Shown here: piece by piece, positions 1 through 39,359 of the stretch | Position numbering within the stretch: the stretch's first letter is position 1 | Layout of the letters: every line of letters starts with the position of its first letter | DNA from: Bacteroides sp. | Lineage (GTDB): Bacteria > Bacteroidota > Bacteroidia > Bacteroidales > Bacteroidaceae | DNA length: 39,359 nucleotides | Assembly (NCBI GenBank): GCA_015060735.1 | Contig: SUXX01000019.1 | Span: 1-39,359 of the forward strand | Direction of reading: 5' to 3' | Notes under the pieces: model-generated | What the model was told of the DNA's origin: nothing | What the model saw: only the letters and a program-made list of their open reading frames with translations | Database searches by the model: none | Made by a program: the position numbers and the translations under genes

Positions 1-171
1 TTCTTCACAGAAGATGGTACTAAGATTTCTATTCGTCCTTCTGGAACAGAACCAAAGATCAAGTTCTATATTGAAGTGAAGGGTGAAATGGGTTGTCCGA
101 AGTGCTACGGTGACGCTAACGCTGCTGCTCTCGAAAAGATTGAAGCTGTTAAGAAGTCATTGGGTGTATAA
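1..171 (+). CDS. Phosphoglucomutase/phosphomannomutase, C-terminal fragment (5' end outside window)
   Basis: The open frame runs in from base 1 and stops with TAA at 169-171, giving 56 residues. It contains [12 protein letters not shown], the phosphate-binding loop of domain 4 in the alpha-D-phosphohexomutase family, so this is the tail of a phosphoglucomutase or phosphomannomutase that interconverts hexose 1- and 6-phosphates in the cytoplasm. The codons are strongly skewed to GGT, GCT, AAG and GAA, as in highly expressed genes of this group. The substrate (glucose or mannose) cannot be decided from the tail alone. Two hairpins follow the stop. Confidence 0.9.
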
Positions 172-197
172 TATAAGGTATACCTTATTATATATAG

Positions 198-227
198 GTG
201 GGCAATCCGTATGGGTTGCCCACTTTT
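198..227 (+). terminator. Rho-independent terminator of the phosphohexomutase gene
   Basis: An 8-bp perfect stem, GTGGGCAA at 198-205 with TTGCCCAC at 216-223, is followed by TTTT. It lies 27 bp after the stop codon. Confidence 0.75.
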
Positions 228-240
228 GTTGGTATGATAT

Positions 241-287
241 AAAACAGAACGGCAAACTCATTTTTCAAGAGTTTGCCGTTCTGTTTT
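241..287. terminator. Bidirectional terminator between convergent genes
   Basis: A perfect 19-bp inverted repeat (241-259 and 269-287) begins AAAA and ends TTTT, so it has a T-tract on either strand. It lies 13 bp beyond the stop of the minus-strand DUF4270 gene and can also back up the terminator of the phosphohexomutase gene. Confidence 0.85.
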
Positions 288-300
288 AGGTAGATTTTCT

Positions 301-1695
301 TTAGAATGTGGTATACAATACTTGCATTTTAATTGGGTTGTTTTTACCGCCTACCATGCTTGTGCTTTGCATTTTTAGGCTGTTTTTTATACCAATAATA
401 TTACCGCTGGAGTCTACTTCAGTATCAACAGGTATTAGAACCACTTTGTTCCAATCTTCCGTATAATTCCCTTTTGCTTTCTCTTTGATGCAATAAGAGA
501 TGAGAGGAGCAATGTTTGTGAAGGAATATGTATTGGCTGATTCTCCGGATTCTACATATTCAGCCAAGAATGATGTTTTCTCGTCGTATGTTTCATTGTT
601 CTCGAAGAAATTATACATGTCGCTCTTTCTTACCATTAGTAGATATTTGGGAGTACTCATGGAATAAGGCGAGTCGTTCTTTTCGTTTAAGCGTGTAAAA
701 GTGATGGCTGCAGCATTAAGGGTATCTCTTTGATGCACCTCAGCAATTTCATCAATGGGTAAAGTAACTTCGGTAAAGAGTCCTGCTGGAGTCTTTAAAT
801 AGGTACATTTGGTTTCTTCGGTCAGTTCGTTCAGGCGTTCTGAGTTTTGGAAACGATTGGCCTGAATAACTTCCTTGGTTGCGGCAAAGACGATTCCACC
901 GTTTGTCAATGAATCCACTTTTCCTGATGAACTTTTAATTAGATAGTTGAAGTTCAGGTTCAAGAAAATGTCATCGATATATAAAATTGTTCCATCTCCA
1001 TGTGTGCAATGCACATAAATACCTTTCAATACATTCTTAATGAAACTTTCTGCATCCTTGTAGTTGTCCGGGTTTTCTACATATTTATTGTACATTTGCT
1101 TTCCAAGACTGAGAGGGAGTTTAATTTCCTGCCAATAGTTCTTCAAGCGGCTTGTTTCATCGCCATACATATCGGTAAATATGTAGGTGGTGTCATTGAC
1201 AGAGGGGCCTCTGGCTGCAAATGCTTTTCTTGCCAGTGGCTTAGTATTGATATCGTAGTATTGGGATGGGTCAATACTGGTATAGAATGTTTTGAGCTCA
1301 GTTTCGGGGATGACCTTATTCAGCGTATCTATTTGCATTCTCATAGCGTTCAAGGAGTCACCAAAAAACGAGGTGTAGTAAAGCTTGAGTTGAATACCGG
1401 TAATCTCCTGTATTGTTTCAGGAAAGGTGAAATTATCCGTACAATTAAACTGGGCAATAAAATCAGCGGTAAATTCTCCAAATTGAGGGTCTGTATATTT
1501 CCCTAAATAAGCAGTGTTTGTTCTGGCATATACAGAGTCTGCTAAAATGGAACGTGTGCTGACATTGTAGGTCGCTACTCCGCTGTTGATTTTATCTCCT
1601 GCGGATATAGTGCTGTCTCCAATGCCGGTTGTTGAATCGTCGCAGCTGAACAAGACTGCTGCTATCAACCATGCATATAGATATTTTATTTTCAT
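301..1695 (-). CDS. DUF4270 family lipoprotein
   Basis: 464 residues. The N-terminus is a lipoprotein signal (hydrophobic residues 6-16, then FSC with lipidated Cys18). The Cys is followed by acidic DD, resembling the surface-export signal of Bacteroidetes lipoproteins. The rest matches DUF4270, a Bacteroidetes family of secreted proteins of unknown function: an early T-x-AYLGKYTDPQFG segment, beta-rich body, and a C-terminal NPIKMQVLYTTF strand. It lies 30 bp downstream of the short GT5 gene and probably shares its promoter at 2560-2567. This pairing next to panC recurs in Bacteroides as far as I recall. No catalytic residues are recognisable, so no function is assigned. Confidence 0.85.
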   Translation of the reverse strand: MKIKYLYAWLIAAVLFSCDDSTTGIGDSTISAGDKINSGVATYNVSTRSILADSVYARTNTAYLGKYTDPQFGEFTADFIAQFNCTDNFTFPETIQEITGIQLKLYYTSFFGDSLNAMRMQIDTLNKVIPETELKTFYTSIDPSQYYDINTKPLARKAFAARGPSVNDTTYIFTDMYGDETSRLKNYWQEIKLPLSLGKQMYNKYVENPDNYKDAESFIKNVLKGIYVHCTHGDGTILYIDDIFLNLNFNYLIKSSSGKVDSLTNGGIVFAATKEVIQANRFQNSERLNELTEETKCTYLKTPAGLFTEVTLPIDEIAEVHQRDTLNAAAITFTRLNEKNDSPYSMSTPKYLLMVRKSDMYNFFENNETYDEKTSFLAEYVESGESANTYSFTNIAPLISYCIKEKAKGNYTEDWNKVVLIPVDTEVDSSGNIIGIKNSLKMQSTSMVGGKNNPIKMQVLYTTF

Positions 1696-1725
1696 TTTGA
1701 TAATCTCCTTTTATTTATCTTGCGA

Positions 1726-2529
1726 TTAAATTTCCTCATAGAAGTTGTTATAGGCATCTGCATCTATTTCCTGTGAATAGTGGGTGAGTACAGGTATACC
1801 TTTTTCTTGAGCATAGTCGATTAATTCCTGGTCAACATTTTCATTGTTTACAATAATGCCGTCAGAATAGGCAATGGCCAGTTTGCAGAGATCTTTCCAA
1901 TTAGATGGTGTTCCTACAATGTCTTCGATGTCACTCTTTTCTATTCCTTTCAGCATTAATTTGTTTATCAGGCTTTCTTGCAGTTCGCTGTTGTTATTGT
2001 TCCCGAAAAGAGAGAAAATGACTTTGGAATCTCTAAATGAAGGCTCTTCTTTGTATGCCTTCTTGATATAGAGGGGTACAAAAGCACTGATCCATCCTTG
2101 GCAGTGGATGATGTCTGGACACCAACGCAGTTTCTTGACCGTTTCCAAAACACCACGTGCGTAAAAGATTGCACGTTCATCATTGTCTTTATATTCTACA
2201 CCGTTTTCGTCTGTTGCCATAAGACGGTGTTGGAAATAATCATCATTGTCGATAAAATACACTTGCATACGTGCCGCTTGAATAGACGCCACCTTGATGA
2301 TAAGAGGATGGTCGGTATCATCTATAATCAAGTTCATACCTGACAGACGAATCACTTCGTGCAGTTGGTTTCTACGTTCATTTACATTTCCCCATTTGGG
2401 CATGAACGTTCTAATCTCTCTACCTTTTTCTTGAATGGCTTGCGGAAGGTATCTTCCTGTTTTAGCCATTTCTGATTCTGACACATAGGGTATAATCTCT
2501 TGTGTAATAAATAATACTTTGTTTGCCAT
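1726..2529 (-). CDS. Short glycogen/starch synthase-like protein (GT5 N-terminal domain only)
   Basis: 267 residues, about half of a normal GlgA (roughly 480). The sequence follows the GT5 N-terminal Rossmann domain: VLFITQEIIPYVSESEMAKTG, then PKWG, VYFIDNDDYF, a DIIHCQGW segment (normally DVVHAHDW) and residues up to the domain end. The usual ADP-glucose motif KxGGL is replaced by KTGRYL, and the C-terminal nucleotide-binding domain is absent. There is no frameshift: the frame ends 30 bp before the DUF4270 gene. Short proteins of this kind are annotated as glycogen synthase in Bacteroides. Whether it has glycosyltransferase activity is doubtful, and a binding or regulatory role is possible. 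A TATCTTTG box lies upstream. Confidence 0.8.
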   Translation of the reverse strand: MANKVLFITQEIIPYVSESEMAKTGRYLPQAIQEKGREIRTFMPKWGNVNERRNQLHEVIRLSGMNLIIDDTDHPLIIKVASIQAARMQVYFIDNDDYFQHRLMATDENGVEYKDNDERAIFYARGVLETVKKLRWCPDIIHCQGWISAFVPLYIKKAYKEEPSFRDSKVIFSLFGNNNNSELQESLINKLMLKGIEKSDIEDIVGTPSNWKDLCKLAIAYSDGIIVNNENVDQELIDYAQEKGIPVLTHYSQEIDADAYNNFYEEI

Positions 2530-2559
2530 CTTAAAAATCTTCTTGCTCTAAATCAACTG

Positions 2560-2567
2560 CAAAGATA
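2560..2567 (-). promoter_or_regulatory. Bacteroidetes -7 box (TATCTTTG) for the GT5-DUF4270 operon
   Basis: The plus strand reads CAAAGATA, which is TATCTTTG on the minus strand, a perfect TAnnTTTG. It lies 31 bp before the ATG at 2529. No clear -33 TTG at the usual spacing was seen. Confidence 0.6.
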
Positions 2568-2668
2568 ATAAAAAAAAGGATGCAACCCGAAAAAACCAAT
2601 CTTAATAAATCTTTATCTTTTGTTAAGGGGGCGTAATCTATGGTATTTTATGCTCTGTGAGTCGGTCT

Positions 2669-2725
2669 GGGAGATAAATATTCCCTTTTTTTCGGATAAA
2701 TATTGTTTTTTTTTCGTTATCTCCC
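2669..2725. repeat. Operator-like inverted and direct repeats upstream of panC
   Basis: GGGAGATAA (2669-2677) and TTATCTCCC (2717-2725) form a perfect 9-bp inverted repeat. Nested inside, GATAAATATT occurs twice in direct orientation (2673-2682 and 2695-2704), 22 bp apart, close to two helical turns. It lies just before an imperfect -7 box (TTAATTTG, 2737-2744). Binding by a regulator is inference. Confidence 0.45.
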
Positions 2726-2785
2726 AAATTATGTCTTAATTTGCAGCCGTTTTATGATTACAACTTAAAAAAAGGGAGAACTAAT

Positions 2786-3634
2786 ATGAAGTTGATTCAT
2801 ACAATTAAGGAATTGCGTGCTGAATTGGATATTCAGCGGAGTGCAGGTAAAAAGATTGGGCTTGTCCCTACCATGGGAGCATTGCACGCAGGACATGCTT
2901 CGTTGGTAAAGTTGGCTGTTGCCGAAAATGATGTGGTAGTGGTGAGTGACTTTGTCAATCCAACCCAGTTTAATGATCAAAATGATTTATTGAAATATCC
3001 GCGTACTTTGGAAGCAGACTGTGAATTGCTTGAAAAGGAAGGAGCTGATTATGTCTTTGCTCCATCGGTAGAAGAAGTATATCCGGAGCCGGATACACGT
3101 CAATTTAGTTATGCACCGCTTGATACAGTGATGGAAGGCAAGTATCGTCCGGGACACTTCAATGGTGTATGCCAAATCGTGAGCAAGTTGTTTATGATGG
3201 TGGAGCCGGATAAGGCTTATTTCGGTGAGAAGGATTTTCAGCAGTTGGCTATCATCCGTGAAATGGTGAAGCAAATGGCTTTCCCAATCCAGATTGTTGG
3301 ATGTCCGATTGTACGTGAATCGGATGGCTTAGCGTTAAGTAGTCGTAATGCTCGTCTTTCTGATGCCGAACGTGTGCAAGCATTGAACATTTCCAAAACC
3401 TTGTTTAATAGCAAGGAATTTGCGTTGTCTCATTCAGTTGCAGAGACTCAAGCCTATGTGGAAGAATCCATCGCAGATTCAGAAGGTCTTGAATTAGAGT
3501 ATTTTGAGATTGTAGACGGATTGACTTTGCAAAAGATTTCAAACTGGGATGATTCTGCTTATGTGGTAGGATGTATAACAGTTTATTGCGGGGATGTACG
3601 TTTGATTGATAATATAAAATATAAGGAACAATGA
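2786..3634 (+). CDS. panC: Pantoate--beta-alanine ligase (pantothenate synthetase)
   Basis: 282 residues from the ATG at 2786, preceded by AAAGGGAGAA. An in-frame ATG 45 bp upstream is open but adds 15 residues not found in the family. It condenses pantoate and beta-alanine with ATP in the last step of pantothenate synthesis, in the cytoplasm. Visible motifs are [13 protein letters not shown] (residues 28-40, with the HxGH nucleotide-binding signature), [15 protein letters not shown] and ALSSRN. The length matches PanC. Its stop overlaps the panD start by 4 bp (ATGA), so the two are translationally coupled and beta-alanine supply (PanD) is made alongside its consumer. Confidence 0.97.
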
Positions 3635-3981
3635 TGATAGAAGTAATGAAGTCCAAAATTCATTGTGCCCGTGTGACAGAAGCTAATCTGAATTACATGG
3701 GAAGTATTACGATTGATGAGGACTTGATGGATGCTGCCAATTTGATTGCAGGGGAAAAGGTCTCTATTGTAAACAATAATAATGGAGAACGCTTTGAAAC
3801 TTATATCATAAAAGGTGAGCGTGGTTCCGGATGTATCTGTTTGAATGGGGCTGCAGCCCGTAAAGTACAAGTGGGTGATATTGTTATCATCATGTCGTAT
3901 GCCTTAATGGACTTCGAAGAAGCCAAGAGCTTTAAGCCTTGGATGGTTTTTCCGGATTCGATGACCAATAAATTAGTTTAA
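3631..3981 (+). CDS. panD: Aspartate 1-decarboxylase
   Basis: 116 residues. It makes beta-alanine from L-aspartate using a pyruvoyl group formed by self-cleavage. The cleavage site Gly-Ser is seen in NYMGSITID (Gly24-Ser25), and the family motifs [17 protein letters not shown] and [13 protein letters not shown] follow in order. Two adjacent ATGs (3631 and 3634) are possible starts. The second aligns better with the MIxxM start of E. coli PanD, while the first gives the ATGA overlap with panC. A bidirectional terminator starts right at the stop codon. Confidence 0.96.
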
Positions 3982-4020
3982 AATAAGCGGATGCATCACT
4001 TAGATGCATCCGCTTATTTT
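3981..4020. terminator. Bidirectional terminator, panD / fbp
   Basis: Perfect 17-bp inverted repeat: AAATAAGCGGATGCATC at 3981-3997 and its complement at 4003-4019, with a 5-nt loop and T-rich flanks on both strands. It serves the convergent panD and fbp genes. Confidence 0.9.
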
Positions 4021-6015
4021 TTAATTGGACCGTTCTTTAATTAATCCTATGCGATAAGCAACCAATAGTTTTTTCAAGTCTTCAATTTGCTTGATGAGGT
4101 CGCGACCCTTATCAGTGTCTTTTACCATCATGCGTTGGGTGCTCATTTCTACAATCTGCGTACTCGATTTAATGTCTTGTCCTTCTTCAATGGCCTTTTG
4201 CATGGAAGTGAAAGGTTCATGCTGGATTAATTGGAAACCGCGTGAATGATAAACCAACGTGTAGCCGGCAATACCTGTTTGTGAATGGTATGGTTTAGAG
4301 AAACCACCGTCTATCAGCATCATCTTGCTGTTCTTGATAGGGTTTTCACCTTGTAGGGTTTTTACAGGAACGTGTCCGTTGATGATATGTCGATGTGCTC
4401 CGATTACTCCGAATTCATCCAATAACATTTCGCATACTTTTTCATCTTCCCGTAAAGTATAATAATATCCCTTAGTTTCCTTGTGGAGTTCTTTTTCCTT
4501 CAAGAAATAGCGTTCGAAGGTCGCCATTTTGTCCTTGTCAAAGGCTGGAGAATCTTTCCCACACCATAAATACCAGACAAAATCGCGGGCAAATTTCTTA
4601 TCTTCACTTTCTTCGTCGGTAAAGAAGGCTGTACGAATCAAATGTCCGACTTTCTCTAACAAAGCTTTTCCTTTGTATGCTTTTCCACGGATAATAATGT
4701 CTTTAAGGGTACCGTCGGCGTTCAACGGAACAGAGGCGTGGAACAGTAGATTAGAGTTGGTTACGGTATACATACAACCATAACGGAACAGGCATTTCAT
4801 GTGTTGTTTCAACTTTTCGCTGCTGACGAAGGAGTGGTGAAGTTTATCCATGATTTCCTGTTCTTCCGGAGTCAATTTGTATGGGTCGTTGGGGTCTACT
4901 GTTGGCAAGAATGTATCTTTCAATTCGTATTCTTTTCCGTTAAGAATCAGTACATTTCTATCATAGTCGATGCGATGTAATAACATGCGGTCTTCCATGT
5001 TGAAATCCGGTCGACGCTGGATGATTTCAGCTTCTAGCTTAAACTGAATGATACTGATAGCTTTGTGCATTTGAGCTATCATGCGTAGTGTTTTGGGGTT
5101 ATGTGTGTCTTCTCTGGGGTCAACTTTGGGCCCGAATAAAGTGCATGGATCATCTGCATAGGTCTCCATGGCAAAAGTAGCCAAAGGAAGCAAATTGATG
5201 CCATAACCATCTTCCAATACGGTCATGTTGCCGAAACGCATTGCCAAACGGAGTACGTTTGCCATACAGCAATCATTTCCGGCAGCAGCTCCCATCCATA
5301 AAATGTCATGGTTTCCCCATTGGATGTCCAGCTTGTGATAATTGCACAAGATATCCATGATTTTATGAGGAGCAGGTCCACGGTCGAAGATGTCTCCTAA
5401 GATATGCAACTTGTCAATGGTCAATCGTTGTATCAAATTACAAAGAGCCACGATAAAGTCATCTGCACGACGAGTCGATATGATGGTGCTGATAATCACA
5501 TTGATGTATGCTTGCTTGTTAGGCTCCATGCTGTTTTCGTGCAGTAATTCTTGGATTATGTACGAGAATTCTTCGGGCAATGACTTACGCACTTTGGAGC
5601 GGGTATATTTGGAGGAAACATTCCGGCAGACCATAACCAGTTGGTTCAAAGTGGTTACATACCAATCGTCCAGCTCTTTCTCACTTTCTTTTACCAGTAC
5701 AAGTTTTTGCTCAGGATAATAAATGAGGGTACACAATTCTTTTTTTTCGTTTTCCCGGAGTGTGTTTCCGAAAATCTCATTGACTTTTCGTTTGATTGCT
5801 CCCGAAGCATTTCTTAATACATGTTGGAAGGCTTCGTATTCACCATGCAGGTCAGCAAGGAAATGTTCTGTACCTTTCGGAAGGTTTAAAATCGCTTCCA
5901 GGTTGATGATTTCGGTGCTTGCATCTGCTATCGTAGGAAAACTACGTGATAGCAGTTGCAGGTATCTCATATCTTCCTGTATCATTTCAGGAGTAATTTG
6001 ACTATATGTATTCAT
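4021..6015 (-). CDS. fbp: Fructose-1,6-bisphosphatase class III
   Basis: 664 residues, the usual length of class III FBPase (Firmicutes and Bacteroidetes type). It removes the 1-phosphate from fructose 1,6-bisphosphate in gluconeogenesis, in the cytoplasm. The metallophosphatase core is visible: FLADLHGEYEAF (residues 52-63, Asp55 and His57), LHILGDIFDRGPAPHK and QWGNHDILWMGAAAG around residues 200-240, and INGHVPVK plus MLIDGGFSKPYH near the C-terminus. It stands alone, with a -7 box TATTTTTG at 6082-6089 and a shared terminator with panD. Confidence 0.96.
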   Translation of the reverse strand: MNTYSQITPEMIQEDMRYLQLLSRSFPTIADASTEIINLEAILNLPKGTEHFLADLHGEYEAFQHVLRNASGAIKRKVNEIFGNTLRENEKKELCTLIYYPEQKLVLVKESEKELDDWYVTTLNQLVMVCRNVSSKYTRSKVRKSLPEEFSYIIQELLHENSMEPNKQAYINVIISTIISTRRADDFIVALCNLIQRLTIDKLHILGDIFDRGPAPHKIMDILCNYHKLDIQWGNHDILWMGAAAGNDCCMANVLRLAMRFGNMTVLEDGYGINLLPLATFAMETYADDPCTLFGPKVDPREDTHNPKTLRMIAQMHKAISIIQFKLEAEIIQRRPDFNMEDRMLLHRIDYDRNVLILNGKEYELKDTFLPTVDPNDPYKLTPEEQEIMDKLHHSFVSSEKLKQHMKCLFRYGCMYTVTNSNLLFHASVPLNADGTLKDIIIRGKAYKGKALLEKVGHLIRTAFFTDEESEDKKFARDFVWYLWCGKDSPAFDKDKMATFERYFLKEKELHKETKGYYYTLREDEKVCEMLLDEFGVIGAHRHIINGHVPVKTLQGENPIKNSKMMLIDGGFSKPYHSQTGIAGYTLVYHSRGFQLIQHEPFTSMQKAIEEGQDIKSSTQIVEMSTQRMMVKDTDKGRDLIKQIEDLKKLLVAYRIGLIKERSN

Positions 6016-6081
6016 GGTTATTATGTATTAAAGAGCATTCGTTGGTTTAAGTTGTGTTCATTTTATAACACAGCCATGCTA

Positions 6082-6089
6082 CAAAAATA
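6082..6089 (-). promoter_or_regulatory. -7 box (TATTTTTG) of fbp
   Basis: The plus strand reads CAAAAATA, giving a perfect TAnnTTTG on the minus strand, 67 bp before the fbp ATG. No convincing -33 element. Confidence 0.5.
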
Positions 6090-6151
6090 AAAAGAAAATA
6101 TGGAATGAAAAAAGAAAAAATCAATCAACCGTATTAAAAAATCTAATACTG

Positions 6152-6182
6152 TTGTTATTTTTTAATAAAAGTGTTATGTTTA
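6152..6182 (+). promoter_or_regulatory. Candidate promoter of the 6212 oxidoreductase gene
   Basis: TTG at 6152-6154 and TATGTTTA at 6175-6182 (one mismatch to TAnnTTTG) are separated by 20 bp, the usual Bacteroidetes spacing. It lies 29 bp before the ATG. Confidence 0.45.
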
Positions 6183-6211
6183 CAGCATCTATTAATTAAA
6201 ATTGTACGGTT

Positions 6212-7312
6212 ATGAAATTGCAGGTGATAATGAAAACTCTTGTAGGCTTGTTTTGTATTTGTCAGACGTCCTTGGTAAGTGCACAAAAGTCAGGGCCTCT
6301 TCGGTTGGGAGTTGCTGGTGTAACTCATGGACATTTGAATGAAGTGGTTGTTCGTTTGGATAGAGGTGATTTTGAGGTAGTAGGGGTTGCTGAAGCCAAT
6401 GAAACCTATCTGAAGAATAATTCGCTTCGTAAAAAATTGGATCCGTCTGTATTCTATGCTGATTTAGAAGAGATGCTTGACAAAACCCAACCAGAAGTAG
6501 TGGTGGCTTATGGCCCGATTTATGACCATTTGGCTGTTGTGGAGGCGTGTGCTCCTAGAGGGATACATGTGATGGTTGAAAAACCACTGGCTGTAAACAT
6601 GAAACATGCCAACCGAATGGCTGAGTTGGCACGTAAACACAACATATTGGTATTGACAAATTATGAGACTACATGGTATCATACAAATCATGAAGCTTAT
6701 CGATTGATTAAAGAAGAGGATGCTATCGGTCCTTTGCATCGGATAGAGGTTTATGATGGGCATCAAGGTCCGTTTGAAATCCGTTGTGGCAAGGAGTTTA
6801 CTGATTGGTTGACAGACCCTGTGTTGAATGGTGGTGGAGCGGTGATTGATTTCGGTTGTTATGGAGCCAATTTGGTTACATGGTTGCTGAATGGGGAAGA
6901 GCCAATCAGTGTATATGCCGTTTTAAAGCAGATTAAGCCGGATAAATATCCGAAGGTGGATGATGATGCGACTATTATCGTTGAATATCCATCAATGACG
7001 GCTCAGATTATGGGTTCATGGAATTGGCCGGTCGGACGAAAGGATATGCATATTTATGGTCGTAAGGGATATATCTATCAAGATACACCGACATCAATGC
7101 GGGTATATGCCCAAAGAAAACTGGATACAATCCAACCTCCCAAGTTGCCCGAACCCTATAACGATTCTTTCTATTATTTGAAAGCAGCTGTTCGCAAGGA
7201 GATTCAAGTAAAACCATACGATTTGTCTTCGTTGGAGAACAATCTGATTGTAGTTAAGATACTTGAATCTGCGATTGAGAGTTCAAAGACGGGTAAGCCT
7301 GTTCGTTGGTAG
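6212..7312 (+). CDS. Sec-exported Gfo/Idh/MocA family oxidoreductase
   Basis: 366 residues. Residues 1-24 look like a Sec signal peptide (hydrophobic VGLFCICQTSLV, cleavage after VSA before Gln25); ATG 6230 (Met7) is an alternative start that keeps the signal. The Rossmann fold follows (LRLGVAGVTHGH). The family motif EKP is at residues 123-125 (MVEKPLAVN). The second signature is GGGAVIDFGCYGAN, with Asp213 and Tyr217: the D-x3-Y arrangement of glucose-fructose oxidoreductase rather than the D-x3-H of inositol dehydrogenase types. The substrate is unknown, probably a sugar or polyol. A periplasmic NAD(P) enzyme exported by Sec would have to bind cofactor after export. The gene is monocistronic and converges with nudC. 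Confidence 0.85.
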   Translation: MKLQVIMKTLVGLFCICQTSLVSAQKSGPLRLGVAGVTHGHLNEVVVRLDRGDFEVVGVAEANETYLKNNSLRKKLDPSVFYADLEEMLDKTQPEVVVAYGPIYDHLAVVEACAPRGIHVMVEKPLAVNMKHANRMAELARKHNILVLTNYETTWYHTNHEAYRLIKEEDAIGPLHRIEVYDGHQGPFEIRCGKEFTDWLTDPVLNGGGAVIDFGCYGANLVTWLLNGEEPISVYAVLKQIKPDKYPKVDDDATIIVEYPSMTAQIMGSWNWPVGRKDMHIYGRKGYIYQDTPTSMRVYAQRKLDTIQPPKLPEPYNDSFYYLKAAVRKEIQVKPYDLSSLENNLIVVKILESAIESSKTGKPVRW

Positions 7313-7366
7313 AGCATAAGATAAAAGCGGAAACTTAATGACAAGTTTCCGCTTTTATCTTATGCT
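7313..7366. terminator. Long bidirectional terminator overlapping the nudC stop
   Basis: A perfect 24-bp inverted repeat (7313-7336 and 7343-7366, loop AATGAC) starts directly at the stop codon of the 6212 gene. The nudC stop codon (7360-7362) and its last codon lie inside the right arm, so part of the hairpin is coding on the minus strand. Confidence 0.85.
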
Positions 7367-8142
7367 TTCTCTAACCAATCATCAATAAGTTTTCTGGCTA
7401 GGCTTAGTTTGCCGGGAATTTCGGGTAAATTATCTTTTGTAAAGAATGCACCGGCACACAGTTCTTCGTCTTGAAGTTTGATCTCACCGCTTTCATAATC
7501 AGCGGTAAAACCTATCATTACTCCGCTTGGATAGGGCCAGGGTTGACTACCGAAGTATTTTAGGTTTTTGATGCGGAGTCCGGTCTCTTCCATGACCTCT
7601 CGGTGCACACATTCTTCCAGTGTTTCGCCGGCTTCTAAAAAGCCGGCTACTAGTCCGTAAAAGGTACCCCTGAAGTTTTTTGCTCTGACCATCAATATGC
7701 TGTCTCCTTTGTTGATACGTACAATGATGGCCGGAGAAATATGTGGATAAAATTCCTGACGGCATTCAGGACACTTCTTGCCGATGTCAGAGATTCGCTT
7801 GGTGGGTACACCACAGGCCGGACAATAACGGCTGTTTTGATCCCAATTCAGAATTTCGAAGGCTTGGCCGGCTTTGTAGTATTCCTGAAAAGGCAGAAAA
7901 TCGTACGAAGCCCGAAGCCCTTTCATCTCTCGTAGGGGAGCTTCTTCTCCGGATATGGGGGTGTGTAGATGATAAGTCTTGCAAGGGATCTCTTGTAAGT
8001 ATCCAATGTTATGGATGGTACTACCGATAGGGACTTTTTCTGGTGGTTCCGCCCCACAAGGGATGTGATAACCATCGGCCTGTTGTTCGATTAAAATCAA
8101 GTCTTTGTAAAAGACGAACCAATAATATGTTTGTTCTTTCAT
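7360..8142 (-). CDS. nudC: NAD(+) diphosphatase / decapping Nudix hydrolase
   Basis: 260 residues, matching NudC. It splits NADH/NAD+ to NMN and AMP and, in E. coli, removes NAD caps from RNA. The zinc ribbon is visible as Cys107-x2-Cys110 (CPACG) and Cys124-x2-Cys127 (CPEC). The Nudix box spans Gly167 to about residue 189, with REVMEETGL at 181-189. The NudC-specific SQPWPYPS sits at 199-206. The gene starts 5 bp after the tex stop, so it is cotranscribed with tex. Its 3' end lies in the terminator hairpin. Confidence 0.95.
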   Translation of the reverse strand: MKEQTYYWFVFYKDLILIEQQADGYHIPCGAEPPEKVPIGSTIHNIGYLQEIPCKTYHLHTPISGEEAPLREMKGLRASYDFLPFQEYYKAGQAFEILNWDQNSRYCPACGVPTKRISDIGKKCPECRQEFYPHISPAIIVRINKGDSILMVRAKNFRGTFYGLVAGFLEAGETLEECVHREVMEETGLRIKNLKYFGSQPWPYPSGVMIGFTADYESGEIKLQDEELCAGAFFTKDNLPEIPGKLSLARKLIDDWLEKA

Positions 8143-8147
8143 TGTTC

Positions 8148-10271
8148 TTAATCCAATATCATTGTCATACTTATACGTTTTCTTCCCATGTCTACATTCA
8201 ATACCTTGACTTGTACATGTTGGTGAATGCTGACTATGGTTGTTGGGTCGCTTACAAACTCACGACTGAGTTGGGAGACATGTACCAAACCATTTTCCTT
8301 GATGCCTACATCCACGAAACAACCGAAGTTGGTGATGTTGGTCACAATACCGGGTAGAATCATTCCTTCCTTCAGGTCGTCTATTGTCTTTACGTTTTTA
8401 TCAAATTCGAATACCTTGATGGCTTGTCGTGGGTCACGGCCAGGCTTTTCTAGTTCCATCATGATGTCGGTCAGGGTAGGAAGGCCGATTTTGTCCGTTA
8501 CATATCGCTTGATGTCTATTTTGTTTCGAAGTTCTTTGTTCTTTATCAATTCTTCTACCGTACATTTCATGTCTTTGGCAATATGTTCCACCACGGCATA
8601 GCTTTCAGGATGCACGGCCGAGTTGTCCAATGGATTCTTGGCACCGGGAATGCGGAGGAAGCCTGCACATTGCTCAAAAGCCTTGGCTCCCATTCGAGGC
8701 ACCTTCATCAGTTCCTTACGAGAAGCAAAAGCACCGTTTTCGGCTCGATAGTCCACGATGTTTTGGGCAAGGGCAGGGCCTAAACCGGATACATAGGTCA
8801 GCAAATGTCGGCTAGCTGTATTCAGATTCACACCTACCGAGTTTACGCAACTTTCCACGGTCATGTCCAATGATTTTTTCAGAGCCGTTTGGTCTACATC
8901 GTGTTGGTATTGTCCCACACCGATGCTTTTGGCTTCAATCTTCACAAGTTCGGCCAAAGGGTCCATCAGTCGGCGACCAATGGAAACGGCTCCTCGAACG
9001 GTTACGTCATAATCCGGGAATTCCTCGCGAGCAATCTTCGAGGCCGAATAGATGGAAGCCCCGTCTTCACTCACCACAAACACCTGTAACTTTCGGTCGT
9101 ATCGTTGGCCGGTGACGAATGCTTCAGTTTCGCGGCTGGCGGTGCCATTGCCGATGGCGATGGCCTCAATCTGATATTGTTCTACTAGCTTCGTGAGCTT
9201 GCGGCTGGATAAAGCATGCTCGCTTTTGGGTGGGTGTGGATAGATGGTTTCGTTGTGCAGAAGATTCCCTTGAGCATCCAGACAAACCACTTTGCAACCG
9301 GTACGATACCCCGGGTCTATACCCATCACCCGTTTCTGACCTAATGGGGGAGCCAGTAGCAATTGGCGGAGGTTACCGGCAAATACACGGATGGCTTCTT
9401 CATCGGCTTTTTCCTTGCTGAGGGTAGCAAACTCGGTTTCGATGCTTGGTTTCAAGAGGCGTTTATAAGCATCTTTGACTGCCTCTTTCACTTGTTGGCT
9501 ACATTCGTTGTTCCCTCGCACGTAGTTTCTTTCTAACCGTTCGGCACATTCTTCATCGTTGGGCGAGATATTTACTTTCAAGAGTCCTTCAGCTTCTCCT
9601 CGGCGGATAGCCAGTAGCCGGTGTGAGGTGCATCGTTTCAAAGGTTCGCTGAAATCGAAATAATCCTTGTATTTAGCGGCCTCTTCCTCTTTCCCTTTCA
9701 CTACTTTTGCGGTGATGATGGCTTGGCGAGAGAAGAGGTTTCTGATTTGGTTTCGCGAACGCTCATCCTCGCTTACTTGTTCGGCAATGATATCGCGAGC
9801 ACCTTTCAAGGCGTCTTCTTCATCTTTTACTTCGCCTTTGATAAAAGTACGTACGCGAGCGGATAAATTATTTTCGCGTTGGCTCATTAAGATAATAGCC
9901 AATGCCTCCAATCCCTTTTGTCGGGCTACCTCAGCACGAGTCTTTCGCTTGGGTTTGTAGGGTAGGTAGATATCTTCCAGTTCAGTAGCATCCCAACATG
10001 CCTCGATACGTTTTTTCAGGTCAGTCGTAAGTTTCCCCTGTTCTTCGATGGTCTTAAGGATGGTTTCCTTTCGTTTGGCTATATCGGTCAGCTTGTCATA
10101 TCGTTCCTTGATGGCTCCGATTTGTACCTCGTCCAATCCGCCCGTTGCCTCCTTGCGATAACGGCTGATGAAAGGGATGGTGGCTCCTCCATTCAGGAGT
10201 GAGAGTGTATTTTCTACTTGATGCACAGCTATCTGAAGGGCTGTGGCAATCATTCTGCTAAATATTTCCAT
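8148..10271 (-). CDS. tex: RNA-binding transcriptional accessory protein Tex (S1 domain)
   Basis: 707 residues from the ATG at 10271 (MEIFSRMIATALQ, the usual start in the group). The upstream in-frame ATG at 10295 is unlikely because a -7 box covers 10293-10300. Domain order: Tex N-terminal helical region (GATIPFISRYRKEATGGLDE), YqgF/RNase H-like fold (VMGIDPGYRTGCKV), helix-hairpin-helix region (YVSGLGPALAQNIVDYR), and a C-terminal S1 RNA-binding domain (GIVTNITNFGCFVDVG to RKRISMTM). It is a cytoplasmic nucleic-acid-binding factor implicated in transcription. It is first in an operon with nudC. Confidence 0.96.
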   Translation of the reverse strand: MEIFSRMIATALQIAVHQVENTLSLLNGGATIPFISRYRKEATGGLDEVQIGAIKERYDKLTDIAKRKETILKTIEEQGKLTTDLKKRIEACWDATELEDIYLPYKPKRKTRAEVARQKGLEALAIILMSQRENNLSARVRTFIKGEVKDEEDALKGARDIIAEQVSEDERSRNQIRNLFSRQAIITAKVVKGKEEEAAKYKDYFDFSEPLKRCTSHRLLAIRRGEAEGLLKVNISPNDEECAERLERNYVRGNNECSQQVKEAVKDAYKRLLKPSIETEFATLSKEKADEEAIRVFAGNLRQLLLAPPLGQKRVMGIDPGYRTGCKVVCLDAQGNLLHNETIYPHPPKSEHALSSRKLTKLVEQYQIEAIAIGNGTASRETEAFVTGQRYDRKLQVFVVSEDGASIYSASKIAREEFPDYDVTVRGAVSIGRRLMDPLAELVKIEAKSIGVGQYQHDVDQTALKKSLDMTVESCVNSVGVNLNTASRHLLTYVSGLGPALAQNIVDYRAENGAFASRKELMKVPRMGAKAFEQCAGFLRIPGAKNPLDNSAVHPESYAVVEHIAKDMKCTVEELIKNKELRNKIDIKRYVTDKIGLPTLTDIMMELEKPGRDPRQAIKVFEFDKNVKTIDDLKEGMILPGIVTNITNFGCFVDVGIKENGLVHVSQLSREFVSDPTTIVSIHQHVQVKVLNVDMGRKRISMTMILD

Positions 10272-10292
10272 TTTTATGCGTATTTCTATCGG

Positions 10293-10300
10293 CAAAGTTA
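10293..10300 (-). promoter_or_regulatory. -7 box (TAACTTTG) of tex-nudC
   Basis: CAAAGTTA on the plus strand is a perfect TAnnTTTG on minus. It lies 21 bp upstream of ATG 10271 and overlaps the longer alternative start, which argues for the shorter protein. Confidence 0.6.
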
Positions 10301-10350
10301 CAGAAATCGTTTAATTTTACGGCATTAAAACATTAAATATCGAAAAACAG

Positions 10351-11109
10351 ATGAATAAGATTGTATTGATAACCGGTGCGTCTAGCGGAATAGGCGAAGG
10401 ATGTGCCCGTAAGTTCGCATCAGAAGGTGCAAAGTTGATTTTGAATTCGCGAAGTGCGGATAAGTTAGAGGCTTTGGCTCAAGACTTGAAAGAAAAGTTT
10501 GGTACACAAAGTTATGTTTTGCCCTTTGATGTACGTAACCGCAAAGATGCTTCGGCTGCTTTGGCTTCTTTGCCGGCAGAGTGGCAAGCTATCGACATCT
10601 TGATAAACAATGCCGGTTTGGTCATTGGGATGGACAAAGAACATGAAGGTGATTTGGATGAGTGGGATATTGTGATTGATACCAACATCAAGTCACTTTT
10701 GGCCATGACCCGGATGGTAGTGCCTGGTATGGTAGAACGCGGTCGAGGTCACATCATCAATATCGGCTCCATTGCCGGTGACGCTGCTTATCCGGGTGGA
10801 AGCGTGTATTGTGCCACCAAGGCTGCGGTGAAGGCCCTTTCGGATGGTCTCCGTATCGACTTGGTAGATACCCCACTTCGTGTCACCAATATCAAACCAG
10901 GTATGGTGGAAACCAACTTCTCCGTCATCCGTTTCCGGGGCGACAAGGATAAGGCCGACAATGTATATAAAGGTATCCGTCCATTGACAGGCGAGGATAT
11001 TGCCGAAGTGGTTTATTTTGCTGCATCTGCACCCGAGTATATGCAGGTAGCCGAAGTCCTGGTGATGCCAACCAATCAGGCAACCGGTACGATTGCTTAT
11101 AAGAAATAA
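10351..11109 (+). CDS. SDR family NAD(P)-dependent oxidoreductase (YdfG-like)
   Basis: 252 residues, classical short-chain dehydrogenase length. The cofactor motif TGASSGIGEG is at residues 8-17, NNAG at 86-89, and the catalytic triad at Ser140, Tyr153 and Lys157 (YCATK). The C-terminal PGMVETNFSVIRFRGD resembles YdfG-type 3-hydroxy acid (serine/L-allo-threonine) dehydrogenases, so that is the best guess, but the substrate is not proven. The protein is cytoplasmic with no signal. It is monocistronic, divergent from tex, and followed by a hairpin terminator and a long gene-free region. Confidence 0.88.
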   Translation: MNKIVLITGASSGIGEGCARKFASEGAKLILNSRSADKLEALAQDLKEKFGTQSYVLPFDVRNRKDASAALASLPAEWQAIDILINNAGLVIGMDKEHEGDLDEWDIVIDTNIKSLLAMTRMVVPGMVERGRGHIINIGSIAGDAAYPGGSVYCATKAAVKALSDGLRIDLVDTPLRVTNIKPGMVETNFSVIRFRGDKDKADNVYKGIRPLTGEDIAEVVYFAASAPEYMQVAEVLVMPTNQATGTIAYKK

Positions 11110-11143
11110 TATTATTCTTCCGGCAAATAAGCATTATACCAAC

Positions 11144-11185
11144 AATTACGCCACTAAGCAGCTTATTCTGCAAGGTGGCGTAATT
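11144..11185 (+). terminator. Probable terminator of the SDR gene
   Basis: AATTACGCCAC (11144-11154) pairs with GTGGCGTAATT (11175-11185), with an inner GCAG/CTGC pairing. The T-run after it is weak (ACCTTTATTT). Confidence 0.55.
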
Positions 11186-11640
11186 ACCTTTATTTGACTC
11201 AATCCAAATTTTCAAGCATCAAGAAGTTTCTCAGATGCAAATAATGCTGTCTGACTAATATTCCCATATCGTTCGTAATTGATAACACCTGCAAGGAAAG
11301 TTGTTTTATCGATTATAAACGATAAAAAATAGAGAATAATTCATTTTGTCTTTTAGAATCGATAAAATTGCATTGGCCGGTTAATAAGTGCCGCTTTATA
11401 TATGAAATAGCCCGGCATGCATAATGAAACGCCGGGCTTGTATCTCGTAGAAAATTCGAATTGGTAGTAAAATATTCCTTTATTTTAGGAATGAGTATTT
11501 CTCTTGTTGATGCATTCATATTATTGCCATTTTTATAAATGCATATAAATTACTATTCAACACAATGGAAAAAACTTTTTATTAAGCAGTTAGAAACTTT
11601 TTAGGATGCAGAAGAAAAATTAAACGAATGAAGAAGAAAA

Positions 11641-11728
11641 AGTTAATCAAAAGTTTTGATTCGTCAATCATAACTTTTGATTCGCCAATCATAACTTGTG
11701 ATTTGTGAATCGCAAGTTATGATTAACT
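11641..11728. repeat. 21-bp tandem repeat framed by an inverted repeat
   Basis: Two 21-bp units (11654-11674 and 11675-11695) abut exactly and differ at one base (T or C at unit position 11). A degenerate third unit at 11696-11716 matches at 15 of 21 positions. The block is framed by AGTTAATCA (11641-11649) and TGATTAACT (11720-11728), and AATCATAACTTG (11687-11698) pairs with CAAGTTATGATT (11713-11724). Confidence 0.8.
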
Positions 11729-11990
11729 TTCTTATGCTGAAGAATCGGGAAAGTTATCTTCAACTATTCGATTTTTATACTAGACAAAAGCAGTTTTTAT
11801 CCGCCTGTCTTCTTGCTGAATTGGAGCATGTTGAGATTCTGAATCAAAAAGAGGTATAGAAATATGGCTGAACTCAACTTGAAGGCAACATAAAGGGTGC
11901 CTTCATCGTAATTCTCACGGAATCAAATAGTTTGAAGGCTGAAGGCACTTTTAAGTATAAACTTATAGTAGGGGGTGGATGAAAAAGTAC

Positions 11991-11998
11991 TATCTTTG
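11991..11998 (+). promoter_or_regulatory. -7 box (TATCTTTG) of the YbjQ-family gene
   Basis: A perfect TAnnTTTG, 29 bp before the ATG at 12028. No clear -33 TTG. Confidence 0.6.
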
Positions 11999-12027
11999 CA
12001 ACTATATTAACCTTTAATAGAAATAAT

Positions 12028-12348
12028 ATGCTGACAACAACGACTCCCAATATTGAGGGGAAAAGAATTATTAAGTATTTTGGAATCGTATCGGGTGAAA
12101 CGATTATTGGTGCAAACTTGTTCCGCGACCTTTTTGCCAGTGTGCGTGATATCGTTGGTGGTCGTTCTTCGTCTTACGAAGAAGTGCTTCGCGAAGCCAA
12201 GAATACGGCTCTGCGTGAAATGGAGGAGAATGCGATGAGGCTGGGAGCCAATGCTGTGGTAGGTGTGGACTTGGACTTTGAGACGGTGGGAGGAAACAGC
12301 AGCATGCTGATGGTAACGGCTAGCGGCACAGCGGTGTTTGTAGAATAA
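12028..12348 (+). CDS. YbjQ family (UPF0145) protein
   Basis: 106 residues, the normal length for UPF0145. Typical segments are visible: [20 protein letters not shown], then [34 protein letters not shown] and the C-terminal [14 protein letters not shown]. These small cytoplasmic proteins form pentameric rings and are sometimes called heavy-metal-binding domain proteins, but the role is unknown. It is monocistronic, with its own -7 box and a bidirectional terminator shared with the decarboxylase operon. Confidence 0.9.
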
Positions 12349-12378
12349 AAAAGGTGTTTCAGTCGAAACACCTTTTTT
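12347..12378. terminator. Bidirectional terminator, YbjQ gene / decarboxylase operon
   Basis: Perfect 14-bp inverted repeat AAAAAAGGTGTTTC (12347-12360) and GAAACACCTTTTTT (12365-12378), with a 4-nt loop and T6 on both strands. Confidence 0.9.
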
Positions 12379-12398
12379 ATATTTATCATGTAAGAAGA

Positions 12399-13559
12399 TT
12401 ACATCAAGAATCCGAGCAAGATACCGGCAGCTACAGCTGAACCGATTACACCGGCTACGTTCGGACCCATAGCGTGCATCAACAGATAGTTGGTTGGGTC
12501 GTATTCCAAACCGACTGTCTGAGAGATACGGGCAGCATCGGGTACAGCAGATACACCAGCGTTACCAATCAATGGATTAATCTTCTTGCTCTTCGGAAGG
12601 ATGAGGTTGAACAACTTCACGAAGAGTACACCAGAAGTTGTGGCGATGATGAATGACAATGCACCGAGACCGAAGATCAATACTGAGTCGAATGTCAAGA
12701 ACTCAGAAGCTTGAGTAGATGCACCTACAGTCAAACCGAGGAGGATAGTAATCGTGTCGATCAGCGGACCACGGGCTGTTTCAGCCAAACGACGGGTTAC
12801 ACCACTTTCCTTCAACAAGTTACCGAAGAACAGCATACCGAGCAATGGCAAACCTGAAGGTACGAGGAAGCAAGTGAGCAACAAGCCGATAATCGGGAAC
12901 ATCACCTTTTCAGTATGCGATACCGCACGAGGAGGCTGCATACGCATCACGCGTTCTTTCTTGGTAGTCAAGAGACGCATGATAGGTGGCTGGATAACCG
13001 GTACCAAGGCCATGTAGGAGTAGGCCGATACCGCAATGGCTCCCATCAAGTTAGGTGCGAGCTTCGAAGAAAGGAAGATGGCTGTCGGGCCGTCTGCACC
13101 ACCGATGATACCGATAGCACCGGCTTGCATCGGGTCGAAACCGAGGGCCAAGGCAATCATGTAAGCACCGAAGATACCAAACTGGGCAGCAGCACCCACG
13201 AGCATCAACTTAGGATTCGAAATCAAGGCCGAGAAGTCGGTCATGGCACCGATGCCCAGGAAGATGAGTGGCGGATACCATCCGGAGGTTACCCCTTGAT
13301 AGAGGATATTCAATACAGAGCCTTCTTCATAGATGCCGACCTTGAGGCCTGCTTCCATGTTGAAAGGGATGTTACCAATGAGCATACCGAAACCGATAGG
13401 AATCAGCAACATCGGTTCAAACTCCTTGGCTACGGCCAAGTAGATGAACACCAAGCCCACAAGGATCATAATGATGTGTCCTGCCGTTGCATTGGCAAAA
13501 CCCGTATATGTCCAGAAGTCGGCCAGGTTTTTTCCGATAAAATCTATAAATTCTCCCAT
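12399..13559 (-). CDS. mmdB: Sodium-translocating decarboxylase beta subunit (methylmalonyl-CoA decarboxylase)
   Basis: 386 residues and many membrane helices. It is the integral-membrane subunit of the Na+-pumping decarboxylase family (OadB/MmdB/GcdB), which decarboxylates carboxybiotin and exports Na+. Conserved stretches are visible: FEPMLLIPIGFGMLIGN, GIIGGADGPTAIFLSSKL (with the Asp of the ion pathway) and GNAGVSAVPDAARISQ. It is last in the operon, 2 bp after the biotin carrier gene. Methylmalonyl-CoA as substrate is inferred from the neighbours (MmdA and epimerase). The operon ends in the terminator at 12347-12378. Confidence 0.93.
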   Translation of the reverse strand: MGEFIDFIGKNLADFWTYTGFANATAGHIIMILVGLVFIYLAVAKEFEPMLLIPIGFGMLIGNIPFNMEAGLKVGIYEEGSVLNILYQGVTSGWYPPLIFLGIGAMTDFSALISNPKLMLVGAAAQFGIFGAYMIALALGFDPMQAGAIGIIGGADGPTAIFLSSKLAPNLMGAIAVSAYSYMALVPVIQPPIMRLLTTKKERVMRMQPPRAVSHTEKVMFPIIGLLLTCFLVPSGLPLLGMLFFGNLLKESGVTRRLAETARGPLIDTITILLGLTVGASTQASEFLTFDSVLIFGLGALSFIIATTSGVLFVKLFNLILPKSKKINPLIGNAGVSAVPDAARISQTVGLEYDPTNYLLMHAMGPNVAGVIGSAVAAGILLGFLM

Positions 13560-13561
13560 AC

Positions 13562-13975
13562 TTATTCAATGATTACGAGGTCAGTACCTTCCAATACAGA
13601 TTCTCCTTTGCTTACCTTGATGGAAGTTACCTTTCCGTCGCGGTCGGCATTGATGCTGTTTTCCATCTTCATGGCTTCGAGGATGATGATGGTTTGTCCC
13701 TTCTTCACTTCGTCGCCTTCCTTCACCTTGATGTCGAGGATAACACCCGGCAGTGGTGACTTCACACCGCTCTTGGATGCAGCCGGTTTTGGTTTAGAGG
13801 CAGCCGGGGCAGCAGCCGGACGCGGACGTGCTACGGCTACAGCTTGCTTAGGTTTCTTTTCCATTTCCACGGTGTAGTGGGTGCCGTTCACCTCTACATG
13901 GGCCATGTTGTCTTCGATGTCTCCAATGACTACGTTGTACAGATTGCCATTGATTTTATATTTATATTCTTTCAT
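13562..13975 (-). CDS. mmdC: Biotin carrier subunit of methylmalonyl-CoA decarboxylase
   Basis: 137 residues. The N-terminal part (1-40) is a small beta domain, then an Ala/Pro/Lys-rich flexible linker (about 42-70), then the biotinyl domain with EAMKMEN, in which Lys103 is the biotinylation site. It carries the carboxyl group from MmdA to MmdB. The layout matches the gamma subunit of Na+-translocating decarboxylases. It lies 27 bp after the delta-like subunit gene and 2 bp before mmdB. Confidence 0.93.
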   Translation of the reverse strand: MKEYKYKINGNLYNVVIGDIEDNMAHVEVNGTHYTVEMEKKPKQAVAVARPRPAAAPAASKPKPAASKSGVKSPLPGVILDIKVKEGDEVKKGQTIIILEAMKMENSINADRDGKVTSIKVSKGESVLEGTDLVIIE

Positions 13976-14002
13976 GTTCTTATTTTATTTAAAGGTGATT
14001 GA

Positions 14003-14929
14003 TTATTTCTTCGGAGTTTCACGCAAAGTATAAATCTTCGAACTCCATGGTGAGTAGCTGCGTTTTACACGGGTAATGGTAAGAACGGTGTCTTCCACAT
14101 CGTGCAAGTCCTGATGCTCGTGCATAGCCAATGTGATGGCTGCAATCACTTCGCCCGGAGCTTCGCCCAACTTCTTTTCCTTGGCTTCGCCGATGCTGGT
14201 TACATCCTTCGCTTCCATTGCGTTGCGGCGACGGAGGCTGATGGCGATTCTACCGATGCCACGGAAACAGATGTACAACAGGAGGAGACCGGTGAATACT
14301 ACGCCCATGGCTGTAATGGACATACCGATACCTGAACTGTCGTGGTTCTGGAATTTTTCCATCTTGGCATTGCCTTCCAAAGTCTTGTTGTTGGTGCTTG
14401 GGGTCACATAGTTATTGGCACTTGCACCCTTCACTTCCCATTCGTCGGCAGCATCGCTTACGCGGGCATACGATTGGTCGGCTTTCAATGCACCGGCCGG
14501 GATAGTTACTTCGTCAACCAGCTTCTTGCCTGAATCGAAGAGACCTATCCATGTAGCAGTGGCTCCATTCATCACGAAGTTAGTATGGAAAGTACCACGG
14601 TTAGGTTGTCCGTCGGCCCAGAAAAGTGCGTGCTGACGTGGCTTCACAGAAGTTAATACGTCACCTTTCGGGATAAAATAAGTGGCAGTGTCGCCCGGTT
14701 GGTTGCTCATTTTTAGCAAGTAGCCGGCGAGGTCTGCACTAGTGTATGATTTGTTGAATACTTCAATCCAGGCACTGTGAACTCCGTAGTCGTCTTGAAA
14801 ATTGTTCTCATTTTCAATCAGCACTTCGTTCAATACCAGCTTGGAGGGGTTTGCTTCCTTTTTTCCACAAGAAGTCAATCCCAGCATCACGGCCAAAGAC
14901 AGAAGGATTCCGAATTTAATGTTATTCAT
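14003..14929 (-). CDS. OadG-family subunit fused to an exported lamin-tail-like domain
   Basis: 308 residues, far longer than ordinary OadG/MmdD subunits (about 80-120). Order: lipoprotein-type signal (residues 1-21, LGLTSC with Cys21); an extracytoplasmic domain of about 150 residues resembling the lamin tail domain (LVLNEVLIENENN, AWIEVFNK, DLAGYLLKM); a transmembrane helix at about 201-222; and a cytoplasmic tail with OadG features (VIAAITLAMHEH, ending TLRETPKK). OadG anchors and assembles the decarboxylase complex. Position in the operon between mmdA and the biotin carrier supports the delta role. The outside domain could bind the cell wall or another protein; that is inference. Confidence 0.85.
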   Translation of the reverse strand: MNNIKFGILLSLAVMLGLTSCGKKEANPSKLVLNEVLIENENNFQDDYGVHSAWIEVFNKSYTSADLAGYLLKMSNQPGDTATYFIPKGDVLTSVKPRQHALFWADGQPNRGTFHTNFVMNGATATWIGLFDSGKKLVDEVTIPAGALKADQSYARVSDAADEWEVKGASANNYVTPSTNNKTLEGNAKMEKFQNHDSSGIGMSITAMGVVFTGLLLLYICFRGIGRIAISLRRRNAMEAKDVTSIGEAKEKKLGEAPGEVIAAITLAMHEHQDLHDVEDTVLTITRVKRSYSPWSSKIYTLRETPKK

Positions 14930-14952
14930 AATCGATTTTGTTTTTAGTGTGA

Positions 14953-16506
14953 TTACAAAGGAATGTTACCATGCTTCTTGGCAGGGTTAGTCAACTTCTT
15001 GGTTTGCAACTGTTGCAATGCACGGATAACGCGGAATCGAGTGTTACGCGGTTCGATTACATCGTCGATATAGCCATACTTCGCAGCATTGTAAGGATTA
15101 GCAAACAACTTGGTGTATTCAGCTTCTTTTTCAGCCAAGAACTTAGCTGGATCGGCTTGTTCCTTAGCTTCGCGAGCGTACAATACTTCAACAGCACCTG
15201 CACCACCCATTACGGCGATTTCGGCAGTTGGCCATGCGTAGTTCATGTCGCCACGGAGTTGCTTACAGCTCATCACGATGTGAGAACCACCATAAGACTT
15301 ACGCAATGTTACAGTTACCTTTGGCACGGTAGCTTCGCCGTAAGCGTAAAGCAACTTGGCACCGTGGAGGATGACTGCATTGTATTCCTGACCTGTACCT
15401 GGGAGGAAGCCCGGTACGTCTACCAATGTTACGAGAGGAATGTTGAAGGCGTCGCAGAAACGAACGAAACGGGCACCCTTACGAGAAGCGTTGCAGTCCA
15501 ATACACCGGCCAAGAACTTAGGCTGGTTGGCTACGATACCTACTGACTGGCCATTGAAGCGAGCAAAACCTACGATGATGTTCTTAGCGTAGTCTTTCTG
15601 AACTTCGAGGAATTCGCCATTGTCCACGATGGCACCGATTACTTCGTACATGTCGTATGGTTGGTTCGGGCTATCCGGGATAATTTCGTTCAAAGAGTCT
15701 TCCAAACGGTCGATTGGGTCGGTGCAATCCAAATATGGAGCTTCTTCCAAGTTGTTTTGAGGGATGTAGCTCAACAACTGGCGGATGAGTGTCAAGGCTT
15801 CTTCTTCAGTTTGAGCGGTGAAGTGAGTTACGCCCGACTTGGTTGAGTGTACGCTTGCACCACCGAGTTCTTCTTGAGTTACGTCTTCGCCTGTAACGGT
15901 CTTTACTACCTTCGGACCTGTCAAGAACATGTACGAAGTACCTTCCATCATCAAAGTAAAGTCGGTCAAAGCTGGTGAGTAAACCGCACCACCGGCACAA
16001 GGACCAAAGATACCTGAGATTTGTGGGATGACACCTGATGCCAAGATATTGCGTTGGAAGATTTCAGAGTAACCGGCCAAGGCGTTGATACCTTCCTGGA
16101 TACGTGCACCACCCGAGTCGTTGATACCGATACATGGAGCACCCATCTTCATGGCTTGATCCATTACCTTACAAATCTTGAGTGACATGGTTTCTGAAAG
16201 AGAACCTGCTGCTACGGTGAAGTCTTGTGCGAAGACATATACCAGGCGTCCGTCGATAGTACCGCAACCTGTTACTACACCGTCGCCAGGATAATGCTTC
16301 TTGTCCATGCCGAAATTGGTACAACGATGTTCTACGAACATGTCCATTTCTTCGAAACTACCTTCGTCCAGCAACATGGCGATACGTTCACGGGCTGTGA
16401 ATTTGCCCTTTTCGTGTTGCTTTGCAATGGCCTTTTCACCACCACCCATGCGTGCTGCTGCACGACGGTCGATAAGCTCTTTTATCTTTTCAAGTTGATT
16501 GCTCAT
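14953..16506 (-). CDS. mmdA: Methylmalonyl-CoA decarboxylase alpha subunit (carboxyltransferase)
   Basis: 517 residues with the two crotonase-like carboxyltransferase domains of the acyl-CoA carboxylase beta/MmdA family. Visible segments are [61 protein letters not shown] and the C-terminal [14 protein letters not shown]. It moves the carboxyl group of methylmalonyl-CoA to biotin, releasing propionyl-CoA. Sequence alone cannot exclude a propionyl-CoA carboxylase beta subunit, but the MmdB and OadG-type partners and the lack of a biotin carboxylase gene favour the decarboxylase. This is the succinate-to-propionate route of gut Bacteroidales. Confidence 0.93.
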
Positions 16507-16542
16507 ATTGATTTATGATTTATGATTAATAATTTTTTTAGG

Positions 16543-16589
16543 TGTGTCATTTTTCGCTTTCAGATTCTTCGCGATGCTCAGGATGACAC
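16543..16589. repeat. Dispersed hairpin repeat, copy A
   Basis: GTGTCAT (16544-16550) and ATGACAC (16583-16589) frame a GC-richer core ending GATGCTCAGG. It lies between mce and mmdA. The core and termini recur at 17164-17199. Confidence 0.6.
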
Positions 16590-16599
16590 GGGGGAATCT

Positions 16600-17019
16600 T
16601 TACTTATTCGGATTTTCGCAGAGTTCGGTCAATACGCCGAGAGTTGACTTCGGGTGAAGGAATGCGATGTTCAAGCCTTCAGCACCCTTGCGAGGAGCCT
16701 TGTCGATGAGGCGGATTCCGGTAGCTTCGGCTTCGGTCAAAGCAGTTGCTACGCCATCTTCTACGGCGAAAGCCAAGTGGTGCATGCCACCGTTGCCATT
16801 GTTCTTTTCGATAAACTTGGCGATGGTGCTTTCCGGGCTTGTCGGCTCAAGGAGTTCGATTTTTACGTCGCCTACTTTCAAGAAGGCAGTTCTTACTTTC
16901 TGATCTTCTACGGTTTCAATGTTGTAGCACTTCAGGCCCAACACGTTTTCGTAATAAGGGAGAGCTTCTTCGATGCTCTTCACAGCGATACCAAGATGTT
17001 CGATGTGTGAGATTTTCAT
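16600..17019 (-). CDS. mce: Methylmalonyl-CoA epimerase
   Basis: 139 residues, the usual length. It interconverts (R)- and (S)-methylmalonyl-CoA, linking methylmalonyl-CoA mutase to the decarboxylase. The glyoxalase/VOC fold is visible: IEHLGIAVKSIEEALPYYEN with the first metal His, MHHLAFAVED with the second, VKIELLEPT, and LTELCE carrying the C-terminal Glu. It is first in the five-gene decarboxylase operon. No perfect -7 box was found upstream; imperfect candidates are CAAAGAAA (17073-17080) and CAAATTCA (17082-17089) on the plus strand. Hairpin repeats lie on both sides of the gene. Confidence 0.95.
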   Translation of the reverse strand: MKISHIEHLGIAVKSIEEALPYYENVLGLKCYNIETVEDQKVRTAFLKVGDVKIELLEPTSPESTIAKFIEKNNGNGGMHHLAFAVEDGVATALTEAEATGIRLIDKAPRKGAEGLNIAFLHPKSTLGVLTELCENPNK

Positions 17020-17153
17020 AATAGTATAATTTAAAAAGTTCCTTTAATGTTAGTTTTTTCTTAATTAAGGTACAAAGAAAACAAATTCAAATAAAATAAA
17101 GAAATATTTCTTCAATTATCTTTTTGTTTTATGAAAGATTTGAAGACGTTTAA

Positions 17154-17199
17154 AAAAAACGCCTGTGTCATAATGCGGAATCGCTATCAGGATGACACA
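17154..17199 (-). terminator. Terminator of the GNAT gene, built from dispersed repeat copy B
   Basis: TGTGTCAT (17164-17171) pairs with ATGACACA (17192-17199). On the minus strand the hairpin is followed by GGCGTTTTTTTT, giving a T8 tract, 31 bp after the stop of the minus-strand gene at 17231. Confidence 0.65.
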
Positions 17200-17230
17200 T
17201 TGACAGGGAATTCCTATTTTGATACAGTCT

Positions 17231-18214
17231 CTATCTGTAAAACCACCCGATGAGTCGGTTGAGCCACGACCATCGGAAGCGGAACCACCGACGGGTGCCG
17301 GTTTGCTTGCCACCGAAGTTCAAGATGAAATGCCGGTAGCCAGTCCGTTTGAAGGGAAGGCCGGTGTCTGCAAATTCAAAGTGGCGGTATCCGTGTTCGT
17401 GGGCGTAGCAGATGCCGGCCCAGATGGCCAGTAGGTTGGGGTGAAGCAGAGCGTAGGTTTTTCGCATTCCTCCCGAAAAGCATAACAAGGCATTCTCGCC
17501 GGAGAACATACAGAAAGAGCCCCCGATGATTTTCTCTTTGTATTTTACTAGAAAGATTTTAGCGATTTCTTTTTCGGGGTGTTGCCGGGTAAGTAACTGG
17601 AAAAGGTGCAAGTCGGGAAAGTGTTTCCTTATCTTGGCTGAATAGTTTCGCTTAAGCATTCGCAGGAAAGTATTCATGTCTTCTTCGCTCTCGGCCGGAC
17701 AGATGTAGGCTCCCCTTTGAAGAGCATGCTTGATTTTGCGTCGATGCGAAGCGTCCAATCGTTCTTCCGGGTCGAGGCTGTGTAAGGAGTTGTGGATGCG
17801 TAACCAATTGATGGCGAAGTAGTTGTTTCTTCGGAAAAACTTGTATCCAAAGAGGGCGGATGACAGGTTCCGAAATTCGATGAGGAAAGATTCTTTCAAG
17901 GCTTCTTGGGTGAGATGCTCCAGCATTTGTCCGAACAATTCTTCTTGGTTCAGGTTTTCATCGAAATATTCGCCTACGCCATACACTTCGCATCGTTTGA
18001 TGATGGAAGGTGGGAAAAGCCGGACACTTTGTCGCACTACGCCCAAAAGTTTGGCTACGGGTTGCTCGTCTATCGAAGCGACGATGAGTATAGGGTTATA
18101 ACCGGGCGTCTGTTCGTAGATATGAAACAGCTCGCTCGAATGGGGAAGCAACTTTCCCGCCAGGGGAGGAAGCAGGCTTCCCGAACGGTATGTCATCAAT
18201 CGGATGGGTTTCAT
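17231..18214 (-). CDS. GNAT/FemAB-like acyltransferase
   Basis: 327 residues from ATG 18214. The frame is open far upstream, but that part runs antisense through the nitroreductase gene and is not coding. The C-terminal half looks like the GNAT fold used by FemAB and Acetyltransf_6 proteins: KIIGGSFCMFSGENALLC, then AIWAGICYAHEHGYRHFEF and TGLPFKRTGYRHFILNFGG. Such enzymes transfer amino-acyl or acyl groups, often to peptidoglycan precursors or lipids; the substrate here is unknown. Lys/Arg are frequent and no signal is seen, so it is probably cytoplasmic. A TAAATTTG box ends 6 bp before this ATG, so translation may be leaderless or begin at Met7 (18196). Confidence 0.7.
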   Translation of the reverse strand: MKPIRLMTYRSGSLLPPLAGKLLPHSSELFHIYEQTPGYNPILIVASIDEQPVAKLLGVVRQSVRLFPPSIIKRCEVYGVGEYFDENLNQEELFGQMLEHLTQEALKESFLIEFRNLSSALFGYKFFRRNNYFAINWLRIHNSLHSLDPEERLDASHRRKIKHALQRGAYICPAESEEDMNTFLRMLKRNYSAKIRKHFPDLHLFQLLTRQHPEKEIAKIFLVKYKEKIIGGSFCMFSGENALLCFSGGMRKTYALLHPNLLAIWAGICYAHEHGYRHFEFADTGLPFKRTGYRHFILNFGGKQTGTRRWFRFRWSWLNRLIGWFYR

Positions 18215-18220
18215 TCCTTG

Positions 18221-18228
18221 CAAATTTA
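18221..18228 (-). promoter_or_regulatory. -7 box (TAAATTTG) immediately before the GNAT gene
   Basis: CAAATTTA on the plus strand is a perfect TAnnTTTG on minus. The G of the box is 6 bp before the ATG at 18214, so the transcript would begin at or within the start codon. No -33 element is seen. Confidence 0.4.
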
Positions 18229-18262
18229 CGCATTTTTTGTTTATGGTTTGCTGTTCATATTG

Positions 18263-18270
18263 TATATTTG
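18263..18270 (+). promoter_or_regulatory. -7 box (TATATTTG) of the nitroreductase operon
   Basis: Perfect TAnnTTTG, 28 bp before the ATG at 18299. A TTTG at 18236-18239 (23 bp upstream) is a possible -33 element. Confidence 0.6.
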
Positions 18271-18298
18271 TGGAGAAATTGCAATATAATGATAGAAT

Positions 18299-18835
18299 AT
18301 GGAACAATTCAGTGACTTGATAAAGAACAGACGCAGCATGCGAAAGTTCACGGAAGAAGAATTGACTCAAGAAGAAGTGGTGGCTCTGTTGCGAGCTGCA
18401 TTGATGTCGCCTTCGTCTAAGCGTACAAACAGTTGGCAATTCGTGGTGGTGGATGATAGAGAGACTTTGCAGAAATTGTCTCGTTGTAAGGAGATGGCCT
18501 CGTCTTTCTTGGCCGATGCCGCCTTGGGAATTGTCGTCATGGCCGACCCTCTGGCCAGCGATGTTTGGATTGAGGATGCAGCCATAGCATCGCTGATGAT
18601 TCAGTTGCAAGCCGAGGATTTGGGCTTGGGAAGTTGCTGGATACAAGTGCGTGAGCGTTTTACGGCCGATGGTGTCCCCTCGGGCGATTATGTACATGAT
18701 GTGTTGGATATTCCTTTGCAACTTCAGGTGCTTTCCATCATAGCCGTAGGTCATAAGGGCATGCAACGGAAGCCTTTCAATGAAGAACACTTGCAATGGG
18801 AAAAAGTACATATCAATAAATATGGTGGACAATAA
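18299..18835 (+). CDS. Nitroreductase family protein
   Basis: 178 residues. FMN-dependent nitroreductase family members reduce nitro groups, quinones or enones with NAD(P)H; the physiological substrate here is unknown. The FMN phosphate-binding start is visible (IKNRRSMRKF), with LMSPSSKRTNSWQFVVVDD and the C-terminal QAEDLGLGSCWIQVRER. There is no signal peptide. It is the first gene of a four-gene operon and its 3' end overlaps the next start by 14 bp. Confidence 0.9.
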   Translation: MEQFSDLIKNRRSMRKFTEEELTQEEVVALLRAALMSPSSKRTNSWQFVVVDDRETLQKLSRCKEMASSFLADAALGIVVMADPLASDVWIEDAAIASLMIQLQAEDLGLGSCWIQVRERFTADGVPSGDYVHDVLDIPLQLQVLSIIAVGHKGMQRKPFNEEHLQWEKVHINKYGGQ

Positions 18836-19607
18836 AAGGATAGTATTGATTGGGGCCGGCAATGTAGCTACTCATTTAGGAGTGGAGTTACAGAAGAACG
18901 GTTGCCACATTGTGCAGGTATATAGTCGTACGCAAGAATCGGCTTCGGCTTTGGCTGGAGCGTTGTCTGTGCCTTATACAACTTCGTTGGCCAATGTGTG
19001 TTGTGATGCTGATATATATATGGTAGCATTGACAGATGCTGCCTTCCAAGAGCAATTACCTTATATAATAAAAGGTAGGGAAGAGGCTTTGTTCGTTCAT
19101 ACGGCGGGTAGTCTCCCTATGTCGATATGGGAAGGAAAGGTGGCTCGACACGGTGTGTTTTATCCCATGCAAACATTCAGCAAGCAACGGAAGGTGGATT
19201 TTACAGAAGTGTCTTTTTTTGTGGAGGCTAGTGGATCAGCAGAGTTGGCATTGTTGAAAGGCCTGGCCGGATTACTCAGTCCGAAGGTATATGAGGCTAC
19301 TTCCGAACAGCGTAAGTATTTGCATTTGTCGGCAGTATTCGCTTGTAATTTTGCGAATCACATGTATGCTTTGAGTGCCTATTTGCTGAAGCAGAATCAT
19401 CTTCCTTTCGAGTCAATGTTGCCTTTGATTGATGAAACGGCTCGGAAAGTGCACGAGCTTTCGCCGAAAGATGCCCAGACAGGACCTGCCGTCCGACAAG
19501 ATTGGAATGTAATGTCTGCTCATCTGGATTTGTTGGCCGAAGAACCGGATGTCCGGGAACTTTATGAGAAAATAAGTGAAAGTATTCGCCAATTGAAAGG
19601 ACAATGA
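18822..19607 (+). CDS. Rossmann-fold and DUF2520 domain protein
   Basis: 261 residues from ATG 18822 ([16 protein letters not shown]). A further ATG 42 bp upstream is in frame but would extend deeper into the nitroreductase gene and precede the fold. Residues 6-100 form an NAD(P)-binding Rossmann domain ([13 protein letters not shown]). The C-terminal half is DUF2520 ([29 protein letters not shown]), a helical domain like that of 6-phosphogluconate/ProC-type dehydrogenases. Function unknown; probably a cytoplasmic reductase. It overlaps the nitroreductase by 14 bp and kdsC by 4 bp. Confidence 0.88.
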
Positions 19608-20122
19608 TAAATTATGATTTAAAGAAAATAAAGGCAGTGGTTTTTGATGTGGATGGCGTGTTGAGTTGCGAGACGATATTGCTTCATCCCTCTGGAGAAC
19701 CGATGCGTTCGGTGAATATCAAGGACGGGTATGCCATACAGTTTGCCATGAAGGTAGGTTTGCTTGTAGCCATCATAACAGGTGGAAACACAGCATCCGT
19801 TCGTAAGCGTTGTGAAGGATTGGGAGTAAAAGATATCTATATGGGGGCTTCCATTAAGACTAAGGAATATGAACTTTTTAAAAGCAAATATGGCCTGAAG
19901 GATGACGAAGTGCTGTATATGGGAGATGATATCCCTGATTATGAGGTGATGCAGAGATGCGGGGTGCCTTGTTGTCCGGCCGATGCAGCACCGGAAGTGA
20001 AGGCGGTTTCTTTGTACATTTCTCATCGAAAAGGTGGTTATGGTTGTGCCCGTGATGTGATAGAGCAGGTGCTTCGTGCTCAAGGTAAATGGATGTCTGA
20101 TGAAAAAGCTTTTGGATGGTAA
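19604..20122 (+). CDS. kdsC: 3-deoxy-D-manno-octulosonate 8-phosphate phosphatase (KdsC-type HAD)
   Basis: 172 residues, the size of the capless C0 HAD phosphatase KdsC. It removes phosphate from KDO 8-phosphate in lipopolysaccharide core synthesis. HAD motifs: DVDGVLSCE (motif I, catalytic Asp pair), [15 protein letters not shown] (motif II), Lys in SIKTKEYE, and [11 protein letters not shown] (motif IV). The late [14 protein letters not shown] is typical of KdsC tails. The start overlaps the DUF2520 gene stop (ATGA), and the stop overlaps the longer of two possible maf starts. Confidence 0.92.
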
Positions 20123-20127
20123 AGGAT

Positions 20128-20709
20128 ATGCTGGAAAATTTAGATAAATATAAGGTAGTACTGGCATCCAATTCTCCTCGAAGAAGAGAATTGTTGTCTG
20201 GTTTGGGAGTGAAATATGAAGTAAAGGTCTTGCCGGATGTGGATGAGTCTTATCCGGATGGTATGGAGGGTATGGAAATACCCCGTTACATTGCTTGTAA
20301 GAAGGCGGATGCCTACCGTTCGTTCATTCAAGCCAATGAGTTGGTCATAACTGCCGATACAATCGTGTGGCTGGAAGGGAAAGTGATGGGAAAACCGGCC
20401 GGTGAAGAAGAAGCACGCCTGATGCTGCACGCCTTGTCGGGACGTACGCATCAGGTCATTACGGGTGTTTGTTTGACGACTTCCGATATTCAGCGTAGCT
20501 TTTCTACTGTGACAGATGTTACCTTTGCCACTCTTACGGACGAGGAAATTGATTATTATGTCCGTACCTATCTGCCGATGGATAAGGCCGGTTCGTATGG
20601 CATTCAAGAGTGGATAGGCTTCATCGGAGTTGAAGGAATATCGGGAAGTTATTTCAATGTGATGGGACTTCCGATTCAACGCCTTTATACGGAGCTTCGC
20701 AAACTTTAG
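20128..20709 (+). CDS. maf: Maf family nucleotide pyrophosphatase
   Basis: 193 residues from ATG 20128, preceded by AAAGGAT. An in-frame ATG at 20116 would add four residues and overlap kdsC. It hydrolyses non-canonical or pyrimidine NTPs such as dTTP/UTP (YhdE type). The signature ASNSPRRRELLSGLG lies at the N-terminus, ADTIVWLEGKVMGKP holds the catalytic Asp, and AGSYGIQEWIGFIGVEGISG is the conserved C-terminal loop. It is last in the operon, and only 1 bp separates its stop from that of convergent doxX. Confidence 0.94.
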   Translation: MLENLDKYKVVLASNSPRRRELLSGLGVKYEVKVLPDVDESYPDGMEGMEIPRYIACKKADAYRSFIQANELVITADTIVWLEGKVMGKPAGEEEARLMLHALSGRTHQVITGVCLTTSDIQRSFSTVTDVTFATLTDEEIDYYVRTYLPMDKAGSYGIQEWIGFIGVEGISGSYFNVMGLPIQRLYTELRKL

Positions 20710-20710
20710 T

Positions 20711-21157
20711 TTAATAGTCGTAATTGTCTTCGTCTTCATCTTTGTGGATGCGTTTGTAAATGATGGCATCCACGGAGTATTTTCCCGGACCGGTAATATA
20801 TAATAGGATAAAAGTTATCAGATAGATGAATGACAATTCGCCTTGCGGGATGCTTCCTCCATGAATGTAAAAGAAAGCAACACTCATGACAATAATCATG
20901 GGAATCATACAGAGTCGGTACAAAAAACCGAGAGTGAAAGCTAGTGAACAGCATAATTCTCCGAAAATAACTAATGCTAACGTCAACTCTTTTCCGATGC
21001 CTATCGGGTCAGGAAAGGTGAAGTATAGTTCGGTATAGTTGCTCAGTTTGTCCAAGCCATGTGCCATTAGCATCAAGCCGAAGAAGATTCTTAAAGCGAG
21101 CAAGAGTAGGGAATACCCCCTTGAAGGGTCGGGTTTAAGGAATAGAAAAGTTTTCAT
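20711..21157 (-). CDS. DoxX family membrane protein
   Basis: 148 residues with about four hydrophobic helices. The DoxX hallmark is visible: LALRIFFGLMLMAHGLDKL in helix 1, then LALVIFGELCCSLAFTLGF in helix 2. The C-terminus is acidic (KDEDEDNYDY). DoxX proteins are small inner-membrane proteins linked to quinone or thiosulfate chemistry in some organisms, but their role here is unknown. No TAnnTTTG box was found upstream. Confidence 0.88.
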   Translation of the reverse strand: MKTFLFLKPDPSRGYSLLLLALRIFFGLMLMAHGLDKLSNYTELYFTFPDPIGIGKELTLALVIFGELCCSLAFTLGFLYRLCMIPMIIVMSVAFFYIHGGSIPQGELSFIYLITFILLYITGPGKYSVDAIIYKRIHKDEDEDNYDY

Positions 21158-21348
21158 ATGTCAATGTATTTAAAAGTTTATAAGTATAACAAAAAACCGG
21201 TTGATTTGGTTTTTGGGATTTTAAACATGTTGATAAATGGTTGAAGTATAATGGATTAATGCTTTGCTTTGTCAGAAGAAATGTTTGAGGATTCTGTGTG
21301 TAACTTCTGATGGGTGTTGGCGTTTTGTGAGGAAATACCGAAAATATG

Positions 21349-21393
21349 TTATAAAACATTGTATAAAAGAATGTTTTTTTTGATGTTTTATAA
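21349..21393. repeat. Operator-like inverted repeat upstream of the Tat-linked operon
   Basis: TTATAAAACAT (21349-21359) and ATGTTTTATAA (21383-21393) form a perfect 11-bp inverted repeat with a 23-nt spacer, ending 11 bp before the -7 box. The left part is itself near-palindromic (ATGTT-ATAA-AACAT). Confidence 0.5.
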
Positions 21394-21404
21394 AAAATAT
21401 CTGT

Positions 21405-21412
21405 TACTTTTG
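21405..21412 (+). promoter_or_regulatory. -7 box (TACTTTTG) of the Tat-linked oxidoreductase operon
   Basis: Perfect TAnnTTTG, 38 bp before the ATG at 21451. TTTG at 21379-21382 (22 bp upstream) may be the -33 element and overlaps the inverted repeat. Confidence 0.6.
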
Positions 21413-21450
21413 TGCTATTCTGAGTAAAATTGATTGAATGAACAATTGAA

Positions 21451-22521
21451 ATGGATAGAATCAAAGTAGGGTTGATTGGATTTGGACGAATGGGAGAATT
21501 TTATCTCTTGGCTATGAAATGTAGTAATTTATGGGATGTCGTTTATATCTGTGATACATCACCGATTTCTCGTGAATTAGCCGCTCAAAAATCCCCGGAA
21601 TCTAAGATTCTATCAGATGAATCTATTATATTTAATGACCCTGAAATTCAGGTTGTTGGCTTGTTTACTCTTGCTAATGTTCGTAAGAGTCAGATAGAAA
21701 AAGCGGTGGCTGCTGGAAAACATATTATAGCAGAAAAGCCGTTGGCTTATAACTTGGAAGATGAATGGGGTGCTGTTGAATTAATAGAAAAGACTCCGTT
21801 GGTTGCAACGGTCAATTTGTATTTGCGTAATGCTTGGTATACTCATAAGTTGAAAGAGGTGGTCAAGTCAGGGGAAATTGGTGAACTGGCTATTATACGT
21901 GTATGTCACATGACACCGGGTTTGTCTCCAGGTGAAGGACACGAATACGAAGGACCTTCCTTTCATGATTGTGGTATGCATTATGTGGATATTACTCGTT
22001 GGTTGGCAGATTCGGAATATAAAACCGGACATGCTCAGGCAATGAGAATGTGGAATTATAAAGATCCTTGGTGGTTGCAATGTCATGGCACATTCGAAAA
22101 TGGTGTCGTGTATGATATCACGCAAGGATTTGTTTATGGACAATTATCTAAGGATCAGACGCATAATTCTTATATGGAACTAATCGGGACTAAAGGAGTT
22201 GTGCGGATGACTCATGACTTTAATACAGCTGTGGTTGATATTCGTGGTGTGAATATCACAGAACGGATTGAGAGACCTCATGGTGGGAAAAATATACCTT
22301 ATTTATGTGATATGGTAGCAAACTCTATCATGACAGGCGTTCGAAATGAAAACTTGCCACAATTCCGTGATTCTGTGATAGCATCTGAATATGCGTGGAA
22401 AATGTTAGAAGATGCACGGAAGAATGAGCTGCCGGCTATCGGAAATTTGGATACGTTAGAAGAAATACATGCTCGACGTGCAGCGATGACCAATGGTTAT
22501 GGATTGTTGAAGAAAAGATGA
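21451..22521 (+). CDS. Gfo/Idh/MocA family oxidoreductase without export signal
   Basis: 356 residues starting directly with the Rossmann fold (VGLIGFGRMGEFY, residues 7-19), so it is cytoplasmic. EKP is at residues 95-97 (IIAEKPLAYN). The catalytic region reads PSFHDCGMHYVDITRWL, the D-x3-H pattern of inositol-dehydrogenase-like members. It probably oxidises or reduces a sugar or inositol derivative with NAD(H); the exact substrate is unknown. It is first in the operon with tatA, a Tat-exported paralogue, DUF1080 and an isomerase-like lipoprotein. It may reduce the keto sugar after uptake; that is inference. Its codon choice is plainer than that of the two downstream structural genes. Confidence 0.9.
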   Translation: MDRIKVGLIGFGRMGEFYLLAMKCSNLWDVVYICDTSPISRELAAQKSPESKILSDESIIFNDPEIQVVGLFTLANVRKSQIEKAVAAGKHIIAEKPLAYNLEDEWGAVELIEKTPLVATVNLYLRNAWYTHKLKEVVKSGEIGELAIIRVCHMTPGLSPGEGHEYEGPSFHDCGMHYVDITRWLADSEYKTGHAQAMRMWNYKDPWWLQCHGTFENGVVYDITQGFVYGQLSKDQTHNSYMELIGTKGVVRMTHDFNTAVVDIRGVNITERIERPHGGKNIPYLCDMVANSIMTGVRNENLPQFRDSVIASEYAWKMLEDARKNELPAIGNLDTLEEIHARRAAMTNGYGLLKKR

Positions 22522-22547
22522 ATTAAAATTAAAAATAGAATTTAAAA

Positions 22548-22745
22548 ATGAAAAGTTTATTGTTTTTAGGCAATATTGGTACTGGTGAAATAATTTTGAT
22601 TGCACTTGTCGTATTATTGCTGTATGGCGGAAAGAAAATTCCTGAACTGATGAAGGGAATCGGTAAGGGGGTGAAGAGTTTCAAGGACGGAATGAATGAA
22701 ATTGAAAAGGATATCACAGAAGATACTCCTAAAACAGAAAAATAA
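22548..22745 (+). CDS. tatA: Twin-arginine translocase subunit TatA
   Basis: 65 residues. TatA/TatE architecture is clear: short N-terminus, one transmembrane helix (about residues 13-27, [13 protein letters not shown]), the hinge GGKKIPEL, an amphipathic helix ([16 protein letters not shown]), and an acidic, charged tail. It forms the protein-conducting part of the Tat pore together with TatC. There is no TatB-like protein in the window, so this would be a minimal TatA-TatC system. It sits 26 bp after an oxidoreductase gene and 30 bp before the gene of a twin-arginine-signal protein, its likely cargo. Confidence 0.94.
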
Positions 22746-22775
22746 TTTTTTTACTAACCTTAAATAAAAAGTAAA

Positions 22776-24257
22776 ATGGGAAAAGAAATGTCTAGAAGAT
22801 CGTTCCTCAAGGCAGGTACGGCAGCAGCTATCGGTTTGTCAATGACTCCGGGTAGTGTATTTGCAAATGTAGATCAAAAGAAGAAGAAAAAAGGTGCTAA
22901 GGATGCTAAGTTGAAGATCCTGGGTGTAGGTATCGGTGGTAGAGGTGCCAGCGTTCTTCGCGGTCTTGAAACTGAAGATTTCATTGGTTTGTGTGACGTT
23001 GACTGGAAGTATGCAGATCCTATTTTCAAGCGTTATCCAAATGCCAAGAAGTACAATGACTACAAGGTGATGTTTGCTGAAATGTTGGATCAAGCTGACG
23101 CTGTTGTTGTTGCTACTGCTGACCATACTCACGCTATCATCGCTGCTGAAGCTATCGCTGCTGGTAAGCACGTATATTGCGAAAAGCCTTTGACTCACAG
23201 TGTTTACGAATCTCGTTTGTTGACTAAGTTGGCTGCTAAGCATAAAGTAGCAACTCAGATGGGTAACCAAGGTGCTTCTGGTGAAGGTGTACGCACTATG
23301 TGTAACTGGTTGTGGAATGGTGAAATCGGTGAAGTAACTAAGGTTGAAGCATTCACTGACCGTCCTATTTGGCCGCAAGGTTTGGAACGTCCGGAAGATA
23401 CTCCAGCAGTTCCTTCTACTATGAACTGGGATGCTTTCATCGGCCCGGCTCCTATGCGTCCTTACAACCCGATCTATACTCCATGGAACTTCCGTGGCTG
23501 GTGGGACTTCGGTACAGGTGCATTGGGTGATATGGCTTGCCACATCTTGCATCCGGTATTCAAGGCTTTGAAATTGGGTTACCCAACTAAGATTCAAGGT
23601 TCTTCTACTTTGTTGTTGTCTGAATCTTGTCCTCAAGCTCAGATTGTTAAGTTCGTATTCCCGGCTCGCGACAATATGCCTAAGGTTGCATTGCCAGAAG
23701 TTGAAGTATGGTGGTATGATGGTGGCTTGAAGCCAGAACGTCCTGCTGGTTTGCCTGCTGGTGTTGATATGAATGTATCAGGTGGTGGTGTTATCTTCTA
23801 CGGTACTAAGGATACAATGATTTGCGGTTGCTACGGTGAAAAGCCTTACTTGTTGTCAGGTCGCAAGCCTCAAGTTCCTAACATGTGTCGTGAAATCACA
23901 TTGTCTCACCAACAAGACTGGGTACGTGCTTGTAAGGAAGATGCTGCTACACGTGTTCCTAGTGCATCTGACTTCTCAGAAGCAGGTCCATTCAATGAAA
24001 TGGTAGTAATGGGTGTTGTTGCTGTTCGTTTGCAAGGTTTGAACCAAGAATTGCACTGGGATGGCGAAAAGATGGAATTCACTAACATTCCAGCTGATGC
24101 AACTATCCGTAGCGTCATCAAGGACGGCTTTACTATCAAGGATGGTCACCCGACATTCAAGAAGACTTTCACTGAACCGGTTAACGCTCGTAAGTTCGCT
24201 GCTGAATTGATCAAGCATAACTATCGTGAAGGTTGGACTTTGCCTGCAATGCCTTAA
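22776..24257 (+). CDS. Tat-exported Gfo/Idh/MocA family oxidoreductase
   Basis: 493 residues. The N-terminus is a consensus twin-arginine signal (SRRSFLK, residues 6-12; hydrophobic 13-25; likely cleavage after SVFA at 30). The Rossmann motif LGVGIGGRG is at 49-57, EKP at 136-138 (CEKPLTHS), and GTGALGDMACHILHP carries the D-x3-H pair. Tat export fits an NAD(P) enzyme that must fold with cofactor before leaving the cytoplasm. It probably oxidises the 3-OH of glycosides, by analogy with known 3-keto-glycoside operons. tatA lies 30 bp upstream, DUF1080 33 bp downstream. Codons are heavily biased to GGT, GCT, AAG, GAA and TTG, indicating high expression. Confidence 0.92.
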   Translation: MGKEMSRRSFLKAGTAAAIGLSMTPGSVFANVDQKKKKKGAKDAKLKILGVGIGGRGASVLRGLETEDFIGLCDVDWKYADPIFKRYPNAKKYNDYKVMFAEMLDQADAVVVATADHTHAIIAAEAIAAGKHVYCEKPLTHSVYESRLLTKLAAKHKVATQMGNQGASGEGVRTMCNWLWNGEIGEVTKVEAFTDRPIWPQGLERPEDTPAVPSTMNWDAFIGPAPMRPYNPIYTPWNFRGWWDFGTGALGDMACHILHPVFKALKLGYPTKIQGSSTLLLSESCPQAQIVKFVFPARDNMPKVALPEVEVWWYDGGLKPERPAGLPAGVDMNVSGGGVIFYGTKDTMICGCYGEKPYLLSGRKPQVPNMCREITLSHQQDWVRACKEDAATRVPSASDFSEAGPFNEMVVMGVVAVRLQGLNQELHWDGEKMEFTNIPADATIRSVIKDGFTIKDGHPTFKKTFTEPVNARKFAAELIKHNYREGWTLPAMP

Positions 24258-24290
24258 TAGATTATTTATAATTAATTAAAGAAAAAGAAA

Positions 24291-25163
24291 ATGAAGAAGA
24301 ATATGACTTATTTGGCTGCTTTTGCTTTGGCATTTAGCTTTGCTGCATGTGGTGGCCAAAAGAAGCAAGAAGCTGCAGCTGAAGCTCCAGCAACAGCAGA
24401 AGCTCCAGCAGTTCCTGCATATAAGATTGTAGAAAAAGAACAAGTAGATCTTAGCAAGTTCAAAACAGATAAGGACGGCTATATCGTATTGTTCGACGGA
24501 TCATCATTGGATGGTTGGAGAGGTTACGGTAAGGATAAAGTTCCTGCTCGTTGGACTATCGAAGATGGTTGCTTGAAGTTTAGCGGTACTGGTGCTGGTG
24601 AAGGTCAGACAGGTGAAGGTGGTGACATCATCTTTGCTCACAAGTTCAAAAACTTTGAATTGTTGTTCGACTGGAAGATTTCTAAGGGTGGTAACTCTGG
24701 TTGCTTCTTCTTGGCACAGGAAGTAACAACTGAAAAGGATGGCAAAGAAAGATATCAACCTATCTATATCTCTGCTCCTGAATATCAGTTGTTGGATAAC
24801 GCTAATCACCCAGATGCTAAGTTGGGTAAGGACAACAACCGTCAGTCAGCTTCTTTGTATGACATGATTCCTGCTGTTCCTCAAAACCAAAAGCCTTTTG
24901 GCGAATGGAACCAAGCTAAGGTAATGGTTTACAAAGGTACTGTAATCCACGGTCAGAATGGTGAAAACGTGGTTGAATATCACTTGTGGACTCCACAATG
25001 GACTGAATTGCTTCAAGCTAGTAAGTTCAGCCAGGCTAAGTGGCCTTTGGCATTCGAACTCTTGAACAATTTGGGTGGTGAAAATCACGAAGGTTATATT
25101 GGTTTCCAAGATCACGGTGATGATGTTTGGCTTCGCAATATCCGCGTAAAAATCATGGAATAA
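24291..25163 (+). CDS. DUF1080 (3-keto-disaccharide hydrolase family) lipoprotein
   Basis: 290 residues. Lipoprotein signal with lipidated Cys20 (SFAAC), then an Ala/Pro/Glu-rich tether (about 21-45). The body is the DUF1080/PF06439 jelly-roll: GYIVLFDGSSLDGWRGYG, WTIEDGCLKFSGTG, FKNFELLFDWKISKGGNSG, APEYQLLDNANHPD, and the end GYIGFQDHGDDVWLRNIRVK. The family is now associated with cleavage of 3-keto-glycosides. It would act outside the cytoplasm on the product of the Tat-exported dehydrogenase encoded just upstream. The gene is strongly codon-biased. Carbohydrate binding without catalysis is the alternative. Confidence 0.9.
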   Translation: MKKNMTYLAAFALAFSFAACGGQKKQEAAAEAPATAEAPAVPAYKIVEKEQVDLSKFKTDKDGYIVLFDGSSLDGWRGYGKDKVPARWTIEDGCLKFSGTGAGEGQTGEGGDIIFAHKFKNFELLFDWKISKGGNSGCFFLAQEVTTEKDGKERYQPIYISAPEYQLLDNANHPDAKLGKDNNRQSASLYDMIPAVPQNQKPFGEWNQAKVMVYKGTVIHGQNGENVVEYHLWTPQWTELLQASKFSQAKWPLAFELLNNLGGENHEGYIGFQDHGDDVWLRNIRVKIME

Positions 25164-25166
25164 TCT

Positions 25167-26081
25167 ATGAAGAAAATTATTTATACTATGTTAGCTAGCG
25201 TCACTTTGACGCTAGCTGCTTGTAATAGCCAACCAGTAGCAGAAGCAAAAACCCCAGTGAAAAAGGAAATTGGTGTACAGTTGTATTCAGTACGTGAGTT
25301 GATTGGTAATCCTGAACTTTTTGCTAAGAATCAGGCTACTATTTTACCTCAATTGGCACAAATGGGCTATACTGCTATTGAAACAGCTAACTACAAGGAT
25401 GGAAAGTTGTATGGCTTGGCTCCTGAAGAATTCAAGGCTTGTATTGAAAAGGCTGGTTTGAAGGCTTTGTCTACACATACAACTCGCGGTCTTTCGGCTG
25501 AGGAATTGAAGGCTGGTGCTCCAAGTGAAGAAACCATGAAGTGGTGGGACGAATGTATCGCAGCTCATAAGGCAGCAGGTATGAAATACATCGTTACTCC
25601 TTCACAAAGATTCCCTGAAACCATGAAGGATTTGCAAACATGGTGCGATTATCACAATGCCATTGGTAAGAAATGTGCTGAAGCAGGTTTGAAGTATGGT
25701 TATCATAACCATTCTTTCGAATTCAAAAAGGTAGAAGACAAAGTTGTGATGATTGACTACATGATTGAAAATACAGATCCTCAATATGTATTCTTTGAAA
25801 TGGACGTTTATTGGGTAATGATGGGACAAGCAAGTCCTGTTGATTACTTTAACAGATATCCGGGTCGTTTCAAATTGTTGCACATCAAGGATAGAAAGGA
25901 AATTGGTCAAAGCGGTATGGTTGGATTTGACGCTATTTTCAAGAATGCTGAATTGGCAGGTGTAGAAAATATCGTTGTTGAAGTGGAAGGTCTCAAGGGC
26001 GAAGCCTTGATGCCGGGTATGGTTCAAAGTGCAGAATACTTGCTTGATGCAGATTTTGTAAAACCAACTTATAGTAAGTAA
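25167..26081 (+). CDS. Sugar phosphate isomerase/epimerase-like (AP endonuclease 2 fold) lipoprotein
   Basis: 304 residues, 3 bp after the DUF1080 stop. Lipoprotein signal with Cys19 (TLAAC). The TIM-barrel family is visible from KEIGVQLYSVRELI, QMGYTAIETANYKDG, GLKYGYHNHSFEFKK and FFEMDVYWVMMGQASP, ending FKLLHIKDRKE and IVVEVEGLKG; the His, Glu and Asp residues there are candidate metal ligands. As an exported lipoprotein it cannot be acting on cytoplasmic sugar phosphates. A role as isomerase, epimerase or lyase on keto sugars is inferred from context. A strong hairpin lies within its signal-peptide codons. Confidence 0.88.
   Translation: MKKIIYTMLASVTLTLAACNSQPVAEAKTPVKKEIGVQLYSVRELIGNPELFAKNQATILPQLAQMGYTAIETANYKDGKLYGLAPEEFKACIEKAGLKALSTHTTRGLSAEELKAGAPSEETMKWWDECIAAHKAAGMKYIVTPSQRFPETMKDLQTWCDYHNAIGKKCAEAGLKYGYHNHSFEFKKVEDKVVMIDYMIENTDPQYVFFEMDVYWVMMGQASPVDYFNRYPGRFKLLHIKDRKEIGQSGMVGFDAIFKNAELAGVENIVVEVEGLKGEALMPGMVQSAEYLLDADFVKPTYSK
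25193..25217 (+). repeat. Intragenic hairpin in the signal-peptide codons
   Basis: AGCTAGCGTCA (25193-25203) and TGACGCTAGCT (25207-25217) pair perfectly over 11 bp with a 3-nt loop CTT. It starts 26 bp after the ATG of the isomerase-like lipoprotein gene. Confidence 0.7.
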
Positions 26082-26094
26082 GAAAATATTTGAG

Positions 26095-26131
26095 GAAATG
26101 TCCTTACTTAAAATGGTGAGGACATTTCTTT
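26095..26131 (+). terminator. Terminator or attenuating hairpin between the lipoprotein gene and tatC
   Basis: GAAATGTCCTTAC (26095-26107) pairs with GTGAGGACATTTC (26116-26128) with one mismatch, followed by TTTTG. No promoter box is seen between it and tatC, so tatC may depend on read-through. Confidence 0.6.
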
Positions 26132-26153
26132 TGTTTGTTTAGATTGTAAAGAA

Positions 26154-26981
26154 ATGGAAGTGAAAGAAAACGTAGGGAGTAAGGCGGAAGAATTGTTGGA
26201 AAGCATGCCTGAGTTGACTTTTTGGGATCATTTGGAAGTGCTTCGATGGGCATTGTTTAGAATAGCTTGTGTATTGGCTGTATGTACGGTTGTAACATTT
26301 ATATCGATGCCGTATATTTTTGATCAATACATAATGGCTCCTACTACAAGTGATTTCTTTGTTTATAAATGGTTGGCAGAGGTAAGTGGTGGCTTGTTCT
26401 CTTTTTCGGATGATTTCCATGTGCAGATTATCAATATTAATGTAGCTTCTCAGTTCTTTACTCATATCAGTACGTCCTTGTCGTTAGGTCTAGTATTGGT
26501 ATTTCCTTATGTTATTTACGAAATATGGAAGTTCATTCGTCCGGCTTTGTTTGACCATGAGGTTTCTCATATTCGTTCGGCATTTGTCGGTGGTACTTTG
26601 ATGTTTTATTTGGGATGTACCATTGCTTATCTTTTGATATTCCCCTTTACATTCCGTTTTTTGACTGAGTATGAATTGAGTGCAGCCATTCATAACCAGA
26701 TTGACTTGTCTTCTTATATCGGGAACTTTGTCATGATGGTGATGGTGATGGGGATTGTCTTTGAAATGCCACTTTTGGCGTGGGTGCTTTCATGTTTAGG
26801 ATTAGTGAACAAGTCTTTCTTGCGTGAATATAAACGTCATGCAGTAGTCGGGTTGATGGTCTTGTCGGCTATTATTACTCCTTCGGGAGACCCTTTCTCC
26901 ATGATGCTTGTATTTGTTCCACTGTATCTATTATATGAATTGTCCATATTAGTGGTGAAAGATGAGACTTTAGCCCAATAA
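26154..26981 (+). CDS. tatC: Twin-arginine translocase subunit TatC
   Basis: 275 residues with six predicted membrane helices. Functional signatures are present: cytoplasmic N-terminus with LTFWDHLEVLRWALFR (signal-recognition Glu), FPYVIYEIWKFIRPAL, and FEMPLLAWVLS (conserved FExP). The C-terminus is cytoplasmic (VVKDETLAQ). TatC is the receptor for twin-arginine signals. It lies at the end of the operon that begins with an oxidoreductase and tatA, separated from the rest by a hairpin. The N-terminal extension of about 20 acidic residues is longer than in E. coli TatC. Confidence 0.95.
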   Translation: MEVKENVGSKAEELLESMPELTFWDHLEVLRWALFRIACVLAVCTVVTFISMPYIFDQYIMAPTTSDFFVYKWLAEVSGGLFSFSDDFHVQIININVASQFFTHISTSLSLGLVLVFPYVIYEIWKFIRPALFDHEVSHIRSAFVGGTLMFYLGCTIAYLLIFPFTFRFLTEYELSAAIHNQIDLSSYIGNFVMMVMVMGIVFEMPLLAWVLSCLGLVNKSFLREYKRHAVVGLMVLSAIITPSGDPFSMMLVFVPLYLLYELSILVVKDETLAQ

Positions 26982-26999
26982 AAGCTTTTATATTTGTTT

Positions 27000-27038
27000 A
27001 AATAAAGCGTAGTAATTGTTTTACTACGCTTTATTTTT
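27000..27038 (+). terminator. Terminator of tatC
   Basis: Perfect 16-bp inverted repeat (27000-27015 and 27021-27036), loop TTGTT, T-tract overlapping the right arm. The GH92 promoter overlaps it. Confidence 0.85.
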
Positions 27039-27046
27039 TATCTTTG
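27016..27046 (+). promoter_or_regulatory. Promoter of the GH92 operon (TTG-20 bp-TATCTTTG)
   Basis: The -33 TTG (27016-27018) lies in the loop of the tatC terminator and the perfect -7 TATCTTTG is at 27039-27046, right after the T-tract; spacing 20 bp. The ATG is at 27075. Confidence 0.7.
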
Positions 27047-27074
27047 TCTCATTGGAATCTTAAAATAAATACTT

Positions 27075-29357
27075 ATGAAAACATGTTATTTTAGTAGGAA
27101 ATTGTTATTCTTGGGCGGGTTTATAATGTACTGTTTATGTCTGTCCGCAGTAAAAAATCCGGTTGATTATGTGAATCCTTTGATTGGAACAGATTCTAAG
27201 TATGAGCTTTCTACAGGTAATACTTATCCGACCATTGCCTTGCCATGGGGGATGAACTTTTGGACACCACAAACAGGAAAGATGGGAGATGGTTGGACTT
27301 ATACTTATAAAGCCGATAAAATCAGAGGTTTTAAGCAAACTCATCAGCCTAGTCCCTGGATGAATGATTATGGTCAGTTTGCCATTATGCCCATTGCTGA
27401 CAAACTGGTTTTTGACCAAGATCAACGAGCAAGTTGGTTTTCGCATAAAGCAGAAATTGTAAAACCGTATTTTTATAAGGTTTATTTGGCTGATCATGAC
27501 ATTACGACTGAAATGACACCAACCGAACGTGCAGCCATGTTCCGTGTAACCTATCCGGAAACAAAAGAATCTTATATGATTGTAGATGCTTTTGATCGTG
27601 GTTCGTATGTGAAGATTATTCCGGAGGAGAATAAGATTATTGGGTATACGACCAAAAATGTAGGTGGGGTTCCTGATAACTTCAAGAACTATTTTGTATT
27701 GGTGTTCGATAAGCCTTTTACTTTTGTTTCTACAGCTAGTAGCGGTGATATTCACCCGAATAAAAAAGAAGAGTTAGCTAAACACGCAGGTGCGATTGTT
27801 GGTTTTAGTACCCGTAGAGGTGAACAAGTACATGTGAAAGTCGCTTCCTCTTTTATCAGTTATGAGCAGGCGGAACAAAATTTGAAGGAACTGGATGGTA
27901 AAACCTTTGACCAAGTGGTTGCCAATGGTCGCAGTGTATGGAATCGCGAATTGTCCAAGTTGGAAGTAAATGATGATAATATTGATAATTTGCGTACATT
28001 CTATTCGAATTTATATCGTGCTTTGCTCTTCCCACGTAGTTTCTATGAAATTGATAAGGAAGGTAAGGTGATGCATTATAGTCCTTATAATGGTAAAGTT
28101 TTGCCGGGTTATATGTTTACCGATACCGGTTTTTGGGATACTTTCCGTTGTTTGTTTCCCTTCTTGAATCTTATGTATCCTTCCATGAATCAGAAAATGC
28201 AAGAAGGATTGGTGAATGCTTATAAGGAAAGTGGCTTTTTGCCTGAATGGGCTTCTCCGGGTCATCGTGATTGTATGATTGGGCAGAATTCAGCATCTGT
28301 TGTTGCAGACGCTTATGTTAAGGGGATAAGAGGTTATGATATTGAAGCTCTTTGGGAGGCTGTAAAGCATGGAGCACATGCCCAGTTGGAGAAGACTGCC
28401 TCCGGACGCGTTGGTTATGAATATTACAATAAATTAGGCTATGTCCCTAATAATGTGGGCATCCGTAGTAATGCGGCTCGTACATTGGAATATGCCTATA
28501 ATGATTGGAGTATCTATACTTTGGGTAAGAAACTAGGAAAACCGGAAAGTGAAATTGCCATTTATAAAGAGCGAGCCATGAATTACCGGAATATTTATCA
28601 TCCTGAAAGAAAATTGATGGTCGGTAAGAGTGACAAGGGCGTTTTCAATCCGGAATTTAAAGGAACAGACTGGAGCCGTGATTTCTGCGAAGGAAATAGT
28701 TGGCATTGGAGTTTTTGTGTGTTCCACGACCCAAAAGGATTGATGGAATTGATGGGAGGACAAGATGAATTCAATGTCATGATGGATTCTGTATTTGTAA
28801 TTCCGAGCAAGATGGGGATGGACAGTCGTGGTATGATTCATGAAATGCGTGAAATGCAGGTAATGAATATGGGACAATATGCTCATGGAAATCAACCGAT
28901 TCAGCATATGGTTTATTTATATAACTATTCTGCTCAACCTTGGAAGACACAATATTGGGTACGCGAAATTATGAACAAACTTTATAATGCAGCTCCCGAT
29001 GCTTATTGCGGTGATGAAGACAATGGTCAGACTTCGGCTTGGTATGTATTTTCTGCATTGGGCTTCTATACCGTTTGCCCAGGTACAGATCAATATGTTC
29101 TAGGAACTCCACTCTTTAAGTCAGTGAAACTTCATTTGGAAAATGGTAAGACTGTTACCATTGATGCTGCTAACAATAGCTGTGAAAATCGTTATATAAA
29201 AAGTATGAAACTGAATGGAAAGAATTACTCACGTAACTATTTGACACACGATCAATTGATGAAGGGAGCAAAGATTCAATACCAAATGGATGCAGTTCCC
29301 AATAAGACACGTGGTGTTCAAAAGGAAGATGCACCTTATTCTTTCTCTGTTGAATAA
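27075..29357 (+). CDS. GH92 family alpha-mannosidase
   Basis: 760 residues, normal for GH92. An N-terminal export signal is present (KLLFLGGFIMYCLCLSA); whether it is lipidated at a Cys is unclear. GH92 enzymes are Ca2+-dependent exo-alpha-mannosidases acting on N-glycans and yeast mannan. Family hallmarks: VNPLIGTDSKYELSTGNTYP, GMNFWTPQTG, FKQTHQPSPWMNDYGQF, GHRDCMIGQNSASVVADAY, and EDNGQTSAWYVFSALGFY with VLGTPLF at the C-terminal end. The linkage specificity cannot be read from these motifs. The phosphoesterase gene starts 2 bp after its stop. Confidence 0.94.
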   Translation: MKTCYFSRKLLFLGGFIMYCLCLSAVKNPVDYVNPLIGTDSKYELSTGNTYPTIALPWGMNFWTPQTGKMGDGWTYTYKADKIRGFKQTHQPSPWMNDYGQFAIMPIADKLVFDQDQRASWFSHKAEIVKPYFYKVYLADHDITTEMTPTERAAMFRVTYPETKESYMIVDAFDRGSYVKIIPEENKIIGYTTKNVGGVPDNFKNYFVLVFDKPFTFVSTASSGDIHPNKKEELAKHAGAIVGFSTRRGEQVHVKVASSFISYEQAEQNLKELDGKTFDQVVANGRSVWNRELSKLEVNDDNIDNLRTFYSNLYRALLFPRSFYEIDKEGKVMHYSPYNGKVLPGYMFTDTGFWDTFRCLFPFLNLMYPSMNQKMQEGLVNAYKESGFLPEWASPGHRDCMIGQNSASVVADAYVKGIRGYDIEALWEAVKHGAHAQLEKTASGRVGYEYYNKLGYVPNNVGIRSNAARTLEYAYNDWSIYTLGKKLGKPESEIAIYKERAMNYRNIYHPERKLMVGKSDKGVFNPEFKGTDWSRDFCEGNSWHWSFCVFHDPKGLMELMGGQDEFNVMMDSVFVIPSKMGMDSRGMIHEMREMQVMNMGQYAHGNQPIQHMVYLYNYSAQPWKTQYWVREIMNKLYNAAPDAYCGDEDNGQTSAWYVFSALGFYTVCPGTDQYVLGTPLFKSVKLHLENGKTVTIDAANNSCENRYIKSMKLNGKNYSRNYLTHDQLMKGAKIQYQMDAVPNKTRGVQKEDAPYSFSVE

Positions 29358-29359
29358 TA

Positions 29360-30490
29360 ATGAATATGTATATGATGAAAAGAATTTTACTATCGATAAC
29401 AGCATTGCTTGCTTTAGGACAAGCTTATGCTCAGAAAGGGGAACCACAGATTCCCGTTTATCCGGCATTGGAAGATGCAAAGTCTTTTAGTATGATTATG
29501 GTTCCGGACCCGCAGAGTTATGTGAAGTTTGCAGCCAATCAACCGTTGTTTGATTTGCAGACCGCTTGGATTGCACAAAATCAGAATCGCTTGAATATTA
29601 AGGCAGCACTTTTTACCGGGGATATGGTAGAACAAAACAACAAGTTGATATCCGCTCCACTTCCGAATGAATATAATGGTGACCAGACCTCTCGTCAGCA
29701 GTGGGAAGCTGTGTCGCGTGCATTGGACCGATTAGATAACCGTTTGCCCTATGTTGTTTGTCAAGGTAATCATGATTTGGGCTATATTGCGGCAGAATAC
29801 CGTTATTCCATGATGCCCGATTTCATCTATCCGGAACGTAATTCGAAGTTTGCTCAAACCTTGGTTGCTACTGGTCCTAATTATCAGGGAATACATACCA
29901 TGGAGAATGCGGCTTTTGAATTTTGTGAAGAATCTTGGGGAAAATTGTTAGTTATAGCTCTTGAATTTGCTCCACGGGATGAAGCTTTGGATTGGGCTCG
30001 TCAGTTGATTGAATCCGATCGATTTAAAAATCACAGAGTATTTATTTTTGTTCACTCTTTCTTGAACACGGCTGGCGAACGCATCCAGACGGAAGGTTAT
30101 AAACTGGCTGAACGTAATTGGGCACAAGCGGTATGGGAAAAACTGATTTATCCTTCCAAAAATATTCAGATGGTATTGTGCGGCCATACGGGAGCAGCTC
30201 CTAATATGGATGATTTGGATAATATCAATTATAAGTCTACTTCTTCTTTCCGTATTGATAAGGCTGCTGACGGACATTCGGTTGTGCAGATGATGTTTAA
30301 TTCACAGCAAGGAGACGGTGACTGGAATGGTAATGGTGGGGATTGTTGGTTGCGTATACTGGAATTTAAGCCGGATGGTAAAACGATTGGTGTACGGACA
30401 TTCTCGCCGTTGTTTGCATTGTCTAAGCGTACCCAACACATGGCTTGGCGTACAGCCGATTATGACCAGTTTTTGATTACGCTTGAATAA
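29360..30490 (+). CDS. Exported calcineurin-like metallophosphoesterase
   Basis: 376 residues; MMKR (29372) is an alternative start that keeps the signal. A Sec signal peptide is present (ILLSITALLALGQAYA, cleavage before Gln). Metallophosphoesterase motifs in order: MVPDPQSY, LFTGDMVEQNN, VCQGNHDLG, FVHSF and LCGHTG, supplying the Asp, Asn and His ligands of a two-metal site. The substrate is unknown. Placement 2 bp after GH92 suggests it may act on phosphorylated glycans such as phosphomannan, but that is inference. The operon ends in a strong terminator. Confidence 0.88.
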   Translation: MNMYMMKRILLSITALLALGQAYAQKGEPQIPVYPALEDAKSFSMIMVPDPQSYVKFAANQPLFDLQTAWIAQNQNRLNIKAALFTGDMVEQNNKLISAPLPNEYNGDQTSRQQWEAVSRALDRLDNRLPYVVCQGNHDLGYIAAEYRYSMMPDFIYPERNSKFAQTLVATGPNYQGIHTMENAAFEFCEESWGKLLVIALEFAPRDEALDWARQLIESDRFKNHRVFIFVHSFLNTAGERIQTEGYKLAERNWAQAVWEKLIYPSKNIQMVLCGHTGAAPNMDDLDNINYKSTSSFRIDKAADGHSVVQMMFNSQQGDGDWNGNGGDCWLRILEFKPDGKTIGVRTFSPLFALSKRTQHMAWRTADYDQFLITLE

Positions 30491-30509
30491 AAAATGTAGT
30501 GAAAGAATC

Positions 30510-30557
30510 CGGTGATAAGAACCTTTATTAGTAGGAGGTTTTTATCACCGTTTTTTT
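30510..30557 (+). terminator. Terminator of the GH92-phosphoesterase operon
   Basis: CGGTGATAA (30510-30518) pairs with TTATCACCG (30542-30550), with an inner AACCT/AGGTT pairing, followed by T7. Confidence 0.85.
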
Positions 30558-30635
30558 ATCAGATGGAAAGATGTAAATCATAAGATTGTGCAAGTAAATA
30601 AAAAGAATATTCATGTTTCTTAAAAAAAGAAGAGT

Positions 30636-30643
30636 TATCTTTG
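30636..30643 (+). promoter_or_regulatory. -7 box (TATCTTTG) of the GH38 gene
   Basis: Perfect TAnnTTTG, 25 bp before the ATG at 30669. No convincing TTG at the -33 position. Confidence 0.6.
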
Positions 30644-30668
30644 TATTATGAACTAAAAAGAACTTCAG

Positions 30669-33551
30669 ATGAAAAGAAATTTGTTTTATTGTTTGTTTGC
30701 TGTTTTATGTTTTTCGCTAGGAACAGCATCTGCTACCATTTCGAATGTGAAGGGTAAGCAGATTCCGGCCGTTTACAAAACGGGTAATGGAATGATGCAG
30801 AAAGTAGAATTGGTTGTAGATTATGTCGGTGCAATCGTTTCTGCAGATGTGAAGTTAGGTAATGACGTGCAGAAAGTAGAATTAAAGGAAGGGGAGAATA
30901 AAATCCTGTTTGAAATACCTCTTCAAGCAAAGAATACCAAGCTTTCTTATGAAATCTTGGCCGGTACAGAGAAGAAGACCGGAAAGATTGCAGTAGGTCC
31001 GGTACGCCATTGGCAAATGAACATGGTTCAACATACGCATACGGATATTGGTTATACGCGTTCGCAAATGGAAATTTTGGCAGAGCATCAACGCTATATT
31101 GACTATGCGTTGGATTATTGTGATGCAACCGACTCTTACCCGGAGTTTGCCCAGTTTAAGTGGACATGCGAAATAGCCTGGGCGGTGAGCGAGTATTTGA
31201 AGAATAAACCGGCCAAGCAAATTGAACGATTGAAGCAGAGAGTAGACGAAGGTCGTATCGAAATTGCCGGAATGTATTTGAACTTCGATGAACTTCCCGA
31301 TGAACAGACATTGGCTGCTTCATTGGCTCCGTTGAAGCTTTTCCGTGAAAAAGGATTGAAAGCCGAACTTGCCATGCAGAACGATGTAAACGGTATTGGT
31401 TGGTGTTTCAGTGAATTCTTTCCCGATTTGGGCGTGAAGTATATTAATATGGGTACACACGGTCACCGTGCTTTGATTTGTTTTGATAAGCCGACGGTCT
31501 TTTGGTGGGAATCTCCTTCTGGTAAGAAAATTCTGACTTATCGTGCAGAGCATTATCATACAGGGAATATGTGGGGAGTTCATGCAGACGATTTTGAAGC
31601 TTTTGAGAAGCGTGTGTTGAATTATTTGGACGAAATGGAAGCCAAGAACTATCCATATGATGTACTTGCTATCCAGCATTCCGGTTACCTGACAGACAAC
31701 GCTCCTCCTTCAACAAAGAGTAGTGAAATGTTATTGAAGTGGAATGAAAAATATGAATGGCCGAAACTTCGTACAGCTGTAGCCAGTGAATTCATTAAGT
31801 CGGTAGAAAAAGATTATGCTTCACAGATACCTACTGTACGTGGAGCTTGGCCGGATTGGTGGACTGATGGCTTTGCTTCTGGTGCTCGCGAAGCAGCCGT
31901 TTCGCGTATTACACATGCCGATGCGATTGCTAGTCAAGGTGCATTGTCTTTCGCACAAATGCAGGGTGCTGTTTTACCGGATAATACCAATGACCAAATT
32001 GATGAAATAAACAATGCACTTTTGTTCTATGATGAACACACCTTTGGTCATAGCGAAAGTGTGCGTAATCCTTATGAACTTGAAACTTGGGAACAACGCT
32101 CTTTGAAGCAGTCGTATGCTTGGGAAGCCTACCGTCGCGTCAGCTTGTTGGGCGAAGTGGCTATGGGTGCCTTACAACAGTTCACTCCGAAGGTTTCTAA
32201 TCCTTCATTGGTGGTATATAATACATTGAATTGGGCTTATAGCGGTATTGCCAAGGTTTATATTGACCATCAACAACTTCCTACTGATAAAGATTTCGAA
32301 ATCGTAGATGAAAAGGGTAGAGTGATGCCGGCACAGGCTTCAGAAAGCCGCAGAGATGGAACATATTGGAATGTTTATGTAAAAGACATACCGGCTTTGG
32401 GATATGCACAATATTATATTCGTGTAAAGAATACCCCTCGTAAGCAGTTGTTGAAAGAAACGAAATTAACTAACCCACGTGTAGAAAACCAATGGTATTC
32501 CATTGATTTTAATGCTCGTAAGGGTACTATCAGTAAGTTGTTTGATAAGGAATTGGGCAAGCAGCTTTTGGCAGAAAAGCCGGAATGGGAAATGGGTGAG
32601 TTTATTTACGAAATCATTGATAGCCGTCGTCCGATGGAGCAGTATAGAAAGCCACAGTTTTTGCGTCGCTCTCCGGAAAGAATACGTTTCGTTCATTTTG
32701 AAGAAGGACCTATCTGGAATTCCTATCGTTTTGTGACCGAAACACCCGCCGGTCGTGATGCAGACAACTTGATTGTTGAATACCGCGTCTTTAACGTAGA
32801 AAAGAAGATTGAGATTGTTTACAAACTTCGCAAAAAGGCAATAACCGATCCGGAAGCTGTTTATGTATCATTCCCTTACGAAGTGGCTGGTGGTAAGATT
32901 TGGTTGGATGTCCCTGGCGGTAATATCGAGGCCGGTGTTGATCAGATACCGGGTTCTTCCAACGACTGGTACACGGTTCAGAACTATGCGGCTGCCCGTA
33001 GCAATGACTCGCAAATCATCATGGGTAGCTGTGAGATTCCATTGATGCAGTTCGGTGCTATTAATACGGGTCGTTACGATGCCGGTGCCAAGCCACAGTC
33101 TACTAACATGTATTCATGGCCAATGAACAACTATTGGACTACTAACTTCAATGCCGACCAAATGGGACAAGTTCAATGGAGTTATTTCATCACTTCATCG
33201 GCTGATAACAGCATTCAGCGTGCTACCCGTTTCGCTTGGGAAAACCGTGTACCATTGCGTGCCCGTGTCCTTCCGGCTGGAAATGAAGCACAAACCGTAT
33301 TGCCGGCTAAGTCCATATTCCGAATCATTCCGGAAAACTTGCTTTTAGTCAACATGAAGCCGGTGAAGAATGAACGTGCAGTGTTGCTTCAGCTTCGTGA
33401 AGTTGGAGGCAAGCAAGCTACATTTGCCGTTGAGTCGGAAACAGTTCGCTTTAACAATCCGGTTGTTTGTAATGTCTTGGGTATTCCGATGGATACTAAT
33501 AACTTGGAATTCAAACCGTGGGAAAACAAATTTATCAAGTTAAGTTGGTAA
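30669..33551 (+). CDS. GH38-type alpha-mannosidase, exported
   Basis: 960 residues with a signal peptide (LFYCLFAVLCFSLGTASA). The N-terminal catalytic barrel has the GH38 metal motif HTHTDIGY (His124 and Asp126) and the probable nucleophile Asp239 in AMQNDVNGIGW; FKWTCEIAWAVSEYL and YDEHTFGHSES are also typical, the latter with a further likely zinc ligand. Residues beyond about 500 form the beta-rich C-terminal domains. GH38 enzymes remove alpha-mannose from N-glycans with retention and need a divalent metal. It has its own promoter between the GH92 operon and the peptidase gene. GH38 versus a closely related uncharacterised family is not fully settled. Confidence 0.85.
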   Translation: MKRNLFYCLFAVLCFSLGTASATISNVKGKQIPAVYKTGNGMMQKVELVVDYVGAIVSADVKLGNDVQKVELKEGENKILFEIPLQAKNTKLSYEILAGTEKKTGKIAVGPVRHWQMNMVQHTHTDIGYTRSQMEILAEHQRYIDYALDYCDATDSYPEFAQFKWTCEIAWAVSEYLKNKPAKQIERLKQRVDEGRIEIAGMYLNFDELPDEQTLAASLAPLKLFREKGLKAELAMQNDVNGIGWCFSEFFPDLGVKYINMGTHGHRALICFDKPTVFWWESPSGKKILTYRAEHYHTGNMWGVHADDFEAFEKRVLNYLDEMEAKNYPYDVLAIQHSGYLTDNAPPSTKSSEMLLKWNEKYEWPKLRTAVASEFIKSVEKDYASQIPTVRGAWPDWWTDGFASGAREAAVSRITHADAIASQGALSFAQMQGAVLPDNTNDQIDEINNALLFYDEHTFGHSESVRNPYELETWEQRSLKQSYAWEAYRRVSLLGEVAMGALQQFTPKVSNPSLVVYNTLNWAYSGIAKVYIDHQQLPTDKDFEIVDEKGRVMPAQASESRRDGTYWNVYVKDIPALGYAQYYIRVKNTPRKQLLKETKLTNPRVENQWYSIDFNARKGTISKLFDKELGKQLLAEKPEWEMGEFIYEIIDSRRPMEQYRKPQFLRRSPERIRFVHFEEGPIWNSYRFVTETPAGRDADNLIVEYRVFNVEKKIEIVYKLRKKAITDPEAVYVSFPYEVAGGKIWLDVPGGNIEAGVDQIPGSSNDWYTVQNYAAARSNDSQIIMGSCEIPLMQFGAINTGRYDAGAKPQSTNMYSWPMNNYWTTNFNADQMGQVQWSYFITSSADNSIQRATRFAWENRVPLRARVLPAGNEAQTVLPAKSIFRIIPENLLLVNMKPVKNERAVLLQLREVGGKQATFAVESETVRFNNPVVCNVLGIPMDTNNLEFKPWENKFIKLSW

Positions 33552-33632
33552 TGATATGTCGATTTGATAATATTTCTTTGCTTGAAATGTAAATTTGTAA
33601 GACTAAAGTAAAGAAATTAAAAATATCTTTTC

Positions 33633-33640
33633 TATTTTTG
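33633..33640 (+). promoter_or_regulatory. -7 box (TATTTTTG) of the M28 peptidase gene
   Basis: Perfect TAnnTTTG ending exactly where the hairpin at 33641 begins. The start codon at 33716 is 75 bp downstream. Confidence 0.5.
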
Positions 33641-33679
33641 CAGGCCGTATCCCGACAAAGAGGATACGGCCTGTTTTTT
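33641..33679 (+). terminator. Intrinsic terminator between GH38 and M28 genes
   Basis: CAGGCCGTATCC (33641-33652) and GGATACGGCCTG (33662-33673) form a perfect 12-bp stem followed by T6. It lies 89 bp after the GH38 stop and 36 bp before the peptidase ATG. Confidence 0.85.
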
Positions 33680-33715
33680 AAGGTATTTAGTATTAACAAT
33701 AATTATTTGAACTTT

Positions 33716-35806
33716 ATGAAAAGAAGTAAACTAACCCTTACTTTGGTTTTATCCTTCTTGTTCAGTGGTTTGATGGCTCAGGAATATACCGGCCCTTTCA
33801 ATCATAGCTTGATGGATGAAAAGTTTTACGACTTGATTGTTGGAGAATCTTCTGGCGATAGAGCGTTTTATCACATTCTTGACATTGCTCCTTACGAGCG
33901 TGACCGCAAGAGTGAAGATTACAAAGGACTCTTTATGGAGTCGGTGTATGTGGTGGATAAGTTGAAAAGCTATGGTTTTGCCGATGCTACCACAGAACAG
34001 TTAGGTAAGACAAAGACCTGGGATGGTGTCAGTGCCACCTTGTGGGAAATTGCTCCTAAGACTGCCAAGCTTGCCGATTACCGTGATTTGGCAGCTATTT
34101 TGGGACAAGGCAGCAAGAGTGCCCATGTTACAGCAGAGTTGGCCTGGGTAGGTCGTGGCACTCAAGCAGAGATTGATGCCGTAGACCTGAAAGGTAAGAT
34201 TGCTGTAACAGAAGCTTCGGCAAGCCGTGTACACGATTTGGCTGTAAAGGCCGGTGCAGTAGGTATCATTACCTTCTATTCTCCACGTCCGTTGGTCGAT
34301 CCTATTCAGATTCCTAACAGCGGAATCAGAGGAGGCGATAATGCAACTTTCTGTATCAATCTGACCCCGAGAGACGGTTATGCTTTGCGTGACAGACTGC
34401 TTCGTGGAGAAAAAATTACCGTGAAGGCAGATATTGAAACTGCTACCGAAGAAACAGAAATCGAAGTGCCAACTTGTGTCATCAAGGGAGCTGATGCCAA
34501 TGCCGAAGAAGTGATTCTTTGTGCCCACCTTTACGAAGGTTATGTAAAGCTTGGTGCCAACGATAATATCTCCGGTGCTGCAGCTTTGATTGAAATTGCC
34601 CGTACTCTGAACGAATTGATCGAAACCGGACAACTTCCTCGTCCAAAGCGTTCTATCCGTTTTATTTGGATACCTGAGTTCCAAGGTTCCATTCCATGGG
34701 CTGTCAAGCACAAGGATATTCTCGATCGCACGTTGTGTAATATCAACCTCGATATGGTTGGCTTGTGGTTGAGTAAGAGCGAATCCATGTATTGCTTACA
34801 TCGTACTACGATGGGTAATCCTCACTACTTGAACGATGTAGCCGAAAGCTTCTATCACTATATGGGTGCTACCAATAAGAGTTTTGTGGCTACCGGTATG
34901 GGACGTCCGGATGCATTGAAACCTGTTCACAGCGTGACCGGTTCCAAGGATCCGTTCTATTACTCCATCAATGCCCACTACGGTGCTTCCGACCACGAAG
35001 TGTTCAACGACTGGGGCGTACAAGTTCCGGGTGTCATCATGATTACATGGCCGGATAACTATTATCATACTTCGGGTGACCGCCCTGAAATCTGCGACCC
35101 GACACAGCTTCATCGTGCCATTGTGCTTGCAGCCGTATCGGCTTATACCATTGCCGAAGCAGGCGAGGAGGGAGCCGTTAAGATTGCTTCAGAAGTAGCA
35201 GCCAATGCAGCCAAGCGTATGGCTATCAAAATGAGATACGACCTTTCTATGCTGAATGCAGCCACTGCTGCCGATTTTGCACAACTTTATCGCACAGCGA
35301 AATTCAATCAGGATGCTATGCTGAAGAACGAAATTGCCACTTTAGCTACCGTTTTGGAATTGGCACCGACTTCGGCTGCACTGAAAGGCTATGTAACCAC
35401 TTTGCAGGATGGTGTAAAGGCTGCTTGGACGATTAATGGTAAGAACATTGATGCTGCGATGAAGGTCAAGGCATCTGCCTTGGGTGTTGCTCCTATCAAG
35501 GCTATCACGCTTTCTGCCGAAGAAAAGGCGGCTGCAAAGGTTTATCCTCGCAGTACTGCCAAGGTGAAAGAAGCCGGTTATGGAGTGTTGCGTACTGTAC
35601 CAGCTGCCTTGATGGCTCAATATGGTTTTGATAAGCGAGGAGCCGTAAATCACGGTGCTGAAATCGCCAAACTTACTGTAGGTGGAACAAACAGCATTCT
35701 CGACATCAAGAAGATGCTCGATGCACAATTCCCTAATCCGGATAACTTGGAGACCATTTCTAAGTATCTGGAAATGCTGAAAGAAGCCGGATTAGTGACT
35801 TACTAA
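33716..35806 (+). CDS. M28 family zinc aminopeptidase, exported
   Basis: 696 residues from ATG 33716, whose signal peptide (LTLVLSFLFSGLMAQ) begins at once. An upstream in-frame ATG at 33638 lies in the promoter and terminator and is rejected. A PA-like insert (about residues 130-240) precedes the peptidase core. Candidate M28 zinc ligands and catalytic residues are His271 (CAHLYEG), Asp283 (GANDNISGA), Glu321 (IPEFQGS), Asp346 (NLDMVGL) and His451 (YYHTSGDRPE), the family order. A C-terminal helical region of about 200 residues is extra. It probably trims peptides from glycoproteins outside the cytoplasm; the specificity is unknown. Confidence 0.92.
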   Translation: MKRSKLTLTLVLSFLFSGLMAQEYTGPFNHSLMDEKFYDLIVGESSGDRAFYHILDIAPYERDRKSEDYKGLFMESVYVVDKLKSYGFADATTEQLGKTKTWDGVSATLWEIAPKTAKLADYRDLAAILGQGSKSAHVTAELAWVGRGTQAEIDAVDLKGKIAVTEASASRVHDLAVKAGAVGIITFYSPRPLVDPIQIPNSGIRGGDNATFCINLTPRDGYALRDRLLRGEKITVKADIETATEETEIEVPTCVIKGADANAEEVILCAHLYEGYVKLGANDNISGAAALIEIARTLNELIETGQLPRPKRSIRFIWIPEFQGSIPWAVKHKDILDRTLCNINLDMVGLWLSKSESMYCLHRTTMGNPHYLNDVAESFYHYMGATNKSFVATGMGRPDALKPVHSVTGSKDPFYYSINAHYGASDHEVFNDWGVQVPGVIMITWPDNYYHTSGDRPEICDPTQLHRAIVLAAVSAYTIAEAGEEGAVKIASEVAANAAKRMAIKMRYDLSMLNAATAADFAQLYRTAKFNQDAMLKNEIATLATVLELAPTSAALKGYVTTLQDGVKAAWTINGKNIDAAMKVKASALGVAPIKAITLSAEEKAAAKVYPRSTAKVKEAGYGVLRTVPAALMAQYGFDKRGAVNHGAEIAKLTVGGTNSILDIKKMLDAQFPNPDNLETISKYLEMLKEAGLVTY

Positions 35807-35812
35807 TGTTAT

Positions 35813-35852
35813 AAAAAAAGAGTGGGTATGCTAATGCACACCCACTTTTTTT
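35813..35852. terminator. Bidirectional terminator, M28 peptidase / AbgT gene
   Basis: AGTGGGTATGC (35821-35831) pairs with GCACACCCACT (35836-35846) with one mismatch, flanked by A7 on the left and T7 on the right, so it works on both strands. Confidence 0.85.
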
Positions 35853-35855
35853 GAC

Positions 35856-37367
35856 TTATTTCAAATACAACGGTCCGTCGAATCCTAATGGGAAACCGGC
35901 AATAACCCAAATGGTAATGATGACTATCCAAGCCAATAAGAAAATCAAGGTATATGGAATCATTAACGAAATGATAGTACCTATTCCATACTTCTCGTCA
36001 TATCGTTGGGCATATGTCACAATCAAGGCAAAATAACTCATCATTGGGGTGATGACATTCGTCACAGAATCGCCCACGCGGAAGGATGCCTGTGTCAGTC
36101 CGGGATGAAAATCCAGCAGCATGAACATCGGGATAAAGACCGGTGCTAGGATGGCCCATTTAGCCGAAGCACTTCCCATAAACAAGTTCAGGAAGGCCGA
36201 CAACAAGATGAAACAAATAATCAGTGGCAGACCGGTAAATCCAATGCCTTTCAGGAATTCGGCTCCGTTAATGGCGAGAATTAATCCCAAATTACTATAG
36301 TTGAACCAATAAATGAATTGGGCTGCAAAGAATACCAGCACGATATAGGATGCTAATCCTTTCATGGAAGCGGTCATGTGCTTGATTACATCTTTGTCGC
36401 TCTTGATGGTTCCTACGATGATACCATATACCAGTCCCGGAACGAAGAAAAGCAGCATCAATCCCACAACGATTCCTGAGAAGAATGGCGAGCGGAGAAT
36501 ACCACCTGTCTCAGGGTCGCGTAGCAATCCGTTTTCGGGAATGATGGTCATAGCCATGGCTACAATAAAGAGTAGGGTAGCATAACCAGCCCAGCGTAAA
36601 CTTTTCTTCTCCAAGGCAGAGATACCTTCCACTTTCAATGCTTCTGCTGTACCATTGTATTTTCCCAATCGGGGTTCCACGACCTTTTCCGTTACCCATC
36701 CGCCTACGAAGGTCACCATGACGGCCGAAACTACCATAAAGAAATAATTCACCAGCGGATTGATGTACATGTCAGGGTCTATGATTTGTGCGGCCGATGT
36801 TGAAAGACCGGCCAGTATCGGGTCTACCGAACCGATGATGAAGTTGGAACCAAATCCGGCACTGACCCCACAGAAGGCAGCGGCAAATCCCGCCATCGGA
36901 TGTCTGCCCAGTGCATGAAAAATCATGGCTCCCAAGGGAATCAAGATTACGTAGCCCACTTCTGATGCCAGATGCGAGAAGATACCGGCAATGATGACGG
37001 CATATGTCACCAAACTTTTCGGTGCCCCTAATACCAGTTGCTTCACCAGTACCGTGAATAAGCCGGAACCTTCAGCCACTCCGATACCTATCATGATGAC
37101 CAGTACCAATCCCAGTGGTGGGAACTTTACGAAGTTATGTTCTACGTTTGTATAAATCCATCGGAAACCTTCTGCACTGAGCAGGTTTCGTGCTTCGATA
37201 GTTTCTCCCGTAGCCGGATGGATGGCCGAGAGTTCAAAGCCTGCACCTATGGCCGAGATTATTGCAACTAATGCCGCCATTAAGAAGAATAGAGTAGCCG
37301 GATGCGGCAGTTTATTGCCTACTCTTTCAATTGTGTCAAGAATCGAATTAAATCGGTTTTTCGCCAT
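35856..37367 (-). CDS. AbgT family transporter
   Basis: 503 residues, about the AbgT length, with many membrane helices. Family features: VGNKLPHPATLFFLMAALVA near the start, HNFVKFPPLGLVLVIMIGIG, FSHLASEVGYVILIPLGAM, GFGSNFIIGSVDPILAGLS, and FMGSASAKWAILAPVFIPM. E. coli AbgT imports p-aminobenzoyl-glutamate, while other members export antimetabolites such as sulfonamides; the substrate here is open. No TAnnTTTG box was seen in the 89 bp before it, so it may be read from the flavoprotein operon upstream. Confidence 0.93.
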   Translation of the reverse strand: MAKNRFNSILDTIERVGNKLPHPATLFFLMAALVAIISAIGAGFELSAIHPATGETIEARNLLSAEGFRWIYTNVEHNFVKFPPLGLVLVIMIGIGVAEGSGLFTVLVKQLVLGAPKSLVTYAVIIAGIFSHLASEVGYVILIPLGAMIFHALGRHPMAGFAAAFCGVSAGFGSNFIIGSVDPILAGLSTSAAQIIDPDMYINPLVNYFFMVVSAVMVTFVGGWVTEKVVEPRLGKYNGTAEALKVEGISALEKKSLRWAGYATLLFIVAMAMTIIPENGLLRDPETGGILRSPFFSGIVVGLMLLFFVPGLVYGIIVGTIKSDKDVIKHMTASMKGLASYIVLVFFAAQFIYWFNYSNLGLILAINGAEFLKGIGFTGLPLIICFILLSAFLNLFMGSASAKWAILAPVFIPMFMLLDFHPGLTQASFRVGDSVTNVITPMMSYFALIVTYAQRYDEKYGIGTIISLMIPYTLIFLLAWIVIITIWVIAGFPLGFDGPLYLK

Positions 37368-37456
37368 TGTGATAGTATTAGATTTATAGAAACTATTTTT
37401 ATTCCCTTTCGGGTTTCTCGTAAAAAGTGTGATTGTTTTTTATTGTGTTTGTGGAA

Positions 37457-38080
37457 CTATCGGATGAAATGCATCGCTTCCCATGCTTCTTCATTAGGAC
37501 GACCTGGTGCTTTTTCACCATTTGTAGATTTAAGTAACCATGCCATGTTTCGGGCAAGGGTACGCATCGTTTGCATCCCTTCTGTATCCATGGCTGCATC
37601 ACCTTCTGCTCGTCCATAAACAATGTTCCAATATTGTGAAGTCACAATAGGCATGTTCATCATTTGAAATGGCATGTTTAAACTTTCGAAAACAGCAGTA
37701 GCACCCCCTCGACGACAAACGGCTATGGAAGCTGCTGGTTTACCGGAAATGTTTGCTCCGTTGGAATAAAAGGCACGTTGGATGATGGAGAGCAAAGCCC
37801 CGTTCGGTTGTCCGTAATATACTGGCGAACCTATTATAAGTGCATTTGCCTCTTGGAACTTTTCAGAAATCTTGTTGCAAATATCATCGTTAAATACACA
37901 GCGACCTAAACCTTGTACTTTACATTGTCCACATGCAATGCATCCTCTAATTGGTTTGTTCCCAATCCATACGATTTCACAGTCAAGACCTTCTTTGTTC
38001 AGTTGTTTGGCTACTTCTTTTAAGGCTGTAGCCGTATTCCCTTCTTGACGGGGACTTCCGTTGATAAGTAGAACTTTCAT
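37457..38080 (-). CDS. Flavodoxin-fold NAD(P)H reductase with iron-sulfur-flavoprotein-like Cys motif
   Basis: 207 residues. The N-terminus VLLINGSPRQEGNTATAL is the FMN phosphate loop of the NADPH-dependent FMN reductase/flavodoxin family. The compact motif CIACGQC then Cys eight residues later (C-x2-C-x2-C-x7-C) resembles the [4Fe-4S] site of archaeal iron-sulfur flavoproteins. IIGSPVYYGQPNGAL lines the flavin site. It likely transfers electrons to an unknown acceptor in the cytoplasm. It lies 40 bp after a tiny zinc-ribbon gene, with a shared promoter upstream of that gene. Confidence 0.88.
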   Translation of the reverse strand: MKVLLINGSPRQEGNTATALKEVAKQLNKEGLDCEIVWIGNKPIRGCIACGQCKVQGLGRCVFNDDICNKISEKFQEANALIIGSPVYYGQPNGALLSIIQRAFYSNGANISGKPAASIAVCRRGGATAVFESLNMPFQMMNMPIVTSQYWNIVYGRAEGDAAMDTEGMQTMRTLARNMAWLLKSTNGEKAPGRPNEEAWEAMHFIR

Positions 38081-38120
38081 TTTATGGGTTGTTTATAGGT
38101 TATTCATAATTTATCCATGT

Positions 38121-38237
38121 TTATTTGTCAACCACAGCACCACAAATAGGACATACCCAACCTGTTTTAGTCTCAATTATATAAGCTGAACAGCAACAGG
38201 GACAGGGTGGGGTCTGAGGAGCATGAATTTGATACAT
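38121..38237 (-). CDS. 38-residue zinc-ribbon-like small protein
   Basis: A short frame from ATG 38237 to TAA 38121, 38 residues, rich in Cys: CPCCC at residues 12-16 and CPICG at 29-33. Two CxxC-like knuckles suggest a zinc ribbon or rubredoxin-like metal site. A perfect TATCTTTG box lies 31 bp upstream and the flavoprotein gene starts 40 bp downstream, which supports a real first cistron. No function can be assigned; it may serve as an electron-transfer or metal-binding partner of the flavoprotein. Confidence 0.6.
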   Translation of the reverse strand: MYQIHAPQTPPCPCCCSAYIIETKTGWVCPICGAVVDK

Positions 38238-38267
38238 GGTTATTGGTCTCTAATTGTTTTATATGGA

Positions 38268-38275
38268 CAAAGATA
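38268..38275 (-). promoter_or_regulatory. -7 box (TATCTTTG) of the zinc-ribbon/flavoprotein operon
   Basis: CAAAGATA on the plus strand is a perfect TAnnTTTG on minus, 30 bp before the ATG at 38237. Confidence 0.6.
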
Positions 38276-38285
38276 AATATTATAA

Positions 38286-38657
38286 TTATTCATGAATACT
38301 TAATGGCCTTATATTTTTCTCCTCTTTTACTTTATGGGGAAGTTTCTTTACGACTTCGTTAAAGCTATGGCAAATAAGTTTTTTTATTAGATTATCACGG
38401 AGTGTCCCGAAAAGATTGAGTTGATTCCAATATTTTTTGTTCATATGCCATGCACCGTTTATTTCGGGATGCCTTTCACGTAGCTCAAGAGCATACGTTG
38501 GTTCGCACTTCAAAACAAACCATTGTGTGTTCTCCAAATCTATCATCGCAAAAATCTTCCGCTCTATACGAAAAGCTAATGTGCTTTCATCGAACGGGAA
38601 ATCTTCGGTTACTTGTGGAAGAGAAAGGCAATATTCTCTGACTTCTTCAATATTCAT
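38286..38657 (-). CDS. MmcQ/YjbR family protein
   Basis: 123 residues, the family's normal size. Visible features are VREYCLSLPQVTEDFPFDE at the N-terminus, LAFRIERKIFAMI, WFVLKCEPTYALELRERHP and GAWHMNKKYWNQL with the conserved HMNKKxW. The fold is CyaY-like and has been called DNA-binding, but the role is unknown. It lies 16 bp after the DUF169 gene stop, so the two are probably cotranscribed. Confidence 0.9.
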   Translation of the reverse strand: MNIEEVREYCLSLPQVTEDFPFDESTLAFRIERKIFAMIDLENTQWFVLKCEPTYALELRERHPEINGAWHMNKKYWNQLNLFGTLRDNLIKKLICHSFNEVVKKLPHKVKEEKNIRPLSIHE

Positions 38658-38673
38658 GGGTGGTAATAGGAAT

Positions 38674-39359
38674 TTACAGATTATTGGTAATCTCCTGTTC
38701 TTTCTTGTTGATTCGCTTCTTTAAAATGGAAAAGGCTTTTTGAAAAAGAGCAGAATCATTCATGGTTCTCAGCATTTCCTTAAAACGGCACATTGGAATG
38801 GTAAATGTCAATTCATTTTCAGGAACGAGGGGACGGGCAGATGGATCGAACATTCCAAGAAAACAACGCTTTCCGTTCTTCTTGTTTTCGTTGATGGCAA
38901 ATGTAACGATGGCTGCACATCCTGATGCAAATAGTGTGGTTACAGCATCAGCTGAATTATTGTCGTAGAAAGTCCATGCACATAGTCCGGCTAATATATC
39001 GGGAGTTGCAAAGAACAGGATAGCTTCGGCATTGTCCCAATCTTCCAATTTGTCCACTCTGACAAAATTCAGATAGGATTTATCGGATAGATGGATGTCA
39101 AGAGACTTCACGTAATCGACTACCATTTCTTTGGATTTCTTGTAATGTTCTATTTCGGAAACAAAAGTTGGAACTCGTTCGGGCATTTCCCGGAAAGCGG
39201 TATATAATCCACCACCGCCACAAAGTACATTTTCTTCACAAAGAGTCAATGATTCACCATTCCGAACTTTACTAATTGCTCCAATCATGCATCTGGGAAC
39301 TCTTTTAATTTCAGTAGCAGGTGTGTTGCTATAACCGAACGCTATTGGAAGTGGAGCAG
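38674..39359 (-). CDS. DUF169 domain protein, 5' end outside window
   Basis: Stop at 38674; the frame stays open to the window edge, so the Met at 39288 is probably internal. The residues upstream of it (LPIAFGYSNTPATEIKRVPR) fit the DUF169 start, which normally reads like PVAVKF followed by a Cys. Further features are a CEENVLCGGGGLYTAF segment and FASGCAAIVTFAINENKKNG. DUF169 proteins are small cytoplasmic proteins of unknown function found in many anaerobes. It is followed by the MmcQ/YjbR gene. Confidence 0.85.
   Translation of the reverse strand, partial: APLPIAFGYSNTPATEIKRVPRCMIGAISKVRNGESLTLCEENVLCGGGGLYTAFREMPERVPTFVSEIEHYKKSKEMVVDYVKSLDIHLSDKSYLNFVRVDKLEDWDNAEAILFFATPDILAGLCAWTFYDNNSADAVTTLFASGCAAIVTFAINENKKNGKRCFLGMFDPSARPLVPENELTFTIPMCRFKEMLRTMNDSALFQKAFSILKKRINKKEQEITNNL

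Follow-up and report, generated by a model that had tools for sequence, protein, structure and literature searches.

A predicted periplasmic keto-glycoside pathway in Bacteroides sp. with tatA and tatC genes in its cluster, which probably serve other cargo as well

Background

Little free NAD is expected outside the cytoplasm, and the cleavage of 3-keto glycosides is modelled as an elimination followed by a hydration. Glycosidase modules acting by stepwise oxidation, elimination and hydration were reportedly described by Nasseri et al. 2024, whose structures we take to include PDB entries 8tdf/8tdh, 8tda/8tde and 8tcd/8tcr/8tcs/8tct. Bacillus subtilis has two Tat systems, which split cargo between them.

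The enzymes of Bacteroides thetaiotaomicron BT2156–BT2160 are the closest described set. BT2158 is described as a glycoside 3-dehydrogenase of the periplasm, and its mutant fails to grow on trehalose, leucrose or palatinose (PMC11300592); the DUF1080 protein BT2157 is described as a 3-ketotrehalose hydrolase (PMC9007349). BT2157 and BT2158 mutants had no growth defect on raffinose-family sugars according to a third report (PMC11501099), and this was counted against the explanation favoured below. Minimal TatAC pairs beside a cargo gene are known from B. subtilis (phoD-tatAd-tatCd, and TatCy with ywbN/efeB), and Bacillus TatC phylogeny tracks operon content (PMC3827258). Gfo/Idh/MocA enzymes with Tat signals include Caulobacter AAOR and Zymomonas glucose-fructose oxidoreductase, the latter described as holding its cofactor bound throughout a redox-neutral cycle (PMC4628093).

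The locus presented here lies in a window of 39,359 nt, the whole stretch of DNA analysed (Bacteroides sp., assembly GCA_015060735.1, contig SUXX01000019.1). With BT2156–BT2160, for which periplasmic oxidation has been published (PMC11300592, PMC9007349), it shares BT_2158- and BT_2159-type dehydrogenases and a DUF1080 hydrolase. It differs in having tatA and tatC within the cluster, B. thetaiotaomicron having been compared by its enzymes alone. The enzyme set is therefore of an already known kind and the Tat linkage is the new part; among the matches listed in our literature search, no title or opening of an abstract joined tat genes with a keto-glycoside pathway.

Gene cluster and enzymes

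As originally predicted, positions 21451 to 26981 hold six genes, all on the + strand (Table 1), separated by gaps of 26, 30, 33, 3 and 72 nt in that order. The promoter-like site upstream matches what we take to be the Bacteroides promoter motif (TTTG, spacer, TAnnTTTG), and is to be regarded as weak, since this pattern occurs six times across the window with 1.72 matches expected by chance.

Table 1 Features of the cluster and its flanks, with positions in the window
Feature	Position	Strand	Evidence
Promoter-like site, Bacteroides-type	21379..21412	+	pattern match TTTG, spacer, TAnnTTTG; 38 nt 5' of first gene
DH59, BT_2159-like Gfo/Idh/MocA dehydrogenase	21451..22521	+	NF058563, PF01408
tatA	22548..22745	+	PF02416, TIGR01411
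DH58, BT_2158-family glycoside 3-dehydrogenase with Tat signal	22776..24257	+	NF058561, PDB relatives
DUF1080 / 3-keto-disaccharide hydrolase, lipoprotein-like	24291..25163	+	PF06439, PDB relatives
Xylose-isomerase-like TIM barrel, lipoprotein-like	25167..26081	+	PF01261 (AP_endonuc_2), PDB relatives
Terminator-like hairpin, enzymes/tatC boundary	26092..26131	+	
tatC	26154..26981	+	PF00902
Terminator-like hairpin 3' of tatC	27000..27036	+	

The description of the cluster as one gene run holds for the order and shared strand of the six genes, but a terminator-like hairpin precedes tatC, which makes a single even transcript doubtful. This hairpin, in the 72-nt gap between the TIM-barrel gene and tatC, has 17 pairs (−25.3 kcal/mol, z −6.6 by simple shuffle, first-ATG starts being used throughout), and a strong stem was likewise present 5' of tatC in 14 of 14 loci with the split layout, some of them close relatives. 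One hairpin by itself means little, given that of 102 background same-strand gaps of 55–200 nt, 33% had z below −2.5 and 18% below −4.

DH58 was assigned to the BT_2158 family by NF058561 (833.3 bits against a curated cut-off of 750, positions 1–487), and scored 870 bits against PDB entry 8tdf and 868 bits against 8tdh. DH59 matched the full NF058563 model at 636.6 bits, just short of the curated cut-off of 650; it resembles the BT_2159 family of disaccharide 3-dehydrogenases but is not filed as a member. The DUF1080 protein belongs to the 3-keto-disaccharide hydrolase family (PF06439, 154.6 bits, cut-off 26.8) and scored 451–470 bits against 4hxc, 8tda, 8rr2 and 9fbe, while the TIM-barrel protein scored 359–398 bits against 8tcd, 8tcs and 8tct. 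Three of the four enzymes therefore have close solved relatives, and these three (dehydrogenase, DUF1080 protein, TIM barrel) are shared with the modules of Nasseri et al. through 8tdf/8tdh, 8tda/8tde and 8tcd/8tcr/8tcs/8tct. Family models and solved relatives are in line with the predicted keto-glycoside pathway and its likeness to BT2156–BT2160. PF06439, formerly DUF1080, now carries the name 3-keto-disaccharide hydrolase. A GxGxxG-like motif can be seen in the DH58 translation.

Export signals

DH58 carries MSRRSFLK, containing the Tat motif SRRSFLK, and its signal exceeded the cut-offs of PF10518 (26.1 bits) and TIGR01409 (21.6 bits) in the genome searches; in the whole-protein scan PF10518 reached 21.9 bits against a cut-off of 22.7. 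The motif was found in 62 of 67 DH58 ORFs read and in 1 of 119 partner ORFs (DH59 0/17, DUF1080 0/58, TIM barrel 1/44). In their translations, the two accessory enzymes show lipobox-like sequences at the N-terminus (FAAC and LAAC), no signal peptide was seen in DH59, and neither Tat motif nor lipobox occurred in the 17 DH59 relatives read. Judged from translations, the predicted division thus stands: a Tat signal on the dehydrogenase, apparently Sec/lipoprotein-like signals or none on its partners, and none on the enzyme encoded at 21451. Three Bacteroidales loci carry a second, signal-less DH58 copy, so that not every member of the DH58 family would leave by Tat.

Tat genes and predicted cargo

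TatA matched PF02416 (49.2 bits) and TIGR01411 (60.8 bits, cut-off 53.9) and TatC matched PF00902 (201 bits); PF02416 and PF00902 had one match each in the whole assembly, both in the cluster. TatA and TatC without a separate TatB constitute a minimal TatAC translocase, although, the assembly being a draft (80.9% complete, 96 contigs), the absence of TatB is provisional and the sequence may have failed to capture a further Tat system.

Signal models predicted 12 Tat substrates in the assembly including DH58, eight of them Gfo/Idh. The 11 others (nine above a model's cut-off, two weak) comprise seven Gfo/Idh/MocA enzymes and four proteins of other kinds, and three of these seven genes have DUF1080 genes no more than ~ 2 kb away. 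As a DNA pattern, bare RRxFLK was not used as sole evidence, because it matched 20 sites and its backward control matched 20 as well.

According to the original prediction the translocon is the pathway's own, with a genome-wide search for other tat genes and Tat signals as the check. That search found no second Tat system in the draft, but it did find the 11 further predicted substrates. Many unrelated Tat substrates had been named beforehand as grounds for refuting the prediction, and these 11 partly provide them, so that a translocon belonging to the pathway is not supported. A TatAC pair specialised for DH58, which a general Tat could not export, would have its precedent in the substrate-linked TatC of Bacillus, such as TatAdCd-PhoD (PMC3827258). 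Cargo-tat linkage of that type is present here, whereas (near-)exclusive service, as far as predictions go, is not: unlike in B. subtilis, a single Tat was found (in a draft), with many predicted cargos.

Linkage of TatC and DH58 across genomes

With linkage defined as TatC and DH58 at most 6 kb apart, TatC was linked to DH58 in 16 of the 29 DH58-bearing genomes of the host-family draw (the window's own included). Among 24 named loci, 11 showed the linkage. Besides the window's, 26 loci held such pairs, so pairing exceeds chance. These sets overlap (L026 is the locus of G004, with identical coordinates and sequence, and G171, the genome of L031, is G293), and DH58 copies were possibly missed, up to nine candidates being scored per genome in the family draw and up to three outside it. 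TatC was present in all 29 DH58 genomes compared with 124 of 151 genomes of the draw (hypergeometric P = 0.0017, relatedness ignored). The synteny comparison thus bears out a recurrent pairing in relatives but not a general one, as 13 of the 29 family genomes showed no tatC within this distance of DH58, and in all 22 genomes sampled outside the family DH58 was seen without a linked tatC.

It is quite unlikely, in our estimation, that tat genes came into the locus of some lineages by accident and that their association is functionless. The many genomes with unlinked DH58, ten changes of the linked label on the DH58 tree, and 70 of 139 TatC loci with none of the neighbours searched for would all fit such hitch-hiking. 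Against it, 16 linked genomes were observed where ~ 0.23 were expected by chance (the genomes being non-independent by shared descent), and linkage is kept across several gene orders and orientations (tatA and tatC flanking, TatAC upstream, or TatAC downstream in either orientation). Moreover, the tat neighbour is a predicted Tat substrate both here and in the 51 AKR-linked TatC loci.

In the TatC tree (like that of DH58, a quick tree), 25 of 27 DH58-linked TatC sequences fell in one 29-row branch (SH-aLRT 96), which contains the window's TatC and also two TatC with only a TIM barrel nearby. A TatC branch that tracks the cluster speaks for a dedicated translocon, as do two same-genus genomes (G112, G140) with two TatC each, one cluster-linked and the other on a different branch. 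However, in nine of the unlinked genomes (G001, G012, G031, G040, G061, G078, G079, G110 and G111) the sole TatC found belongs to an 82-row branch, the one holding the AKR-linked TatC, and none of the 22 genomes sampled outside the family showed linkage. Together with the other predicted substrates, the unlinked DH58 genomes led us to reject a dedicated translocon as the main reading; we consider it unlikely.

Proposed pathway and the role of Tat

Genes, signals, linkage, the TatC tree and the other predicted substrates point to a periplasmic keto-glycoside pathway of the BT2156–2160 kind, into whose cluster the cell's general Tat genes have been drawn (probability roughly 0.7). As to localisation, DH58 would fold and bind NAD(P) in the cytoplasm and, because its Tat signal is conserved, we infer that TatA-TatC exports it folded. 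The DUF1080 and TIM-barrel lipoproteins would reach the same site by Sec. The chemistry in this species would then consist of oxidation of glycoside C3 by DH58 outside the inner membrane and cleavage of the 3-keto glycoside by the two lipoproteins. Cofactor cycling could follow glucose-fructose oxidoreductase, the 3-keto sugar being reduced on DH58 itself; the bound cofactor is hypothetical here and DH58 is only distantly related in sequence to the Zymomonas-type enzyme (1evj, 21.5 bits). Alternatively, the 3-keto sugar may be taken up and then reduced by the signal-less DH59. The TatAC pair would double as the cell's general Tat system, whose predicted cargo consists mostly of other Gfo/Idh/MocA enzymes. 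The reason for the linkage is probably joint inheritance and joint induction, not a private machine.

More tentatively, and with considerable doubt, Tat may in part of the Bacteroidales now be chiefly an exporter for extracytoplasmic keto-sugar chemistry, with TatC possibly tuned to such cargo, given that one branch of TatC accompanies the cluster, with tatA and tatC placed on either side of the cargo gene, a hairpin that would set tatC output and mostly Gfo/Idh/MocA substrates, some encoded beside DUF1080 genes. The proposed pathway would offer a way to test how an enzyme that depends on nicotinamide operates beyond the cytoplasm, and through it Tat in these Bacteroidales would acquire a physiological function in breaking down plant and dietary glycosides. 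The analysis also provides, for one gut bacterium, a list of predicted Tat substrates made up mainly of sugar-type oxidoreductases.

Cluster genes and their conservation

The six genes of the original prediction all proved to be present at the positions given there, and family searches identified their products as a BT_2159-like Gfo/Idh/MocA dehydrogenase (DH59), TatA, a BT_2158-family glycoside 3-dehydrogenase (DH58), a 3-keto-disaccharide hydrolase (DUF1080), a xylose-isomerase-like TIM barrel protein and TatC. Family matches and solved relatives thus place the cluster enzymes among known kinds: the best solved relatives of DH58, DUF1080 and the TIM barrel scored 870, 470 and 398 bits and covered nearly the whole mature protein. 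For DH59 no close solved relative was found (best match 55.7 bits). The pathway itself is known: BT2158 is described as a periplasmic glycoside 3-dehydrogenase (PMC11300592) and BT2157, a DUF1080 protein, as a 3-ketotrehalose hydrolase (PMC9007349), the term 'Tat' being absent from the main text of both articles. Among the papers listed by literature searches, none was found to describe Tat genes physically associated with the keto-glycoside pathway. This association is real and recurrent.

The nearest named locus, L011 from a goat colon Bacteroidaceae MAG, had an identical gene order, including the GH92 gene that follows tatC. In the window this gene is the first of three on the same strand, followed by metallophosphoesterase and GH38 genes. 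The genomes of L011 and of loci L012–L014 carried one TatC each.

Positions of the features discussed
Feature	Source	Position	Strand
DH59	window	21451–22521	+
tatA	window	22548–22745	+
DH58	window	22776–24257	+
DUF1080	window	24291–25163	+
TIM barrel	window	25167–26081	+
Gap before tatC	window	26082–26153	
tatC	window	26154–26981	+
GH92, metallophosphoesterase, GH38	window	27075–33551	+
Sec-type Gfo/Idh/MocA protein	window	6212–7312	
Tat-signalled Gfo/Idh genes adjoining DUF1080 genes	host assembly, C63	about 53987–57920	
Tat-signalled Gfo/Idh genes adjoining DUF1080 genes	host assembly, C28	about 3046–8805	
Signal-less second 3-dehydrogenase copy	L018	13267–14679	
Signal-less second 3-dehydrogenase copy	L019	12096–13622	
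Signal-less second 3-dehydrogenase copy	L024	13256–14656	

Linkage of DH58 and TatC

Of 151 family genomes drawn evenly, 124 had TatC and 29 had DH58 (44 matches, E at most 1e-100); every one of these 29 also carried TatC. Surroundings were compared for 139 TatC loci (138 fetched plus the window; five fragmentary or weak rows of 144 were left out). DH58 lay within 6 kb in 16 of these, the window counted, while chance linkage was expected in about 0.23 of the 29 DH58-bearing genomes. Two loci (G006, G034) had the TIM barrel alone, and 70 had none of the genes searched for within this distance; contig ends truncate some of the flanks compared. A relative of a Tat-signalled aldo-keto reductase (AKR) with a 4Fe-4S domain, itself a predicted Tat substrate, was found within 6 kb in 51 loci (e.g. 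L113, L125), whose TatC belong to another branch; the AKR homologue of the host genome lies on a different contig (C93). Among 24 named loci, TatC was within 6 kb in 11, several of the others being cut short, and somewhere in the genome in 23; in each of the 11 with linkage a single TatC was found.

A quick tree built from 150 TatC required 6 changes of the DH58-linked label, versus a shuffled mean of 25.2 (0/500 shuffles as low). One 29-row branch (SH-aLRT 96) held 25 linked, two TIM-linked and two other TatC; the last two linked TatC were not part of it, that of L082 sitting close by and that of L087 on a remote branch. The DH58 tree was built from 65 of the 67 ORFs, without two short fragments; there the linked label requires 10 changes, so linkage has been gained or lost repeatedly.

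In a phylum sample of 395 genomes, 108 matched DH58 at E 1e-100 and 23 exceeded the family cut-off, the host assembly among them. The other 22 all carried TatC, with none found near the DH58 match: in three the two shared a contig at least 0.5 Mb apart, and in the remainder, mostly draft genomes, they were on different contigs. One of the 22 (G519) belongs to the same order as the host. Among the genomes sampled, linkage was seen only in Bacteroidales, and DH58 does without it elsewhere.

Other predicted Tat substrates

The host draft assembly (2.45 Mb, 96 contigs, 80.9% complete) gave a single TatC and a single TatA match, both inside the cluster. Two Tat signal models (PF10518 and TIGR01409) picked out 12 distinct proteins that carry an RR motif close to the N-terminus, window protein included. 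Ten scored at or above the cut-off of TIGR01409, one of these only when taken together with its neighbours in the frame; L071 and L072, weak PF10518 matches below cut-off, were kept, and L045, a weak match in a 63-residue frame containing a stop, was dropped. Pfam scanning covered ten of the 12, the remaining two being the window protein, family-searched separately, and L042, a PF01408 match. Eight were Gfo/Idh/MocA enzymes, half of the 16 PF01408 matches in the assembly; the other four were the AKR, a flavoprotein resembling sulfide:quinone reductase, and the two weak PF10518 matches, one with a metallo-beta-lactamase fold and one a TIM barrel. One DUF1080 gene on C28 and two on C63 lay near other Tat-signalled Gfo/Idh genes, and these groups are likely further keto-glycoside clusters. 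The window pathway is thus probably not the only user of this Tat system, but most of the predicted cargo belongs to one and the same enzyme superfamily. The original prediction of a translocon dedicated to the cluster's own dehydrogenase is not likely, given that the draft yielded no second tatA or tatC match but 11 other predicted substrates, and given the unlinked DH58 outside the family.

Export signals and the hairpin before tatC

A Tat motif was present in 62 of 67 DH58 ORFs read. The exceptions were the second fragment of the split L017 ORF, the L079 copy, which a contig end truncates, and tandem second copies in L018, L019 and L024 that start without any signal. These three form one clade, no DH59 was found in their loci, and the second copy is perhaps cytoplasmic, replacing DH59. 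DH59 had neither lipobox nor Tat motif (17/17). DUF1080 starts were lipobox-like in 40 of 58 (other, 18), and TIM barrel starts in 25 of 44 (other, 18; flagged Tat, one, the divergent L084). The rows behind all these counts include some near or exact copies. Tat export of DH58 is likely. A further Gfo/Idh/MocA protein of the window, with a Sec-type start and no clean GxGxxG (a degenerate dinucleotide-binding motif), fits, as one case, the idea that Tat is used where a cofactor must be loaded.

In the window, the gap ahead of tatC is largely taken up by a hairpin. This gap folded strongly in all 14 loci with tatC close behind the enzymes on the same strand (z −2.8 to −10.9 over two runs), among which L079 had tatA cut off, L014 had no TIM barrel there and L084 had tatC before its TIM barrel. 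Strong folding was also seen in 3 of the 31 remaining cluster gaps at least 25 nt long, one being a 39-nt gap with an unreliable score. The stem was common to the window and L011, the close relatives L012 and L013 had different stems, and hairpin sequences were unlike in most of the 14 loci. The hairpin may act as a partial terminator, lowering tatC relative to the enzymes.
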